Below the pieces are notes generated by a model. That model saw only the letters and a program-made list of their open reading frames with translations, did not search any database and was not told the origin of the DNA. This document shows positions 1 to 64,000 of a stretch of 64,000 nucleotides of DNA, in pieces. Origin of the DNA: Maribacter thermophilus (GTDB taxonomy: Bacteria; Bacteroidota; Bacteroidia; Flavobacteriales; Flavobacteriaceae); NCBI RefSeq assembly GCF_001020565.1, contig NZ_LDAS01000001.1, positions 410,402 through 474,401 of the forward strand, in the 5' to 3' direction. A program made the position numbers and the translations under genes. Numbering within the stretch: position 1 is the stretch's first letter; every line of letters begins with the position of its first letter.

Positions 1-34
1 ATAAAATTATAATCATCAAAAAAATATCAGGGAA

Positions 35-1567
35 ATGAAATCAACGATATATATAAAAAGTTTACTTCTGGTTTGCGGTTTGTACTTGGCAAGCTGTGAC
101 AATAAGTTGGACGAGGACGCGGAGCTTAGGTCGTATCAAAATGATATCGACTATTCTAGTACCGAAGGGGCCTATGGGGCAGTTGTAGGGGCCTATGCGG
201 CCTTCCAAAGTGTTGGCTGGGAGCAGATTCCACTAATAGCCGTAAGGGGAGACGATGTCAACGCGGGGGGTCTGGGAGACCAACAGAGTTTTGCGGATAC
301 CGATAACTACACTTACGACAACAATTATTGGATGTATAATTCGCTTTGGGAAAACTGGTTCCAGGACGTGATGCAGATAACCTCCCAAATAGAGCAGTTA
401 GAGCTTTATAGGGAAGGTGGGGTAAGTAGTAGTTTGGTCGACCAGTACATAGCCGAGGCCATGACCTTGAGAGGGTTTATAACCTTGGAGCTGTCAAGGG
501 TATTCGGTGATGTTTATTTGATAGAAAGTACCGATCAGACCAGTATTACGGTAGAATCAAAGGAATATTTGATGCAATGGATCTCCGATCAAATGGACGA
601 GGCCATTCCCAACCTTGTGGATCTTCATCCCAATCAAAGAACTGATATTCCCGGGGGTATGACCAAGTATACGGCATTGGCCGTAAAGGCCATGGCCAAT
701 CTCGAATTAAAGAATTATCAGGCGGTAGCCGATGCTACGGGGGAAATCATCAATTCCGGAAAATTTGAACTTTATGATGATTTTTACCAATTGTTTAAAA
801 TTCCCGGAAAGTTGTGCAACGAGAACATTCTAGAGATCCAATATTCCGATTTTGGTCAGTCTTCAGGTGCCAATGAAGCCCACTTGTTCGCATTTTACGG
901 ACCACAGGGGTGGACCCCCGCAGTACCCGAAGCCGGTGAGGGTTGGGGATTCTTTGAGCCCAGTACCAAATACATCAAGTTTATGTTGGATCGTGGCGAA
1001 ACCACGCGATTGGAAACCAGTGTCTTGTTTACCGATCGCGGTATAGCGGATCTTCAAACCGATCCCGATTATGCCACTTTGCCCGATTTTGTATCGAACA
1101 CCACACGCGATGGCGATGTGATCAACGACTACTCCAGGGCCATGTTCGCCAGTGGAAAACACTACTTGCCGTCCATTCAGTTAACAGAAGGTAGAACCGA
1201 CTACGGCACCAATAAAAATTACACGGTCATCCGTTATGCCGAAGTGCTTTTAATGTATGCGGAAGCCTTGACAAGAGGGGCTTCGGGTACGGCAGGTTCT
1301 GCCGATGATGCCGTAAACTTGGTCAGGGCCCGTGCAGGAATGCCTGCCTTGAGCGGAGTTACCAGTGATGATGTCATGGACGAGAAATTTGCCGAGTTGG
1401 CGATGGAGTGGGGTATAAGGTACTACGACATGATCCGATTGGAAGAAACTTCTGAACTGAGTTATGACGGAAGAACCTTTACCATGGAAAAAGCTTACCT
1501 GCCTTACCCATTGGAACAATTGGATGTAAGTCCGATCCTAGACGAATATAATAACCAAAACAACTAG
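35..1567 (+). CDS. SusD/RagB-family glycan-binding lipoprotein
   Basis: This is a surface lipoprotein that captures oligosaccharides and works as the lid of a SusC TonB-dependent transporter. The N-terminus has a hydrophobic signal ending in a lipobox (LASC, lipid Cys at about residue 21), followed by an acidic stretch that suits surface export. The helical SusD body follows: TLRGFITLELSRVFGDVYL near residues 143-161, and the C-terminal RYAEVLLMYAEAL and NLVRARAGMP segments typical of the family. The length of 510 residues is normal. The ATG at 35 is preceded only by a weak purine run, as is usual in Bacteroidota. The matching SusC gene is expected immediately to the left, outside the window. 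The next gene starts 8 bases after the stop, so they are co-transcribed. Family assignment is firm; ligand specificity is inferred only from the downstream enzymes. Confidence 0.93.
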   Translation: MKSTIYIKSLLLVCGLYLASCDNKLDEDAELRSYQNDIDYSSTEGAYGAVVGAYAAFQSVGWEQIPLIAVRGDDVNAGGLGDQQSFADTDNYTYDNNYWMYNSLWENWFQDVMQITSQIEQLELYREGGVSSSLVDQYIAEAMTLRGFITLELSRVFGDVYLIESTDQTSITVESKEYLMQWISDQMDEAIPNLVDLHPNQRTDIPGGMTKYTALAVKAMANLELKNYQAVADATGEIINSGKFELYDDFYQLFKIPGKLCNENILEIQYSDFGQSSGANEAHLFAFYGPQGWTPAVPEAGEGWGFFEPSTKYIKFMLDRGETTRLETSVLFTDRGIADLQTDPDYATLPDFVSNTTRDGDVINDYSRAMFASGKHYLPSIQLTEGRTDYGTNKNYTVIRYAEVLLMYAEALTRGASGTAGSADDAVNLVRARAGMPALSGVTSDDVMDEKFAELAMEWGIRYYDMIRLEETSELSYDGRTFTMEKAYLPYPLEQLDVSPILDEYNNQNN

Positions 1568-1575
1568 ACGATATC

Positions 1576-3291
1576 ATGAGAAATACTATAAAATCCTTAT
1601 TCTTTGTTTTAGGGCTCTTGGTGGTCTCCTGTGATGATGGTATAGACCCATTGACGTACGTAGCACCAGGGGAAGATGCCGAGGCTCCGCAGATTACCAT
1701 AAATTCTCCTACCGATGGGATGGAAATCAAGGTTTTTGAGGATGTGACCACCTTGGATGTAAGCTTGGAGGTTACCGACGATATTGAGATAAAGGATATT
1801 GTCGTGCTTTTGGATGGCAATGAAATAGCCTTGTTCAATAGCTTTTTGGACTACAGAAAGGCCATTAAGGAATTTACCTATGACAGTCTTGGGGATGGTA
1901 GCCATACCCTTACCGTAACCGCGACCGACCTTGACGGAAAAACGTCGACCTCTTCAGTGGATTTTACCAAGTCACCTCCTTATACACCATTGTTCGATGG
2001 AGAGTCGTTCTATATGGCCTTTGATGGTGATTATAGGGATCAAATAGGCTTCCAATTGGCAACGGAAGTAGGTACACCGGGCTTTGAGAACCCCGGCCAT
2101 GATGGTGTAGGGGCTTATTTGGGGGCAACGGATTCTTACTTGACCTTTCCTGCGGAAGGTTTGTTGTCCGACGAGTTTAGTGCTTCGTTTTGGTATAAGG
2201 TGAACGCCGATCCCGATCGTGCAGGTATTTTGGTAGTAGGCGACGATGCCGACGACCGTTTACAGGGCTTCCGTTTGTTCAGGGAGGCTAGCGGCGATAA
2301 TCAACGGATCAAATTGAATGTTGGTACCGGAGTCGGTGAAAGCTGGAACGATGGAGATGTAATCGATCCGTCTTCAGAAGAATGGGTCCATATCACCATG
2401 ACTATTTCCAGTACCAAAAACACCATATATTTCAATGGTGTTGAGGTAAATTCTTCCGATATGTCGGCTCCTATAGATTGGACAGGTTGTGAAGAGTTTA
2501 CCATCGGTTCCGGTGGCCCTACCTATGATTATTGGGGTCATGGTTCAGACAATAGTGCCATAGATGAACTTAGGTTCTACACCAAGGCACTTTCTACCGA
2601 AGAAGTGGTTGCTATCTATGGCGGGGAATTGGAGGAGAAATACTTTGGTTCAACCTTGTATATTCCTTTTGATGGTGCCAATACCGATATGGTCAATGGT
2701 ACGGATCCAACTGTTGTGGGTACTCCTGGTTTTGCCGGTGAGAGTGTGGTAGGCACTAATGCCTATGCAGGTGCAACCGATTCGTATCTTACCCTGCCCA
2801 TTACCGGATTGTTCGGTAATGAGTTCAGTGGCGCATTTTGGTACAAGGTCAGTGCGGATGCCGATCGGGCAGGTATTTTGACCGTTTCACCACCCATGAT
2901 CGGTGCCGATAACGATCTTTCGGCAGGTTTTAGGTTGTTCAGGGAAGGTGACACCGCCGAGCAGCGGATAAAACTTCATGTGGGTGCCGTAGAGGATAAT
3001 GTTTGGAACGATGGTGAGGTACTCGATGTTACCGCCGGGGATTGGGTACATATTGCATTCACCGTTTCCGAAACCGAGACCAAGATCTATTTCAACGGTA
3101 CGGCCGTGGCCAATGTTGGCGATATGACCGATAAAACCATGAACTGGGAAAATTGCTCCATTCTGTCTATTGGTTCCGGAGCTCCTAATTATATTGGATG
3201 GAATCACTTGTCGGATACCAGTTATATCGATGAACTTTATTTGTTCGATAGGGTTTTGACTGCCGATGAAATTCAGGATCTGATGGAATAG
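1576..3291 (+). CDS. Lipoprotein with tandem LamG/concanavalin-like domains, likely surface glycan-binding protein
   Basis: This is a 571-residue lipoprotein (lipobox VVSC near residues 16-19) in the position where SusE/SusF-like or other surface glycan-binding proteins usually sit. After the signal comes an Ig-like domain (about 35-130, with ITINSPTDGMEIKVFEDVTT and GDGSHTLTVTATDLDGKTST). Two similar lectin-like LamG domains follow, about 145-350 and 355-571. Each repeats the plan 'YLTxPxxGLxxxEFSxxFWYKV', 'FRLFREG', 'EWVHIxxTIS', 'IYFNGxxV' and a C-terminal 'IDELxxxxxxLxxxEI'. No catalytic residues are recognised. It probably binds the substrate of the locus on the cell surface; that role is inferred from position and domain type. 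Confidence 0.8.
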   Translation: MRNTIKSLFFVLGLLVVSCDDGIDPLTYVAPGEDAEAPQITINSPTDGMEIKVFEDVTTLDVSLEVTDDIEIKDIVVLLDGNEIALFNSFLDYRKAIKEFTYDSLGDGSHTLTVTATDLDGKTSTSSVDFTKSPPYTPLFDGESFYMAFDGDYRDQIGFQLATEVGTPGFENPGHDGVGAYLGATDSYLTFPAEGLLSDEFSASFWYKVNADPDRAGILVVGDDADDRLQGFRLFREASGDNQRIKLNVGTGVGESWNDGDVIDPSSEEWVHITMTISSTKNTIYFNGVEVNSSDMSAPIDWTGCEEFTIGSGGPTYDYWGHGSDNSAIDELRFYTKALSTEEVVAIYGGELEEKYFGSTLYIPFDGANTDMVNGTDPTVVGTPGFAGESVVGTNAYAGATDSYLTLPITGLFGNEFSGAFWYKVSADADRAGILTVSPPMIGADNDLSAGFRLFREGDTAEQRIKLHVGAVEDNVWNDGEVLDVTAGDWVHIAFTVSETETKIYFNGTAVANVGDMTDKTMNWENCSILSIGSGAPNYIGWNHLSDTSYIDELYLFDRVLTADEIQDLME

Positions 3292-3347
3292 TAGTTCCTT
3301 CAGAGGTTTAAGTTAAATTGTTTGAGTTAGTTAGTTTAATAAATTTT

Positions 3348-4712
3348 ATGAGATTTATCTTCATTGCAATGGCCGTTACAAGTTTGTTAGTCGGTTGTAA
3401 CGGCCATTCTTCTAAAAAGAAAATGGTAGAGTCGGAAACGAAGGCCGATACCTCATACCTGTCCAATAACGAACAGTTGATGGATACGGTACAAAAACAA
3501 ACCTTCGATTACTTTTGGGAAGGGGCCGAACCTGTTTCGGGCCTTGCTCGCGAACGTATTCATTTAGACAATATTTATCCGGCCCATGACAAGGATATTA
3601 TCACTATTGGAGGTTCGGGTTTCGGACTTATGGCTATTCTTGTAGGGGTAGAGCGAGGTTTTATAACCCGAGAACAAGCCTTGGAGCGCTATGAAAAGGC
3701 GATCGACTTTTTGGAAAAGGCGGACCGTTTTCACGGGGCATGGCCCCATTGGTTGCTACCCTCGGGAAAAGTGACGCCCTTTAGTGCCAAGGACGACGGG
3801 GGAGACCTGGTTGAAACAGCCTTTTTGGTTCAGGGAATGCTTACCGTTCAGGAATATTTTAAGGAAGGGAACGAGAGGGAAAAAGCACTGGCCAATAAAA
3901 TTCAAAAATTATGGGAAGAAGTGGAATGGGACTGGTATACCCAAGGAGGGCAAAATGTCCTGTATTGGCATTGGTCGCCCAATCATGGCTGGGACATGAA
4001 CTTTCCCGTCGGTGGCTATAACGAGGCCTTGGTAATGTACATATTGGCCGCTGCCTCACCTACCCACCCCATCAAGAAGGAAGTGTACGAACAAGGTTGG
4101 GCTAGAAACGGGGCGATCAAAAAGGACACCGTTTTTTATGGACTGCCCACCATCCTTGATCATTACGAGCACGATGCCTCGCCGGTCGGCCCCATGTTCT
4201 GGGCTCATTATTCGTATCTTGGACTAGATCCCAACGGACTTGTTGATCAATATGGCGATTACGAAAAGCTGAATGTCAACCACGCCTTGATACAGTACAA
4301 ATATGCTGTTGACAATCCCAAGGGATATGAGGGTTATGGTGAAAATTGTTGGGGACTTACTTCCAGCTATTCCATTGATGGTTATGCCGGTCATAGGCCC
4401 GATAACGATTTAAGTGTAATTTCCCCTACTGCGGCGCTTTCATCCATGCCGTATACGCCCAAGGAGAGTATGCAGTTCTTAAAGTATATGTATAAGGAAC
4501 AGGATTCCTTGATCGGTAAGTACGGGCCTTTCGATGCCTTTAGTCTCGAAAAGAAATGGTACCTGCCGCGATATTTGGCCATAGATCAAGGTCCCATTCC
4601 TGTAATGATAGAGAATTACAGAACGGGTATGTTTTGGAAGCTCTTTATGAAAAACAAGGATGTCAAAACCGGATTACAAAAGTTAGGGTTCAATTCTCCT
4701 TATTTAAACTAG
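3348..4712 (+). CDS. GH144-family (endo-beta-1,2-glucanase type) lipoprotein, copy 1
   Basis: The protein has the 'glycoamylase' (PF10091) fold now largely placed in GH144, whose characterised members cut beta-1,2-glucan internally. I chose the ATG at 3348 because it gives a standard lipoprotein signal with lipobox LVGC; the longer frame starting at TTG 3318 adds an implausible leader. Conserved blocks are GGSGFGLMAILVGVERGFI, AKDDGGDLVETAFLVQGM, EWDWYTQG, LYWHWSPNHGWDMNFPVGG, FWAHYSYLGLDPNGL, ENCWGLTSSYS and AIDQGPIPVMIENYRTG. Length (454 residues) fits the family. The stop is followed one base later by a second, clearly paralogous gene. It would act at the cell surface or periplasm. Family membership is confident; beta-1,2-glucan as substrate is an inference from the family and the GH3 neighbour. 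Confidence 0.85.
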   Translation: MRFIFIAMAVTSLLVGCNGHSSKKKMVESETKADTSYLSNNEQLMDTVQKQTFDYFWEGAEPVSGLARERIHLDNIYPAHDKDIITIGGSGFGLMAILVGVERGFITREQALERYEKAIDFLEKADRFHGAWPHWLLPSGKVTPFSAKDDGGDLVETAFLVQGMLTVQEYFKEGNEREKALANKIQKLWEEVEWDWYTQGGQNVLYWHWSPNHGWDMNFPVGGYNEALVMYILAAASPTHPIKKEVYEQGWARNGAIKKDTVFYGLPTILDHYEHDASPVGPMFWAHYSYLGLDPNGLVDQYGDYEKLNVNHALIQYKYAVDNPKGYEGYGENCWGLTSSYSIDGYAGHRPDNDLSVISPTAALSSMPYTPKESMQFLKYMYKEQDSLIGKYGPFDAFSLEKKWYLPRYLAIDQGPIPVMIENYRTGMFWKLFMKNKDVKTGLQKLGFNSPYLN

Positions 4713-4713
4713 A

Positions 4714-6093
4714 ATGGTAAAGACCAAGATGTATATATTTTTAATGGGCGCGCTATTGTGGTCGTGTTCGGGGGGCGATGATTATACCTATGTTCCTTCT
4801 GAAATTCCCGGCGAATCGGAGGAGACCGTTGACGACGAACCGGAAATTACCGACAATGAATTGTTGGATCTGACACAAGAAGTGACCTTTAAGTATTTTT
4901 GGGATTTTGCCGAGGCCAACTCAGGGGGTGCCCGCGAACGTTATCACCCCGACGATACCTCAAACAGTGCCAATGTGGTGACTACCGGAGGAACCGGTTT
5001 TGGGCTAATGGCTCTTCTTGTAGGTATCGAAAGAGGATTTATTTCTAGGGATGAAGGCGTAGAACGATTGGAAAAAATACTGACTTTTTTAGAATTGGCC
5101 AATCGTTTTCACGGGGCTTGGCCGCATTGGATAGATGGTACCTCCGGTGACGTAATTCCCTTTAGTACCGAGGATGATGGCGGCGATTTGGTAGAAACGG
5201 CTTTTTTGGCCCAAGGGCTTATCTGTGTTAAGGAATATTTTAAGGAAGGTTCCGATACCGAAAAAACTTTGGCCGAAAAGGCCGATACCCTTTGGAAAGG
5301 GGTGGAGTGGGACTGGTATACGCAAGGTGATAATGCACTCTATTGGCATTGGAGTCCTAATTACGGTTTTAACATAAACCTGAAACTCTCGGGGTATAAC
5401 GAGGTATTGATCGCTTACATAATGGCGGCCGCCTCCCCAGATTATAGTATAGAAAAAGAGGTTTATACCACTGGTTGGGCAAGCAACGGGGGTATTTTGT
5501 CTTCCAATACGGCTTACGGTTACCCACTTTTGGTAAAACACAATGGGGCTGAAAACTACGGGGGACCCCTGTTCTGGGCTCATTATTCGTATTTGGGACT
5601 TGATCCGAACGGACTTGCCGATGCATATGTAAATTATTGGGATGTGAATGTAAACCACTCCATGATCAATTATAAGTATTGTGTGGAGAATCCGAAGAAC
5701 TTTGAAGACTATGGTGAGGATTGTTGGGGGCTAACGGCCAGCTATTCCAGAAATTCGGACGGTAGCATAGGGTATGCGGCCCATCACCCGGAAAACGACC
5801 TTGGGGTTATTTCACCAACGGCGGCCATAAGTTCCATCCCCTATACGCCGCAAGAATCTTTGGCGGCTTTACGGTATTTTTATAAAAACAAGGATAAATT
5901 GCTGGGCGAGGCAGGCTTTTATGATGCCTTTAGTCCGGAGTACGGTTTTTGGGTGGCCGAGGCTTATTTGGCCATAGACCAAGGTCCGCAGATTATAATG
6001 ATCGAGAATTATAGGACCGGTTTGCTTTGGAATTTGTTTATGCAAAACGAGGACGTGCAATCGGGACTTGAAAAACTTAATTTTACGTATTGA
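4714..6093 (+). CDS. GH144-family (endo-beta-1,2-glucanase type) lipoprotein, copy 2
   Basis: This is a tandem paralogue of the preceding gene with all the same family blocks: GGTGFGLMALLVGIERGFIS, EDDGGDLVETAFLAQGL, EWDWYTQG, LYWHWSPNYGFNINLKLSG, FWAHYSYLGLDPNGL, EDCWGLTASYS and AIDQGPQIIMIENYRTGL. The signal ends in a lipobox-like WSCSGG with an acidic linker of about 30 residues rich in Glu and Asp, suggesting surface display. The linker is longer than in copy 1, so the two copies may differ in location or in the chain length they prefer. The stop TGA overlaps the start of the esterase gene by one base, which supports one transcript. Confidence 0.85.
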   Translation: MVKTKMYIFLMGALLWSCSGGDDYTYVPSEIPGESEETVDDEPEITDNELLDLTQEVTFKYFWDFAEANSGGARERYHPDDTSNSANVVTTGGTGFGLMALLVGIERGFISRDEGVERLEKILTFLELANRFHGAWPHWIDGTSGDVIPFSTEDDGGDLVETAFLAQGLICVKEYFKEGSDTEKTLAEKADTLWKGVEWDWYTQGDNALYWHWSPNYGFNINLKLSGYNEVLIAYIMAAASPDYSIEKEVYTTGWASNGGILSSNTAYGYPLLVKHNGAENYGGPLFWAHYSYLGLDPNGLADAYVNYWDVNVNHSMINYKYCVENPKNFEDYGEDCWGLTASYSRNSDGSIGYAAHHPENDLGVISPTAAISSIPYTPQESLAALRYFYKNKDKLLGEAGFYDAFSPEYGFWVAEAYLAIDQGPQIIMIENYRTGLLWNLFMQNEDVQSGLEKLNFTY

Positions 6094-6887
6094 TGAGGGT
6101 TCGTAACTATATTATTTGTTCGCTTCTTTTGTGGGGCATAGTCTATTTAGGGCATGCCCAGGACACTTCCCTTTTTGAAAAGGAAAAGTGGATCAAAAAC
6201 GGGGACACGCTTTTATATCGTGTATTGTATCCCAAGGATTTTGACAAAAATGCATCCTATCCTTTGGTGCTCTTTTTACACGGGGCAGGCGAAAGGGGCA
6301 ATGACAACGAAAAGCAACTGACCCACGGTAGCACCTTGTTTACCGATGGGCAAAACCGGTCTAATTACCCAGCCATTGTAGTGATGCCCCAATGTCCGCA
6401 AGATGATTATTGGGCCCAGGTAAACGTAGATCGAAGCAATTATCCTATCCAACTCGATTTTCAGTTCGAAAAAGGACCGACCAAGGCCATGGGACTGGTC
6501 ATGTCCTTATTGGAAGAGTTTCAACAAAAAAAGTATGTCAACCAACATCAGGTTTATGTGATGGGGCTGTCCATGGGAGGTATGGGCACCTATGAACTGT
6601 TGGCAAGAAAGCCCAATACGTTTGCGGCGGCCATTCCCATTTGTGGGGCCGGCGACCCCGAACAGATAAAAAATTATGCCTTAAATACACCGATATGGGC
6701 TTTCCACGGGGCCAAGGACAATGTGGTGGCTCCATTGCATTCTATTGAAATGGTAAGTGCATTGATCAAGGCAGGGGCCTTTCCTAGATTTACGCTCTAT
6801 GATTATGCGAACCACAACAGTTGGGATCCCGCATTTTCGGAACCCGATTTGCTATCGTGGCTCTTTTCACATCAACTCAAAAATTAA
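6093..6887 (+). CDS. Secreted alpha/beta-hydrolase esterase (phospholipase/carboxylesterase type)
   Basis: A signal peptide (hydrophobic core about residues 6-20, ending GHAQ) is followed by an alpha/beta hydrolase fold. An oxyanion-hole motif (VLFLHGAGERGND) and the nucleophile elbow GLSMGGMG with Ser at about residue 160 are visible, and the catalytic His is probably in ANHNSW near the C-terminus. The real ATG at 6093 overlaps the last base of the upstream stop; an in-frame TTG three bases earlier is less likely. In glycan loci such enzymes usually remove acetyl, succinyl or other ester groups. Bacterial cyclic beta-1,2-glucans can carry succinyl groups, so de-esterification is plausible here, but the substrate is not shown by the sequence. 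Confidence 0.75.
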   Translation: MRVRNYIICSLLLWGIVYLGHAQDTSLFEKEKWIKNGDTLLYRVLYPKDFDKNASYPLVLFLHGAGERGNDNEKQLTHGSTLFTDGQNRSNYPAIVVMPQCPQDDYWAQVNVDRSNYPIQLDFQFEKGPTKAMGLVMSLLEEFQQKKYVNQHQVYVMGLSMGGMGTYELLARKPNTFAAAIPICGAGDPEQIKNYALNTPIWAFHGAKDNVVAPLHSIEMVSALIKAGAFPRFTLYDYANHNSWDPAFSEPDLLSWLFSHQLKN

Positions 6888-6987
6888 AAAATACAAGAAT
6901 TTAGAAAGAACGTATTTACTTAAAGAGAAATCTTTAGTGATGGTTTTATTTGCTTTAATTTCAGTTAGTTATAATAGAATCAATTAT

Positions 6988-9270
6988 ATGAAAAATAGAA
7001 TATCGACACTTTGTTTGACCGTGGTGCTTTTATGTTTGGTTACAACAAAATCTATGGCGCAAGAGACAGTTCCCTTTGTAGAGGACCTCTTGCAGAAAAT
7101 GACTTTGGAAGAAAAAATAGGTCAGTTGAATTTGCCTGGTGCCGGGGATGTGGTCACCGGACAGGCCCAAAACTCCGATATTGCAAAAAAAATCGAAGAA
7201 GGAAAGGTAGGGGGCTTGCTCAACCTTACCTCGGTAGAGAAAATTAGGGAAGTACAAAAGATAGCGGTCGAAAAAAGCCGTTTAAAAATTCCCTTGTTAT
7301 TTGGTCTGGATGTCATCCATGGCTACAAAACAACCTTTCCCATTCCTTTAGGGCTCTCTACTTCATGGGATATGCCCCTCATAGAAAAAACGGCCCGTGT
7401 AGCGGCACAAGAGGCCAGTGCCGATGGGATCAACTGGACATTTTCGCCCATGGTGGATATATCTAGGGACCCACGTTGGGGAAGGGTATCCGAAGGAAAT
7501 GGGGAAGACCCTTATTTGGGAAGTGCAATAGCAAAAGCCATGGTACGTGGATACCAAGGCGATGACCTTACCAAGAACAATACCATCATGGCCTGCGTGA
7601 AGCATTTTGCCCTTTATGGGGCTTCAGAAGCGGGACGCGACTACAATACTGTGGATATGAGCCGGATCCGGATGTATAATGAATATCTGCCACCCTATAA
7701 GGCCGCTATCGATGCCGGTGTGGGTACGGTAATGGCATCGTTCAATGAAATTGACGGAATTCCCGCTACGGGAAATAAATGGTTGCTGACCGATTTGCTG
7801 AGAAAGCAATGGGGTTTCGAAGGCTTTGTGGTCACCGACTATACGGGCATCAATGAAATGGTGGCACACGGTATGGGCGATTTGCAGACCAGCTCCGCCT
7901 TGGCCCTAAATGCCGGGGTAGATATGGATATGGTTGGGGAAGGCCTTTTGAACACCCTTCCCAAATCACTGGAAGAAGGTAAGGTAACGATGGAACAGAT
8001 CGATAATGCCGTTCGAAGAATCTTAAAGGCCAAATATGACCTGGGTCTTTTTGATGACCCCTACAAATATTGCGAAGTGAAAAGGGCCAAAAAAGAAGTA
8101 TATACGAAAGAAAACAGGGATTTTGCCAGGGAGGTCGCTACGCAATCCATGGTATTGCTAAAGAACAAAAACCAATTACTGCCCTTAAAAAGAACCGGTA
8201 CTATTGCCTTGGTAGGGCCTTTGGCCAATACCAGCGAGAACATGGCAGGTACATGGAGCGTATCTACCGAACAAAGTAAATCGATCGCTTTGTTGGAGGG
8301 AATAAAGGAAGTGGCCGGTAAAAAGGTTGACATACTTTATGCAAAGGGTAGTAACCTAACCTACGACCCTGAACTGGAAGCAAGGGCGACCATGTTCGGA
8401 AAGAGTTTGAACAGGGACAATAGGTCCGATGCCGAGTTGCTGAAAGAAGCCCTTGAGGTAGCGCATAAGGCCGATGTAATCGTGGCTGCACTGGGCGAAG
8501 CGGCAGAATTTAGCGGGGAGAGCAGCAGCCGTACGAATATTGAAATTCCACAAGTACAAAAAGACTTGTTGAACGCCCTTTTAAAAACAGGCAAACCTGT
8601 GGTGTTGGTTCTGTTTACGGGAAGACCTTTGGTGTTGAAGGAAGAAAGCAAAACGGTTCCGGCTATACTCAATGTGTGGTTTCCGGGAAGCGAGGCCGGC
8701 CTGGCCATTTCCGATGTGCTTTTCGGGGATGTGAACCCTTCAGGTAAACTCACGGCGACCTTTCCACAAAACGTGGGACAGGTACCTATTTTTTATAACC
8801 ATAAGAATACGGGCCGTCCGCTAAAGAACAAAGAAGGTAAATTTGAAAAGTTTACTTCCAATTATATCGATGAACGAAATGAACCTGTCTATCCCTTTGG
8901 TTACGGTCTCAGCTATACGACGTTCACATACGAAAACCTAAAACTAAGCTCCGATACCATGCGTGAAGGCGATACGTTGACGGTAAGCGTAGATGTGGCC
9001 AATACGGGCGATTACGATGGTAAGGAAGTGGTACAGTTGTACATTCGAGACCTTGTGGGCTCGGTTACCAGACCGGTCAAGGAGTTGAAGGGCTTTCAAA
9101 AAGTGGCCTTGAAAAAAGGGGAAACCAAGACGGTAAGTTTTAACCTGACCATTGACGACCTCAAGTTTTACAATTATGATCTAGACTTTGTCGCCGAGCC
9201 CGGAGATTTCGAGGTCTTTGTAGGCGGTGATTCCAGCACGGAACAAAAGCTGGGCTTTACCCTTAAATAA
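6988..9270 (+). CDS. bglX: GH3 beta-glucosidase (BglX-like), periplasmic
   Basis: This GH3 enzyme removes glucose from the non-reducing ends of beta-gluco-oligosaccharides. I place the start at ATG 6988, giving 760 residues with a clean signal peptide ending SMAQ; the longer open frame from 6799 runs through the esterase gene. The N-terminal (alpha/beta)8 domain contains KHFALYG, the nucleophile Asp at about residue 284 in GFVVTDYTG, and RILKAKYDLGLFDDPY. The second domain holds ALGEAAEFSGESSSR, where the acid/base Glu is expected. A fibronectin-III-like C-terminal domain begins after PVYPFGYGLSYT. Some GH3 enzymes next to GH144 genes in Bacteroidota act on sophorose-type (beta-1,2) products, which fits this locus. 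Linkage specificity is inferred. Confidence 0.9.
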   Translation: MKNRISTLCLTVVLLCLVTTKSMAQETVPFVEDLLQKMTLEEKIGQLNLPGAGDVVTGQAQNSDIAKKIEEGKVGGLLNLTSVEKIREVQKIAVEKSRLKIPLLFGLDVIHGYKTTFPIPLGLSTSWDMPLIEKTARVAAQEASADGINWTFSPMVDISRDPRWGRVSEGNGEDPYLGSAIAKAMVRGYQGDDLTKNNTIMACVKHFALYGASEAGRDYNTVDMSRIRMYNEYLPPYKAAIDAGVGTVMASFNEIDGIPATGNKWLLTDLLRKQWGFEGFVVTDYTGINEMVAHGMGDLQTSSALALNAGVDMDMVGEGLLNTLPKSLEEGKVTMEQIDNAVRRILKAKYDLGLFDDPYKYCEVKRAKKEVYTKENRDFAREVATQSMVLLKNKNQLLPLKRTGTIALVGPLANTSENMAGTWSVSTEQSKSIALLEGIKEVAGKKVDILYAKGSNLTYDPELEARATMFGKSLNRDNRSDAELLKEALEVAHKADVIVAALGEAAEFSGESSSRTNIEIPQVQKDLLNALLKTGKPVVLVLFTGRPLVLKEESKTVPAILNVWFPGSEAGLAISDVLFGDVNPSGKLTATFPQNVGQVPIFYNHKNTGRPLKNKEGKFEKFTSNYIDERNEPVYPFGYGLSYTTFTYENLKLSSDTMREGDTLTVSVDVANTGDYDGKEVVQLYIRDLVGSVTRPVKELKGFQKVALKKGETKTVSFNLTIDDLKFYNYDLDFVAEPGDFEVFVGGDSSTEQKLGFTLK

Positions 9271-9312
9271 AGCTTGATAACGATCAACGAAAAAACCTAT
9301 CCATAAATAATT

Positions 9313-10944
9313 ATGAGATACAAAGTCATACTGATATGGGCTTGTGTAGGAAGCATGGTCCTTTCCTGTAAAACGGAAAAAGCATCGGAAACTCCGGAAA
9401 AGAAAAGACCCAATATTATCTTTATCATGTCGGACGACCATGCTTCACAGGCCATAAGTGCCTATGGTCACCCCATTGGTAAGGTGGCACCTACGCCCAA
9501 CATAGACCGTTTGGCTTCCAATGGGGCCTTGTTTCGCCATAATTTTGTTACCAATGCCATCTGTGGGCCCAGTAGGGCCGTAATTCTAACCGGAAAACAT
9601 AGCCATATCAACGGGTTTAGGCAGAACGGCGACCATTTTGATGGCAATCAGCCCACCTTGCCCAAACTGTTGAAAAAAGCGGGCTATCAAACCGCTATTG
9701 TAGGTAAATGGCATTTACACGGATATCCCCAAGGATTTGATCATTGGAAAATCATTGTCGACCAGGGCAATTATTACAATCCCGATTTTATAGAAAATGG
9801 CGATACCACCCGTATCGAAGGATACGCCACGGATATCATTACCCATGATGCCCTCGACTGGCTGCAACACAAACGAAACGACACCGTGCCCTTCTTTTTA
9901 ATGGTGCACCACAAAGCCCCACATCGCAACTGGATGCCCGCTTTGCGCCATGTCAACAAATATGACTCCGTACAATTTCCCTTGCCCGAGTCCTATTTTC
10001 CGACCTTTAAAAACCAACGGGCGGCACAGGAACAATTGCAGACCATTTACGATGACATGTACGAAGGGCACGATCTTAAGATGACCAAGGCATATGGCAG
10101 TACCGAATTGGCACATAACCCATGGACCACCGATTTTGAGAGAATGACACCGGAGCAGCGCAAGCAATGGGATGCGGCCTATTTACCAAAGAACAATGCC
10201 TTTCACAAGGCCAACTTGTCGGGCAGGCAACTGGCCGAATGGAAAGGGCAACGCTATTTACAGGATTACATGGCCACCATTGCCGCAGTGGACGAAGGTG
10301 TGGGGAGTATTTTGGATTATTTGGAAGAAAGCGGCCTCGATGAAAATACCTTGGTGGTCTATACCTCCGATCAGGGTTTCTACCTAGGGGAGAAAGGATG
10401 GTTCGACAAACGTTTTATGTACGAAGAATCCTTTGGTTCGCCCTTGCTGATGCAATTACCGGGAACCATAGCACCCGGAACAAAGGTAGATGCCATGGTA
10501 CAAAACCTCGATTTTGCCCAGACCTTTCTTGATTTTGCCGGGTTGAACGATTTAGGGAAAGACATGCAGGGCCAATCCTTTAAGGGGGTGTTGGACGGTA
10601 GTATGGACGAAGCCGATTTTAGGGATGTTGTGTATTATCACTATTACGACTACCCCGCCTTTCACATGGTGAAAAAACACTATGGTATCCGTACGAAACG
10701 CTTTAAGCTGATGCATTTTTATGACGATATAGACACTTGGGAGCTCTACGACCTAAAAAGAGATCCGCACGAACTTCACAATGTATATTCGGATAGGGGC
10801 TATAGCGGAATTGTAGCGAATATGCACCGTAAACTGGATTCTGTACAAAAGGTTTACAAAATAACCGACAAGGAGTTTGAAAAAGCTTCGCCCGAAGACA
10901 TCGACAAAGCCTATAAACAATTTAAACGCTTAAGGGGAAAATAG
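9313..10944 (+). CDS. S1-family sulfatase, lipoprotein
   Basis: This is a type I sulfatase that would hydrolyse sulfate esters after conversion of its active-site Cys to formylglycine. The signature CGPSRAVILTG places that Cys at about residue 84. The metal-site motif MSDDHASQ is at about 39-46, GKWHLHG follows, and YTSDQGFYLGEKGWFDKR is the usual second metal-binding block. A lipobox (VLSC, Cys19) predicts membrane anchoring. Length (543 residues) is normal. The C-terminal FKLMHFYDDIDTWELYDL segment resembles sulfatases acting on 6-sulfated hexosamines, but I cannot assign a subfamily with certainty. It needs a formylglycine-generating or anaerobic maturase enzyme, which is not in this window. 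Its presence in a beta-glucan-type locus is unexpected. Confidence 0.88.
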   Translation: MRYKVILIWACVGSMVLSCKTEKASETPEKKRPNIIFIMSDDHASQAISAYGHPIGKVAPTPNIDRLASNGALFRHNFVTNAICGPSRAVILTGKHSHINGFRQNGDHFDGNQPTLPKLLKKAGYQTAIVGKWHLHGYPQGFDHWKIIVDQGNYYNPDFIENGDTTRIEGYATDIITHDALDWLQHKRNDTVPFFLMVHHKAPHRNWMPALRHVNKYDSVQFPLPESYFPTFKNQRAAQEQLQTIYDDMYEGHDLKMTKAYGSTELAHNPWTTDFERMTPEQRKQWDAAYLPKNNAFHKANLSGRQLAEWKGQRYLQDYMATIAAVDEGVGSILDYLEESGLDENTLVVYTSDQGFYLGEKGWFDKRFMYEESFGSPLLMQLPGTIAPGTKVDAMVQNLDFAQTFLDFAGLNDLGKDMQGQSFKGVLDGSMDEADFRDVVYYHYYDYPAFHMVKKHYGIRTKRFKLMHFYDDIDTWELYDLKRDPHELHNVYSDRGYSGIVANMHRKLDSVQKVYKITDKEFEKASPEDIDKAYKQFKRLRGK

Positions 10945-10957
10945 GAGAGAGAGACTA

Positions 10958-11101
10958 TTATTTTATTTCGGTACCATCCCACTTAATTATTTCGAAAGTT
11001 TTAATGACTTTATCGTCCTGCAGTATAAAAAGCTCGTATTTTCCTTCTTTGAGGTGGTCAATGCTCAAATAAATTTTATTTTCTCCTGTTTTGTGTTTCA
11101 T
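10958..11101 (-). pseudogene. Possible small ORF or gene remnant (47 residues)
   Basis: On the minus strand, in the convergent gap between the sulfatase and the regulator, there is an open frame with protein-like composition (start MKHKTGENKIYLSIDHL, then EGKYELFILQDDKVIKTFEI). The frame stays open for about 21 codons upstream of the ATG (reading YHPSSSFQGTFIHLPYHP) with no better start and no ribosome site. It looks like the C-terminal end of a longer secreted or beta-sandwich protein rather than a complete gene. I do not recognise the family. Confidence 0.3.
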
Positions 11102-11214
11102 GGTTTTGGGGTGGTAAGGTAGGTGGATAAAGGTACCTTGAAACGAAGAAGAGGGATGGTAAGTATGTTTTTAATTGTATAATAGATGTTTCCTTAGCTA
11201 GAGGGGGGCATATG

Positions 11215-14200
11215 CTATGACTGTTTTGATATATACTCATTGGGTGTACATCCCACAATCTCTTTAAAACACTTGGTAAAATAAGAAGGGGTATTGAAGC
11301 CTACTTGGTAGCCAATTTCAGAAATGGTGGCATCCGATTCCTTTAAGAGCTTCTTGGCTAAATTAATACGTTGCACCCTTACAAACTCAGAGGTAGACAT
11401 GCCGCTAATGGCATTCAGTTTTTTGTGCAGCTGGGAACGGCTCATTAGCATGAGTTTTGAGAACTTTTCACTCGTAAACTCTGTAGAGGTAATATGGTTG
11501 TCCAAAACATTTTGAAGTCGTTTTAAAAATGCAGCTTCTGTTTTGGTAGGAACAAGGCCAGGATCTATCTTAAAGGTTCTTGAATAGTGTTTTTGAAGCC
11601 GCGTTCTATTTTCTAAAAGTTTCGCTACCCTTACCTTTAATATATTAGGGTTAAAAGGTTTGGTGATATAGGCATCGGCCCCAGTTCTAAATCCTTTTAA
11701 TTCGCTTTCTTCGTTAGCTTTCGCTGTAAGCAATATAATAGCGATATGGCTGGTGAACTCATTGTTCTTTATATCATGGCAAAGTTCGATGCCATTTTTA
11801 AGGGGCATCATTAAATCGCTTATGATCAGGTCGGGACAATGTTGTAAAGCCATTTCAAGTCCAACCTTTCCGTTCTGTGCTTTAATTACCTTGTAATTGC
11901 TCTTAAAAATTGAAGAGATATATTTTAGCACATCCTTATCGTCTTCTATTAATAGTAGTGTTGCCTTTTTACCACTGTTTTGTGTTATTGGGGCATTTTC
12001 TATAGGGTCACTTTTTTGTAGCTTGTCTACCTCCACTGTATTTGTTTCTATTTCCGGTTGGGTTACCGGTAGGGTAAGCGTAAACTGAATTTTATCTTCA
12101 CCGATACTGTTTGCTATAATACTTCCATTTGATAAGGATACCAATTCTCGTACCAGGGCCAGACCTACCCCCACGCCTTCGGTGTCTTTGTTATTTCGGT
12201 AAAAACGTTTAAAAAGTTTACCTAGATCTTCTATAGTCATTCCATCCGTATGGTTTATGATAGAGAATATAAGGTCACCCTGTGCTTTTTTGGCATTTAC
12301 CCAAACCTCACTATTTTTCGGTGCATATTTTATGGCATTGGATAACAGGTTGGATACAACCTTTTCTATCACATCTTTATCAAACCAAACACGGTCCATT
12401 TTTTTTAGTTCGTAGTTGATATCGATATTTTTTTCACGGGCAAGATAGGAGTAAGCTTCTACCAGTTGTACTAATATTCCCCTAAGGTCTCCTTTGGTAA
12501 CTTTTAGTTTTAGATGGCCAGAGTCTATCATCGATAGGTCTAACATTTGGTTTACCAGTCCTAAAAGTCTTTGTGCATTGTCTTTTATGAGTGTCAATTC
12601 TTTTTTATCGTCAGAAGAAAGGTTTTCTCTCTCCAATTGATGTTCTATGGGCCCTGAGATAAGGGTAAGTGGGGTTCTGATTTCGTGAGATATATCGGTA
12701 TAAAGTTTTGTTTTTAATTCGTCGGTCTTTTGAATTTTATCTTTTTCTATTTCTACAAAGTAGAATTTATGCCCCAACCCTAATGAAAATACGATCATTT
12801 CTAAAAATACCGCCACTTGACTGATATTGAAACTGTAAAAACCTAAGAGGTTATTGGCTTCGGCACCACCTGTAAAGGCATTTCTAGAACCGTAGTAAAC
12901 CCCTATCATAGTTAAGCCGATGAGAAATATATTACCTAACAAAATATAATATCTTAAGGGGGATTTTACGATAATATAAGCCCTTATAACCGCGTATATG
13001 CCATATAAATGCATGGGCAATAGTATAAGATTTAAATGGTCCCTTACCAATGATATGTTTTTGGTGGCCATTAGGTATAAAAATGACACCGCTGCCAATA
13101 TATATGTGGTAAAGGCAAACCAGTTAAGTTCTTTTGAAAATCTGGGATGGTAGTTTTTTATTTCGGCAAAGGAATTAACGAACATGATAAATATTCCCGA
13201 GACTAAAAAGATAAGTGGGGTCAAGAAATTATAGATGGTATTGCTGTCCTTTACGAACAAACCCGTTTGCAGCTCTAAATCTATGCGAAGAAAAAAATAA
13301 GCGGCAAAAAGCAATATATAAGAGCCATATAGAATGTAGTCGGGTTTTCTTAATTTAAAGTACAGTAAGAACATGAATATCCCGATAGCTATAAAGCATC
13401 CTTGTAAGGTAAAGGATGTAAATACGGCCGGAGCCATGTTGGTAAAATGCCAGGGTTGTTCTATTTCAAAATGGTATGTAGCCGGATAATTGCCCCAAAC
13501 ACCGTCATAGTTACTGGATATTACCTCAAAAGTATATTTGCCCGGAGGTAAATTGGTATAACGAATTTGGTTATTGTTGCCGGCAGAGGTCCAATCGTTA
13601 TCGTTGCCTACTAATCTGTATTTATATTGATTTAGTTTCGGTTGTGAGAATTGTAAAGAAGAAAATGTAAAGGTGATGGTGTTCTGGGTATGTTTTAAGG
13701 GAATCTTTTCAGAAAGACTACGTGTAGCATTAAAAACCTTAACATTGGTTATTACCGTTTTAGGTTTATACGGATTTGTTTTTAATTGATCGGGGTTAAA
13801 CCAATTGATACCCTCTAGGCCTCCAAAATAAAGAGTGCCGTCCGCTCCTTTGAAATAGGCGCCTGTATTGAATTCATAGGATTGTAATCCGTCATAATTT
13901 TCATAATTCTCTACCAAAGGTTGCCCGTTTTTCAAGGAAAATTTTGAGATCCCTTTATTAGAGCTTAGCCATAAATTGTACTGGTTGTCGGGTAGAATGC
14001 CGTATATAACATTGTTGGCGAGACCATTTTTAGTAGTGAACCTCTGAATAGAATCATTAATGGTATTGTATAGTGCAAGTCCGTTTCCGTTGGTACCTAT
14101 CCAAAGTGTATCGTTTTGGTAATAAAGCGATTTTATTTTGTCGGGAATGGTTTTAATCTGTGTTATTTTGTTTGAGGTTGTATCTAGATAAAAAAGACCG

Positions 14201-15735
14201 TTATGTTCGGTACCGATCCAAATAATACTGTCTCGGCCATATGTTATGGTCCGTACATTGTCTGTGGTAAGTAATGAATTGGCCCTATTAAATTGGGCCT
14301 CTATTCCTTTTTTTACGTCATAGAGTACTAGTCCATGATTTCTGGTACACAACCAAATTCTGTTGTTTTTTGCTTTTAAAATTTTCCAAATGGTAAAGTC
14401 TTTGGTTTCTGCAATAGAGAATATATTACCATTTATACTCATCTTTTGAAGACCATGGTCTTGGTGACCGATCCATAAGAAATTGTTGCCATGGTACAAA
14501 GACATGATTCGATCGCCCAACAGGTTGGAATTATCCGCATTTATTGTAGACGATTCCTTGCTGGCCAAATTAATTTTTGTCAATCCTTTTCCCGATGTTC
14601 CGATCCATATATTTCCGTTTTCGGCTACGATAGATCGGGCAACGTCAACATGTGTATATTCAGGTAATTGTTTGTTTGTAAGAGTGTTGAATTTTGATAA
14701 ATATTCATCGTAATAACTAAGTCCGCCACCATCGGTCCCCAGCCAAATGGTTCCGGTGTTATCTTGAAAAAGGGATAGTATATCGTTATAATGAATGGCA
14801 TAGGGGTTATTCTTATCAGCCATGAAATGGCTAATTATTTTATTGTTGAAATCGATTATATATAGGCCTTGACCGTAAGTTGCGACCCATAGTCTATCGT
14901 AATTATCTGTCAATAGATCTTGTATCACAAAATTTGTGTGGAATCTTTTATTGTTGAACCCCCTAAACTGTTCAACAGAATTAGTACTGGTAGAATATAC
15001 GAACAACCCTTTGCCGTAACTGCCAATATATAGTTTGTCCGCTATTTGGGTAAAGGAGCTAAAGTTGGTGTCCGGCAACTCTTGAACCACATCTAAGGAG
15101 TGCTTTTTTGGGTTTAACTTATAAATTCCTCCCGAGGCGGCAATCCAAATATCATTTTCATGTTCTATTAAGTCATATACGTTTAAATTTCGGTAAGCCT
15201 TATCCAACACCTGAACGGTATCTTTTGTGTCATGCGCTATTTTGTAAATACCATTTTCAAAAGTGGCTATATATAGGTTATTGTATGAATCTTCATATAT
15301 AACACTGGCATTATTTACTGAATTAACTTTTTTAAATTCGTTTTTGGTTCTATCGTAATATTTCAATATCCCAGGGTAGGTAATGGCCCATAAATTGTTT
15401 GTTTTATCGGTAAAGACTTTGCCTAACCTGCTATAAGTTGGTCTGGTAACATCTTCAAACTGTTCTTTTATAATATTAAATTCCCTTCCATCATATCTAT
15501 TCAATCCATCTTGCGTAGCAAACCAGAGAAAGCCTGTAGTGTCTTGATCAATGCTTACAACACTATTTTGAGAAAGACCTTCATTTACGGTAATGTTATT
15601 AAATGAAAATTCGTTAAAACTACTTGAAGAATCTTGGGCATAAGAGGTTGCATAATATCCAAAATAAAAGATAAGGAATATTAAGGGCCAAGGTGTGTAA
15701 GAAACACGATCACTATACTTGTGATATATTTGCAA
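11215..15735 (-). CDS. Hybrid two-component system regulator (HTCS) with 7TM-DISM module
   Basis: This single-polypeptide sensor, kinase and transcription factor probably controls the convergent glycan locus. Domain order: signal peptide (1-34, ending SYAQ); two seven-bladed-type regulator propellers built from repeats such as FLWFATQDGLNRYDG and IWLGTDGGGLSYY (about 40-680); a Y_Y_Y domain (about 690-760); a block of about seven hydrophobic helices resembling 7TMR-DISM (about 770-975); HisKA with phosphoacceptor His at about 1017 (SHEIRTPLTLI); HATPase; receiver with Asp at about 1307 (IISDLMMPLKNG); and an AraC-type HTH (about 1405-1505, ISEIGYQVGFNTPSYFTKCF). The start is TTG, since no ATG precedes the signal peptide. 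Classical Bacteroides HTCS proteins have one membrane span after Y_Y_Y, so the multi-span module is notable. The inducer is presumably an oligosaccharide of the locus. Confidence 0.9.
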   Translation of the reverse strand: MQIYHKYSDRVSYTPWPLIFLIFYFGYYATSYAQDSSSSFNEFSFNNITVNEGLSQNSVVSIDQDTTGFLWFATQDGLNRYDGREFNIIKEQFEDVTRPTYSRLGKVFTDKTNNLWAITYPGILKYYDRTKNEFKKVNSVNNASVIYEDSYNNLYIATFENGIYKIAHDTKDTVQVLDKAYRNLNVYDLIEHENDIWIAASGGIYKLNPKKHSLDVVQELPDTNFSSFTQIADKLYIGSYGKGLFVYSTSTNSVEQFRGFNNKRFHTNFVIQDLLTDNYDRLWVATYGQGLYIIDFNNKIISHFMADKNNPYAIHYNDILSLFQDNTGTIWLGTDGGGLSYYDEYLSKFNTLTNKQLPEYTHVDVARSIVAENGNIWIGTSGKGLTKINLASKESSTINADNSNLLGDRIMSLYHGNNFLWIGHQDHGLQKMSINGNIFSIAETKDFTIWKILKAKNNRIWLCTRNHGLVLYDVKKGIEAQFNRANSLLTTDNVRTITYGRDSIIWIGTEHNGLFYLDTTSNKITQIKTIPDKIKSLYYQNDTLWIGTNGNGLALYNTINDSIQRFTTKNGLANNVIYGILPDNQYNLWLSSNKGISKFSLKNGQPLVENYENYDGLQSYEFNTGAYFKGADGTLYFGGLEGINWFNPDQLKTNPYKPKTVITNVKVFNATRSLSEKIPLKHTQNTITFTFSSLQFSQPKLNQYKYRLVGNDNDWTSAGNNNQIRYTNLPPGKYTFEVISSNYDGVWGNYPATYHFEIEQPWHFTNMAPAVFTSFTLQGCFIAIGIFMFLLYFKLRKPDYILYGSYILLFAAYFFLRIDLELQTGLFVKDSNTIYNFLTPLIFLVSGIFIMFVNSFAEIKNYHPRFSKELNWFAFTTYILAAVSFLYLMATKNISLVRDHLNLILLPMHLYGIYAVIRAYIIVKSPLRYYILLGNIFLIGLTMIGVYYGSRNAFTGGAEANNLLGFYSFNISQVAVFLEMIVFSLGLGHKFYFVEIEKDKIQKTDELKTKLYTDISHEIRTPLTLISGPIEHQLERENLSSDDKKELTLIKDNAQRLLGLVNQMLDLSMIDSGHLKLKVTKGDLRGILVQLVEAYSYLAREKNIDINYELKKMDRVWFDKDVIEKVVSNLLSNAIKYAPKNSEVWVNAKKAQGDLIFSIINHTDGMTIEDLGKLFKRFYRNNKDTEGVGVGLALVRELVSLSNGSIIANSIGEDKIQFTLTLPVTQPEIETNTVEVDKLQKSDPIENAPITQNSGKKATLLLIEDDKDVLKYISSIFKSNYKVIKAQNGKVGLEMALQHCPDLIISDLMMPLKNGIELCHDIKNNEFTSHIAIILLTAKANEESELKGFRTGADAYITKPFNPNILKVRVAKLLENRTRLQKHYSRTFKIDPGLVPTKTEAAFLKRLQNVLDNHITSTEFTSEKFSKLMLMSRSQLHKKLNAISGMSTSEFVRVQRINLAKKLLKESDATISEIGYQVGFNTPSYFTKCFKEIVGCTPNEYISKQS

Positions 15736-16100
15736 TACTTTTAATGGTTGGTAAATAGCTTTTAAATATAGGTTTTTTCTTAATTGTAGAATTAATTACT
15801 AGCTGAAATTTAAATAGTTACGTTAAGCTGTTTAGGGCAAAAGGTTTTTTTTGAGGTTATCTGTTTTAAGGCCAGCAAGGGAAGAAATAAATGTAAATAA
15901 TGTCTTTTTTAAAAGAATGCCGAAAGCAGTTTTTTTAAATGGAGATATGAGCGTGTTTTGGTTTTGATCGTTATGAATTATGTACCAATCTTTAAAACAT
16001 TAAAATCTACCAAAATTTATAATATCCAACAGTAATATAAATAGTACTTTTTTGCTTTTTTGTACGGTATTTTATTAAATTGTTACTATTAATTCACACT
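15736..16100. other. Intergenic region between divergent HTCS and nickel transporter-like genes
   Basis: This 365-base AT-rich stretch should hold promoters for both divergent genes. I see no convincing TAnnTTTG box in either direction, no coding frame of useful length and no repeat. T-tracts near 16047-16060 interrupt what might be a -7 box for the rightward gene. Confidence 0.4.
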
Positions 16101-16805
16101 ATGTTCAACTTTCCTTTATTTGCTGGTATTGCGGCTGCCGTACTACATGTGGTTTCGGGGCCCGATCATTTAGCGGCAGTTACGCCCCTGGCCATTGAAA
16201 CCCGTCGAAAAGTATGGAGAATAGGCCTTTTTTGGGGTTTTGGCCATTTGGTAGGAATGCTTTTGATAGGACTCCTTTTTCTTGCCTTTAGAGAGTACAT
16301 TCCCATAGAAAAAATCTCGGAACACAGCGAGCAATTGGTGGGGGTGGTATTGATTGCCATCGGACTATGGGCCCTGTTCAGCCTTTTCTACAAAACCAAA
16401 AACCACAAACACCCCCATGTACATGATGGGGAGGAGCCCTATATCCATGTACACGAACACGATCATGACACCAATAAACTCGAACACGCACATGCCCATG
16501 ATAAAAAGGTAAAACAGAACGTTTGGTCTTCCTTTGGTATAGGCGTGCTGCACGGGCTTGCCGGGGTTGCGCATTTTATACTTTTGCTCCCGGTACTGGG
16601 ATTCGAAAGTCAGGGCGAAAGCCTTCAATATATCGTAGGCTTTGGCATAGGTACGGTGCTGGCCATGACCATATATACCTTTCTATTGGGAAAAGTATCG
16701 GGCTATGCCAAAGGCCAAAGCAAATCGCTTTTCAAAATGGTGCGCCTTTCGGGTGGACTCTTCGCTATTTTCGTAGGGGTGTATTGGTTGTATTTGGGAC
16801 TCTAA
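16101..16805 (+). CDS. NicO/HupE-type nickel (or cobalt) transporter-like membrane protein
   Basis: This 234-residue protein has about six hydrophobic helices. Helix 1 carries HVVSGPDHLAAVTPLA, a His/Asp motif like the metal-selectivity motif of nickel/cobalt permeases. A cytosolic loop (about residues 95-140) is strongly enriched in His (HKHPHVHDGEEPYIHVHEHDHD). A second motif, GVLHGLAGVAHFILLLPVL, opens the C-terminal half. I prefer ATG 16101; the frame can also begin at TTG 16080. The gene ends 4 bases inside the last gene of the hydrogenase locus, on the opposite strand. A role in supplying nickel to the hydrogenase is therefore likely, but families with this fold include both importers and effluxers, so direction is not settled. 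Confidence 0.7.
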   Translation: MFNFPLFAGIAAAVLHVVSGPDHLAAVTPLAIETRRKVWRIGLFWGFGHLVGMLLIGLLFLAFREYIPIEKISEHSEQLVGVVLIAIGLWALFSLFYKTKNHKHPHVHDGEEPYIHVHEHDHDTNKLEHAHAHDKKVKQNVWSSFGIGVLHGLAGVAHFILLLPVLGFESQGESLQYIVGFGIGTVLAMTIYTFLLGKVSGYAKGQSKSLFKMVRLSGGLFAIFVGVYWLYLGL

Positions 16806-17896
16806 AATTTTAGGTCGGTAATGACCAAACGGTGGTTGCCCGTATCGGCAATGACCAGCTTGTTCCCTTGGGTAGATATGGAAAAGGGCCAGTAGAGCGA
16901 ACTTGCGGTACCGTGCAAGGTTTCCTTGTTTTCACTTCCTGTTTTAAAATCGCGCTTTCCGATGACGGCCGTAGCCTCGGCATTGTTGTTCTGTGGAAGG
17001 GTGTCGAACCACAATATTCTACTGTTCCCCGTATCGTTTACCAAAAGTCCGTCCTTATAAAAACAGGCATCATAGGTCCAGTTCAGTGATTTCGAACTGG
17101 GGAAGAGACCAAATTGATTTTGTCCACAAGCATCAAAATCGGGCTGGCCTATGATTACATCCGCAGGTTTGGTAAAAGCTTCTTCGGCATTGTGCCAGAT
17201 GAGGCTTCTATAGAACTGCGTATCGGCGACGACCATTTGGTTATTGGCGTTCACTTTCACCGAATAGGGCCAAATGGGCTCGTGATTTTCGTAATCGCGG
17301 GTCGTAAAATCGGGTTTCCCGATGACCTTGTCGGCCGCTTCAAAATTGGTTTTGGGGATGTCTTGGTAAAAAAGGATCCTGCGGTTTCCGGTATCGGCTA
17401 TCCATAGACTGCTTCCATTCGAAAAAACACCATAGGGCCAATTCAAGGTTTGTGCCGAAGGGTCGTTTCCTATTCCGTCAACATTGGGTTGGTTGGAAGC
17501 AAAATCGGGCTGCCCAAGGACCACATCGGCCGCTTGCCCATTTTCTGTAGGCAGGGTATGCCAGATCAGCACCCGATGGTTCCATGCGTCGCCGACGATC
17601 AATATAGTGCCATCGCTCCAAATACCGGAGGGGTAGTGTAGGGTACGTTCCGATACCAGCCCCCCCGAATTTCTTCCTGTTTCCGAAATGCTCGGTTGGC
17701 CCAAGACCACATCTGGCTCCCGATATTCCGATGTGGGCAACTCTTTCCAGATAAACACCCGATTCCGTCCCGTATCGGAAACAAAGAGATGGTTATCGGC
17801 CACAAAAACGCCTCTTGGTGCCAAAAAGGGCGTTTGTTCCGAACCTTTAAAAATATAGTGGTTGGTAACGTTCGTACCTAAAGTGTCAAAATTCAT
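16802..17896 (-). CDS. NHL-repeat beta-propeller protein of the hydrogenase operon
   Basis: This is a 364-residue protein made of about six NHL-like repeats. Each contains a VADxGNHRVLIW-type blade (ADNHLFVSDTGRNRVFIW, VGDAWNHRVLIWHTLP, IADTGNRRILFY, VNDTGNSRILWFDTLP, IADTGNHRLVI) and a linker of the type DVVLGQPDF. No signal peptide is present, so it should be cytosolic. It is the last gene of the leftward hydrogenase operon, 41 bases after hypE. NHL proteins recur next to uptake hydrogenases of this type as I recall them; a docking or assembly role is a guess. No enzyme function should be assigned. Confidence 0.75.
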   Translation of the reverse strand: MNFDTLGTNVTNHYIFKGSEQTPFLAPRGVFVADNHLFVSDTGRNRVFIWKELPTSEYREPDVVLGQPSISETGRNSGGLVSERTLHYPSGIWSDGTILIVGDAWNHRVLIWHTLPTENGQAADVVLGQPDFASNQPNVDGIGNDPSAQTLNWPYGVFSNGSSLWIADTGNRRILFYQDIPKTNFEAADKVIGKPDFTTRDYENHEPIWPYSVKVNANNQMVVADTQFYRSLIWHNAEEAFTKPADVIIGQPDFDACGQNQFGLFPSSKSLNWTYDACFYKDGLLVNDTGNSRILWFDTLPQNNNAEATAVIGKRDFKTGSENKETLHGTASSLYWPFSISTQGNKLVIADTGNHRLVITDLKF

Positions 17897-17937
17897 ACAT
17901 GTGGTTTCTTGGTCTTGGAACTTTTTTAATTCTATGA

Positions 17938-18999
17938 TTAGCAGATTCTTGGTAACTGCTCGCCGGGCAACATGCTGATTACGCGTTTACCGCCTATACC
18001 GCTTTCCATGATTACCTGTTTCGGGTGTTCGCCGACTACGCTTCCGATGATCCGTGCGTTTTTGCCCTTTTCATCTTGCCGTAAACGTTCCAAAACTGCA
18101 TCGGCCGATGCATCGGAGACAAAGGCTATGAAGAGTCCCTCATTGGCCACGTACAAGGGGTCGAGGCCCAAGAGTTCGCAGGCACTGGCTACTTGGTCGT
18201 CTATAGGCAGGTCTTTTTGAAACACGTCGATTCCTATTTCCGACGATTGGGCTATTTCCTTTAGCACCGTGGCCACGCCGCCCCGTGTAGGGTCGGTCAA
18301 TAGGTGGATATCCCCGCCAAACTCATCGATCAGTTTGATTACCGTATGGTTGAGGTTGGTGGTGTCGCTTTGTATTTCGGAATCGAATTCCAGTCCCTCA
18401 CGTACTGACATAATGGCCATTCCGTGGGAAGCGATATTGCCGCTAATGATGATTTTATCGCCTACCGCTATGTTTTTGGCGCTAATGTTCGCTTTCGGAT
18501 GTATGGGGCCGAGTCCGGAGGTGTTCACAAAAATTTTATCGCCTTTTCCCTTTTCCACTACTTTGGTATCACCGGTTACGATTTGCACGCCCGCTTTTTC
18601 ACAGGCATATTTGATGGAGACCAGAATGTCCCAAAACTCCTTTACGGGCAGTCCTTCCTCGATAATAAAGCTCAAGGATAGGTATTTGGGGGTGGCCCCG
18701 CACATGGCCAGGTCGTTTACCGTGCCGTTCACCGCAAGCTCACCGATGTTCCCGCCCGGAAAAAAAATGGGTGAGACCAAAAAACTGTCGGTGGAAAAAG
18801 CCGTTTTTCCATCTAATTCCAAAAAGGCACCGTCGTGTCTTTCGTTTAATATATCGTTACTGAACAGGTCAAAGACCCCGCTGTCCAATAGTTTGTTGGT
18901 AAGTACTCCTCCGCTGCCGTGCCCCAAGGTAATGACATCAAAGTCAAGTTTGGGCATAGGGCATTGCAGTTGCATGCGTATTTTATTCTTCTCTGACAT
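17938..18999 (-). CDS. hypE: Hydrogenase maturation protein HypE
   Basis: HypE dehydrates the carbamoyl group delivered by HypF to a thiocyanate on its C-terminal Cys, making the cyanide ligands of the NiFe active site. The protein is 353 residues, the usual length, and ends PRIC, the required C-terminal Cys. The N-terminal ITLGHGSGG motif and the AIRS/PurM-like body (DLAMCGATPKYLSLSFIIEEG, VTGDTKVVEKGKGD, LTDPTRGGVATVLKEIA) are intact. It lies 9 bases downstream of hypD in the same operon. Function is confidently assigned from family and motifs. Confidence 0.95.
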   Translation of the reverse strand: MSEKNKIRMQLQCPMPKLDFDVITLGHGSGGVLTNKLLDSGVFDLFSNDILNERHDGAFLELDGKTAFSTDSFLVSPIFFPGGNIGELAVNGTVNDLAMCGATPKYLSLSFIIEEGLPVKEFWDILVSIKYACEKAGVQIVTGDTKVVEKGKGDKIFVNTSGLGPIHPKANISAKNIAVGDKIIISGNIASHGMAIMSVREGLEFDSEIQSDTTNLNHTVIKLIDEFGGDIHLLTDPTRGGVATVLKEIAQSSEIGIDVFQKDLPIDDQVASACELLGLDPLYVANEGLFIAFVSDASADAVLERLRQDEKGKNARIIGSVVGEHPKQVIMESGIGGKRVISMLPGEQLPRIC

Positions 19000-19008
19000 A
19001 AAATTTGA

Positions 19009-20103
19009 TTAAGCTTCCACCATTCCCGAAAAGTGATAGTATGCAGCGCATGCCCCTTCGCTACTTACCATAGGAGCGCCCAAGGGGTTGGTCGGTTTAC
19101 ATGTTTTTCCGAACTGTGAGCACTCAAAAGGTTTTTTGATACCCTTCATAATCTGTCCAGAAATGCACAAAGGGTTTTCGGGGGCTTCCGTTATATTGAC
19201 ATTGTATTTTTTGGCGGCATCGAACTGGGCATATTTGTCACGGATCGCATAGCCGCTATCGGGAATCTCACCGATACCTCGCCACGTTTGGTTGTGTACC
19301 TCGAATACCTCGTTGATGATTTTTTGTGCCTCGGGATTTCCTTCTTCCCGAACGATACGGGCATATTGGTTTTCAACTTCCGACTTGCTCTGTTCCAACT
19401 GGCGGATAACCATCAAGATACCTTGAAGCACATCCAAGGGCTCAAAACCGGTTACGACGATAGGAACCTTATATTCGGCCGATAAGGGATGGTATTCCGA
19501 ATTGCCCATGATGGTACATACGTGGCCTGCCGCCAAAAATCCATCAATCTTACTTTCTTCGTCGTCGATAACCGCCTTTATCGCCGGGGGAACCAATACA
19601 TGCGATGCCAAGATGGAATAGTTTTTTACCCCTCTACGGTGGGCATGTACTACAGACAAGGCGTTGGCAGGGGCTGTCGTCTCGAAGCCCACGGCAAAGA
19701 AGACCACCTCTTTATCGGGGTTGTCCTCGGCAATTTTTACGGCCTCCAAGGGAGAGTATAAAATACGTACATCGGCCCCTTCGGCCTTGGCTTCCAAGAG
19801 ACTTTTTTGTGAACCAGGTACACGTAGCATATCACCAAAGGAACAGAGGATCACTCCCTTTTCCGAAGCAAGATAAATAGCTTTGTCTATCAGGTTCAAG
19901 GGTGTTACACAGACCGGACAACCAGGCCCATGGATCATAGTGACCTTATCGGGCAACATATCGATGATGCCATTTTTTACCAGACTGTGCGTCTGTCCAC
20001 CGCAAACTTCCATGATAGACCAAGGTCGGGAAACGGTTCTTTCTATTTCTTCCAAATATTTTTTTGCCAACTCGGGGTCACGGTATTCCGACATGTACTT
20101 CAT
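19009..20103 (-). CDS. hypD: Hydrogenase maturation protein HypD
   Basis: HypD is the iron-sulfur scaffold that, with HypC, assembles the Fe(CN)2CO fragment. At 364 residues it is full length. Diagnostic blocks are [41 protein letters not shown] and [14 protein letters not shown], with Cys residues for redox chemistry and a C-terminal cluster ([19 protein letters not shown]). It starts 6 bases after hypC stops and is followed 9 bases later by hypE. Confidence 0.95.
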
Positions 20104-20109
20104 AGTTCA

Positions 20110-20388
20110 CTAATTATCGGTTTTTGGTAAATATTCGTCTACATCTTCCAAATCGCCCAACTCCCCGATTTCCTCAAGGTATTTGAACGTTTTTTGTGCT
20201 TCTTCCTCGTCTACTTTGCTAATGGCGACACCCACGTGCACCAATACATAATCACCTACGTCGGCATCGGGCAGCATCTCTAGACTGGCTTCTTTGGTGA
20301 TACCGCCAAAGGAGACTTTGGCCATTCGTACCATACCATCATATTGACTTTCTATACTCTTAATTTTACCTGGAATTGCTAAGCACAT
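20110..20388 (-). CDS. hypC: Hydrogenase maturation chaperone HypC
   Basis: This small chaperone (92 residues) partners HypD and the hydrogenase large subunit. The N-terminus MCLAIPGKI supplies the essential Cys2. The OB-like body has the family segment VGDYVLVHVGVAISKVDEEEA. It begins 3 bases after the hypF stop, so the two are translationally coupled. The C-terminal acidic tail (LGDLEDVDEYLPKTDN) is a little longer than in many HypC proteins. Confidence 0.95.
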   Translation of the reverse strand: MCLAIPGKIKSIESQYDGMVRMAKVSFGGITKEASLEMLPDADVGDYVLVHVGVAISKVDEEEAQKTFKYLEEIGELGDLEDVDEYLPKTDN

Positions 20389-20391
20389 AAT

Positions 20392-22653
20392 TCAATTTTT
20401 AATATATTGATAGTAGCATAGTTGTCCGAACGAAATGTTCTCGTCGTTACTAGACAATATACGATTAAATTTTAACTTGAAGCCTTGTTTTTTTCCTAGT
20501 TGAGACAGTTTTTCGACCAATAGCGAATTCTGAAAAACACCGCCGCTACAGGCTATGGTTTTGCAATGGTTTTGCCTTGCCATCTTTAAAATAGATAAGG
20601 CCAGGGTATGGATAAAACCATGTGCGATTTGTGATTTGGAAAGCCCTTCCGTTTTTGTTTTTAAGATGTTGGACATTAGGGTTTTTACGGGGATGTTTTT
20701 CTCCACTATTCCTTCTAAAAAATCAATAGGATCATTGCCTGTATAATTTAGGGACTCGTTTTCCAAATACATGGCGGCCTCTCCTTCGTAAGAAGTTGTA
20801 TCCCCCAAATCAAGAAGAGAGGCCACGGCATCGAACAAGCGGCCGACGGAAGAGGTTTTCAAGGTATTTTTTTCCAACATTGTGTTGTAGACCTTCCATT
20901 CCGTTTTAGAGAATTTTTGCCGAACACCTTCCCTTTGGGTTTTGGGAAGCATACAGAGCAAGGACAAACGGGGTTCCTTGGCCATATTGTCCGCAGCGAT
21001 CCAATCTACATACTCAAAATGGGCCAAGCGTTCCATCTTTTGGTCGTCAAAAACGAAGAACTCGCCGCCCCAAATGGCACCATCATCACCCAAGCCGGTA
21101 CCGTCCCAAATCACGCCCATTATTTTTTCTGTGGAACCGAAGAGCCGATGTTCTCCCAGAACACTGGCAAAATGGGCCTTGTGGTGTTGAACGGTCCGTA
21201 GTTCGGCCTTCCATTTGTTGGCCCATTCCCTTCCCAAAATACTGCTCTGGTATTGGGGGTGGGCATCGATCAAAACGACCTCGGGCCGTGTTTCGAAGAG
21301 GGAGGTGAATTTTGTTATGTTTTCTTGGAAACGTTCTAAGACGTCGTAGCTGTCGAGGTTTCCGAAATAGGGACTCACATAGGTGTGGGCATTGGGAACA
21401 AAAGTGAAGGTACTTTTTAGGTGGGCGCCCATGGCCAATACCTTTTTCTCTCCCGATAGGGGGGCGTTCAAATAATTGGGGGCGAGCCCGCGGGAACGTC
21501 GGAGGGTAATCTGTTGTTCTCCGGCAAAACGGACGACCGAATCATCCTGCGGAAACGCTATTTTTAAATTATGGTGTACAAAGTAATCGGCAACGTCCGA
21601 TAACTTCGCTACGGCATCGGCGGCTTCGGAAATCATCGGTGAACCGTGAATGTTTCCGCTCGTGGCGATAATGGGGATTTTCAAGGCGTCCATCAAAAGG
21701 GTGAGCAGGGCCGAAGAAGGCAACATGACACCCAGTTGGTTCAACCCGGGAGCTATGGTCCGTTTTGCCAAATCGGTAATCTTTTTCTTGGGTCGGAGAA
21801 TTACGATGGGGCCGGCCGAAGCGGTAAGGGCCTTCTCTTCATCGGTACCGAGTTCAAAGTCGTTTTTTATTTTTTCGAGTGATGGATAGAGGAGGGCAAA
21901 GGGTTTGCTGGGGCGTTGCTTTTTTTTCCGTAGTCGGGCTATGGCCGTTTTGTTGTTGGCATCGCAACAAAGCAAATAGCCGTTCGTGTTTTTAAGGGCC
22001 ACAATGTTTCCCGAAAGAATAAATCCCGAAACTTTTTTTATAATCTCGGTAGTGTCGGTGGCTAGGGGCGTTCCATCCGAAGTCGTTAGGTTCAATTGAA
22101 TACCACATTCCTTACAGCTATTGGTCTGTGAATGAAAGCGCCGGTCATCGGCATTGGTGTATTCCGTTTCGCATTCAGTACACATACTAAAGTCCGATAA
22201 GGTGGTGTTGGCCCGTTCAAAAGGAAATTTTGTGGTTACCGCATACCGGGGCCCACACTGGGTGCAGGTGGTAAAGGCATAAGCGTATCGGCGGTCGGCC
22301 GTATTCCTGATTTCCGATTTGCAGGATTCACAAATAACGAAATCTGGCGTTAACGGAATGTTGATCTGGTGTTGGGTTTCTGAAGGAGCTATGCTGAAGG
22401 TATCATATTCACGAAAGGCTATTTCTGAAAGGGAATGTGATTGAATAACTGAAATTTCAGGGGCGTTTTCAATAAGGGCCCTTAAAAATTCCTCCGCCTT
22501 TTCTTCCTTGGAATTTAGGTGGATCAAGACACCATCCTCATTATTGCAAACCATGCCTTTTAATCGATATTGCTGTGCCAAACCATAGACAAAGGGGCGA
22601 AACCCGACTCCTTGTACTTGCCCAGAAATAATGATTTGAAAAGTTTTTGCCAT
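20392..22653 (-). CDS. hypF: Carbamoyltransferase HypF
   Basis: HypF makes carbamoyl-AMP from carbamoyl phosphate and transfers the carbamoyl group to HypE. The 753 residues show the full domain order: acylphosphatase (1-90, GQVQGVGFRPFVYGLA), two zinc-finger motifs (CESCKSEIRNTADRRYAYAF with CTQCGPRY, then CTECE and CKECG), a YrdC-like domain (about 200-380, ALKNTNGYLLCCDA, KKQRPSKPFALLYP) and a Kae1-like domain (HHKAHFASVLGEH, GVIWDGTGLGDDGAIWGGEF, IACSGGVFQNSLL). It follows hypB with a palindromic repeat in the short gap between them. Confidence 0.95.
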   Translation of the reverse strand: MAKTFQIIISGQVQGVGFRPFVYGLAQQYRLKGMVCNNEDGVLIHLNSKEEKAEEFLRALIENAPEISVIQSHSLSEIAFREYDTFSIAPSETQHQINIPLTPDFVICESCKSEIRNTADRRYAYAFTTCTQCGPRYAVTTKFPFERANTTLSDFSMCTECETEYTNADDRRFHSQTNSCKECGIQLNLTTSDGTPLATDTTEIIKKVSGFILSGNIVALKNTNGYLLCCDANNKTAIARLRKKKQRPSKPFALLYPSLEKIKNDFELGTDEEKALTASAGPIVILRPKKKITDLAKRTIAPGLNQLGVMLPSSALLTLLMDALKIPIIATSGNIHGSPMISEAADAVAKLSDVADYFVHHNLKIAFPQDDSVVRFAGEQQITLRRSRGLAPNYLNAPLSGEKKVLAMGAHLKSTFTFVPNAHTYVSPYFGNLDSYDVLERFQENITKFTSLFETRPEVVLIDAHPQYQSSILGREWANKWKAELRTVQHHKAHFASVLGEHRLFGSTEKIMGVIWDGTGLGDDGAIWGGEFFVFDDQKMERLAHFEYVDWIAADNMAKEPRLSLLCMLPKTQREGVRQKFSKTEWKVYNTMLEKNTLKTSSVGRLFDAVASLLDLGDTTSYEGEAAMYLENESLNYTGNDPIDFLEGIVEKNIPVKTLMSNILKTKTEGLSKSQIAHGFIHTLALSILKMARQNHCKTIACSGGVFQNSLLVEKLSQLGKKQGFKLKFNRILSSNDENISFGQLCYYQYIKN

Positions 22654-22663
22654 GGTTTCAAGT

Positions 22664-22700
22664 ATAGACCTCGCGGGTCTTTAAGGCCCGCGAGGTCTAT
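22664..22700. repeat. REP-like palindrome between hypB and hypF
   Basis: A 37-base element has 14-base perfect arms (ATAGACCTCGCGGG and its complement) around a 9-base loop. A close relative lies at 26361-26397 with the same length and similar arms. In RNA it would form a strong hairpin inside the operon, so it may tune expression or protect transcript ends. It resembles the extragenic palindromes common in Bacteroidota genomes. Confidence 0.8.
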
Positions 22701-22723
22701 TGTAAGATTCCTTTTATGAAGAC

Positions 22724-23419
22724 CTATCCTTTCTTTTGTTTTACCTTTTTCAACAGCCAATCGCACCATTGATCGATACCTTCATCGGTGATGGAAGATA
22801 TCTGCAATACCTCTATTTCGTGGTTCACCTCTCGGGCATCCTTAGTAACGGCCTCTACCGAAAATGGAACGTAGGGTAACAGATCGGCCTTGGAAACCAG
22901 CATCATGTCGCTCGTCAAGAACATTTTGGGGTACTTTTTGGGTTTGTCGTCACCCTCGGTGGTGGCCATTAGGGTTACGCGGTAGTCCTCGCCCAAATCA
23001 AAGGAAGAGGGGCAGACCAAATTGCCCACATTTTCAATGAAGAGCAAATCGATGTTTTCCAAGTCGAATTGGTCCAGTACCTGGTGTACCATTTGGGCTT
23101 CCAAATGGCAGATGCCCCCGGTTACGATCTGTAGGGCCTGAATGCCCGTTTCGCGGATGCGTTCGGCATCGCGTTCGGTTTCGAGGTCGCCGACCATAAC
23201 GGCAATATTTATCTTGTCTTTCAGCTTTTCGGCCGTTTTCTGCATAAGGGTCGTTTTACCGCTTCCTGCCGAAGAGGTAATATTGATCAAAAGGGTGCCG
23301 GTCTTGGCCATTTCCTTTTTAATGATGTCGGCCACAAAATCATTGGCCTTCAGCAAATGGATGTTCGTGTTTTCACATTGCACGGTACCCCGTGCCGTCT
23401 TCGTTGATTTTTCTACCAT
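22724..23419 (-). CDS. hypB: Hydrogenase nickel-incorporation GTPase HypB
   Basis: HypB is the GTPase that, with HypA, inserts nickel into the large subunit. The P-loop ITSSAGSGKTTLMQ, switch segment MVGDLETERDAERI, GGICHLEAQMVHQVL (metal-binding Cys-His pair) and the base-recognition-like motif LVSKADLLPYV are intact. At 231 residues it lacks a long His-rich N-terminus, so nickel storage may depend on the His-rich transporter loop at the end of the locus instead. Confidence 0.95.
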   Translation of the reverse strand: MVEKSTKTARGTVQCENTNIHLLKANDFVADIIKKEMAKTGTLLINITSSAGSGKTTLMQKTAEKLKDKINIAVMVGDLETERDAERIRETGIQALQIVTGGICHLEAQMVHQVLDQFDLENIDLLFIENVGNLVCPSSFDLGEDYRVTLMATTEGDDKPKKYPKMFLTSDMMLVSKADLLPYVPFSVEAVTKDAREVNHEIEVLQISSITDEGIDQWCDWLLKKVKQKKG

Positions 23420-23436
23420 TTTTTCCTTTTTTTAGT

Positions 23437-23450
23437 GACCCTAAAGGGTC
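23437..23450. repeat. Short perfect palindrome between hypA and hypB
   Basis: GACCCTAAAGGGTC is an inverted repeat with 5-base arms around TAAA, in the 65-base gap between hypA and hypB. It differs in sequence from the 37-base palindromes of this operon but occupies a similar intergenic place. A factor site or an intercistronic hairpin are both possible. Confidence 0.5.
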
Positions 23451-23484
23451 GTAATTCGTTGTTATAATGGGCTGGCCTCTGGGG

Positions 23485-23832
23485 TCAGTCTTCAAATTCT
23501 ACTTTATGGATCAGCATTTCCTCGCCTTGGATCACATTTTTGCTGGGCCGGTCGCAATTTTCACAGATAAACCGATAGTTCTGTACATCGGTAATATGGT
23601 TACAGACCTCGCATTGGATTTTTAGCGGGGTAGATTCGATGTGTAATTCCACATGGTGGTACCCCGGATGGGTCAGGTGATAGGCGCTATAGGCATTGTG
23701 CAAAAGGCGGGGTTCGATGTTCGATAAGATACCCACCTTGAGATGAATGGCCTTCATTTTGTTCAGTTTCTCCCTTTCGAACTCCTGTTCCAAGGTGCGC
23801 ATAATGCTATTTACGATCGATGTTTCGTGCAT
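23485..23832 (-). CDS. hypA: Hydrogenase nickel-incorporation protein HypA
   Basis: This nickel metallochaperone works with HypB. The N-terminus MHETSIV carries the nickel-binding His2 and Glu3. The zinc site is formed by CEVC and CENC separated by 13 residues (about residues 74-92). The 115-residue length is standard. Its start overlaps the stop of the TPR gene by one base, which ties that uncharacterised gene to the maturation operon. Confidence 0.93.
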   Translation of the reverse strand: MHETSIVNSIMRTLEQEFEREKLNKMKAIHLKVGILSNIEPRLLHNAYSAYHLTHPGYHHVELHIESTPLKIQCEVCNHITDVQNYRFICENCDRPSKNVIQGEEMLIHKVEFED

Positions 23833-25313
23833 TAGATCAAACTTTTTACTTTTTCCAATTCTTCTAAATGCTGATCGGCTTGGGCAATCAGGTTTTTGTC
23901 GTCGACCAAGGTTTTTATCTCCTCGGCCTTGGCTTTCATTGCTTCGTATTTTTTGAGTTCTTCAGAACTGTTTTCGTTGTGCGTGAGCCACCCCAGTTCC
24001 AATTGGTTCAATAGGGTAAGGGCACGTTCGAACGGATATTCGCTTGCCGTTCGTATTTCAAGGGCCTCATTGAAAAGTCCCGCCGCCTTCTCCAGATTGT
24101 TATGGATTTTCGCAGGGGGGAAATGCATCAGGGCCGTTGCGTAATTATGGCTGGCCATGGCGTTTTCGTAAGGATATTTTTCTTTGGTATAGAAGGCTAG
24201 CACTTCTTTAAAGGAAGAAGCGCAAAAGGCCGTCCACATGGGTTTTTCTTCGGGCGATACCGGAATTTCCGAGTAGATAAGTGCCAAATTGTGATGCACA
24301 TCAGCAAATTTCTGTGGATGGGTATCGCGCTTAAAGACTTTGAGAACATCTTGGAAAGCATTGATGGCCGCCTTGTAATACTGTGGACTCCCATTCTTTG
24401 ACCAGGTGTACAAAAGAATGGCTTTTTTGTACATGGCCTCTCCCAAGAATTCGGGAATGTTTTCCTTCCGAAAATATTGGATGGCCCTATTGATCAATTC
24501 CTTTGCCGCGATGAAGTCTTTCTTGAAATTGGCAATTTCAGAGGCGTCCACCAATAACATGCCGGCCTGTACGCCCAATCCTTTTTCTTCGTAATAGGCA
24601 ATGCAGCCCATCTGCAGCTCGTGCACCTCATTTAATTTTTCCGGGTCGTAAGGCACTTGTAACCGGGCCATTAGAATACCGGCCAAATGACTGTTCATCG
24701 CATTTTTGGCATCGTCTGAAACGGCAATGTTAAGGAGTTTTTTCGTCCATTGTTCGGCTTCCTCCAATTCTCCCGAATCCAGTAACAAATTCAGGTAATG
24801 TTTACCCGTAAAAACTTTGATCTCATCGTTTTCGGCTTTTTCTAGGGCTTCGGTAAATCCCTTTTTAAGCTCGGTATGCCCTTGGGAGGGCGCCACGGCA
24901 CCGTAATAGTGGATAATGGCACTGTTGTGGGCCGAGGTGTTGTAGCAGAAATCGATCATGTTAGGCGAAATCTCGTAGCCGAACTGTAAATGGGTCGCAA
25001 TTAAAAGATGGTGGTACAGGGACGATTCTTCCGAAACAAATTCAAAGGCCTTCTGATGGTTTCCCAACTTGTAGAATACCAAGGCAAGCAAATTTTTTTG
25101 GGTAAATGGAAACTTGGGAAACACATAGGGTGGTTCCAAATCGTACCAATCCAAGGGAATCGATATAGTATCGGCTTCCAATGTCAGCGTCTTTATGTCC
25201 GTTATGCCTTCGGGGTTGTCGGTTACCGTGACCAATTCGTTCAATCGGTTAACTGTCGCAATCGCATCCTGTGCTTTCTGCAAGGCCTCAGTTGTTGTTA
25301 ATATCGTAAGCAT
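23832..25313 (-). CDS. TPR-repeat protein of the hydrogenase operon, function unknown
   Basis: This is a 493-residue cytosolic protein without signal peptide or membrane span. It is mostly helical with degenerate tetratricopeptide repeats (for example EAEQWTKKLLNIAVSDDAKN, YFRKENIPEFLGEAMYKKAI, QYYKAAINAFQDVLKVFKRD and LEKAAGLFNEALEIRTASEY). It overlaps the 85-residue gene upstream by 26 bases and hypA downstream by one base, so it is translated with them. Its position between the structural and hyp genes suggests an assembly or scaffolding role for the enzyme. That role is inferred from context only. Confidence 0.75.
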   Translation of the reverse strand: MLTILTTTEALQKAQDAIATVNRLNELVTVTDNPEGITDIKTLTLEADTISIPLDWYDLEPPYVFPKFPFTQKNLLALVFYKLGNHQKAFEFVSEESSLYHHLLIATHLQFGYEISPNMIDFCYNTSAHNSAIIHYYGAVAPSQGHTELKKGFTEALEKAENDEIKVFTGKHYLNLLLDSGELEEAEQWTKKLLNIAVSDDAKNAMNSHLAGILMARLQVPYDPEKLNEVHELQMGCIAYYEEKGLGVQAGMLLVDASEIANFKKDFIAAKELINRAIQYFRKENIPEFLGEAMYKKAILLYTWSKNGSPQYYKAAINAFQDVLKVFKRDTHPQKFADVHHNLALIYSEIPVSPEEKPMWTAFCASSFKEVLAFYTKEKYPYENAMASHNYATALMHFPPAKIHNNLEKAAGLFNEALEIRTASEYPFERALTLLNQLELGWLTHNENSSEELKKYEAMKAKAEEIKTLVDDKNLIAQADQHLEELEKVKSLI

Positions 25314-25545
25314 CTTTGTCTACTTTTTGTGTGCCGCGGGGGTCTTTCGCCGCCGTCAACATCATGTTTCTGCCATATATCTCGGCCAGGCGTTCCGTTC
25401 TGTAATCCCCTATGGTCTGAACCAAGACCTGTTTCGGGTCTTTGGTGTTGATGAATATCAGCGAAACTTCCCAACGGCCTTTTACCGGGGTAACCTTGTA
25501 CTGTACCTCGGCATCCAAAAGCCAATTATTTCGTTGTTTCGTCAT
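25288..25545 (-). CDS. Small hypothetical protein of the hydrogenase operon (85 residues)
   Basis: I do not recognise this family. The protein is soluble, with a predicted beta-rich first half (WLLDAEVQYKVTPVKGRWEV, SLIFINTKDPKQVLVQTIGD) and a polar tail (AAKDPRGTQKVDKDAYDINN). It overlaps its upstream neighbour by 4 bases and the TPR gene by 26 bases, strong evidence that it is a real, coupled gene. Presumably an accessory to hydrogenase assembly. Confidence 0.65.
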   Translation of the reverse strand: MTKQRNNWLLDAEVQYKVTPVKGRWEVSLIFINTKDPKQVLVQTIGDYRTERLAEIYGRNMMLTAAKDPRGTQKVDKDAYDINNN

Positions 25546-25862
25546 GAGATAGCCACCTTGATCAAATGGGTCTTTTCAATAATTTCATAGTCCAGTTCCC
25601 TATCGCTCATATCCAAATCGTTATCTATCAACAACTCGCGAACAGCAAGGGTCTTGTCACCCTTTAAGGTACGCGTTTTTAATAGAAACTGCGTGGGTTT
25701 GTACATTTTTACGAACCACTGGCTTGTAACGGGCGTGATCAAAATATGGCCCTGTTCCTTTACATAGGTTACATAAGCATAAAGACTTTCCCCAAAAATG
25801 GGGGTTATCAGCTCATGGTCTAAGTAAATATGGGAAGTTTTTAGGCTAATTTTAGGGTTCAC
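25542..25862 (-). CDS. Small hypothetical protein of the hydrogenase operon (106 residues)
   Basis: This is an unrecognised soluble protein with no Cys, so it is not an iron-sulfur carrier. It overlaps the maturation protease gene by 4 bases and the next small gene by 4 bases, making a chain of coupled genes. Visible segments are HIYLDHELITPIFGESLYAY and DNDLDMSDRELDYEIIEK. A chaperone or processing role for the large subunit can be suggested from position, but nothing in the sequence proves it. Confidence 0.65.
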   Translation of the reverse strand: MNPKISLKTSHIYLDHELITPIFGESLYAYVTYVKEQGHILITPVTSQWFVKMYKPTQFLLKTRTLKGDKTLAVRELLIDNDLDMSDRELDYEIIEKTHLIKVAIS

Positions 25863-26338
25863 GAGGGTATCGATAGCTTTAGGTCTTCCAAAATATGTTG
25901 TACAATTTTATTTCCGGCGCCCTTTACCTCATCGCTTAAGTCTACCTCTAGTTTTGTGTTTTCTATAGCTACGAGATATACTTGAATATCCTCGGGATAT
26001 TCATCGCGTAGTATTTTTTTTGTATAGGATAGGGCTTGGTCCCATTTCATGCCATGCAAGAAGACCATGGGGTCGTCTTGTGGGGCTTTCATCACTTCTT
26101 CGGCAGGTACCTTGAACAAGGTGCCTACAGGTTCATTGCTGTTAAGTACCGCATCTACCAAAATAATCTTGTCGTGCCCTTTTAGGCCAAAGAGTACCTC
26201 AAAGGCCGCGGTGCCCATGTCAAATATACTGATGTCTTCGGTTTCGGGGAGTTTTTTTCGCAGTTCCTCGATGACGTAAATACCTACCGCATCATCACTA
26301 CGTACGGGGTTTCCGAAGCCCATTATTGCCGTCTTCAT
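25859..26338 (-). CDS. hupD: [NiFe] hydrogenase maturation endopeptidase (HupD/HyaD family)
   Basis: This protease cuts the C-terminal peptide from the large subunit once nickel is inserted. The 159-residue protein begins with the family motif MGFGNPVRSDDAVGIYVIEE. Nickel-sensing acidic and His positions are matched by the SDD pair, the Asp in ISIFDMGTAAFEVL and the His in VFLHGMKWD. The tract KIILVDAVLNSNEPVGTLF is typical of the fold. Its target would be the large subunit encoded just upstream, which keeps the 15-residue cleavable tail. Confidence 0.9.
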   Translation of the reverse strand: MKTAIMGFGNPVRSDDAVGIYVIEELRKKLPETEDISIFDMGTAAFEVLFGLKGHDKIILVDAVLNSNEPVGTLFKVPAEEVMKAPQDDPMVFLHGMKWDQALSYTKKILRDEYPEDIQVYLVAIENTKLEVDLSDEVKGAGNKIVQHILEDLKLSIPS

Positions 26339-26360
26339 AAGCTCTCTTGTTTTAGATACA

Positions 26361-26397
26361 AAGACCTCACAGGTCTATGAGATCTGTGAGGCCTAAG
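26361..26397. repeat. REP-like palindrome between large subunit and protease genes
   Basis: A 37-base imperfect inverted repeat is centred on GGTCTATGAGATC, with outer arms AGACCTCACAG and CTGTGAGGCCT. It is the second copy of the element at 22664-22700, with the same spacing and two G-to-A type changes in the left arm, some compensated on the right. This suggests selection on the pairing. Confidence 0.75.
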
Positions 26398-26420
26398 ATA
26401 ATTATTATCGAAATCTGTAA

Positions 26421-28013
26421 TTACAGTTTAAATCTGGATAGTTCAACGCCACTGTGTGCATCGTGGGCATGTACGGTACATACCAAGCACGAGTCGAAGG
26501 AACGCGCCACGATACCCACTTCAACGGGATCTGACGGATCTTCTATCTCGGTACCCAACAGGGCGGTCTCTATGGGGCCAGGGTTGTCGTTACCGTCTTG
26601 CGGACCTACGTTCCACGTGGTCGGCGCCATGACCTGGTAGTTTTTGATTACACCGTTTTCGATTTCGATCCAGTGGGCGAGGGCACCACGTGCCGCCTCG
26701 GTAGCACCGAATCCTTTGCCGTCTTTTTCTACGGGTTTTACATAGAATTCACCATCCAAATCGATCTCTGACAACCATTTTTCAATAAAGGTGTAGATTC
26801 TTGGTGCCTCATGTACCCTAGCCAAGACCCTGGTAAATACACTGGGGCCTAGCTTTTTAATTATGTCGCCGAACAAAGGGTCTTGAATTTGATGGTCTTT
26901 GTTGGCCGGGTTGGCGTTCATGATGGCACGGGCCAATGGTCCGGCTTCGGCGGCATGGCCGTCGTAACGTGGCGATTTGGCCCAGCTGTACTGATTGTCG
27001 AAATCGGTTTCATGCAGGGTCTGCGACTTCATGGGGGTTGGTAGGGGCTCATCCCAAGGATGGAGTCCGTCTTTTTGATTGTCATACCATGAGTGCTTCA
27101 CGTGCTCGCTGATCTTCATGTGGTCGAATACGTGATAGTTCTCGCCGTCGAAGAATCCGCTCGAAGAAATCAGGGCGTCGTTTCTACCTTCAATGGTCGG
27201 GTTGTTGTACATGTCTTTGTGCAAGTAGGTTCCCGTTGCCAAGAATTTGCCCACACCTTGACCGAATTTGTCCAATCCGAATTCAATTCCTGCACGGATC
27301 AATAACCCAAGGTCGCTATTTCTCTGCGACTCGTTCTCTTCTACCCACGCCAACATATCGTCCCAAGTCTTTATTTCCATGTAACGTTCAATGGAGCAAC
27401 CCAACCAAACGGGTTCCAACCAATCATTCTTGAACTGGGCAAGAATGGCATGTGCCCTAGTGATATCCTTTAAGGTAGGGGCACACATGACACCACCTGG
27501 TACCATATAGCTCGAGTGCGGCCATTGGCCACCGAACAAAGCGTATATCTGAACAGGCAGTCCACTGGCGGTCAACCCAATTTGAAAGGTCTCGCCAACG
27601 TAGGCGGACCAGCGTTTCACTACTTCCTTATATAAAGGTTTATCTGCATATTTTTTATTCGCCAAATCGGTCGCGAAGATGGCGTAGAACCATCTTGGGA
27701 TACTTTGAAGGGTTTCTGAAGCCTGGCCGATGGCCCTTAACAAAAGGGCATTGGGCGTTAACTTGGTACCCCATGCGGTATCGAGAGCCGAAGAGGCACA
27801 ATAGAGGTGAGACCCTCCGCAGATTCCACAAATTCTAGGCGTAACCACGAGACCCGATTGAGGGTCCTTGCCCGCCATTATTTTTTCAAAGCCCCTGAAC
27901 ATTGCCGCTTGTGTATGGGCACGGGTAACCTTGCCGTTGTCGATATAGACCTTTACGTCCAAATCGCCTTCAACGCGGCCAACAGGAGATATATTTAATT
28001 CTTTAACTGACAT
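26421..28013 (-). CDS. hupL: [NiFe] hydrogenase large subunit, group 2a/Huc-like
   Basis: This is the catalytic subunit that oxidises H2 at a NiFe(CN)2CO centre. It is 530 residues long with both ligand motifs: L1 RICGICGGSH (Cys62, Cys65) and L2 SFDSCLVCTVH (Cys509, Cys512) near the C-terminus. A cleavable tail of 15 residues follows the last His. The L2 form DSCLVCTVH, rather than DPCxxCxxH, matches group 2a uptake enzymes as I know them. Other landmarks are ISPVGRVEGDLDVKVYI at the N-terminus and MAPTTWNVGPQDGNDNPGPI. The gene starts 21 bases after the small subunit stops. No cytochrome b anchor gene is in the operon. Hydrogenase identity is firm; subgroup is inference from motifs. Confidence 0.95.
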   Translation of the reverse strand: MSVKELNISPVGRVEGDLDVKVYIDNGKVTRAHTQAAMFRGFEKIMAGKDPQSGLVVTPRICGICGGSHLYCASSALDTAWGTKLTPNALLLRAIGQASETLQSIPRWFYAIFATDLANKKYADKPLYKEVVKRWSAYVGETFQIGLTASGLPVQIYALFGGQWPHSSYMVPGGVMCAPTLKDITRAHAILAQFKNDWLEPVWLGCSIERYMEIKTWDDMLAWVEENESQRNSDLGLLIRAGIEFGLDKFGQGVGKFLATGTYLHKDMYNNPTIEGRNDALISSSGFFDGENYHVFDHMKISEHVKHSWYDNQKDGLHPWDEPLPTPMKSQTLHETDFDNQYSWAKSPRYDGHAAEAGPLARAIMNANPANKDHQIQDPLFGDIIKKLGPSVFTRVLARVHEAPRIYTFIEKWLSEIDLDGEFYVKPVEKDGKGFGATEAARGALAHWIEIENGVIKNYQVMAPTTWNVGPQDGNDNPGPIETALLGTEIEDPSDPVEVGIVARSFDSCLVCTVHAHDAHSGVELSRFKL

Positions 28014-28034
28014 TTTTGATTCTTTAAGGTTCGG

Positions 28035-28994
28035 TTATTTTGAAGTTTCCTGTACTGTCTTATTCGAAGGCATGATCTTTTGGAAACCTGCCTCCATATA
28101 ATAGGCTAGTTTAGTTCTTCCTTCAGGAACCTCTTTTGGAAACGTGCCCATATATTTCATGGTTTTCATAACGCTTCCCTTTTTGAGGTCGTGGTGCGGG
28201 AAACCGGGTTCGGTACAACCAAGGCAAGGATGATTGGCCCTCGTTTTACTTGACTGTCTGTTCCACAAAATGTTGTTACAGCTAGCCCTTGTCATTGGGC
28301 CTCTACAACCAACCTCATAGAATAGGCATCCGCCACGCCTACCAAAGCCACCATCTACTTTTTGTGCAAAGTTGACCACATTGGTACAACCCGTTTGTAC
28401 AAAATCGGTAAAGAAGGTCTTTGGCCTGTGGTAATCGTCGATTTGAACATCACCGATCCTTCCTACGGAGATGGCCACAAGAATTTGTGTGATCCAATCG
28501 GGGTGGGCCGGACAACCGGGAATATTAATTACCGGTAAGCCTCCTTTTGATACATAGTCGGCCCCTAGGAAACCACCTTTGTTTTTCTTATGGAATTGCA
28601 ATCCGGTAGACTCACTGGGGTTCGGAGGAACCGCAGGTATACCTCCCCATGTTGCGCAATCGCCGATAGCGACGACATAACCTGCAACTTCAGAGAGTTC
28701 TTTGATCCAGTCCATCATCGGACGGTCGGCGAAATAGTTCATTGTACCCGTGTTGTTCGGGCCTTGGATCAATGAACCTTCGTAAACAAGGATGTCCATC
28801 TGCACCTTACCGGCGAGAATATCCTTTAATAGGTCTTGAACTTGGTCCCCAATCTGTAAACCCGTTGTGGGGTGCCATAAAATGTTGAGTCCGAAATCGG
28901 TGATGAGTTCCACCACCGTGGGTTCTTCGGCATTCAAAAAGGACATCGTGTTGCCACTGCATGCACCTCCTTGCAACCATAATACATTTGCCAT
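28035..28994 (-). CDS. hupS: [NiFe] hydrogenase small subunit, group 2a/Huc-like, cytosolic
   Basis: This electron-transfer subunit carries three iron-sulfur clusters. I start it at ATG 28994 (MANVLWLQGGACSGNTMSFL, 319 residues); the longer frame to 29054 adds 20 residues with no homologous character. There is no Tat signal, so the enzyme should stay in the cytoplasm. The proximal-cluster motif is C12-S-G-N15, with Asn in place of the usual second Cys. At the distal site, FVQTGCTN has Gln where classical subunits have His. Other cluster residues are in AIGDCATWGG, NIPGCPAHP, GGCLFYEVGCRGPMTRASC and PCLGCTEP. The two substitutions are what I recall of the mycobacterial Huc enzyme, which uses only [3Fe-4S] clusters. 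It is the first gene of the leftward operon. Confidence 0.93.
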   Translation of the reverse strand: MANVLWLQGGACSGNTMSFLNAEEPTVVELITDFGLNILWHPTTGLQIGDQVQDLLKDILAGKVQMDILVYEGSLIQGPNNTGTMNYFADRPMMDWIKELSEVAGYVVAIGDCATWGGIPAVPPNPSESTGLQFHKKNKGGFLGADYVSKGGLPVINIPGCPAHPDWITQILVAISVGRIGDVQIDDYHRPKTFFTDFVQTGCTNVVNFAQKVDGGFGRRGGCLFYEVGCRGPMTRASCNNILWNRQSSKTRANHPCLGCTEPGFPHHDLKKGSVMKTMKYMGTFPKEVPEGRTKLAYYMEAGFQKIMPSNKTVQETSK

Positions 28995-29632
28995 ATTCTT
29001 ATGAAATATTTGGTTTGGAAGTATTAAAGTATAAATATGACACTTATTTGACAAAAAAATTATTATATTCTTATTAATTTGGAATTATTCTAGATAAAAT
29101 ATAATGTGGTTTTATGGTTGAGAAATAGGCCGGAAGAAAATATAAAGGGTTGTTGATATATGAACGTTACTCTTGTTTTGACCAAGGTTGTATAACAATA
29201 TTTATGTATTCAAAATATTCAACATCAATACATTATGCGATTTATAAGTGAATTAGGATCTTGAGTGTCCTCTTAAAAAAAGAGGCGGGCGACACCAGTT
29301 CTATGAATGTAATAAATACTATAGTTGGTTCATATTACACGATAGGGATTACCCATAATACGTTGTTCCATTACTTTTGTGTTCAGTAGGGTGATAACCA
29401 TACTTTAAGTGTTTAATCGTTTTTTTTGCATGTATCGTTATAGTGCATCAAGTGGCGTATATAGTATTCAAATTGTTATATGGGGGTTAATGGTGTCAAC
29501 GGGTTTTTAATAAAACCCTTAACTTGGCATGGGCCATATAGTGGTTTAGCACTTTTGAGGTTTGGGCAAAGACGGTCATGAATGGAATAAAGAAAGTGAA
29601 AAATAATCAGGAAATAAGGGAAAAAGAAATAC
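28995..29632. other. Long intergenic region between hydrogenase and mannonate genes
   Basis: This 638-base AT-rich gap separates two divergent transcripts, so it should hold both promoters. A rightward TACTTTTG box (perfect TAnnTTTG form) lies at 29372-29379, about 250 bases before the next gene, with no well-spaced TTG. Short hairpins are possible at 29269-29285 (CCTCTT/AAGAGG) and 29501-29518 (GGGTTTT/AAAACCC). I see no coding frame with protein-like composition and no tRNA. Confidence 0.4.
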
Positions 29633-30451
29633 ATGAACGAATTACTGTCTTTAAAAAATAAAACTTATGCCTTGTCCGGAGGTACGGGAACCCTAGGAGG
29701 GTCAATTGCCGAATACTTAGTTAAGAATGGGGCTAAAGTGTTGTTATTGGGTAGATCGGTGGATAAACTGGAGAAGAAACAAACAGTACTAAATTCTATC
29801 GTTGCCGACAGCACTTACATTTTTAAGGTGGATGTCATGGACGAACAGGCCTTACTGGCTTTAAAAGAAGAAATAAAAAAAGAGTTTGCCCATTTGGACG
29901 GACTTGTAAATCTTGCCGGAGGTAATATACCTGGGGCAACTTTAAAACCTGATCAAACCATTAGGGATATAGCCATGGCGGATACCCGAAAGGTGGTGGA
30001 TATAAATTTGTTCGGTACGGTAATACCAACAATTATATTAAGTGAAATTATGGTGGAACAAGGCTATGGTTCTATTATAAACATTTCTTCAATGGCCGCT
30101 AAGCAAAGTATTTCCAGGGTTCTGGGGTATTCAATGGCAAAAGGTGCCATAGATATATTTACCAAATGGATGGCCAATGAACTGGCATCGAAACATGGTG
30201 ATAAGATTAGGGTAAATGCCATTGCTCCCGGTTTTTTTATAGGAAATCAGAATAGGAGATTGTTGACAAACGAAGATGGATCTTATACCGAAAGAGGCAA
30301 TAGTATTATTAAAAATACTCCTATGGGGCGTTTTGGTGACGCTTCTGAACTTAACGGTATGGTTCATTACCTGTTAAGCGATGCTGCTAGTTTTGTTACG
30401 GGCAGTGTTTTTGATGTTGACGGTGGATTCAGTTCGTTCTCAGGAGTATAA
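29633..30451 (+). CDS. SDR-family oxidoreductase, probable D-mannonate/fructuronate reductase
   Basis: This 272-residue short-chain dehydrogenase has the cofactor motif SGGTGTLGGSIAEYL (about 15-29), NLAGGN in the place of NNAG, and catalytic Ser/Tyr/Lys in SSMAAKQSISRVLGYSMAKG. IRVNAIAPGFF and FDVDGGFSSFSGV complete the fold. It lies 147 bases upstream of uxuA on the same strand. The pairing strongly suggests interconversion of D-fructuronate and D-mannonate in glucuronate breakdown; SDR enzymes with this role are common in Bacteroidota in place of UxuB. Substrate is inferred from the neighbour. Confidence 0.8.
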   Translation: MNELLSLKNKTYALSGGTGTLGGSIAEYLVKNGAKVLLLGRSVDKLEKKQTVLNSIVADSTYIFKVDVMDEQALLALKEEIKKEFAHLDGLVNLAGGNIPGATLKPDQTIRDIAMADTRKVVDINLFGTVIPTIILSEIMVEQGYGSIINISSMAAKQSISRVLGYSMAKGAIDIFTKWMANELASKHGDKIRVNAIAPGFFIGNQNRRLLTNEDGSYTERGNSIIKNTPMGRFGDASELNGMVHYLLSDAASFVTGSVFDVDGGFSSFSGV

Positions 30452-30598
30452 CCCAACACATTCTATAACACTTGCATTTTATCCTAATAGGGTGCGAGAA
30501 GAATGTATCAAGATTTCTTTTTTAATAAGGAAAACTTTTATTTATTGAGAACATTTTGAAAATCTATTTTTTAAATTAATTATTCGATAGCATAATAC

Positions 30599-31795
30599 AT
30601 GGATTATTTAAAGAAAACCTTTCGGTGGTTCGGTCCAGAATTTGGGGTTGCCCTTTCCGATATAAGACAATTGGGGGTAGAGGGAATAGTGGCCGCATGC
30701 CAAGAAGTGCCTCTTGGAGAAGTTTGGCCCTCGGAGACGATTGCAGCACTTAAATCAGAGATCGAGGCGTACGATATGGAATGGTCCGTAGTAGAGAGTG
30801 TTAATGTTCATACGGCTATCAAATATGGGCTTCCAGAGAGAGACCATTATATTGCCAATTATATTCAGACTTTAAAGAACCTTGCGGAGAACGGTATTTA
30901 TAATGTATGCTACAATTTTATGCAATTAATAGATTGGACCCGTACAGATCTAGACTATATATTGCCAACAGGGGCATCTGCATTGCGATATAGCCCTATC
31001 TCGGCCGCAGCTTTTGATTTGTTTATACTAAAGCGACAAAATGCTAAAGAGTCGTATACAGAACAAGAATATACAGAAGCTAAGTCTTATTTTGAAGGGC
31101 TAACAGAAGAACAGAAAAAGAAGTTGGAGCAAGCTATTTTGGCTGGAATGCCCGGTTCTAAAAAATTGATAGCATTGGAAGATTTTAAGGCCAACCATGC
31201 CACTGTTTTAAAGATCAGCAAAGAAAAGCTTCAAGAAAATTTATCATATTTCCTTAACGCCATAATTCCAGAAGCGGAAAAATTCGGGGTACGTATGGCG
31301 GTTCATCCGGACGACCCCCCTTTTTCGGTCTTTGGGGTTCCTAGAATAGTTTCAAACTATAAGGAAATTAAGTTTTTGTTGGAATGCTGTCCGTCTCCCA
31401 GTAACGGACTAACGTTCTGCTCAGGGTCTTTAGGCGCCTCTGCCAATAACGACATGGTAAGGATTATCGAGGATTTTGGAGATAAGATACATTTTATACA
31501 TCTTAGAAATGTGGCCCGCTCAGAAGACGGAAGTTTTTATGAAGCAGCACATCTTTCGGGGTCCGTGCCAATGGATAAAGTAATGAAAGCCATTGTTGAA
31601 CAACAATACAAAAGACACGAAAGTGGAAACGGAATTGTCAGCATACCCATGAGGCCCGATCATGGCCATGTTTTGTTGGATGATAAAAAGCGTCAAAACG
31701 AGTTTTATTCGGGGTATTCATTAATTGGCAGGGCCATGGGGCTGGCGCAAATTTCCGGTTTGGAAATGGGAGTTAGGCAAGGTTTAAATATTTAA
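30599..31795 (+). CDS. uxuA: Mannonate dehydratase
   Basis: UxuA dehydrates D-mannonate to 2-keto-3-deoxygluconate in hexuronate catabolism. The 398-residue protein has the family start KTFRWFGPEFGVALSDIRQ, the substrate and metal motifs AVHPDDPPFSVFGVPRIVS, FCSGSLGA, IHFIHLRNV and MRPDHGHVLLDD, and the C-terminal YSLIGRAMGLAQISGLE. An intact central insertion (about 140-200) is typical of the longer bacterial form. Function is confident. Confidence 0.94.
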   Translation: MDYLKKTFRWFGPEFGVALSDIRQLGVEGIVAACQEVPLGEVWPSETIAALKSEIEAYDMEWSVVESVNVHTAIKYGLPERDHYIANYIQTLKNLAENGIYNVCYNFMQLIDWTRTDLDYILPTGASALRYSPISAAAFDLFILKRQNAKESYTEQEYTEAKSYFEGLTEEQKKKLEQAILAGMPGSKKLIALEDFKANHATVLKISKEKLQENLSYFLNAIIPEAEKFGVRMAVHPDDPPFSVFGVPRIVSNYKEIKFLLECCPSPSNGLTFCSGSLGASANNDMVRIIEDFGDKIHFIHLRNVARSEDGSFYEAAHLSGSVPMDKVMKAIVEQQYKRHESGNGIVSIPMRPDHGHVLLDDKKRQNEFYSGYSLIGRAMGLAQISGLEMGVRQGLNI

Positions 31796-31964
31796 ATTAT
31801 TGATAATGTCTTATCCATCTAAATTTTATGGTACCAGAACCTTTGAACAAAACCTGCTAACTACGTAAGTGAGGCTTTTATATTAATTCTCTGTTGTTTT
31901 TTACGGAAACAAATTTTTCATCTTATTCAAGAATATCCATATTAAATAAAATTGTTATTGCTCT

Positions 31965-34199
31965 ATGCGCTTTAAGTTCATTTTAACCTTCATAGTAAGT
32001 TCTCTGTTGTTTTCTTGCCAAACTTCTTATAAAGAAACAGAGGTGTCTCTAAAGTCTTATAAAATTGAAGATGGTTTTGAAATGGAGGTCATAGCCTCCG
32101 AACCACTTTTAAAAGCTCCCGTAGCTATCGACTTTGATGGCAAAGGTAGGGTTTGGGTGACGCAAATGCCTGGTTATATGAGCGATATTCAAGGTTCGGA
32201 GGAAGATTTGCCACTAGGAAGTATTCGTATTCTAGAAGACTTGGATAATGATGGCGTCGCCGATCATACAAAGATATTTTTGGATAGCCTTGTTATGCCA
32301 AGGGCCTTGGCGCATGTTTATGGAGGTTTGCTCTATGCCGAACCGCCAAATTTATGGTTTGTAGAGATAGAGGACGACAAACCTGTAAATCGTATTTTGG
32401 TAGATTCTTTGTACGCGGTAGACGGTAACCCTGAACATCAACCTAATGGCTTGGAACTAAATATTGATAATTGGATCTATAATGCCAAATCTAATTTTAG
32501 ATATAGAAGAAAAAATGGTGTTTGGCAAAAAGAACCTACAACTTTTAGGGGGCAATGGGGCATATCGCATGATAACTTCGGAAGATTGTATTATAATGAT
32601 AATTCTAGAATCTTACTTGGAGATTATGTATTGCCAAATACCTTGATAGATAACAAGTACTTTACCCCGAAGAGAAGTGTGGATAAGTTGTTAACATCGG
32701 ATCAACGTGTATATCCGTTACATGCAACTTCTGTGAATAGGGGATATGCCGAGGGGGTATTAAATGCCGATAGTATTTTGGTCGCGGCAACAGCGGCCTG
32801 TGGCCCTATGGTGTATCGGGGAGGAAGCTTTCCCCCTTCCTATGATCAAAACGTCTTTATCTGCTTGCCCGAAGCCAATTTGATCAAACGTACACTTTTG
32901 ACCTTTACAGGAGATTCTACCATTGCAAAGCATGCATGGCAGGGAAAAGAGTTTTTGGCTTCTACAGATGAAGGTTTTCGTCCGGTATACTTAAAAAATG
33001 GTCCCGATGGTAGTATGTTCATTGTAGATATGCATAGGGGAATGATCGGTCACCATGCCTATATGAGTCCTTATTTAAAGATAAAGACAGCGCAAGAAGG
33101 TTTAGATACCATAATAGATTTTGGAAGAATTCTTAAGGTGAAACAAGAAGGTATGAAAGGGAATGCCGTTCCTGATTTTGATACCTTGAACGGGCTGGAA
33201 CTGGTTTCTCTCTTGTCGGATAAAAATGGATGGAACCGTGACCGTGCGCAACACTATTTGGTTTTTAAGGAATTAAGGGAGCAGATAGATGCCGTTAAAG
33301 AAATGGCCCTAAATTCTAAGAACCCCTTGGCACAGATACATGCTTTGTACGTTTTGGAAGGTTGGGACGCACTTACGTTTGACTTTTTAACGGATTTGAT
33401 GAAAGATACCAATTCTGAAGTTGTAGCCCATGCCATAGTTCTTTCTAAATCTTTTGTATCCGAAAAGAACAAACAAAAAGCATTGTTGTCTTTTGATTCT
33501 TTGGTAAATAGAAATGACCTTGAAATAGACCTTTATTTAGGTAGTGTTCTAGGTAGTTGGATAAAATTGGACGAGCAGGGGTTTATACCTTTTATGATGC
33601 AGGTCTTAAAAAGAAGGAAAAACAACAGTACGGTCGTAGAAGCTGTTATCAGTGGTCTGGGAGGTGTTACAAAGAAAATTTCTGAAAATAGGGCCATTAT
33701 GGATTCATTAAAGCATACACAGTTCGTGAATGGATTGGTCAGAAGCACTTTTGATAGAAAAAAAGGAAAAATGAATGCTATTTACACCAGAAAGTTCTTG
33801 GGGGAAGATAGAAGAACAAGTGGAGCAAAAATGTTTTTTCAGATATGTGCTTCTTGTCACGGACCCAACGGGCAAGGTATCGATGGGCTGGCCCCCCCGC
33901 TAATGAATTCTGAACATGTAAAAAATACAGAACGTCTGGCGCTTATCATATTGCATGGTCTGGAAGGACCCGTACACGTCAATGGAGAGGAATATAACAT
34001 TAATTTGGCCATGCCTGGCCTTATACGAAACGAAACTATTTCAGATAAGGACATTGCCGATATTATATCGTATGTAACCAATGCTTTTTCCGATAATCCT
34101 AAAACATTGGCTACCAAGCGTATAAAAGAGCTTAGGGACAAAAAATCTTCGACCGGGAAGGAATTTACCGAAACCGAGCTATTAAAAATCACACGTTAA
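31965..34199 (+). CDS. Lipoprotein PVC-type dehydrogenase with C-terminal cytochrome c
   Basis: This 744-residue lipoprotein (lipobox LFSC, Cys18) belongs to the membrane-bound dehydrogenase domain family found in Planctomycetes and marine Bacteroidota. The N-terminal propeller (about 30-390) has GFEMEVIASEPLLKAPVAID, GRVWVTQMPGY, LEDLDNDGVADHTKIFLD and FIVDMHRGMIGHH. Helical HEAT-like repeats follow (about 410-600), and a cytochrome c domain carries the single haem motif CASCH (about residue 630) with a distal Met expected in LAMPGL. It probably oxidises a sugar or related alcohol and passes electrons to periplasmic cytochromes. The substrate is unknown. It is followed by the NO-sensing operon after a 177-base gap. 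Confidence 0.82.
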   Translation: MRFKFILTFIVSSLLFSCQTSYKETEVSLKSYKIEDGFEMEVIASEPLLKAPVAIDFDGKGRVWVTQMPGYMSDIQGSEEDLPLGSIRILEDLDNDGVADHTKIFLDSLVMPRALAHVYGGLLYAEPPNLWFVEIEDDKPVNRILVDSLYAVDGNPEHQPNGLELNIDNWIYNAKSNFRYRRKNGVWQKEPTTFRGQWGISHDNFGRLYYNDNSRILLGDYVLPNTLIDNKYFTPKRSVDKLLTSDQRVYPLHATSVNRGYAEGVLNADSILVAATAACGPMVYRGGSFPPSYDQNVFICLPEANLIKRTLLTFTGDSTIAKHAWQGKEFLASTDEGFRPVYLKNGPDGSMFIVDMHRGMIGHHAYMSPYLKIKTAQEGLDTIIDFGRILKVKQEGMKGNAVPDFDTLNGLELVSLLSDKNGWNRDRAQHYLVFKELREQIDAVKEMALNSKNPLAQIHALYVLEGWDALTFDFLTDLMKDTNSEVVAHAIVLSKSFVSEKNKQKALLSFDSLVNRNDLEIDLYLGSVLGSWIKLDEQGFIPFMMQVLKRRKNNSTVVEAVISGLGGVTKKISENRAIMDSLKHTQFVNGLVRSTFDRKKGKMNAIYTRKFLGEDRRTSGAKMFFQICASCHGPNGQGIDGLAPPLMNSEHVKNTERLALIILHGLEGPVHVNGEEYNINLAMPGLIRNETISDKDIADIISYVTNAFSDNPKTLATKRIKELRDKKSSTGKEFTETELLKITR

Positions 34200-34263
34200 G
34201 GCCCAAATAACTAAGGTGGCATTTGTTGAAAAATAAGCTAAGAATTATCTTAGAAAGGGGTTT

Positions 34264-34353
34264 CGTTTACCGAAAGTGGTTTACCATCTAACGACACTTT
34301 TACGTTATTCGTCTACAGCTAACTTTTATTGTCTTAACTTTATGAGACTTTTG
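34264..34353 (+). promoter_or_regulatory. Putative operator-promoter of the NO-sensing operon
   Basis: Three related elements precede a -7-like box: CGTTTACCG (34264), CATCTAACG (34285, exactly 21 bases on) and CGTCTACAG (34310). The box GACTTTTG (34346-34353; 7 of 8 match to TAnnTTTG) lies 36 bases after the start of the last element and 31 bases before the ATG. The same elements recur upstream of three exopolysaccharide genes. The 21-base period (two helical turns) fits a LytTR-type dimer site. Confidence 0.5.
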
Positions 34354-34376
34354 ACCTTTAATTAAAAACGCTTCTT

Positions 34377-34778
34377 ATGAACATATTGCTTATTGAAGAT
34401 GATAGTATAGAAATTATGAAACTGGAAAGAACCGTTTCTAAATTAGAGGTAAAGCATAAGATTACCAAGGCAAAGAATGGGGAAGAAGCATTAGAGTACC
34501 TAAAATCGGATAGCAGGTTGCCCGATATTATTTTGCTGGACCTGAATATGCCCCGAATGAGCGGGATAGAATTTCTTTCAATTCTTAAGACAGACGAAGC
34601 ATTTAAATATTTGCCCACTATAATTCTTACAACTTCTGAAAACAGGGCAGATTTACTGGAATGTTACAAGGCAGGCATAGCTGGATACATTATAAAGCCT
34701 TTAAAATATGAGGATTACGAGTCAAAAATTAAAAAGGTTTTGTCTTATTGGGAGGTAAACGAACTGGTCAAAGCCTAA
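34377..34778 (+). CDS. CheY-like single-domain response regulator
   Basis: This 133-residue stand-alone receiver has acidic pocket IEDD at the N-terminus, phosphoacceptor Asp in DIILLDLNMPRMSG (about residue 60), Thr in IILTTSEN and Lys in GYIIKPLKYEDY. There is no output domain, so it would shuttle phosphate or bind a protein partner. It is the first gene behind the operator described upstream and precedes the H-NOX gene by 77 bases. It probably belongs to the same phosphorelay as the two kinases and the HPt protein. Confidence 0.9.
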   Translation: MNILLIEDDSIEIMKLERTVSKLEVKHKITKAKNGEEALEYLKSDSRLPDIILLDLNMPRMSGIEFLSILKTDEAFKYLPTIILTTSENRADLLECYKAGIAGYIIKPLKYEDYESKIKKVLSYWEVNELVKA

Positions 34779-34855
34779 CATAAAATAGTGATTCACAACA
34801 AAAAACTAAATTTCTGTATTACTTTTCTTACTTTTAATGTGTTATTCAAAAAAGT

Positions 34856-35398
34856 ATGAAAGGAATCGTTTTTACGGAATTTTTAGAAATGGTAGAGGCC
34901 AAATTTGGACTTGAGACCGTTGACAATATCATTGAAAAATCAGATTTGCCTTCTCAGGGAATCTATACATCCATTGCTTCGTATGATTTTAATGAAATGG
35001 TAAGTCTTATCACCCAATTGAGTGATGAGGTAGGGCTTGAACCGGGAGACTTGATATATGCTTTTGGACTGTATCTTTTTTCGGGTCTGAGCAAATCGCA
35101 TCCAGAGGTAATACAGAATTATAAAACACCCATAGGGCTTTTATATTCCATTGAAGACCATATTCATGTACATGTAAAAAAGTTGTATCCCGATGCCGAA
35201 TTGCCCACGTTTAAAATATTGGAAAAGACAGACACTTCACTTTCAATGGTCTATACTTCTTCTAGGGGGTTGTACAGATTGGCACACGGTCTAATCGAGA
35301 AAACTTTTGAACACTTTAATGGTAAGGCGGAAATTACATATGAACTATTAAAGGATGATGGTACCGAGGTTAAATTTGATATAGTTCAGCATGGATAG
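34856..35398 (+). CDS. H-NOX haem nitric-oxide sensor
   Basis: H-NOX domains bind haem and detect nitric oxide, passing the signal to a partner kinase. The 180-residue protein matches the family: N-terminal GIVFTEFLEMVEAKFGLETV; the haem-contact motif Y133-T-S135-S-R137 (YxSxR); and, upstream, DHIHVHVKKLYPDAELPTF, where alignment to canonical H-NOX proteins puts the proximal iron ligand at His104. It overlaps the following kinase by 8 bases, the standard arrangement for H-NOX and its kinase. Haem binding is predicted from motifs; gas selectivity (NO rather than O2) is inferred from the stand-alone architecture. Confidence 0.88.
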   Translation: MKGIVFTEFLEMVEAKFGLETVDNIIEKSDLPSQGIYTSIASYDFNEMVSLITQLSDEVGLEPGDLIYAFGLYLFSGLSKSHPEVIQNYKTPIGLLYSIEDHIHVHVKKLYPDAELPTFKILEKTDTSLSMVYTSSRGLYRLAHGLIEKTFEHFNGKAEITYELLKDDGTEVKFDIVQHG

Positions 35399-37757
35399 TA
35401 AGGAAGTTGTCCTGTTAAAAAAGGCACTTGAAAGACAAAAAAAAGCACGTCTTCAAGCGGAGAAGATACTGGAGGACAAATCAAACGAACTGTATGAAGT
35501 AAACCTACACCTTAGAGAGGCCAATAGCAGGTTAGAGAACCTTTTGAACGAAAAAACTTCTGAGCTAGACGGCGTCTTTATAAATATTATAGATCCCTAT
35601 GTTGTTATGGATCTTAATTTCGATGTAATAAACATGAATTCGTCTGCCAAAGAGTTTTTGCAGGTGGATCATACCAAACAGCGTGTAAACCTTTCGCGCT
35701 TTATACATACAGATTTTGCGGAGTACACCAGAGAATCGGTAAAATCACTGATGAAAGTGGGTATTTTAAAAAATTACCGAGCCAAGATCAATATAAATGA
35801 AGATAACGTAAAATGGGTGCAGATAAATGCCAGCATTGTATATGGTAAAAATAGAACACCAATAGGGGCTCAAGGTATTATAAGGGATATTACCCAAGAG
35901 ATGGAAGTAAAAAAACTGCTTTCCGATCAAAAAAAGCAACTAGACCTTATTGTAGAAAATTCCCCTTTGGGTATAGTACTTTCTACCAACGGAAAAATTG
36001 TTAAGACCAATAATTCTTTTGTGAAAATGCTTGGTTATTCTGAAAGTGAACTTAAAGAACTTTCCTTGAACCAAATATCACAACCCGATAGCTCAGAAGA
36101 GGTACTTCACAAAATGGAACAGATGGAAGCGGGTAAATTGGACAAATTTACATCTATCAATAAAATTACAAGAAAGAGCGGCGACCACATTTTGGCCAAA
36201 ATAATGGTGAATACCGTAGCCGATAGTAAGGGAGCTTTAGATTATCAATTGGCGATTATAGAGGATATATCAAAAGAACATGAAGCGGAACAAAAGTTGA
36301 AAGCTTCTGAAAACAGGTTGTCTACCTTGATCTCTAACTTACATACCGGCGTTTTATTGGAAGATGAAGATGGCAAGATTGCATTGACCAATCAAAGATT
36401 CTGTAATTTATTTTTAATACCTGCCACACCCGAGAAATTAAGAGGTTCTGACTACAGTGGTTTTGCCGAACAGAATAAATTTCATTTTAAGAACCCGATA
36501 GCGTTTGTAGAAAGAATAGGCCGGATATTGACGGATAAAAAAACAGTATTGTCCGAAGAATTGGAAATGGCAGATGGTAGGGTCTTGGAAAGGGATTATA
36601 TACCCATTTATACAGATGGTGTATACAAAGGTCACTTATGGGCCTACAACGATGTGACCATCAGCAAAAACCATAAAAGACACCTTGAGACGCAAAAAGA
36701 AAAGTATAGCAGTATTATAGCCAATATGAACTTAGGGTTGGTAGAGGTCGATAATGATGACATTATACAAATGGTAAACCAGAGTTTTTGTGATATGAGC
36801 GGTTTTGGGGAAGATGAGCTATTGGGAAAAAAGGCCATTGATATAATTAACATTACGAACGACGAGATAATCGGGGAAAAAAATAAAAATAGATTGGACG
36901 GCAAATCCGATTCTTATGAAATAGAGGTACGCACCAAAAAGGGAGAGAAAAGACATTGGCTTATCAGTGGGGCGCCCAGATATAACGATTCTGGATCGGT
37001 AATAGGATCTATAGGGATACATTTGGATGTTACAGATCAAAAACATCTAGAACTGCAAAAAGAGAAACTACTTGGAGAGTTAGAGCTGAGTAACCAAGGC
37101 TTGCAAGAATATGCGCATATAGTTTCACACGATCTTAAATCTCCCTTACGTAGTATAAGTGCCCTTGCCACATGGCTGAACGAGGATTATAAGGATGTGC
37201 TGGATGAAGGGGGCAGACAAAACCTAGATCTTATGCAAGAAAAGGTAGCTTCTATGGATAAGCTGATACATGGTATTTTGGAATATTCTACGGCTAATAG
37301 CGCTGAACTGGACAATTGCGATGTGGATCTTAACAGTGTGGTGACCGAGATAGAGGAAGTTATTTATATACCCGATCATGTTGAGCTATCGGTACCGACG
37401 GAGTTGCCCACAATTGTTGCTGACAGGACCAAAATGCACCAACTTTTTCAAAATATCATAGGTAATGCGGTCGTACATATAGAAAAAGAAAAGGGGTTGG
37501 TGGAAGTATTGTGTAATGAGGAGGTAGACTTTTGGCATTTTACCATCAAGGACAATGGAGTAGGCATTCCCAAAAAATATCATAAAAAGATATTCGACAT
37601 ATTTCAATCTATTGGAGAGAATGAAAGATCTACCGGTATTGGGCTATCTATAGTCAAAAAGATCATAGACCGTTACAAAGGCCGTGTATGGGTCGATAGC
37701 GAGGAGGGTAATGGAACTGAGTTTCATTTTACGATTAAAAAGAATTTGAGCAATTAA
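35391..37757 (+). CDS. Multi-PAS sensor histidine kinase, probable H-NOX partner
   Basis: This 788-residue cytosolic kinase has no membrane span. A coiled coil (about 5-55, with KALERQKKARLQAEKILED) is followed by about four PAS domains (60-180, 185-300, 300-430 and 430-555; for example SPLGIVLSTNGKIVKTNNSF and NLGLVEVDNDDIIQMVNQSF). HisKA follows with the phosphoacceptor at about His580 (IVSHDLKSPLRSISAL). The ATPase domain has N-box FQNIIGNAVVHIEKEKG, DNGVGIPKKY and TGIGLSIVKK. It starts inside the H-NOX gene, so the two are translationally coupled and H-NOX is its likely input. No receiver domain is fused, so it must pass phosphate to a separate receiver. Confidence 0.9.
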   Translation: MDSKEVVLLKKALERQKKARLQAEKILEDKSNELYEVNLHLREANSRLENLLNEKTSELDGVFINIIDPYVVMDLNFDVINMNSSAKEFLQVDHTKQRVNLSRFIHTDFAEYTRESVKSLMKVGILKNYRAKININEDNVKWVQINASIVYGKNRTPIGAQGIIRDITQEMEVKKLLSDQKKQLDLIVENSPLGIVLSTNGKIVKTNNSFVKMLGYSESELKELSLNQISQPDSSEEVLHKMEQMEAGKLDKFTSINKITRKSGDHILAKIMVNTVADSKGALDYQLAIIEDISKEHEAEQKLKASENRLSTLISNLHTGVLLEDEDGKIALTNQRFCNLFLIPATPEKLRGSDYSGFAEQNKFHFKNPIAFVERIGRILTDKKTVLSEELEMADGRVLERDYIPIYTDGVYKGHLWAYNDVTISKNHKRHLETQKEKYSSIIANMNLGLVEVDNDDIIQMVNQSFCDMSGFGEDELLGKKAIDIINITNDEIIGEKNKNRLDGKSDSYEIEVRTKKGEKRHWLISGAPRYNDSGSVIGSIGIHLDVTDQKHLELQKEKLLGELELSNQGLQEYAHIVSHDLKSPLRSISALATWLNEDYKDVLDEGGRQNLDLMQEKVASMDKLIHGILEYSTANSAELDNCDVDLNSVVTEIEEVIYIPDHVELSVPTELPTIVADRTKMHQLFQNIIGNAVVHIEKEKGLVEVLCNEEVDFWHFTIKDNGVGIPKKYHKKIFDIFQSIGENERSTGIGLSIVKKIIDRYKGRVWVDSEEGNGTEFHFTIKKNLSN

Positions 37758-37767
37758 AAAGTAACAA

Positions 37768-38901
37768 ATGAAAGTAGTCCAAGCAATAAAAAAGGCCGAT
37801 AAACCTTTTGTTTTTATTGGTAGTACAACGGAACTTAATAATCCGTTGGTTTTGGTATTTGGAAATAGATATGCTTTAGAAAGTCCGACCATCTACAAAG
37901 AGGTACAAGAATTATTCCCTACCGGACATATTGTTTTTGGAACTACTTCAGGAGAGATAATAGACGAAATGGTTCTGGAAGAAACAACCATTATTACTGC
38001 TATTGAGTTTCAAAAGAGTACATTTCTTATCAAAAGAAAAAATGTAGAGGATTATGGTCACGATGACTGTTTGCTCGGAGAAAGTTTAATGAAAGAGTTT
38101 CCGGAAGAAAACCTAAGACATCTTTTTGTAATTTCAGAAGGTAGTACCGTGAACGGCAGTGCGTTGATCAACGGATTGGAAAAAATTAAAAAGAAGCGCA
38201 TAGGCCTTTCGGGTGGGTTATGTGGAGATGATGACCGTTTTGAGCGAACATTGGTTTCTTATAATGAAAACCCCAGGGAGGGAGAGATTGTGGCCATTGG
38301 GTTTTATGGAGAAAGTTTAGAGATAACTAGCGCTAATTATGGAGGGTGGACCCCTTTTGGTCCAGAAAGAACCATTACCAAGTCACATGACAATATATTA
38401 TATGAACTGGACGGCAAGCCTGCCTTGGACCTATATAAAAATTATCTAGGAGAAAAGGCCTGCGAATTACCAAAATCCGCTTTACTGTACCCGTTGAGCG
38501 TAAAAACTTTAGATAGTGCGGAGCCTATAGTTCGCACTATATTAAATATAAACGATGAGGAAAATACCATGATCTTGGCCGGTGATGTTCCAGAAGGGGC
38601 AAAGGTACAATTAATGATGTCCTCTGTAGATGATATTGCCAATGGGGCGTACCAAGCGGCCCAGTTAGCCATGGAGGGCAGAACTAACGCACCTGAGTTT
38701 GCTCTTTTGGTAAGCTGTATTGGAAGAAAATTGGTAATGGATCAAAGGACCGAAGAAGAAATCGAAGAGGTAAGGTCGGTTGTAGGCGAAAATACGCTTA
38801 TAAGTGGTTTTTATTCTTACGGTGAAATGGCACCTTTTGTAACCACAAGTGCATGTAAATTACACAACCAGACAATGACCTTAACCCTATTTAGCGAGTA
38901 A
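37768..38901 (+). CDS. FIST-domain sensor protein (NosP-like)
   Basis: This 377-residue protein has a FIST_N part (about 10-200: FVFIGSTTELNNPLVLVFGN, VFGTTSGEIIDEMV, GLSGGLCGDDDRFERT) and a FIST_C part (about 205-360: GGWTPFGPERTITKSHDNIL, YELDGKPALDLYKNYLGEKA, ALLVSCIGRKLVMDQRTEEE, GFYSYGEMAPF). Some FIST proteins (NosP) bind haem and sense NO, acting on a co-encoded kinase. The gene lies 10 bases after the H-NOX kinase, and its stop overlaps the next kinase by one base, the typical NosP-kinase layout. Haem binding is not proven by sequence; amino-acid sensing is the alternative FIST role. Confidence 0.85.
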   Translation: MKVVQAIKKADKPFVFIGSTTELNNPLVLVFGNRYALESPTIYKEVQELFPTGHIVFGTTSGEIIDEMVLEETTIITAIEFQKSTFLIKRKNVEDYGHDDCLLGESLMKEFPEENLRHLFVISEGSTVNGSALINGLEKIKKKRIGLSGGLCGDDDRFERTLVSYNENPREGEIVAIGFYGESLEITSANYGGWTPFGPERTITKSHDNILYELDGKPALDLYKNYLGEKACELPKSALLYPLSVKTLDSAEPIVRTILNINDEENTMILAGDVPEGAKVQLMMSSVDDIANGAYQAAQLAMEGRTNAPEFALLVSCIGRKLVMDQRTEEEIEEVRSVVGENTLISGFYSYGEMAPFVTTSACKLHNQTMTLTLFSE

Positions 38902-39965
38902 TGCATTCATTGTTAAGAAGACAGTTAAGAAAATATATTTCGGCAGATACGCAGTCATTGCCAGAAATTGAAGCGTTTTTACAAGCGGTAGAAAAATCAT
39001 ACGAAAATTATGATGAGAAATTGGCTATGTTGCATAGGGCGACCTCTATAAGTTCTGAAGAGCTTTATGAAGCCAATAAACAACTAGAAAGTGAATCTGC
39101 CAGACAAAAAAACATTTTAACTTCTTTAGAAAAAGCAATTGGCAGTTTAACCGACAACCTAAAGCAAGAACAAGCTTTTGGACAAAATAAGATTGATGAG
39201 TTCAATGCCGAACATTTGGCGGAATACATAAGTAATTTGGCTTCGCAAGTAGCACAAATGAACGAGGAAAAGGATAGGTTTTTGAAGAGTTTGGAAGAAC
39301 AGAACCAAGCCTTGAACAATTATGCACAAGTAGTTTCACATGATCTAAAATCTCCGATAAGAAATATAAACGCCCTTATGAGCTGGATCATGGAAGATGA
39401 AAAAGAAAAATTTTCAAATGCCAGTAAAGAAAACTGCTCGCTAGTTGCCCAGAACCTGGAAAAAATGGATAAATTAATTTCGGGCATACTTAACCATGCA
39501 ACTTTGGGCAAAACCAAAGAGCAAAGAGTTAGCTTTGAACTAAAAGATGTTTTAAAAGAGACCGTACGAACGATCTATGTTCCCGACAATATTAAAATTA
39601 TACTAGCGGAGAATCTTCCCAAAATGGTTTTTGAAAGAGCCCGTTTAGAGCAAATGTTCATGAATTTGCTTACCAATGCCATATCTGCCACAGAAAAAAA
39701 AGAAAGGGGATTAATAAAGATAGATTATGAACCAGATGAATTATACTGGAAATTTATAGTTTCCGATAACGGTAAGGGTATTCCAGAACATTATCAAGAA
39801 AGTATTTTTGAAATGTTCAAAAAGTTAGAAAACGAAGGTAATGGAACGGGAATAGGACTTGCCCTGGTAAAAAAAATAGTAGTCCTATATGATGGAGATA
39901 TACGGTTAAAATCGGAAGAAGGCAAGGGTACAACTTTTTATATCAAATTAAAAAAAGAACTATGA
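38901..39965 (+). CDS. Soluble histidine kinase coupled to FIST protein
   Basis: This 354-residue kinase has no recognisable sensor domain and no membrane span. The first 135 residues are coiled-coil rich (SEELYEANKQLESESARQKN). HisKA carries His147 in VVSHDLKSPIRNINALMSWI, and the ATPase domain shows FMNLLTNAISATEKKERG, DNGKGIPEHY and GTGIGLALVKK. The start overlaps the FIST stop by one base, so FIST is its likely input partner. The dimerisation helix sequence is very close to that of the H-NOX kinase nearby, so both could feed the same receivers. It overlaps the HPt gene by 4 bases. Confidence 0.88.
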   Translation: MHSLLRRQLRKYISADTQSLPEIEAFLQAVEKSYENYDEKLAMLHRATSISSEELYEANKQLESESARQKNILTSLEKAIGSLTDNLKQEQAFGQNKIDEFNAEHLAEYISNLASQVAQMNEEKDRFLKSLEEQNQALNNYAQVVSHDLKSPIRNINALMSWIMEDEKEKFSNASKENCSLVAQNLEKMDKLISGILNHATLGKTKEQRVSFELKDVLKETVRTIYVPDNIKIILAENLPKMVFERARLEQMFMNLLTNAISATEKKERGLIKIDYEPDELYWKFIVSDNGKGIPEHYQESIFEMFKKLENEGNGTGIGLALVKKIVVLYDGDIRLKSEEGKGTTFYIKLKKEL

Positions 39966-40282
39966 TAGAACAACCCAACCTAAAATACGTGGATGATCTG
40001 GCAGGTGACGATATGGCCTTTAGAGAACAGTTTATCGTTATTTTAAAAGAGGAGTTTCCTAAAGAAAAGGAAACATATATAAACCATATAGAGAACAAAA
40101 GGACAAAAGAAGCGGCGGAAATCGTTCACAAACTAAAGCATAAATTCAATATCTTGGGAATGGAAGAATCCTATAGGCTTGCCGTTACGTACGAAAAAGA
40201 GCTTCTGGAAGGGCAAACCACTGCAGATACCAAGTTTAAAAAGATATTGGATACCATTGAGGAGTATATTAAAAAAATATAA
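39962..40282 (+). CDS. Histidine phosphotransfer (HPt) protein
   Basis: This 106-residue stand-alone HPt relays phosphoryl groups between receivers. The helical segment EIVHKLKHKFNILGMEESY carries the phosphoacceptor His56 in the typical HKLK context, with Gly65 at the usual place behind it. It overlaps the kinase gene by 4 bases and abuts the LytTR gene directly. Together with the stand-alone receiver at the head of the operon, this allows a four-step phosphorelay ending at the LytTR regulator. Confidence 0.85.
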   Translation: MIEQPNLKYVDDLAGDDMAFREQFIVILKEEFPKEKETYINHIENKRTKEAAEIVHKLKHKFNILGMEESYRLAVTYEKELLEGQTTADTKFKKILDTIEEYIKKI

Positions 40283-40993
40283 ATGAACTGTATTGTTATA
40301 GACGATGAAGCAACGGCAAGGGCCATAATCACCAAATTATGCGGTACAGTGCAAGATTTGGTTGTAATAGAGGAATTTGACAATGCTATCGATGCCATTA
40401 AGTTTTTAAACCAACAAAGTGTTGATATCGTCTATTTGGACATTCATATGCCAGGTTTTACAGGCGTGGATTTTGTACAGACCTTAAAGAACCCCCCTAA
40501 AATAGTTTTGACCACCTCAGATACCGATTTTGCCATCGAAGCATATGAGTATGAGTGTATTGTAGATTATTTGGTAAAACCGGTAACACCAGAACGTTTC
40601 GAAAAAAGCTTTCTAAAGATTAAAAATGCCATCTTGCAAAAACCAAAAGATAACGGTAATGAGAGTCAAGAAGCCGATTTGAAAGGAGACCTTTATATAA
40701 ATATAGACCGGCGGTTGATAAAATTAAAGTTCAATGAAATTTTGGTTATAGAGGCCAAGGGAGATTATATAGGTGTAAAAACAGAGAAAGAGGAATATCG
40801 TGTACATACCACCCTAAAAAAGATAAAGGAAAAATTGCCCGAGAAGTTGTTTCTACAAATACACAGATCATATATTATTAACTTCACCAAAATAATAGAT
40901 ATAGAAGATAACAGTGTATTGATAGAAAAAAACGTGATTCCTATTAGTAGATCCAATAGGCCAGAGCTTATGAGAAGGTTAAACCTTTTGTGA
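40283..40993 (+). CDS. LytTR-family DNA-binding response regulator
   Basis: This is the transcriptional output of the operon. The 236-residue protein has a receiver (1-120) with acidic pocket IDDE, phosphoacceptor Asp53 (VYLDIHMPGFTG), Thr in LTTSDTDFAIEAY and Lys in DYLVKPVTPERF. A LytTR DNA-binding domain follows (about 130-236: GDLYINIDRRLIKLKFNEIL, IEAKGDYIGVKTEKEEYRVH, LQIHRSYIINFTKI, IPISRSNRPELMRRL). LytTR proteins bind pairs of 9-base direct repeats about 21 bases apart. Such repeats occur at the operon's own promoter and at exopolysaccharide promoters at 45.6, 47.1 and 58.3 kb, so it is the prime candidate regulator of all four. The target assignment is inference. Confidence 0.92.
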   Translation: MNCIVIDDEATARAIITKLCGTVQDLVVIEEFDNAIDAIKFLNQQSVDIVYLDIHMPGFTGVDFVQTLKNPPKIVLTTSDTDFAIEAYEYECIVDYLVKPVTPERFEKSFLKIKNAILQKPKDNGNESQEADLKGDLYINIDRRLIKLKFNEILVIEAKGDYIGVKTEKEEYRVHTTLKKIKEKLPEKLFLQIHRSYIINFTKIIDIEDNSVLIEKNVIPISRSNRPELMRRLNLL

Positions 40994-41088
40994 TAATAAG
41001 ACCAATAATAAAAGAGATCGTTCGAAAGGATGTTTAGAATAGAAGGGTAACGTTGGTTCGAAAAGTCAATAAAACAGAAGGCATGCCT

Positions 41089-41499
41089 TTACTCCCCATT
41101 ATATGCCCTGGTAAATATGCCAGCTAGTTTTTTTCTATCTATGGGTTTTATCAAGTAGTCCGTTAATTCCTCATACTCTGCCGCTTTTTTTATATCACTT
41201 TCCCTTACTGAAGAGCTGACAATATAAATATTTATCTGCTGCCGTATCTTTGATTTTAGTTTTCTGAACTCTGCCAAAAAACCCCAACCATCCAAAAAAG
41301 GCATATTAATGTCTAAAAATATAACTTTGGGCAGGTCTTTTTTTTCTTTGGTGCATATACTTACGAATTCTACGGCTTGTTCCCCATCGGTAAAAGAATT
41401 GATTTCAATATTATGTGTCATTTCCTTTATGGTTCTTTCCATTAGATAAAGGTATAGCTCGTCATCGTCAACCAATAATATGTTAGTTTTTTTGTCCAT
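41089..41499 (-). CDS. CheY-like response regulator
   Basis: This 136-residue stand-alone receiver has VDDDE in the acidic pocket, phosphoacceptor Asp in VIFLDINMPFLDGWGF, Ser in YIVSSSV and Lys in DYLIKPIDRKK. The gene lies 2 bases after the Cache-type kinase on the minus strand, so the kinase is its cognate partner. With no output domain, it may act on another protein of the polysaccharide machinery or on a receiver relay. It converges on the NO operon with a 95-base gap. Confidence 0.9.
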   Translation of the reverse strand: MDKKTNILLVDDDELYLYLMERTIKEMTHNIEINSFTDGEQAVEFVSICTKEKKDLPKVIFLDINMPFLDGWGFLAEFRKLKSKIRQQINIYIVSSSVRESDIKKAAEYEELTDYLIKPIDRKKLAGIFTRAYNGE

Positions 41500-41501
41500 G
41501 G

Positions 41502-43289
41502 TTAAAAAATTATCTTAAAAGTTGTGCCTACGTTCTCTTTGCTATTTATGGTAATTTTCGCATCTAGTGCCTCTAATTGTGATTTAACAAGAAACAATCC
41601 CATTCCCTTGCCCGAAATGTTTCTATGAAACCGTTTGTATAACTTAAAAAGATTGTCTCCGTGTTTTTTGAGGTCAAGGCCAATACCATTGTCCGAAACT
41701 GATAAAACTTTTTTATTGTCTTCATAACCTGTTTCGAACAGAATGTAAGAGTAAACATTTTTTTGCCTGTATTTAATGGCATTTGACATTAGGTTATGAA
41801 GAACACTTCTAAGGTAAAACTTAGAGAATAGAACCTGTTGCCAAGCATCCGATTTTATAATTACCTCAAAACTGTCGTTGTCCAATAGCGTCTCGGTAAA
41901 GTCTTTCTTAACCTCTTCTATTAGGTCGATAATGTTTACATCGCTAATCTTAATTTCTCTATTGTCCAAAATGGTGACATACTCGCTTATATCCTCTGTA
42001 AGGTTCATAATACTTTTGGTAACCTGCCCCAATTTAGGTAAAAGCATGGTCAAGTTTTTGGGTTCTTTTTCTTTATTGATCATCTCCATTACAGCAGCCA
42101 TGCTAGTTACAGGAGCCCTAAGATTATGCGAAACTAAATAATTGAACTCGCTTAGTTGTTCGTTCCTAATTTCCAAACGGTGGTTCATATTGGTTATAAA
42201 TAGGTTGTTTTCCAGTAATTGGTCTCTGTTTTTTGTCAATAGTTTATTCTTTTCTTCCAGTTCTTTGTAAAACAATTCTTTTTGTAGTCTATTTTTCTGT
42301 AGTGCATAGGCCAGGGAGGCCAATAGCACTATTGCAAAAAAATTAAACAGTCCCAACCCTTCGTATATAGGTAGTAAACTGGCTCTTAACATTGAAGGTG
42401 AAACCTCTTGTGCCAATATCCAGTTCGTAGGCGTGACTACTTCTAGGGAATCATCGGAAAGGGTACTGGAACTTGAATCTGTTTTTCGAAGATTTATATG
42501 TTGTATGGTCCAGATATGGTTATTTTTAAAATAGGTGGTATCGAGTTGTATTCCATTATCGGTGGAGGTATATATGTCTTTTAACGAGGTGTTTTTTGTG
42601 GCAAACTCGTATGGTAGGTCTTCTTGGTATTTAGAAGAGGTAATAATGTTCTGGTTATTGTCAATTAGAAAAATATTGTTGTCGGAAGCCCTTAATTTAA
42701 GGTAGTCAAGAATTCTTTTCATCTTAAAATTAATGACCACGATGCCCATTTTTTTTCCGGTCCGATCATATATGGGACTTACGGCCCTGATTACAGGTTT
42801 ATGAGGTTTTTCTATTTTTCCATTTTCGCGGTTCAGACTTATTTGCGAAAGATATATTTGACCAGGTTTCAAGGCGAGCCCGTTCTTAACATAATTATGT
42901 TCAATTTTATTTTGAAGGGGTCTTAGTTCTACAGAGTTTACTCTCGTTCGCTCCGCACGAAAAAATTCATTTCCCTCAAGATCCAGAAAACGAAATTGGT
43001 CATAGTCCGTAATACCCCTAATAATCTCTAAATAGGGGCTCATAAAAGAACTATGTTCGTTTAAGGGGGCAAAATTTATAGGATAATTTAGCGTTGACCA
43101 ATATTGGGTGTTGTTGACGAAAGAGTAAAACTGGTCTTCTAAATATTTTCTTTTGATGGAGGTATCTTTCTTTTGATACTCGGAGAGTAACCTGGTTTTT
43201 TCTTCTTTTTGCGATAGCAAAAGGTATAGGGATAGTATAAATACTGGAATATAAAGAAATGCAAAAATCTTAAAAACTCTTTTCCTCAT
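41502..43289 (-). CDS. Membrane histidine kinase with periplasmic Cache-like sensor
   Basis: The 595-residue kinase has a first membrane span (about 8-26), a periplasmic sensing region (about 27-300) and a second span (about 305-328). A coiled coil (EELEEKNKLLTKNRDQLLEN-like) and HisKA with phosphoacceptor about His388 (LVSHNLRAPVTSMAAVMEMI) follow, then an ATPase domain (LHNLMSNAIKYRQ, DNGIGLDLKKHG, GKGMGLFLVKSQ). The sensor resembles double-Cache domains: FRFLDLEGNEFFRAERTRV, IRAVSPIYDRTGKKMGIVVI and FLIDNNQNIITSSKY. It would detect a small extracellular or periplasmic ligand. It sits between the outer-membrane TPR protein gene and its receiver, all leftward. Confidence 0.88.
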   Translation of the reverse strand: MRKRVFKIFAFLYIPVFILSLYLLLSQKEEKTRLLSEYQKKDTSIKRKYLEDQFYSFVNNTQYWSTLNYPINFAPLNEHSSFMSPYLEIIRGITDYDQFRFLDLEGNEFFRAERTRVNSVELRPLQNKIEHNYVKNGLALKPGQIYLSQISLNRENGKIEKPHKPVIRAVSPIYDRTGKKMGIVVINFKMKRILDYLKLRASDNNIFLIDNNQNIITSSKYQEDLPYEFATKNTSLKDIYTSTDNGIQLDTTYFKNNHIWTIQHINLRKTDSSSSTLSDDSLEVVTPTNWILAQEVSPSMLRASLLPIYEGLGLFNFFAIVLLASLAYALQKNRLQKELFYKELEEKNKLLTKNRDQLLENNLFITNMNHRLEIRNEQLSEFNYLVSHNLRAPVTSMAAVMEMINKEKEPKNLTMLLPKLGQVTKSIMNLTEDISEYVTILDNREIKISDVNIIDLIEEVKKDFTETLLDNDSFEVIIKSDAWQQVLFSKFYLRSVLHNLMSNAIKYRQKNVYSYILFETGYEDNKKVLSVSDNGIGLDLKKHGDNLFKLYKRFHRNISGKGMGLFLVKSQLEALDAKITINSKENVGTTFKIIF

Positions 43290-43441
43290 AAAAAGATCGG
43301 TTAGAGAGTTTTATCACTATATTGTTTTAGTCTCGGGGGAAAGAAGTTATAAGTGAATACTCATAATAAAGTTAATGAATATTCTTACATAATAAATTCT
43401 CACTCAATTTTTTTTAAGATTTTCTTAAGATTTTCTGTTGT

Positions 43442-45496
43442 TTACTTAAAAAGCTGGTCAGAAAAGATAGGCTTGTTTAAAAAAAGCCATTTAATCTTAA
43501 AACCAATTTCAGTAAATTCGAATCCAGCAGCTGTAGCAGAGGCAATATTGCTATACTTACCATAAATACGAGCGTTGAGGCGTTTTGTTATTTGGTGTTG
43601 TATAGCTGCTTCGGCCCTAAAAATACTAGTGTTGGCGTCTTGTTCTACTTGTTGAAATCCGGTGGCGGCACTTGCGATGTAGGTAGTCTTTTGAGAAATT
43701 TGGCCTCTAACATCTGCAAATAACTCAAAGGCTTGGTATTTTTCTGGACTAAAATAGATGGTAGGTAATTGTTCTTTAAATGTGATGTATTGGTAGTTAA
43801 CTCCTATTTTTAAGGCCGGTTTTCTAAATAATGTATAGTATAGCGAGGTAAATAATAAGTTACGGTTATTATTGTCACTCTGCTGTGTATGAATTAGTTG
43901 TGTATACCAGCCAAGGTTTATATTGGTTCCTAGGTTGTAGTTAATGCCGTAGTGGTTCTGAACAATTTCACGTTCAATAAGATCTGCGTTAAAATTCTGA
44001 ACTTCTCGTTGGTATCCTAAGGTGAGGTTTTGCAATTTGAAGGGCTGAAGCATTAACCGGGTATCTATTACCGGTTGCGTATAGGCGTCATCCATAAATC
44101 TAGAATTATTAAAACCTATTACCGTTTTTAAGGTTGTTTTTGGAAGTATTTTATAGATCAACCCTGCTAAAACAACATGCGAATTTGCCTTGTGCTCCGT
44201 AACGGTATTTTTTGTGGTACGGTACAAATAAGAAATGGTAGTCCTAAATTTTGACGAAAAAGGCAATTCGGCGGTGGTATTCGTATAAAAAGCAACGTTA
44301 TTGCCATTGTCAAACGTATAGGCCGCATGTTCTTCTATACTTGGCGTATGCATCAAGTTCAGTTTTTCGATAAAACCTATAGCATCTTTTTGGTTTTTAT
44401 AAAAAGAAAGGGTCTTATTGGCCATCTCATAAGCAGGCATTATATGGTCGGCAGCAAATAGGGCATTTGCCTTACCCAAGTTTCCATCAAAAGAGGTGCT
44501 ATCGTTGGCCAATATTTTATTGTAACTATAGATACTATTTTTTGGCGCTCCGGTGTACAGGCCCAATGTGGCTTTTAGTGCCAACACCCAATTGGTGTTC
44601 GGGTATACCTTTTCAAGGCTGTCTATTTGCTTTTTGGCCGTTATAAATTTACGGTTCCATATCAATGCCTGTACATAACGGTCATAGGTACGTTGGGTAA
44701 GTATAGTATCGTTAAAAAACTGTACCATAGATTTGGCCCGTAGAGAGGTTGTAAGGGCTTCTTTGTCTTTTTCGTTTATATGTGCCGCCAAAGAGATACC
44801 GTTTAATGCGGTAACGGAATCTTTTGGGCTAGTGGCGTACCTCTGGTACATTTTACTGGCACGCTCGGTTTTTTTGGTAATAAGATATAGGTTGGCCAAA
44901 TTCAAAAGGGCATCCTTGTCTTCTGGAAAATCAATAAAAATCGTGTTTAATATGGTCTCTCCCTTCTCATATTTTTGGTTGTTAACAAATTCATTGGCGT
45001 AGCCCAATCTCATATACTTACGAGAAATTTTTGCACTTTCGTTCTCCGGTTTTAGGGCAAGCGCTTTTTCTATCCAGTTTAGTGCTGATTCGTATTCCTT
45101 TAGGTTACTCAAGGTATTTGCATACCCTAACAAGGCTCCAAATTTATCAGGATTTTCCTTCACCAATTTTTCATATAAAGGCTTCGCCCTTTCATACTCT
45201 TTTGCCCATAAAAACGATTCATTGTAATTGATCTGTATTTCAAAATCTTTTGGATATTCTTCTAAAAGCGCTCTGAACAAGGTGGTCGCTTGCTCGGGTT
45301 CTCCACTTAAACCGACCGCTCTGGCGTAACATAAACGGGCCGTCTTGTTCTTGGGATCACTTTTTAAATAAGTTTCAAAAAATGCTTCCGCTTCTTGAAA
45401 GTTACCCTTTTCCAACATTTCAAAACCTTGTGACATATCGGACTGTGCCCTCAATAAGGTAGTGAAAGCTAAAAAAAGAAAAAGAAATTTCCGCAT
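43442..45496 (-). CDS. TPR-containing outer-membrane beta-barrel protein (YaiO-like; possible polysaccharide exporter)
   Basis: A signal peptide (MRKFLFLFLAFTTLLRAQ) leads a 684-residue protein. The first half (about 20-400) is a stack of TPR repeats (EMLEKGNFQEAEAFFETYLK, LNLANLYLITKKTERASKMY). The second half (about 410-684) alternates polar and aromatic beta strands as in a YaiO-type barrel (TTISYLYRTTKNTVTEHKAN, LTLGYQREVQNFNADLIERE, LKIGVNYQYITFKEQLPTIY). The order periplasmic TPR then outer-membrane barrel is shared with exporters such as PgaA, BcsC and PelB, though this barrel is shorter. The neighbouring flippases and glycosyltransferases support a role in exopolysaccharide export; that is inference from architecture and context. 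Confidence 0.78.
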   Translation of the reverse strand: MRKFLFLFLAFTTLLRAQSDMSQGFEMLEKGNFQEAEAFFETYLKSDPKNKTARLCYARAVGLSGEPEQATTLFRALLEEYPKDFEIQINYNESFLWAKEYERAKPLYEKLVKENPDKFGALLGYANTLSNLKEYESALNWIEKALALKPENESAKISRKYMRLGYANEFVNNQKYEKGETILNTIFIDFPEDKDALLNLANLYLITKKTERASKMYQRYATSPKDSVTALNGISLAAHINEKDKEALTTSLRAKSMVQFFNDTILTQRTYDRYVQALIWNRKFITAKKQIDSLEKVYPNTNWVLALKATLGLYTGAPKNSIYSYNKILANDSTSFDGNLGKANALFAADHIMPAYEMANKTLSFYKNQKDAIGFIEKLNLMHTPSIEEHAAYTFDNGNNVAFYTNTTAELPFSSKFRTTISYLYRTTKNTVTEHKANSHVVLAGLIYKILPKTTLKTVIGFNNSRFMDDAYTQPVIDTRLMLQPFKLQNLTLGYQREVQNFNADLIEREIVQNHYGINYNLGTNINLGWYTQLIHTQQSDNNNRNLLFTSLYYTLFRKPALKIGVNYQYITFKEQLPTIYFSPEKYQAFELFADVRGQISQKTTYIASAATGFQQVEQDANTSIFRAEAAIQHQITKRLNARIYGKYSNIASATAAGFEFTEIGFKIKWLFLNKPIFSDQLFK

Positions 45497-45617
45497 TATT
45501 TAAAAGTAAGATTAATACTACATACGTCTAACGTTCATAATGTTGTTTTATTAGAACTATTGGACTTTATAAAGGTAAAGTAGCCTATATATTCTCGGAA
45601 GTACGATAAATGCCATT

Positions 45618-45682
45618 CGTCTACAGCAACTTGTATTCTACCCATGGTGGTAGAATAAAAACATCTTTCAACGAGATATTTG
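45618..45682 (+). promoter_or_regulatory. Putative operator-promoter of flippase gene 1
   Basis: CCATTCGTCTACAG (CGTCTACAG starts at 45618) lies exactly 57 bases upstream of the -7-like box GATATTTG (45675-45682), itself 49 bases before the ATG. The same 57-base spacing is found upstream of the genes at 47194 and 58410, and the 49-base leader matches the 47194 promoter. There is no good -33 TTG, which suggests activator dependence. Only one strong element is present here. Confidence 0.5.
45635..45656. repeat. 22-base palindrome within the flippase 1 promoter
   Basis: ATTCTACC and GGTAGAAT form perfect 8-base arms around CATGGT, inside the operator-promoter region and upstream of the -7 box. 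It takes the place where the second 21-base-phased element occurs in the other promoters. It may be a separate factor site or a symmetric operator serving the divergent TPR/kinase operon as well. Confidence 0.6.
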
Positions 45683-45723
45683 TCATGTAAAATGTAAAGG
45701 ATCAACACTATATTTTTCTTGAT

Positions 45724-46962
45724 ATGACTGCAATTAGATTAGCTTTTGATAAAATTTCCCCTGAACGTTTGTTCATGGCCAGTGTACTTTTAGTGAATGG
45801 GGGAAACTATTTATATAATTTATTTTTGGGCAGAATACTTGGTCCGGAAGCGTTCTCCGAAGCGGCATTGTTAATAACCCTGTTATTGGTATTATCGTTT
45901 TTAGGAATGACATTTCAGCTGGCTACGGCAAAGTTCTCGGTGTTGTTTTCAAATACTGACTGGTTGGCCTTTCAACAATTAATATATAGGTACGCGCTTA
46001 CCTTTGGTATAGTGATAGGGGCGTTACTTTTTATATTTTCAGGAAACCTGCAAGAGGTATTTAATACAGAATCCGATGGCCTGTTCAAAACTTTTGCAAT
46101 GGGGGTGCCGCTCTATTTTTTTATGTCGGTGAATAGGGGTAAGTACCAAGGAGTACAAGATTTTAAGAATCTTTCGGTAACCTACCAAGCAGAAATGTGG
46201 AGCAGATTGGTCATTACCCTTTTGTTGCTCTTGTCAGTGCCCCTACAACCTGCTTTTTTGGTATCTATAGGTATTGCGATCTCTTTTGTGTTCGGTTTGG
46301 TACCTACTAATTTTAAGTTGTCAACCCTAACAAAAAAGATAACCCTTCCCAAGGCCCATAAAAAAAAGGTATGGAATTTCTTGATTCTTACCGCTTGTTA
46401 TGAACTTACGCAGATCGTAATAAATAACAGTGATATTCTTTTGGTAAAACATTATTTCGACGCTTCCGAGGCCGGTCTATATTCATCCTTGGCATTGATC
46501 GGTAGAGTAGTCTATTTTGTAGCCTGGATGTTTGTAATGTTACTATTGCCTACCGTAGTACAAAAACAAAAAGACGGTGAAGCCACTGCACCGATACTTA
46601 TTAAATATGTTAGTTATATAGGAGTGCTGTCGTTATCAATAGTATTGTGCTGTGCAATTTTTCCAAAATTTATAGTAGAACTAATGTTCGGCGAAGCATA
46701 TCTTTCAATGGCTCCGCTATTATGGCAGTATGCCTTGGCAACCTCTTTATTTGCGGTCTCTAATATATTCGCCTATTACTTTTTGTCCTTGGATAAATAC
46801 ATTCCCGTTATAATATCAGGTTTATTAGGATGTACACAGGTAATATTGATCATGTTTTTTCATAACAGTCTCTTTATCGTAGTACAAGTTCAGATTATTG
46901 CCATGGTGGCCTTATTGGTGGTTCAGTTACTGTACTTTATGCACCATCAAATTATGCATTAG
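45724..46962 (+). CDS. Wzx-like polysaccharide flippase, copy 1
   Basis: This 412-residue membrane protein has about 12 hydrophobic helices and belongs to the polysaccharide transport/MOP superfamily. It begins with VLLVNGGNYLYNLFLGRILG, the usual first helix, and carries the central ACYELTQIVINNSDILLVKH segment and VYFVAWMFVMLLLPTVVQKQ. It would flip lipid-linked repeat units or chains across the inner membrane. The copy at 49780 is very similar along its length, each followed by a GT4 gene. It has its own promoter with the shared operator. Confidence 0.88.
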   Translation: MTAIRLAFDKISPERLFMASVLLVNGGNYLYNLFLGRILGPEAFSEAALLITLLLVLSFLGMTFQLATAKFSVLFSNTDWLAFQQLIYRYALTFGIVIGALLFIFSGNLQEVFNTESDGLFKTFAMGVPLYFFMSVNRGKYQGVQDFKNLSVTYQAEMWSRLVITLLLLLSVPLQPAFLVSIGIAISFVFGLVPTNFKLSTLTKKITLPKAHKKKVWNFLILTACYELTQIVINNSDILLVKHYFDASEAGLYSSLALIGRVVYFVAWMFVMLLLPTVVQKQKDGEATAPILIKYVSYIGVLSLSIVLCCAIFPKFIVELMFGEAYLSMAPLLWQYALATSLFAVSNIFAYYFLSLDKYIPVIISGLLGCTQVILIMFFHNSLFIVVQVQIIAMVALLVVQLLYFMHHQIMH

Positions 46963-47066
46963 ACAGTAACGATTTTCATAGTGGATATGTTTGGTAGCAA
47001 CCATTCACATATAGGCTTGGGTGTTTCCATATCGTGTATTTATATAGAACAAAAGTGTGCAGCCTT

Positions 47067-47159
47067 TGTCTAACCAAACCTTCCGCTCATCTACGGTAAA
47101 TTGCCACCTGTCTTTCAAATCTATTGAATTTGTGGGTATTAAGAGATATTTGTCTTGGA
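47067..47159 (+). promoter_or_regulatory. Putative operator-promoter of GT4 gene 1
   Basis: Phased elements occur at exact 21-base steps: TGTCTAACC (47067), CATCTACGG (47088) and TGTCTTTCA (47109), with TGTCTTGGA at 47151 (two further steps). The -7-like box GATATTTG (47145-47152) is 57 bases after the start of the CATCTACGG element and 36 after the third, the spacings seen at 58.3 kb. The ATG follows 49 bases after the box start. This is the clearest phased array in the window. Confidence 0.55.
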
Positions 47160-47193
47160 GAGTTAATAAAAATCAAACTATAAAATAAAACAA

Positions 47194-48420
47194 ATGAGAC
47201 TAGCAATTGTAACAGCATACCCACCAAGTAAAGTAACTTTAACCGAGTATGGTTATCATTTGGTAAAACATTTTAGGCTACAAAAGGAAGTAACCGAGAT
47301 TATTTTGATTACCGATAGAACAGAAGGGGGTAAAGATGTTGATTTTGAGGGGGATGGATGTAGAATTACGGTGAAAGAATGTTGGGATTTTAACAATTAT
47401 ACCAACCTTATAAAAATCAATAAGGTAATTTCGGACACCAAACCCGATGCCGTATTCTTTAATCTTCAATTCTTAAAATTCGGGGATAAGAAAATACCTG
47501 CGGCACTGGGCCTATTGTTGCCGTTTATTTGCAAGCTCAAAGGAATACCTACGATTTCTTTGTTACATAATATTCTAGAGCAGGTAGACTTGGAAAATGC
47601 AGGATTTACCTCTAATAAAATATTGCAAAAGACATATAATTTTATAGGAAGTACATTGACCAAATTTGTTCTGGCATCCGATGTAGTGGCAGTTACGATC
47701 AGTAAGTATAAGGGTATTCTTGAAGAAAAATACAAATCAAAAAACGTTGCCTTGGTACCTCATGGAGCTTTTGAAACTCCGCCAGAGCCCAATTATGAAC
47801 TAAAAAAAGGTCCGAAACAGGTGATGGCATTTGGTAAGTTCGGCACTTATAAAAAGGTGGAAATTATGATCGAGGCGGTTGAGCTGATAAGACAGCGCAC
47901 CCATGAGGATATCGAAATTGTTATCGCTGGTACGGATAGCCCAAACACTCCAGGTTATTTAGAGGCCATAAAAAACAAGTATGCCCATGTGGATCAATTA
48001 CGTTTTACCGGATATGTTGCCGAGGAGGATGTTCCCGTAATTTTCGGGGAAAGTACGGTAGTAGTGTTCCCTTATACCTCTACAACTGGTAGTTCTGGAG
48101 TATTGCATCAGGCCGGTAGTTACGGTAAGGCCGTTGCATTGCCAGATATGGGCGACCTGGGTATTTTGGTCAAGGAAGAAGGCTACAGGGGAGAATTTTT
48201 TGAGCCGGAAAATACAGCATCTTTGGCAGACGCCATTGAAAATATATTAATGAACGATGCTTATAGGGTGCAGCTGGGCAGAACCAATTATAAGGCCGCA
48301 TGTTCATTGCCCATGTCAGATATTACCCAAATGTATGTGGATTATTTTAGGGCGCTACAAATGACAAAATCAACAGAATTTAACTTAGATATTACAGAGA
48401 AAGAAAAAGAAATGGTCTAA
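47194..48420 (+). CDS. GT4-family glycosyltransferase, copy 1
   Basis: This 408-residue GT-B-fold transferase uses an activated sugar donor to extend an exopolysaccharide precursor. N-terminal domain: RLAIVTAYPPSKVTLTEYGY, TISLLHNILE. C-terminal donor-binding domain (about 200-380): VMAFGKFGTYKKVEIMIEAV, ELIRQRTHEDIEIVIAGTDS, RFTGYVAEEDVP, VFPYTSTTGSSGVLHQAGSY (the usual E-x7-E position is modified). There is no signal or membrane span. The copy at 51096 is highly similar throughout, including this unusual TTGSSGVLHQAG block. Confidence 0.88.
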   Translation: MRLAIVTAYPPSKVTLTEYGYHLVKHFRLQKEVTEIILITDRTEGGKDVDFEGDGCRITVKECWDFNNYTNLIKINKVISDTKPDAVFFNLQFLKFGDKKIPAALGLLLPFICKLKGIPTISLLHNILEQVDLENAGFTSNKILQKTYNFIGSTLTKFVLASDVVAVTISKYKGILEEKYKSKNVALVPHGAFETPPEPNYELKKGPKQVMAFGKFGTYKKVEIMIEAVELIRQRTHEDIEIVIAGTDSPNTPGYLEAIKNKYAHVDQLRFTGYVAEEDVPVIFGESTVVVFPYTSTTGSSGVLHQAGSYGKAVALPDMGDLGILVKEEGYRGEFFEPENTASLADAIENILMNDAYRVQLGRTNYKAACSLPMSDITQMYVDYFRALQMTKSTEFNLDITEKEKEMV

Positions 48421-48442
48421 AAAGTATTAATTGGTGGTTTTA

Positions 48443-48484
48443 TTAGAAAAAGGGGGTAGTATGTTTTATTATTCCCTTTTCTAA
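48443..48484 (+). terminator. Hairpin after GT4 gene 1
   Basis: Arms TTAGAAAA-GGG and CCC-TTTTCTAA enclose a loop of about 18 bases, beginning 22 bases after the GT4 stop. The U-run is poor, so it could also be a processing or attenuation hairpin. It separates GT4 from the receiver-GT2 gene 124 bases further on, for which I could find no copy of the shared operator. Confidence 0.5.
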
Positions 48485-48607
48485 TTGTAAATCAAATAGT
48501 TGCGAATATGATAATTTATGTATGATTCTATCGAATAAGCCCTTATTCTTACAATATATTTAGATTACTGCGTTATATGTAGGTTAATTCTTACTTAAAT
48601 TTAAAGC

Positions 48608-49747
48608 ATGAAAATTCTAGCCATTGATGACCAACAGTTGATACTCTTGTCTGTTGAGAAACGACTCAAAGAATTAGGGTATACCGTGATGACCGCCAAC
48701 TCAGGTCAGAAGGGTATGGAATTATTTGATTCTTTTGATCCCGATCTTGTTCTTGTAGATATAAATATGACCGATATGTCCGGCTTAGAGGTCGTAAAAT
48801 ATATAAAGTCCAAGGGTGAAAATAAGGCCCAGGTAATGGTCATGTCCGGCAACACAGAAGAAAATATAATTATCGATGGCTTTACCTTGGGTATCGATGA
48901 TTATATGAAGAAGCCCGTTAGTTTAGATGAAATGGCGGCCCGTATAAAAAGACTTATTGGGGTACCAAAGGTAAATAATAATGTAAAAGTTACGGCAGGG
49001 GCCAGAATGCTTCAAAAGAATTGTGTAGGTGTTGTTATCCCTTGTTACAATGAAGAAGAGCGGTTGTTAAGTATTGAGTTTAAGGATTTTGCCCATAAAA
49101 ACCTCGGATATCACCTATGTTTTGTAAATGATGGTAGTACCGATAATACCCTCGAGGTATTAAAGAAATTGCAAGACGGAAGCGAAAGTAATATCAGTAT
49201 TTACGACTGTGCCAAAAATGGCGGAAAGGCAGAGGCCGTTCGCCAAGGAATGCTATTCTTGGAAAAAGACGAACAATTAGATTATATAGGTTTCTTGGAT
49301 GCCGATCTATCTACCGATTTTAGGGATTTTGATGATTTGGTAGAAACATTGGACCAATCAAGTTTTAAAATTGTCAGTGGTTCTAGAATGAGTAGGATGG
49401 GAGCTAATATTACAAAAGAATCGGCACGTAAGATTATAAGCATGACCATTAATCTTATTATTAGAACCATTTTAAGAATGCCTTTTAACGATACACAGTG
49501 CGGAGCCAAAGTAATGGACCGTTCCGTGGTTCCCATACTCTTTGGTAAACCATTTATCACCAAATGGTTGTTCGATGTGGAAATGTTCATAAGAATGCGA
49601 AAACATTATGGTAAAACCGAAGCAAAGAAACTTATATGTGAGCAACCATTGAAAAGATGGATACATGCGGATGGGTCTAAACTATCCATGAAAGATTCTG
49701 TAAAAATTGTGGGGCAGTTGGCTAAGATTGCCTTTGTGTACAGATAA
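48608..49747 (+). CDS. Receiver-GT2 fusion glycosyltransferase, copy 1
   Basis: This 379-residue protein joins two domains rarely fused. Residues 1-120 are a complete receiver: acidic pocket AIDD, phosphoacceptor Asp51 (VLVDINMTDMSG), Ser in MVMSGNTEE and Lys in DYMKKPVSLDEM. Residues about 137-375 form a GT2 transferase like dolichyl-phosphate glucosyl/mannosyltransferases: CVGVVIPCYNEEERLL, CFVNDGSTDNTLEVL, NGGKAEAVRQG, the DxD site in FLDADLSTDFRDFD, and CGAKVMDR. There is no membrane span. The obvious reading is a cytosolic transferase whose activity or partner binding is switched by phosphorylation. A close paralogue is at 58410. The next flippase starts 32 bases later. Confidence 0.9.
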   Translation: MKILAIDDQQLILLSVEKRLKELGYTVMTANSGQKGMELFDSFDPDLVLVDINMTDMSGLEVVKYIKSKGENKAQVMVMSGNTEENIIIDGFTLGIDDYMKKPVSLDEMAARIKRLIGVPKVNNNVKVTAGARMLQKNCVGVVIPCYNEEERLLSIEFKDFAHKNLGYHLCFVNDGSTDNTLEVLKKLQDGSESNISIYDCAKNGGKAEAVRQGMLFLEKDEQLDYIGFLDADLSTDFRDFDDLVETLDQSSFKIVSGSRMSRMGANITKESARKIISMTINLIIRTILRMPFNDTQCGAKVMDRSVVPILFGKPFITKWLFDVEMFIRMRKHYGKTEAKKLICEQPLKRWIHADGSKLSMKDSVKIVGQLAKIAFVYR

Positions 49748-49779
49748 TACTTCAATATAGCCATAACCCAGCCCATTTT

Positions 49780-51063
49780 ATGTCCGTAATCAAGATAGCC
49801 TTAAGTAGAGTCTCTCCTAAACAAGTGTTTATGGGCAGTGCTTTATTGGTAAATGGAGGCAATTACCTTTATAATCTTCTCTTAGGTAGACTTTTAGGGC
49901 CTGAAGCCTTTGCGGATGCCGCGTTATTGGTCACCTTACTTTTGGTGTTGTCCTTCGTAGGAATGACTTTTCAATTGGCGACTACCAAATTTGCGGTTTT
50001 GTTTTCTAATGAAAAATGGACTGCGTTTAAAAATACCCTATATCGTTATGCATTGGTTTTTGGAGTAGTTACAGGTTTTACCGTTTTCATTTTCTCAAAA
50101 AAACTTCAGATACTGTTCAATACACAAAATCACTATATGTTTATGGTTTTTGCCATTGCCATGCCCTTGTATTTTGTAATGAGCGTAAATAGGGGCAGGT
50201 TTCAGGGTAGACATGAATTTGGCAAATTGGCGGCTACCTATCAAACAGAAATGTGGGGCAGGTTACTTGTAACTTTTGGGCTGTTGCTGTTACTACCTGT
50301 AGAAACAGGAATTTTAATTGCTATCGGTATCGCCGTATCGTTTGTTTTTGGCCTTTTTCCTTCTAATTTTAAAGGTGTTCAGGTTTTTTCAAAGCACAAA
50401 TTATCTTCTGTAGATTTAAGACAAGTTTGGATTTTTATTGGGCTTACCGCAGGTTATGAACTTACACAGATAATCATTAATAATAGTGATATTCTTTTGG
50501 TAAAGCACTATTTTGATGATAAGGATGCGGGACTATATGCATCGTTGGCCTTGATTGGTAGGGTGGTTTATTTTGTAGCCTGGATGTTTGTGATGTTGTT
50601 GATGCCAACCGTAATTCAAAAACAAAAGGACGGAGAGGCCACGGCACCGGTTCTATTTAAATATGTACTCTTTATTGGGACTTTGTCCACATTAATTGTT
50701 TTTGCATGCTATTTAATGCCCAATTTGATCATAACCTTAATGTTTGGCGATGCCTATTTATCAATAGCACATTTATTGTGGAAATATGCCTTGGCAACCT
50801 CGCTGTTCGCGGTCTCCAATATTTTTGCATACTATTTTCTTTCCTTAAACCGGTATGCCCCAGTAATACTATCAGGTATCCTTGGGCTTTTACAAGTGGT
50901 ATTGATAATGGTTTTTCATGATAGCCTGGTGCATGTAGTGCATGTACAGATTATTGCCATGGTTGTTCTACTGGTAGCCCAACTACTATTTTTTATAATC
51001 AAAAACGAATCAAATAAAAACAATACAAAGAAATCAGAATTGCTTGGAGAGAATATTCTCTAG
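49780..51063 (+). CDS. Wzx-like polysaccharide flippase, copy 2
   Basis: This 427-residue multi-span transporter is paralogous to the gene at 45724, with blocks ALLVNGGNYLYNLLLGRLLG, LVLSFVGMTFQLATTKFAVL, ELTQIIINNSDILLVKHYFD and VYFVAWMFVMLLMPTVIQKQ. A polar C-terminal tail (KNESNKNNTKKSELLGENIL) of about 20 residues is absent from copy 1. It lies close behind the receiver-GT2 gene and 32 bases before the second GT4, so these three form a compact transcript. Two flippase and GT4 pairs imply either two related glycans or a hetero-complex. Confidence 0.88.
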   Translation: MSVIKIALSRVSPKQVFMGSALLVNGGNYLYNLLLGRLLGPEAFADAALLVTLLLVLSFVGMTFQLATTKFAVLFSNEKWTAFKNTLYRYALVFGVVTGFTVFIFSKKLQILFNTQNHYMFMVFAIAMPLYFVMSVNRGRFQGRHEFGKLAATYQTEMWGRLLVTFGLLLLLPVETGILIAIGIAVSFVFGLFPSNFKGVQVFSKHKLSSVDLRQVWIFIGLTAGYELTQIIINNSDILLVKHYFDDKDAGLYASLALIGRVVYFVAWMFVMLLMPTVIQKQKDGEATAPVLFKYVLFIGTLSTLIVFACYLMPNLIITLMFGDAYLSIAHLLWKYALATSLFAVSNIFAYYFLSLNRYAPVILSGILGLLQVVLIMVFHDSLVHVVHVQIIAMVVLLVAQLLFFIIKNESNKNNTKKSELLGENIL

Positions 51064-51095
51064 CTTTTTAATAATAGAATTAAAAAATAATCGAC

Positions 51096-52325
51096 ATGAG
51101 ACTAGCAATCGTAACGGCATACCCTCCAAGTAAAGTAACCCTGACCGAATATGGTTATTATTTGGTAAAGCATTTTAGGCTACAAAAAGAGGTAACCGAG
51201 TTAATTTTGATCACCGATCGTACAGACGGCCCCAAAGATTTGAACTTTTCAGGGGGTGGATGTAAGATTACGGTAAAGGAATGTTGGAGCTTTAATAGCT
51301 ATCGTAATATTATAGGTATTAGTAAAACAATATCGGAAACCAAGCCAGATGCTGTTTTGTTCAACCTTCAGTTTTTAAAATTTGGTGATAAAAAAGTACC
51401 GGCCGCTTTGGGTTTAATGCTTCCGTATATCTGTAAGTTAAAAGGAATTCCGACCATTTCTCTCTTGCATAATATTTTGGAAAAAGTAGATTTGGAAAAT
51501 GCGGGTTTCACAAAAAACAGACTGTTACAAAGTGCATATAATCTGATTGGGACCACGCTCACCCGTTTTGTTCTTGCATCGGATGTACTTGCGGTGACCA
51601 TTAGTAAATACGTTACTATTTTAGAAAATAAGTACAAGGTCAGAAACGTGGCATTGGTTCCTCATGGTGCTTTTGAAACCCCACCGGAACCCAGTTATCA
51701 TCTTCCGGCAGGGCCTAAACAGGTAATGGCCTTTGGTAAGTTTGGTACCTATAAAAAAGTGGAGATAATGATCGAGGCCGTAGAATTGATACGACAACGT
51801 ACCAACGAGGATATAGAAATTGTAATCGCCGGTACCGATAGCCCCAATACGCCAGGTTATTTAGATGAGATGAAAGAAAAATATAGCCATGTGCCACAAA
51901 TTAGATTTACGGGGTATGTTGCCGAAGAAGATGTGCCAATGCTTTTTGGCGAAAGTGCGGTTACCGTTTTTCCATATACCTCAACAACAGGTAGTTCGGG
52001 GGTTTTACATCAAGCCGGGAGTTACGGTAACGCAATAGTGTTGCCAGACCTGGGAGATTTAAGCACCTTGGTACAGGAAGAGGGGTATAGGGGCGAGTTT
52101 TTTGATGCCTATGATACTTCTTCTTTGGCACAGGCCATTGAGAATATCTTAATAAACGAGGAATATAGAATACAGCTTGGTAAAGAGAATTATAGAGCGG
52201 CATGTTCACTGCCCATGTCTGCGATTACCCAAATGTATATCGATTATTTTAAGGCCATTCGGAAATCTAAAAAACTTGGTTTTGATATGGATATTTCAGC
52301 TATTGAAAAGAAATTGGTTCATTAA
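51096..52325 (+). CDS. GT4-family glycosyltransferase, copy 2
   Basis: This 409-residue GT-B transferase is highly similar to the gene at 47194 from the first residues (RLAIVTAYPPSKVTLTEYGY) to the C-terminus (YRAACSLPMSAITQMYIDYF). The donor-site region has VMAFGKFGTYKKVEIMIEAV, RFTGYVAEEDVP and VFPYTSTTGSSGVLHQAGSY. Differences cluster in the N-terminal acceptor domain (for example SFNSYRNIIGISKTISETKP in place of DFNNYTNLIKINKVISDTKP). This fits two enzymes with the same donor but slightly different acceptors. A good terminator follows. Confidence 0.88.
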   Translation: MRLAIVTAYPPSKVTLTEYGYYLVKHFRLQKEVTELILITDRTDGPKDLNFSGGGCKITVKECWSFNSYRNIIGISKTISETKPDAVLFNLQFLKFGDKKVPAALGLMLPYICKLKGIPTISLLHNILEKVDLENAGFTKNRLLQSAYNLIGTTLTRFVLASDVLAVTISKYVTILENKYKVRNVALVPHGAFETPPEPSYHLPAGPKQVMAFGKFGTYKKVEIMIEAVELIRQRTNEDIEIVIAGTDSPNTPGYLDEMKEKYSHVPQIRFTGYVAEEDVPMLFGESAVTVFPYTSTTGSSGVLHQAGSYGNAIVLPDLGDLSTLVQEEGYRGEFFDAYDTSSLAQAIENILINEEYRIQLGKENYRAACSLPMSAITQMYIDYFKAIRKSKKLGFDMDISAIEKKLVH

Positions 52326-52344
52326 AAAAATAGGTTTGGTTGTT

Positions 52345-52376
52345 AAAAGGGCTGGTTGGTTTACCGGCCTTTTTTA
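52345..52376 (+). terminator. Rho-independent terminator after GT4 gene 2
   Basis: A stem of AAAAGG plus GCTGGT against ACCGGC plus CTTTT with a 6-base loop is followed by TTTTATTTT. It ends the rightward flippase-GT4 transcript. The A-tract on its left side lets it also act for the convergent glycosidase gene ending at 52374. Confidence 0.75.
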
Positions 52377-53900
52377 TTTTATAATGTGATGATATGCAGG
52401 TTTTAATTCACCATGGCTATCTATAATCCCAAAATGTTTTTGTTGGCTTTTTCGCCATGGCAATCTGCCTACAACAGCATTTGGCACTTCTTCAAAATCA
52501 TACAATGTCCATAACAGGAAAGGCAGATTCTCTTCTTCTATGACAGTCTGCATTTCTTTATAGTAATCGGCTTGGTCTTGGGCAGACCCTAAATAACCGT
52601 TCCAGAGGCCACTATACGAAGAATAACCATATTCTTGCAGTACCATTGGTTTAGTGCCAACTGTATTTTTTAAGGTGGTATAGGCTTCCTTAAAATCATC
52701 AGGTTTACGGTAATAATGAAAAGAAACGATGTCAACTTCTTTTAAAAGTTCAATGGCGGCTTCGGGAGAAGACCACCCGATGGTTATTGGATTTTTGGTA
52801 TCCCATTTTCTAATTTCAAATATCATTTGATGCAACCATGACAAAACATTTTCTTTACCACGAGATTCAAAGTCCAGATCGGGTTCGTTTTTAATGTCCC
52901 AAGCCAATAGGGCCTCGTGGTCTTTTAAAGCGTTTACGATTTTTTCGGCATGCCTGTGGGTCAGCGTCCAATCGCTCAAGGAATAATCTCCGTAGAAATC
53001 GAACAATGTAACGGTAACCTTTAAACCGTTCTTAGCGGCCAAATCCATCGTTTGTTTCAATTGTCCCAATTTTTCTTCGTCTATCACCGCTTTTTCAAAA
53101 GTCTCGTAAGGCACAAAAATGCGTATGGTGTTTAAGCCTATGGAATTGATTTTTTTAAAGTCATTATCTATAATGGTATCATTGAACCGTTTTCCGAACA
53201 TATTCCAAGGATTGTCTTTCGGGTAATAGTTTAGACCTTTACTATTTGCGATATCTGTCTTAAATGCTTGAAGGGGCAATGATTCAACCTTGTTTTCATG
53301 ATCTTCATTTTCGATTTCTACCATATGGCGAATACGCCAAAAACCATCCTCTAAAAGCAGCATCACTTTAAAGGTACTTTCCGATGCTTTTTTTAAGACA
53401 GCTATATCGTCTACAAATACTTCTTTATGTATTTGGATATTCTTATCCGTCAAAACGGCCAACTTACCATCTGCACTATAAAATTCTAACGTAGGATGAT
53501 GTTCTACCGTTGTTGTTTTTATGTATGTATTGTTTTCTTTATTAAAATCTAGAATATCAAAAATCTTTACACGGGCGCTATCGGTATAATAATCTTGTAC
53601 CCCATAGTGGTTGTTGGTTTCCAGGGCATTGTTTCGTACATACCAGGCTTTTATATAATCGCGTTCTAACTCTTGCAAGGTTTGTTGTTCCATAGATCTG
53701 CCTTCATTTTTTAAGGGAGACCAAATTACTTTTGGTATGTAATTGGCGGTAAGCTGAGCGGGTAAATGTAACATGGTTGCACGGTCTGCACCTGTATTTA
53801 AATAGGACCATAGAGCACTTAGGCCATACAAGATAAGGCCGTTCAACACCAGAAATGTCAAAAGCAAGAATGCGCGATATAGATTCCGGTTCATTTTCAT
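52374..53900 (-). CDS. Membrane-anchored clan GH-A glycosidase (GH5-like)
   Basis: This 508-residue protein has one N-terminal membrane span (about 8-30, YRAFLLLTFLVLNGLILYGL). A region with a mixed alpha/beta fold follows (about 60-215, NTF2-like in appearance: DYIKAWYVRNNALETNNHYG). The TIM-barrel glycosidase (about 220-508) has the acid/base Glu at about 339 in AWDIKNEPD and the nucleophile Glu at about 423 in VLQEYGYS, as in GH5 and related clan A families. Exopolysaccharide loci often encode a periplasmic or inner-membrane glycanase that trims or releases the chain, and this is the likely role. Its start overlaps the upstream Ig-like lipoprotein stop by 4 bases. The exact GH family is not certain. 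Confidence 0.78.
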   Translation of the reverse strand: MKMNRNLYRAFLLLTFLVLNGLILYGLSALWSYLNTGADRATMLHLPAQLTANYIPKVIWSPLKNEGRSMEQQTLQELERDYIKAWYVRNNALETNNHYGVQDYYTDSARVKIFDILDFNKENNTYIKTTTVEHHPTLEFYSADGKLAVLTDKNIQIHKEVFVDDIAVLKKASESTFKVMLLLEDGFWRIRHMVEIENEDHENKVESLPLQAFKTDIANSKGLNYYPKDNPWNMFGKRFNDTIIDNDFKKINSIGLNTIRIFVPYETFEKAVIDEEKLGQLKQTMDLAAKNGLKVTVTLFDFYGDYSLSDWTLTHRHAEKIVNALKDHEALLAWDIKNEPDLDFESRGKENVLSWLHQMIFEIRKWDTKNPITIGWSSPEAAIELLKEVDIVSFHYYRKPDDFKEAYTTLKNTVGTKPMVLQEYGYSSYSGLWNGYLGSAQDQADYYKEMQTVIEEENLPFLLWTLYDFEEVPNAVVGRLPWRKSQQKHFGIIDSHGELKPAYHHIIK

Positions 53901-55171
53901 TTTAGGACAATGTCTTGTTTTTTGGAGATACCTGCTACAACCGTCTCAATAGTGTATTTACCAGCATCATAAAATTCTATGGGTAGTTCGAACGTTGCCT
54001 CTCCTAATCTAGAAGTTTCTTTTAATAAGGCAACAAATTCACCCTGTTGGTCATATATTGTTAAAGAAATAGGAACGCCATCGGGTACGATTTGGTCCAT
54101 AAAACTTTGAATGTTTTCTATCGCTATAAGTCGATGGTCATTAGCAAGGGTTATTTGGTAGCCTTTAATGGCAGCTTTAAAAGGAACAGATATAGGTTTG
54201 CTTTGGGCTGCTCCTGTAACATATGCTTTTACCTTCCATTCGGTTGCCTCGTATGGGTGTATAAAACGGGCCTTTGCTATACCGTTTAAAGTGGTGCCAC
54301 TTGCGGTTAACCGAATATTCTTAGTATTGGTTGCTACAAAGTTGACCAAGGTGCCGTCGCTAACTATATTGCTATATACGTCTTTAATGATATCGGAGGA
54401 GAAGGTTATTGTTTGGTTTCCGTCCGCATAATCATGGTTGCGCGCATATGTTATATTAAAATCGACCGCATTGCCTGGGTATACAATGCTTGTCAGTTCT
54501 TTTGAATTACTGCCGTTACAGTTGGCGGTGACCAATATGCGACCAGCTTGTTGTGGGGCGTATATATTTTTCCATCCCATTAGGTTTTTCATTGTAACGC
54601 TATTGGAAGATATATTATTTTTAAATTGATAGGTACTGGTAATTTTTGTGCCATCGGACAAAGGATTGTCATAAGCATCCGTAGGAGCTATAACGTGCAT
54701 AGAAAAATCAGAAGGTACGGCGGTAATGCTTCTTGGGCCCAAATAAGATTCTATGTAGGTGCCATTATTGGGGTTGGGGAGTATATTGAAGCTTCCCTTT
54801 GCCTTAATTTGTGCGTTTTCGGTCAATGTCCAATGACACAATCCCGCTTTTTGGGTGATATGTTTCGGTATATCAAAGATGAACATATTCTCTTCTTTGG
54901 TAGCCTTGAGTACGGTAGTGCCCAAACTGTTTTCTATGATCAAGGCTGCAAGCTCGTTGGTAGCGTCCTTGAACTTTAATTGAATAGGGTCACCGGCAAC
55001 ATTTAATTTTTTAAAGGGTAGAACTGTGGGGTTGGAAGTAATAATTTGTGAACTGTCCATTTCTTTCTTGCATCCTACAATAAGGACGAACAAAACAAGT
55101 ATGTAACCGTAGTTTTTCAAATTATCTTGGATTTCCGATATAACCGTTCGTTTCAATTTTAATAAACTCAT
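53897..55171 (-). CDS. Lipoprotein with Ig-like (invasin-type) domains
   Basis: I start this gene at ATG 55171, giving 424 residues with a hydrophobic segment YILVLFVLIVGC ending in a lipobox; the frame is open to 55216. Start and stop overlap both neighbours: 50 bases with the large membrane protein gene and 4 bases with the glycosidase. After the signal come about three beta-sandwich domains with Big_1-like features (PTDAYDNPLSDGTKITSTYQ, DVYSNIVSDGTLVNFVATNT, NGIAKARFIHPYEATEWKVK). There are no catalytic motifs. It may hold or guide the polymer in the periplasm or on the surface, a role inferred from the operon. Confidence 0.72.
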   Translation of the reverse strand: MSLLKLKRTVISEIQDNLKNYGYILVLFVLIVGCKKEMDSSQIITSNPTVLPFKKLNVAGDPIQLKFKDATNELAALIIENSLGTTVLKATKEENMFIFDIPKHITQKAGLCHWTLTENAQIKAKGSFNILPNPNNGTYIESYLGPRSITAVPSDFSMHVIAPTDAYDNPLSDGTKITSTYQFKNNISSNSVTMKNLMGWKNIYAPQQAGRILVTANCNGSNSKELTSIVYPGNAVDFNITYARNHDYADGNQTITFSSDIIKDVYSNIVSDGTLVNFVATNTKNIRLTASGTTLNGIAKARFIHPYEATEWKVKAYVTGAAQSKPISVPFKAAIKGYQITLANDHRLIAIENIQSFMDQIVPDGVPISLTIYDQQGEFVALLKETSRLGEATFELPIEFYDAGKYTIETVVAGISKKQDIVLK

Positions 55172-58100
55172 ATCCCACTCCAGAATATGGTTGCAACTGT
55201 TCTTTGGCATGTTCATGTTCGCGATCGGGAAATGCCTTTTCAGATATGGATTTGTTAGGGAGACCGTTCACGAAACAGTTTTCTAAACTGCTGTTTATCA
55301 ATTCTAGGTCATTCAATTCTTTAGGTTTAAAATCGAAATATTGTTTACGTTGTATACGTACCCCTTCTGTTAAAAAGTGGTGGTCTAGCCATATTAACTC
55401 TTTATTGGTATTGTAGTACGATATCAATAGTTGAGGTATTGTAACCTCTTGTATACCTGCATTATACAAAGACCCCGTAATTTGTTCGGTGTTTAATTCC
55501 AAATCTTGCAAGGTAATTTCTTTATAAAGGTCGGTATTGGCCACGTTACCTGCACATTGAATGTTGAACCTCGTAGGCTGTTCCTTAAAATTCATCGGGG
55601 TAAATTGGTCGGGATCAAAGGTAGGGGGCAAAGTATCTTTGGTAGATGACCATGCGATACCCTCAAAATCTATTCTAAAAGTGGTCGTTTCTTTGGGCAT
55701 CAGTTTGTGCTTTAATTGGTACTTACCATTGTAAGTGGCCAGTTCCACATTATTGTCGTTGTATAAACTGGCCTTTATGACCACATCCGATGGTACATTG
55801 TCTACATTTTGTAATTCTCCGATTATACTGTAACTACCGTTATGTTTTACCAGCTTTGCGGTTAAAATCTCTAGTACGGGCTGTTTTAAAACATCTTCAT
55901 GATTGGTCTGTTGGGTCGTAATACGGCGTCTACCATGATTAAAAAAAGCGGTCGTATTAGAAGAAATCAATTGGTCTGGCGGTAGATCGTTGTCAAAAGT
56001 AGAAGGGGCTATATACCATTTGCCGTTATGTTTCAATAAATCATGTTCGTATAATTTATCTATTTTCTCCAAAGGGGTTACCCATTGGGTAAATACTTTG
56101 GCCCTGGCACTGGTCTGGGTCTCATCTACGATTTCTACACCGATGGAATCCAGTTTTGCATACGAGCTAAGTATACCGTCGGTGACCGACACCTCTAGCA
56201 TATATTGTGAAATATCTACGCCGCTATCGGGGTCCAAATAAGAATGGGCTCTTTTAAATTCTTTAAAATCCAGTGCATCATAGTAAGATACGATTACATT
56301 TTTTGGTGCTATCTGTGTAGCATTGGTCAGGTAAAATTGATATACTCCAAAACCCAGTACCATAAGTAATAATAGGGCCCAAATGTGGTTTATGTTCACT
56401 AGACCTTTAGAGAATTTGGTGTACTTTATTTCATAATTCATAAACACACCTTGGGGCAAGGGGCGCGATTTTAGAATTCGGTACCATACCAATTGAATGT
56501 TGATTATAAAAGCCAATATTACCGTTAACAGGGGGATAACACTCCACATTATTTTTAATGTCGTGGATACATCTTCCTTTTCTATGATGGCGGGAATAGG
56601 GGGTACGTTTAGTTTTTCCCAGACCATAATACCGTTTTCCAATTGCTGCAGTCGTTGCCAACCACAGAAGTAGAGTAGGGGGTCGTAGAATTTGTCATTG
56701 GAGAATATGTACTTAAGATTATATTTTTCTGGCACGGTCAAGAATTGTTGTAGTGAGCCTATACCTTGAACACCCCTAAACTTTGAATTCTCTAATCTTT
56801 CTATAGGTCGTGTGGTAAGCTCTGGTAATCTTCTTGCGGAGTGATAGTTGCCATCTACCGTCATAGCTTTCGTCTGTGCCGAAAGCCATGCCATTTGGTC
56901 ACCGAACCCCAAGGGCAGATAGCGCCAATGATCGTGCATATCCTGACTCAGAAAATTAACAATGGGCAGCATATTTATTTTTTGTGGCTGTGATGGCCTA
57001 AAATAGTTAAGGCTCATGGTGAATATGACCATGGCCAATATTCCACCGGCCAATAGACCACCAATAATTCTATGGTATACAGCCCCAAAACGCTGCTGAA
57101 TATGTTCTTTTAAGTCGCCTTCTACCAGTCTGTATACAAATTCACCAAATATGGGCAGCGCCATAATGGTAGCCCATAGGGTAAAACGGTCCAGGGTTAA
57201 AATATTAAAGGCGGTTTCGCCCAGAACAGCTAAAGGTATCGGGGTGGTACCACCGGTTCCCAAGATCGTCAATACGGTAAAAGATAATCCGAAGAACAGG
57301 TAACGCTTGCTAAAATATCGGTAAAAAATATAAGGAAGAATAAATAGCAATATACCCCAGGGAATTAAAAAGAATACGAGTCCTGATGAGGTAACCTCCA
57401 AAAAATTATCCCTTGACCCATGGGGAATGGGAACTTGGGTAATAGGGTTTTTCTTTGAGTTTATCCAGTACGGTAGAATACAGAAAATAAAAAGCATTAG
57501 CGAACCAAAACCGAAGCCCACTATACGCCAAAACAATTTTTTGAACTGTACTATGAATACTTTAAAGGTGATAGATTTGGTGCTCGGTATCTGATCTCTA
57601 CTGGCGTCCATCAACACCATACCAATTAATGGGAATATAAAGAAAACCATTCCGAATATTGGTGTTACATGGTGCGATGTAACGGTTACGGCTATCAAAG
57701 ACAAGCTGGTGGCGAGGTACCTAAGTTTTCCCGTTTTTATCCACGAGTATATTTCGGGTAAGGAATGCAGTAAGATCGATAGGGCCAAAATACTCGGCAA
57801 TTGTCCAAAAATATGGAGGGTTTCTATGAAGGTAGACGAGAATACGGCCAAGATAGAGGTGTATCCGGCTATTTTACGGCTACCGGTCATAAGCAACCCA
57901 TAACGGTAGGTGCCTGTTATAAATAGAATAATGCCGATCATGGCAACGGTAAACATTCCAAATTTGAGTCCGCCTATATACGATAGTGCGGCAATACCTT
58001 GGTGAACCAAAGGGGGATAGGCCTGTACCGTAAAGCCGGTATACCATCTATAGTCCCATGGTTCGAACCAACTGTTGGCATAATGGTCTGCAAAAAATAG

Positions 58101-58208
58101 GTGGATCAATGCGTCGTACGTGGTCTCTAACGTAAAAAAGATGCTGGATCCATGAAAGGCAACTCCTATAAAGAGAGCCAAAATAAGTAAGACGTTCGTC
58201 TTTTGCAT
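55122..58208 (-). CDS. Large GT-C-like membrane protein (PTPS-related family) with periplasmic domains
   Basis: This 1028-residue protein has about 10-12 spans in its first half and two more near 555-580 and 610-635. The opening (TTYDALIHLFFADHYANSWF, WDYRWYTGFTVQAYPPLVHQ) matches the PTPS-related membrane family, whose first-loop Asp and aromatic motifs resemble GT-C transferases. It is therefore a candidate polymerase or transferase using lipid-linked sugars. The C-terminal half is soluble, with an NTF2-like segment (SYYDALDFKEFKRAHSYLDP) and beta domains (SYSIIGELQNVDNVPSDVVI resembles FxLYD). It shares an operon with the Ig-like lipoprotein and glycosidase. The family call is moderate and the enzymatic role inferred. 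Confidence 0.68.
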   Translation of the reverse strand: MQKTNVLLILALFIGVAFHGSSIFFTLETTYDALIHLFFADHYANSWFEPWDYRWYTGFTVQAYPPLVHQGIAALSYIGGLKFGMFTVAMIGIILFITGTYRYGLLMTGSRKIAGYTSILAVFSSTFIETLHIFGQLPSILALSILLHSLPEIYSWIKTGKLRYLATSLSLIAVTVTSHHVTPIFGMVFFIFPLIGMVLMDASRDQIPSTKSITFKVFIVQFKKLFWRIVGFGFGSLMLFIFCILPYWINSKKNPITQVPIPHGSRDNFLEVTSSGLVFFLIPWGILLFILPYIFYRYFSKRYLFFGLSFTVLTILGTGGTTPIPLAVLGETAFNILTLDRFTLWATIMALPIFGEFVYRLVEGDLKEHIQQRFGAVYHRIIGGLLAGGILAMVIFTMSLNYFRPSQPQKINMLPIVNFLSQDMHDHWRYLPLGFGDQMAWLSAQTKAMTVDGNYHSARRLPELTTRPIERLENSKFRGVQGIGSLQQFLTVPEKYNLKYIFSNDKFYDPLLYFCGWQRLQQLENGIMVWEKLNVPPIPAIIEKEDVSTTLKIMWSVIPLLTVILAFIINIQLVWYRILKSRPLPQGVFMNYEIKYTKFSKGLVNINHIWALLLLMVLGFGVYQFYLTNATQIAPKNVIVSYYDALDFKEFKRAHSYLDPDSGVDISQYMLEVSVTDGILSSYAKLDSIGVEIVDETQTSARAKVFTQWVTPLEKIDKLYEHDLLKHNGKWYIAPSTFDNDLPPDQLISSNTTAFFNHGRRRITTQQTNHEDVLKQPVLEILTAKLVKHNGSYSIIGELQNVDNVPSDVVIKASLYNDNNVELATYNGKYQLKHKLMPKETTTFRIDFEGIAWSSTKDTLPPTFDPDQFTPMNFKEQPTRFNIQCAGNVANTDLYKEITLQDLELNTEQITGSLYNAGIQEVTIPQLLISYYNTNKELIWLDHHFLTEGVRIQRKQYFDFKPKELNDLELINSSLENCFVNGLPNKSISEKAFPDREHEHAKEQLQPYSGVGYEFIKIETNGYIGNPR

Positions 58209-58277
58209 TGATTGTTAGTTGTAAGAAAATATAACAAAACAAAGATAGCTTTATTGTACATGTGCTTAACAATCAGC

Positions 58278-58363
58278 CATCGAACTTAAAAAACCATTCG
58301 TCTACACAAAAATGCATCCCGTCCGTTCGAGGTAAAAATCGACGTCTAATGCCGGTAGATTTG
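58278..58363 (+). promoter_or_regulatory. Putative operator-promoter of receiver-GT2 gene 2
   Basis: Three elements in exact 21-base steps, CATCGAACT (58278), CGTCTACAC (58299) and CGTCCGTTC (58320), lie 78, 57 and 36 bases upstream of a perfect TAnnTTTG box, TAGATTTG (58356-58363). The ATG is 54 bases after the start of the box. Another CGTCTAATG lies at 58343. CCATTCGTCTAC here is identical to the copy at 45.6 kb. There is no -33 TTG. The region also divides this gene from the divergent membrane-protein operon. Confidence 0.6.
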
Positions 58364-58409
58364 TAGTAGAATATGTAAAACTTTTTATATCCATTTAAAA
58401 AATTGCCCA

Positions 58410-59564
58410 ATGAAAATTTTAGCTATAGAAGACCAAAAACTAATATTACTTTCTGTTGAAAAGCGTTTGACCGAACTAGGATATGAGGTAAGAACAGCTT
58501 CTGACGGACAGTCTGGAATAGACCTTTTTGAGGCCTATAAACCAGACCTGGTATTGGTAGATATCAATATGCCAGATATGTCCGGCCTACAGGTAGTAAA
58601 GCATATTCGTTTTTTTAAAGAATCAAAAACTCCCATATTGATCATGTCGGGCAATACTACCGAACAGGTAATAATGGACGGTTTTACCTTGGGTATCGAC
58701 GATTATATGAAAAAGCCCGTTAGTTTGGACGAGATGGTGGCAAGAATTAAACGAATCATTGGTACACCGGAGAATAATAAGAAAAACCTATTGGAACAGC
58801 CAGACGCCCAAATGCTACAAAAGAATTGTGTAGGGGTGGTTATACCCTGTTATAATGAAGAGGAAAGGTTGTTAAGTGATGAGTTCAAAGACTTTGCCCA
58901 TAAAAATCTTGGATATCACCTTTGTTTCGTAAACGATGGTAGTACCGACAATACCTTGGAAGTTCTACAAAAACTACAACAAACGAACCCCGATAATATC
59001 AGTATTTACAATTGTGAACAAAATGGAGGAAAGGCAGAAGCCGTAAGGCAAGGGGTACAGCACCTTATAAAGGATGAACAGTTCGATTATATTGGTTTTT
59101 TAGATGCAGATCTATCCACAGATTTTAGGGATTTTGATGATCTGGTAAAGACCATTGAAAATTCTGATTTCAAAATAGTTAGTGGCTCAAGAATTGCACG
59201 AATGGGTGCCAATATCACAAAAGAGTCGGCCCGGAAAATTATTAGTACTACCATTAACCTTATCATACAGACGATATTGGGCATGCCCTTTAAGGACACG
59301 CAATGTGGTGCAAAAGTTATGGATAGGGATATTGCCGTTAAAATGTTCGAACAAAAGTTTATCACCAAGTGGCTCTTTGATGTAGAGATCTTTATGAGAA
59401 TGAAGCGGTATTATGGTAAGAACGAAGCTATAAAGCTTATCTGTGAACAACCCCTAAAAAGATGGATACATGCAGATGGATCTAAGTTGTCGATGAAAGA
59501 CTCTGTTAAAATTGTCGGACAATTATTTGAAATAGCGGTTGACTACAGGAAGTGGAGTTTCTAA
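58410..59564 (+). CDS. Receiver-GT2 fusion glycosyltransferase, copy 2
   Basis: This 384-residue paralogue of the gene at 48608 has the same order. The receiver (1-120) has pocket AIED, Asp51 (VLVDINMPDMSG), Ser in LIMSGNTTE and Lys in DYMKKPVSLDEM. The GT2 domain (about 142-380) has CVGVVIPCYNEEERLL, FVNDGSTDNTLEVL, the DxD motif in FLDADLSTDFRDFD, and CGAKVMDR. All receiver chemistry residues are present in both copies, so phosphorylation is likely to be functional rather than vestigial. It has its own promoter with the shared operator and overlaps the convergent TolB-like gene by 4 bases. Confidence 0.9.
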   Translation: MKILAIEDQKLILLSVEKRLTELGYEVRTASDGQSGIDLFEAYKPDLVLVDINMPDMSGLQVVKHIRFFKESKTPILIMSGNTTEQVIMDGFTLGIDDYMKKPVSLDEMVARIKRIIGTPENNKKNLLEQPDAQMLQKNCVGVVIPCYNEEERLLSDEFKDFAHKNLGYHLCFVNDGSTDNTLEVLQKLQQTNPDNISIYNCEQNGGKAEAVRQGVQHLIKDEQFDYIGFLDADLSTDFRDFDDLVKTIENSDFKIVSGSRIARMGANITKESARKIISTTINLIIQTILGMPFKDTQCGAKVMDRDIAVKMFEQKFITKWLFDVEIFMRMKRYYGKNEAIKLICEQPLKRWIHADGSKLSMKDSVKIVGQLFEIAVDYRKWSF

Positions 59565-60481
59565 TTAGAGTCTTTCAGTCCGTATTGTACATAGGCGAAC
59601 CGTTTGCCGTCCGGACTCCACGAAGGAACATTGATGGTGCCTTGCCCACCATAGAATTCATCCGTTAAATCGATTATCTCTTTTGTTTCTATATTTAACA
59701 ACCTTAATTTTACCTGTTTTCCAAATGGATGACTTTGCCCTTGGTCCTCGATATAGGAAATAATCGTGGCGAATTTATTGTTGGGTGATATATGGGCAAA
59801 CCAGTTAGAACGGTCGTCAAAGGTCATCTGTTCTAGGTTAGACCCATCAGGGTACATACGCCATATTTGCATGGTTCCTGTTCTGTATGAGTTAAAGTAA
59901 ATATATTTTCCGTCCGGTGAATATTCCGGGCCATCATCTAGCCCTTCGGCTAAAGTGAGCCGAATCTCTTCACCACCGTCTACATGCATTTTATAGACAT
60001 CATAATTATCATTTCTTTCGGCACAGTATACGATCCATTTACCATTTGGGGACACGCCGTGCCAATAAGATGGGGACAAGGGAGTTATCTGTATAGGGTC
60101 ACCTCCGTTTGCGGGCACTCTGTAAATATAGGAGCCACCTTTGCCGTTGGGTTTTCCGCTCGATAAGAACAATGTTCGCCCATCAAAAGAATATCCGTGG
60201 TCGTTGTTGGCCTGTTTAATGTTGCCAGTGTTCAAGATACCTAGGTTTTTGCCGTCCAGGTCAATTTTTTCTAGTTGTCCGTTGCTGTTAATTAATAGAA
60301 AAGAACCATCGGGCGACCAATTTGGTGCTTCAAAATGCCGGTTCTCTTTCAATATCAATTTGGAAGAAGCTGTTTCTAATGTATAAACATACAAGCTGCT
60401 AACCACCTTTTTACCATCAGGTATTTGAGCGGTTAACGACAGGTGAACCAATAAAAAAAGAACTAAGAACCTTTTCATCAT
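59561..60481 (-). CDS. TolB-like WD40/PD40 beta-propeller protein, secreted
   Basis: A signal peptide (MMKRFLVLFLLVHLSLTAQ) precedes about five to six PD40-type blades with the tell-tale xSPDGxxIxF motifs (FEAPNWSPDGSFLLINSNGQ, GVSPNGKWIVYC, PEYSPDGKYIYFNSYRTGTM, VPSWSPDGKRFAYVQYG). Length is 306 residues. It is periplasmic or exported with no catalytic domain attached. It ends against the receiver-GT2 gene with a 4-base overlap, so it sits at the edge of the polysaccharide region. A carbohydrate- or protein-binding role is possible; nothing specific is visible. Confidence 0.78.
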   Translation of the reverse strand: MMKRFLVLFLLVHLSLTAQIPDGKKVVSSLYVYTLETASSKLILKENRHFEAPNWSPDGSFLLINSNGQLEKIDLDGKNLGILNTGNIKQANNDHGYSFDGRTLFLSSGKPNGKGGSYIYRVPANGGDPIQITPLSPSYWHGVSPNGKWIVYCAERNDNYDVYKMHVDGGEEIRLTLAEGLDDGPEYSPDGKYIYFNSYRTGTMQIWRMYPDGSNLEQMTFDDRSNWFAHISPNNKFATIISYIEDQGQSHPFGKQVKLRLLNIETKEIIDLTDEFYGGQGTINVPSWSPDGKRFAYVQYGLKDSN

Positions 60482-60606
60482 TAGTTGGTAACATGTTAGA
60501 TAATAGGTTTAAGATACTTATAATTTTTTCATATTACCAATGAACCTAGATTTTGAAATACCCGGGTAAGCAGTACTTTACGTGTTAAGTTGCTTCACAA
60601 GTTTGT

Positions 60607-61020
60607 TTAATGGGGCAACTTATCTTTTATGAGTCCGTATAAAAAGGTTCCGACAATAGAGGCCAATATTAAAACAAGAATGGGCACATAACCTGCTCCG
60701 ACCAAGGTAAACATAGGTCCGGGACAGGCACCTGCCAAGGCCCATCCCAATCCGAAAATAATTCCTCCGATCATATATCGGCTAAAGCTTTTTTCTTTTG
60801 GATAAAATTTGATGGTCTCCCCATAGAACGATTTTATGGGAATTCTTTTTATCAATTGTACCATAACTATTCCGATTACCAAGGCAGAACCGATAATGCC
60901 GTACATATGAAAAGACTCGAACTTGAACATTTCATAGATTCGGAACCAAGAGGCCGCTTCTGACTTGTACATGGTAATACCGAACACAATGCCTATTAGT
61001 AGATAAGATATTGTTCTCAT
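60607..61020 (-). CDS. YeeE/YedE-family sulfur transporter, half-size subunit
   Basis: This 137-residue protein has four hydrophobic helices and carries the family block GGIIFGLGWALAGACPGPMF, in which the Cys is thought to handle sulfur species such as thiosulfate. It lies 4 bases downstream of a second, complementary half-size gene, so together they make the two halves of a full YeeE/YedE transporter. With the DsrE protein and thiosulfate dehydrogenase nearby, import of thiosulfate or sulfane sulfur is likely. Confidence 0.85.
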   Translation of the reverse strand: MRTISYLLIGIVFGITMYKSEAASWFRIYEMFKFESFHMYGIIGSALVIGIVMVQLIKRIPIKSFYGETIKFYPKEKSFSRYMIGGIIFGLGWALAGACPGPMFTLVGAGYVPILVLILASIVGTFLYGLIKDKLPH

Positions 61021-61024
61021 AGCC

Positions 61025-61582
61025 TTAAAAGATTAATGGGAAAATAATATGTATCATTACCAGGCCACCAATAAAAAAACCGATGACCGCTATTAATGAT
61101 GGTAACTGCAAATTACTAAGTCCAGAGATGGCATGGCCAGAAGTGCATCCACCGGCATAGCGTGTTCCAAAACCTACCAACAGACCTCCAATGATTAAGA
61201 CAGATAGGCTTTTGATGTTTGTCATGGCATCCAGGGCAAAAAGTTCGGTGGGCAAATATGCTTTTCCGGCACTTTCGAAACCGAGCTCTTGCAGGTCCGC
61301 TATAGTGTTAGGGTTTATATCGACCGAGGCATCGTTGGTTAAAAGAGTAGACGCGATAAAACCACCTATAATGGCACCCAAAACAACAATAAGATTCCAT
61401 TTTTGTGACTTCCAATCAAACCTAAAGAAATTCACTTTATTTCCTGCCCCGCAAATTGTGCATAAGGTTCTAAGGTTGGAAGACATGCCAAAGTTTTTTC
61501 CTACCATAAGAAGTAGAAACATTATCAATGCTATCATAGGGCCCGATACATACCAAGGCCATGGTTCATAGATCCAGTTCAT
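61025..61582 (-). CDS. YeeE/YedE-family sulfur transporter, larger half
   Basis: This 185-residue protein has about five membrane helices. It carries the characteristic FGTRYAGGCTSGHAISGLSN near the C-terminus, with the conserved Cys in GGCTSGH. A cytosolic LCTICGAGNKVNFF with two further Cys lies at about residues 38-51. It pairs with the smaller subunit encoded just downstream. The order larger then smaller half is common for split YedE genes in Bacteroidota and Proteobacteria. Confidence 0.85.
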   Translation of the reverse strand: MNWIYEPWPWYVSGPMIALIMFLLLMVGKNFGMSSNLRTLCTICGAGNKVNFFRFDWKSQKWNLIVVLGAIIGGFIASTLLTNDASVDINPNTIADLQELGFESAGKAYLPTELFALDAMTNIKSLSVLIIGGLLVGFGTRYAGGCTSGHAISGLSNLQLPSLIAVIGFFIGGLVMIHIIFPLIF

Positions 61583-61666
61583 TTAGTTCTTTTTTGATTA
61601 CAAAGATATGCGCTTACGGCAAGATAACCGATAAAGACGGTAGAAAGGCCATTTGGCAGTTGTGCA

Positions 61667-62194
61667 TCAGGGCATTAAGGCGTAGCCTTTAAGCTCGTAA
61701 TTTGCCAAGACCATCATTGCCGATAACCCTAATTCTGTATTGGCGTCTAAATCGTCTGCGGTTATGCCCCTAGATGCAGTTGCTTGGGCACATACGTATA
61801 TTTCAACCCCGTAATCGTGCAACAATTGTAACAACTCGGTATTCGGATTGGCCTTGTTATATTTTTCTTTGTATTTCTGGTCGTTCAATGCGGCAAAGGT
61901 AGCACCGCCATGTACGGCCGCTACAATATGAATTTTATCTTGGGGAACACCACCGGTGCCAAGCATATTTATGAGTCGGGCTATTTTAAACAACCCAATG
62001 TTCACGCCGTCAAGTTCCCTATCATCCTTTACATCAAAAACTATATTGTACTCTAAAGAGGTATCCGGTTGGGCGGCAACATCTTTGAACTGTTTTATTC
62101 TGCCATATCCTTCAATTATCGGTGTGGTCCATTCTTGGGCGTATATCATGCCGTTTATCATGCATAATAAGGCTATTGTAATTACGTTGCGCAT
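61667..62194 (-). CDS. Periplasmic DsrE-family protein
   Basis: A signal peptide (MRNVITIALLCMINGMIYAQ) is followed by a DsrE/DsrF-like alpha/beta domain: YNIVFDVKDDRELDGVNIGL, HIVAAVHGGATFAALND, and a Cys in GVEIYVCAQATASRGIT at about residue 135, the usual sulfur-carrying position. Length is 175 residues. It lies 84 bases upstream of the transporter pair on the same strand and back to back with the thiosulfate dehydrogenase gene. It could accept or hand over sulfane sulfur in the periplasm. Confidence 0.85.
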   Translation of the reverse strand: MRNVITIALLCMINGMIYAQEWTTPIIEGYGRIKQFKDVAAQPDTSLEYNIVFDVKDDRELDGVNIGLFKIARLINMLGTGGVPQDKIHIVAAVHGGATFAALNDQKYKEKYNKANPNTELLQLLHDYGVEIYVCAQATASRGITADDLDANTELGLSAMMVLANYELKGYALMP

Positions 62195-62381
62195 ATCTAG
62201 TTTTGATTAATTGGTTTTTATCAGATAGAGGTAAAGTTAAAGGAATATTGCTATTCCATGCTGTGTTTTCATAAAAGTAAGGGAGAATTGTAAATCTGTG
62301 GCCATTATTGTCGTTATTATTAGGTCAAATTTTTAAATTGAACCTAATTTAATTCGCTTAAAAGAAGACAACAATTTGGTT

Positions 62382-63416
62382 ATGGAAGAGATAAGGCTCC
62401 TTGCACGTAGGTTATTAGTTCTCTTCATATCAATGTTGGCTTTGATCGTTGTTCTCTTTATTCTATTATTGACCTATAAGCCCTCTAAGAATATACATTC
62501 TCCAATAATACCTGAAGATACAAAGGTTGCGGAATGGCGACCCAAAAATGTACTAGCCGAATTAAATAATATGCCTTCGGATGTTAAGATGGGATATTTT
62601 TTGGTTGCTGAGACCTCTAATTATATGGGGCCTTCTGCAAAGGATTCTACGATGAGGTTTGCAGGAAACAATTTGGCGTGTACCAATTGTCATTTGCAAA
62701 ACGGTACACAGGCAGGATCTGCTTCATGGGTAGGGGTTATAGATCGTTTTCCCCAATTTGGCGGACGCGCCAATAAAACAGGAACGATCGAGGAGCGTAT
62801 AAATGGCTGTATGGAACGCAGTATGAACGGAAAAATGCTTCCAGAAGATTCTGAAGAGATAAAGGCGATCGTTGCCTATATGACATGGTTGGGCGAAGAT
62901 TTGCCAAAGGATAAGGAAAAGGAGTTTAAAGGGTATGGGGCCCTAAATATCCCTAATAAGGTGGTAGATCTTAAAAAGGGCGAAGAGGTATTTGAAAAAG
63001 AGTGCACATTATGTCATGGGGCCGATGGCCAAGGTATTAGATATACAGATGCTTCCAAAGGCTACCAATACCCACCTTTATGGGGAAATGACAGTTATAA
63101 TGACGGGGCGGGAATGTATAGGGTAATAGCGGCAGCACAGTTTATAAAAAGTAATATGCCCTTTGGACAAGCTACTTGGAAAAATCCAAAATTGACCGAC
63201 GAGGAAGCCTATAATGTGGCGGGCTATATCAATAGTTTCAGTAGACCCCATAAATCCAATACCGAAGATGATTATCCAGACAAGAAATTAAAGCCCGTTT
63301 CTACCCCCTATGGTCCTTGGGCAGATGATTTTTCGGCAGCACAACATAAATATGGTCCGTTTCAACCAATAATGGAATTCTATAAAAAGCAGTATAATAT
63401 CATTAAAACAAAATAA
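62382..63416 (+). CDS. tsdA: Dihaem cytochrome c, TsdA-type thiosulfate dehydrogenase
   Basis: TsdA joins two thiosulfates to tetrathionate (or the reverse), passing electrons to or from c-type cytochromes. The protein has an N-terminal membrane span (about 10-32) and two haem motifs, CTNCH (first domain) and CTLCH (second domain). The sequence RINGCMERSMNG supplies the Cys that is the unusual distal ligand of haem 1 in known TsdA enzymes. PFGQATWKNPKLTDEEAYNV supplies the C-terminal domain core. I use ATG 62382; TTG at 62376 is in frame. At 344 residues it is membrane-anchored rather than soluble. The porin gene begins 2 bases after its stop. Confidence 0.88.
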   Translation: MEEIRLLARRLLVLFISMLALIVVLFILLLTYKPSKNIHSPIIPEDTKVAEWRPKNVLAELNNMPSDVKMGYFLVAETSNYMGPSAKDSTMRFAGNNLACTNCHLQNGTQAGSASWVGVIDRFPQFGGRANKTGTIEERINGCMERSMNGKMLPEDSEEIKAIVAYMTWLGEDLPKDKEKEFKGYGALNIPNKVVDLKKGEEVFEKECTLCHGADGQGIRYTDASKGYQYPPLWGNDSYNDGAGMYRVIAAAQFIKSNMPFGQATWKNPKLTDEEAYNVAGYINSFSRPHKSNTEDDYPDKKLKPVSTPYGPWADDFSAAQHKYGPFQPIMEFYKKQYNIIKTK

Positions 63417-63418
63417 AC

Positions 63419-64000
63419 TTGATACGAAACTTGTTTTTTCTATGGTGGTTACTGCCCTTTATCGTTTTTTCACAGGCTTCGGAAGAGCCTGTTAGTAAGA
63501 GCAAATTATCGGGACAATGGAGAACCTATTATATGACAACCTTTAATAAAAGCAGTTTAAAAGATTTTAATGCGCTTGCCACAGGCGGAAATATTAAATA
63601 TCGATTTCTACTAAATAAGAAATTTCAATTTGGTGCTGCCTTATATAATTCTACAAATTTGGGAGTTCAAGACCTAACCGTTGCAGATGCCTCGACGGGC
63701 AAGATAAGTAGGTACGAAGAAGGTTTGTATGATAGGTTGGATCTTTCTAACGATGCTGTTTTTCTACTAGGGGAGCTGTATGTTAAATACAAATTGCCGA
63801 ATCATGAATTTACGGTGGGGCGCATGAAAATAAATACCCCTTTGATCAATCCCCAAGATGGAAGAATGATCCCTACTTTGGTTCAAGGGGTATGGTACAA
63901 ACAGAATGTAAAGAAAGAGTTCTTTTTTCAGGCCGGGGTAGTAAACCGGATTGCCCCACGATCCACAGGTAAGTTCTTTACTATTGGGGAAAGCATCGGA
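63419..64000 (+). CDS. Outer-membrane porin (OprD/OprO-like), 5' part only
   Basis: An open frame from TTG 63419 runs off the right end of the window. It begins with a signal peptide (LFFLWWLLPFIVFSQA) and continues with alternating beta-strand patterns (GQWRTYYMTTF, GNIKYRFLLNKKFQFGAALY, LLGELYVKYKLPNHEFTVGR, VRM-like INTPLINPQDGRMIPT). The LSGQWRTYYM start and the NPQDGRMIPT tract resemble OprD-type specific porins. It starts 2 bases behind tsdA, so it probably admits the substrate of that enzyme. The start is not certain, since TTG is the only candidate before the signal sequence. Confidence 0.75.
   Translation, partial: MIRNLFFLWWLLPFIVFSQASEEPVSKSKLSGQWRTYYMTTFNKSSLKDFNALATGGNIKYRFLLNKKFQFGAALYNSTNLGVQDLTVADASTGKISRYEEGLYDRLDLSNDAVFLLGELYVKYKLPNHEFTVGRMKINTPLINPQDGRMIPTLVQGVWYKQNVKKEFFFQAGVVNRIAPRSTGKFFTIGESIG

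Follow-up and report, generated by a model that had tools for sequence, protein, structure and literature searches.

The outputs of H-NOX and NosP sensors are mostly c-di-GMP or quorum sensing, as far as the accessible parts of the reviews tell. Two Vibrio systems are known in which such sensors act through a phosphorelay, NosP-VpsS-LuxU-LuxO of V. cholerae, which controls vps, and H-NOX-HqsK-LuxU of V. harveyi (PMC6769237). According to the excerpts of that source, a stand-alone haem sensor acts on a cytosolic kinase and a shared HPt protein leads to a DNA-binding regulator, in V. cholerae with the vps polysaccharide genes downstream; the kinases are hybrid kinases and the regulator LuxO works through small RNAs. 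In Shewanella oneidensis (HnoX-HnoK-HnoB-HnoD) an H-NOX protein regulates a histidine kinase, which phosphorylates a response regulator, and the output is c-di-GMP turnover (PMC8846402). The operons of Burkholderia pseudomallei (NosR-NosP-NosK; PMC12570481) and Legionella (NosP-NahK-NarR; PMC11237717) encode a FIST protein together with a kinase, which in the case of NosK has no recognised sensor domain; their response regulators carry c-di-GMP-type domains, and as described these operons hold no H-NOX. The closest solved H-NOX is that of Kordia algicida (PDB 6bdd/6bde), like Maribacter a member of the Flavobacteriaceae, for which the accessible text gives structure and simulation and describes no operon or output (PMC7356049). 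Finally, group 1 of the H-NOX genome neighbourhoods has FIST genes within five genes of hnox, and the excerpts of that survey describe no relay, LytTR or target genes (PMC8738867).

We analysed a window of 64,000 nucleotides from Maribacter thermophilus, in which the sensors, two kinases, an HPt protein and a LytTR regulator are found in one operon and candidate direct sites stand at polysaccharide genes. In Vibrio, the HPt protein and the regulator are encoded apart. Unlike in Shewanella, the output is a LytTR protein and the genome has no GGDEF match. As in Burkholderia, the kinase beside the FIST protein lacks a recognised sensor domain, whereas the FIST protein itself, unlike the Burkholderia and Legionella NosP, scores far under the NosP equivalog cut-off. 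The comparison suggests that the operon is a variant of the known H-NOX/NosP kinase systems and that what is new is the LytTR output on shared promoter sites together with the polysaccharide cluster. Among the matches listed for titles and abstract openings of the open-licence literature, a scope within which most subscription literature does not fall, no description of this system was found.

The operon comprises seven co-directional genes (34377-40993, + strand):

34377-34778, +, single-domain receiver RR1, Asp55 (Pfam Response_reg above gathering score)
34856-35398, +, H-NOX (haem-NO-binding) sensor, His104 (Pfam HNOB)
35391-37757, +, histidine kinase 1, multi-PAS, His580 (Pfam PAS/HisKA/HATPase above gathering score)
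37768-38901, +, FIST/FIST_C (NosP-like) predicted sensor (Pfam FIST and FIST_C)
38901-39965, +, histidine kinase 2, His147, without recognised sensor domain (Pfam HATPase above gathering score)
39962-40282, +, HPt phosphotransfer protein, His56 (fold model, conserved His, sub-cut-off Pfam Hpt)
40283-40993, +, LytTR response regulator, Asp53 (Pfam LytTR and Response_reg above gathering score)

Most junctions are tight, with overlaps of 8 (H-NOX/kinase 1), 1 (FIST/kinase 2) and 4 (kinase 2/HPt), gaps of 10 (kinase 1/FIST) and 0 (HPt/LytTR), and 77 bp between the receiver and H-NOX. The initial annotation had proposed these seven reading frames as one operon in which H-NOX and FIST each lie beside their own kinase, together with HPt and LytTR; all seven frames are present and so arranged, and Pfam bears out the domain calls except that of HPt. 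The arrangement is beyond chance, as the identical order recurs in dozens of species.

The H-NOX protein matches the HNOB profile with 134.1 bits (gathering score 25.5) and aligns over residues 1-176 with the Kordia algicida H-NOX; it keeps the proximal His104, which is present in 80/80 aligned rows. Residues 133-137 read YTSSR, in agreement with YxSxR, which we take to be the haem motif. The FIST protein scores above the Pfam cut-offs for both FIST (143.1 bits) and FIST_C (118.9 bits). Against the NCBIfam NosP equivalog it reaches 62.2 bits where the cut-off is 450. The earlier label "FIST/NosP-like" is therefore not supported as it stands: the protein belongs to the FIST family and is not a proven NosP. 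It is co-encoded with a kinase whose Pfam matches are confined to HATPase, and the two genes are adjacent in all 45 named loci holding both. His118 occurs in 47/47 operon FIST rows and His366 is invariant in 15 aligned FIST proteins. H-NOX and FIST would probably bind haem, and by homology nitric oxide would be the ligand.

The cores of kinases 1 and 2 are 39% identical, and 26-28% identical to the neighbouring kinase 3. The HPt protein gives no Pfam match at E≤0.001; at E≤1 it reaches 18.8 bits against Hpt (cut-off 24.6), and at this threshold 10 of the 11 aligned members, this one among them, match Hpt, the best at 1.9e-4. Sequence searches of the PDB with the FIST and HPt proteins gave nothing useful. 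The model (pLDDT 93.7) retrieves in Foldseek HPt domains as all ten best PDB matches, the top one being 3myf (TM 0.76, E 0.17; none at E≤0.001), and His56 is present in 72/72 aligned rows. The protein is thus predicted to have the helical HPt fold with a conserved phosphoaccepting histidine. The regulator combines a receiver, with Asp53 as phosphoacceptor, and a LytTR domain.

We compared how the genes are ordered in 80 named loci of relatives. The receiver-H-NOX pair is kept in all of them, and of 15 additional loci from the family (L220-L234) 13 have the full core. FIST and kinase 2 behave as an all-or-none insert, present in 45 loci and absent in 27, while eight loci lie on contigs ending early; on a tree of 70 loci this amounts to ten changes, at least seven of which are forced by starred branches. 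Where the insert is missing, the distance between kinase 1 and the HPt gene is at most 14 bp in 26/27 loci (-14 to +6), the exception being L053 with 104 bp. Since kinase 1 adjoins the HPt gene there, it presumably feeds HPt, and the earlier idea that two kinases could converge on one HPt gains strength from these loci. A scattered gene order in close relatives, which would have spoken against the system, does not occur where H-NOX exists; in 7 of the 36 genomes of the genus H-NOX has no match.

Of the 93 distinct sequences upstream of the operon, 84 carry a box, CCATTCRYCKACAST, in tandem with a spacing of 21 bp. All 30 exact box pairs have the 21-bp spacing, and none occurs on the other strand of these upstream regions. 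In the window the elements are:

34286-34296, +, box 1 (degenerate) of a tandem LytTR-type candidate site upstream of the operon (differs from the two-box pattern at three positions; same 21-bp distance to box 2 as in relatives)
34307-34317, +, box 2 of the tandem candidate site, ATTCGTCTACA (PWM score 18.1)
34350-34353, +, TTTG, putative -7 element whose distance from box 1 is exactly 64 bp (spacing shared with other promoters)

TTTG resembles the Bacteroidota -7 element. It follows box 1 by exactly 64 bp in all three window promoters and, by promoter class, in 9/9 flippase, 8/8 STAS, 11/13 GT4, 2/2 other and 44/93 operon promoters, and in 0/26 small-protein promoters. Within the 80 loci another 47 sites score at least 17, all on the + strand. 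At L128 a good box (score 17.9) has no reading frame start within 260 bp. In the M. thermophilus genome the exact 15-base motif does not occur. A single-seed search is noisy there (49 matches, 19 with the reversed seed), and a two-box search with three mismatches is near noise (8 matches, the operon being one, against 4 in the reversed control). With one mismatch the full geometry gives 9 matches against 4 in the control; among them C1:559298 (L266) lies about 160 bp before a 207-aa reading frame without assigned function. The exact full geometry occurs three times; two of the matches precede genes no more than 24 kb away from the operon, and the third is antisense inside a long reading frame (L264).

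The initial annotation did not extend to this output, neither to the promoter sites in common nor to the polysaccharide cluster next to the operon. Boxes also precede many of the flippase, glycosyltransferase and STAS genes of this cluster and, in this genome, a receiver-glycosyltransferase gene:

43442-45496, -, TPR protein with weak BCSC_C similarity (just under cut-off), possibly for polysaccharide export; conserved convergent neighbour
45613-45628, +, box upstream of the flippase gene (score 25.3), TTTG at 45679
45724-46962, +, flippase (Polysacc_synt_3 domain match), inferred target
47194-48420, +, group-1 glycosyltransferase, GT4 (domain match)
48608-49747, +, REC-GT2a, receiver fused to a family-2 glycosyltransferase (domain match)
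49780-52325, +, the cluster's second flippase and its second group-1 glycosyltransferase (domain matches)
58294-58309, +, box upstream of REC-GT2b (score 22.8), TTTG at 58360
58410-59564, +, REC-GT2b, receiver fused to a family-2 glycosyltransferase (domain match), inferred target

The TPR/BCSC_C-like neighbour is found in 51 of the 61 LytTR loci whose flanks are complete. Target boxes are not universal, in some loci because STAS heads the unit: those scoring at least 15 precede 10/34 flippase, 14/28 GT4, 11/27 STAS and 0/8 REC-GT2 genes of the named loci. No box scoring at least 9 precedes the window GT4 gene, while its homologue in relatives has its own box. Of the 62 exact sites that the genus has outside the operon, 56 are followed on the same strand, at a distance of at most 320 bp, by a reading frame, namely a small secreted protein (33), GT4 (13), flippase (5), a 299-aa frame (3) or REC-GT2 (2). 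The small secreted protein was discarded as a target in M. thermophilus, where none of its four homologues (C1:1768327-1781153) has a box.

The LytTR gene is missing in 2 of 72 HPt-bearing loci, and these two have the lowest of the 79 operon-box scores (-14.5 and -11.0; the other 77 are at least 9.2). Their upstream sequences are similar, so that the joint loss of gene and box may be one event. Box absence at their flippase and GT4 genes says little by itself, because target boxes are not universal. The 21-bp direct repeats are thus present at the promoter and absent where the LytTR gene is absent, which makes them candidate sites for LytTR binding.

We suggest that this soluble phosphorelay controls surface or exopolysaccharide in the following way. 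H-NOX as one input and FIST as an optional second one, both stand-alone haem sensors, would set the activity of the adjoining kinases. Both kinases would phosphorylate a receiver, probably RR1, which passes the phosphate to the single HPt protein and from there to the LytTR regulator. The phosphorylated regulator would then bind the 21-bp-spaced tandem boxes upstream of the -7-like TTTG and activate its own operon and the neighbouring polysaccharide genes. As in Vibrio, binding of NO to a sensor would probably inhibit the kinase of that sensor, and NO would therefore lower matrix synthesis. Read from sequence are the gene content and how far it is conserved, the FIST-kinase pair as a module, the boxes with their spacing and targets, and the joint absence of box and LytTR gene; we infer the binding of haem and NO, the order of phosphotransfer, that the regulator activates and does not repress, and the direction in which NO acts. 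An output through c-di-GMP was set aside, as the GGDEF profile, the one profile used, has no match in this genome; it has none in 147 of the 149 genomes searched and matches in two, one of them over the cut-off. We consider it probable that haem sensors tune two kinases which share one HPt protein and a LytTR regulator that activates polysaccharide genes, c-di-GMP playing no part.

A different LytTR paralogue could instead bind the boxes, or these could be the sign of a general type of promoter, linked to the operon by neighbourhood only. The exact motif tends to occur together with H-NOX, in 41 of 53 H-NOX genomes, with 0/5 at the order level. It is also present in 16 of the 96 genomes where H-NOX has no match (one of these labels, G008, is doubtful: its contig L240 ends inside the operon kinase 1, so H-NOX may be missing from the assembly only), and L222 has another LytTR-like gene next to the operon. 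However, the operon has boxes of its own, which are missing upstream of it in both LytTR-less loci, and two of the three exact full-geometry matches lie before genes within 24 kb of it; we regard this explanation as quite improbable. Highly improbable in our view are two independent two-component systems in one operon, H-NOX/kinase 1/RR1 and FIST/kinase 2/HPt/LytTR. In favour of them, there is one kinase for each sensor, and FIST-kinase pairs do occur alone elsewhere (e.g. L238, L239, L241-L243). Against this stand the similarity of the two kinase cores to each other and the retention of HPt and LytTR in the loci without the insert; as kinase 1 is the only kinase in front of HPt-LytTR in 27/80 loci, we set this reading aside.

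The same relay and polysaccharide regulon might answer to a signal other than NO, be it haem, O2 or redox through H-NOX/FIST or a PAS ligand of kinase 1, which has several PAS domains and differs in length among species (about 536, 661 and 790 aa). The FIST protein CdpA of V. cholerae is reported as a haem sensor (PMC8846402) and heme-free V. cholerae H-NOX as a possible Cys/zinc redox switch (PMC8738867). The latter cannot apply and was ruled out here, as the window H-NOX contains no Cys. Its Tyr140 is invariant (80/80 rows) and agrees by residue number with the distal Tyr140 of an O2-binding H-NOX (PMC7356049). The tyrosine of O2-type proteins presumably stands at Arg135+5, and counted from the conserved Arg it would fall on Leu142 and not on Tyr140. 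Moreover, the Kordia H-NOX prefers NO in a simulation (PMC7356049). A signal other than NO thus appears somewhat unlikely.

For these Flavobacteriaceae, with almost no GGDEF matches, the phosphorelay operon is a concrete candidate route from a gas signal to biofilm or surface behaviour. In its widest form, which as a whole we think unlikely, the proposal would be a c-di-GMP-free gas-to-matrix switch of this family, in which two haem sensors act through one HPt protein on both LytTR transcription and the enzyme activity of REC-glycosyltransferases, and the FIST-kinase cassette is gained and lost by species. The system offers a proposed regulon, promoters of fixed geometry and, as natural controls, loci that have or lack the FIST input and the LytTR-less loci. 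It makes testable the merging of two sensors on one HPt protein and the phospho-control of polysaccharide synthesis via REC-glycosyltransferase fusions.

We lean towards a circuit in which two haem sensors act through two kinases and one HPt on a LytTR regulator that would activate polysaccharide genes. The relevant features of the window (G000:C1:410402-474401, in the 4.05 Mb genome of M. thermophilus) are these:

34377-40993, + strand: operon of seven co-directional genes (receiver RR1, H-NOX, kinase 1, FIST, kinase 2, HPt, LytTR)
Beyond the convergent TPR gene: flippase, group-1 glycosyltransferase (GT4), fusion of a receiver to a family-2 glycosyltransferase (receiver-GT2), second flippase, second glycosyltransferase

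Pfam matches over the gathering score were obtained for the receiver, HNOB, PAS/HisKA/HATPase, FIST/FIST_C, HATPase and receiver plus LytTR domains. The HPt falls below the Pfam cut-off, with weak matches in 10 of 11 aligned members; its AlphaFold2 model has a pLDDT of 93.7 and HPt domains are its nearest PDB folds, at a best Foldseek E of only 0.17. H-NOX His104 is kept in 80/80 aligned rows and HPt His56 in 72/72. Our confidence in the circuit is slightly lowered because Tyr140 of H-NOX is invariant too (80/80 rows), so that H-NOX may sense O2. Kinase 1 (35391-37757) and its homologues differ stepwise in length between species (about 536, 661 and 790 aa), as if single PAS domains had been gained or lost in turn.

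We surveyed gene order in the best 80 of 147 related loci, among which Maribacter sp. MMG018 has the nearest named H-NOX (97% identity). The order receiver, H-NOX, kinase 1, FIST, kinase 2, HPt, LytTR is found in 43 loci, one with an extra receiver-like gene; two have this order minus LytTR, 27 lack FIST and kinase 2, and contig ends interrupt eight. In 26 of the 27 FIST-less loci the HPt starts -14 to +6 bp relative to the end of kinase 1, the exception being L053 (104 bp past it). On a tree of 70 loci FIST presence is clustered (0/500 shuffles as low) and requires 10 changes, at least 7 of them forced by starred branches, which could be gains or losses. The full core was called in 13 of 15 additional family loci (L220-L234); in L225 the FIST frame is broken and HPt and LytTR are not called, and in L228 receiver and H-NOX are not called. 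The order-level loci L235 and L236 are without most operon genes. In L237 (G091, also an order-level relative) the genes for H-NOX, kinase and receiver, a weakly called HPt and LytTR stand in a different order. Across the phylum, H-NOX occurs in 27 of 395 genomes. FIST-kinase pairs are also found elsewhere on their own, and L249, from a relative in which H-NOX was not matched, has two tandem FIST genes followed by a kinase-like gene.

The stretch 41089-43289 (- strand), convergent with the operon, encodes one more histidine kinase with a Cache-like sensor and a single receiver; the kinase has a homologue in 13 of the 61 fully flanked LytTR loci, and crosstalk with the operon is possible. Just 5′ of the operon, 31965-34199 encodes a DUF7133 protein with a C-terminal cytochrome c domain, confined, among the relative loci compared, to the own genome and the one closest to it (L029/L031). 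On the - strand, 17938-22653 carries genes for hydrogenase maturation (HypD and HypF) and one resembling AIR synthase.

Upstream of the operon we found a repeated box, CCATTCRYCKACAST. Its seed ATTCRYCKAYA occurs in 84 of 93 distinct operon upstream regions and in none on the opposite strand; these regions are related rows and hence not independent. Thirty regions carry two exact boxes, spaced by 21 bp in 30/30 pairs. The exact seed box is absent from L235-L237, L002, L006 and L023. In the own genome the exact 15-base motif has no match and the seed alone is noisy (49 matches versus 19 with the reversed seed). When these 49 places were scored with a weight matrix whose training set left out the window, three strong intergenic same-strand sites before genes remained, all within the window:

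34305: operon
45613: flippase gene
58294: receiver-GT2 gene

Another 47 sites with a score of at least 17 occur in the 80 loci, all on the + strand, and 32 of them have a called ORF start downstream. The sequence TTTG lies exactly 64 bp past box 1 at all three window sites, at 9/9 flippase, 8/8 STAS and 2/2 other promoters, at 11 of 13 GT4 promoters (the remaining two at 63) and at 44/93 operon promoters; it is found there in 0/26 small-protein promoters. We take TTTG to be a -7-like element. The boxes lie upstream of it, and thus their position fits activation.

A genus survey gave 84 exact motif sites in 36 genomes, or 62 after subtraction of 22 operon sites. Behind these lie genes for a small secreted protein (33), GT4 (13), a flippase (5), a 299-aa ORF (3; two scanned, both family-2 glycosyltransferases) and receiver-GT2 (2), and six sites have no same-strand ORF start inside 320 bp. 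Within a class, the sites lie almost equally far from the start codon (88 bp in 26/33 small-protein sites, 106-109 for GT4). In named loci, sites scoring at least 15 were found for 10/34 flippase, 14/28 GT4, 11/27 STAS and 0/8 receiver-GT2 genes. The small, probably secreted proteins (about 76-86 aa; L170, L172, L178, L192, L193, L213) had no Pfam match in two members scanned. In relatives their genes are frequently duplicated in tandem with one box per copy; the own-genome homologues (C1:1768327-1781153) are without a box. Directly 3′ of LytTR, two loci encode secreted proteins of about 860 aa with a C-terminal sorting tail and a box upstream (L047:14066-16645 and L221:6842-9430), one having DUF4114, the other DUF6923.

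Which regulator binds the boxes may be judged from their distribution. Among 72 loci reaching HPt, LytTR is missing in L088 (Pseudozobellia) and L104 (Euzebyella), where the TPR gene directly follows HPt and flippase and GT4 are present. Their best operon-upstream boxes are the lowest two of 79 (-11.0 and -14.5), the remaining 77 scoring at least 9.2. The two upstream sequences are alike, and so the joint absence of LytTR and box may be one event; their flippase and GT4 genes have no good box, as is equally so in many LytTR-bearing loci. Over 149 genomes the exact motif occurs in 41 of 53 with H-NOX versus 16 of 96 others (Fisher 3.7e-13, kinship ignored): 27/29 versus 1/7 within the genus, 14/19 versus 10/35 in the rest of the family and 0/5 versus 5/54 beyond it. 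One of the genomes counted as lacking H-NOX, G008, is probably an assembly gap.

We suggest that the relay could proceed as follows. By homology, H-NOX and FIST would be haem sensors, each acting on the kinase of the adjacent gene. Neither kinase has a receiver match in the Pfam scan, so the natural order of phosphate transfer would be kinase, RR1, HPt, LytTR. GGDEF has no match in the own genome and none in 147 of 149 genomes searched, which makes the usual c-di-GMP output unlikely. In both receiver-GT2 fusions (48608-49747 and 58410-59564) the LVLVDINM phospho-Asp region is intact; they could form a second, post-translational branch, with direct phospho-control of a sugar transferase possible. 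As to the sign, a passage on Vibrio describes kinases inhibited by NO-bound H-NOX/NosP-type sensors (PMC6769237), and one on Legionella describes NosP as an activator of its kinase (PMC11237717). Lower expression of the polysaccharide genes under NO would be the likelier outcome, yet this is a guess from Vibrio.

FIST genes near hnox are already noted in a portion of PMC8738867. In its mode of working the operon resembles the HPt-centred NO circuits of Vibrio and the HnoX-HnoK and NosP-kinase pairs. Unlike these, it unites both sensors, both kinases, HPt and LytTR in one operon, and it has candidate direct sites at polysaccharide genes.
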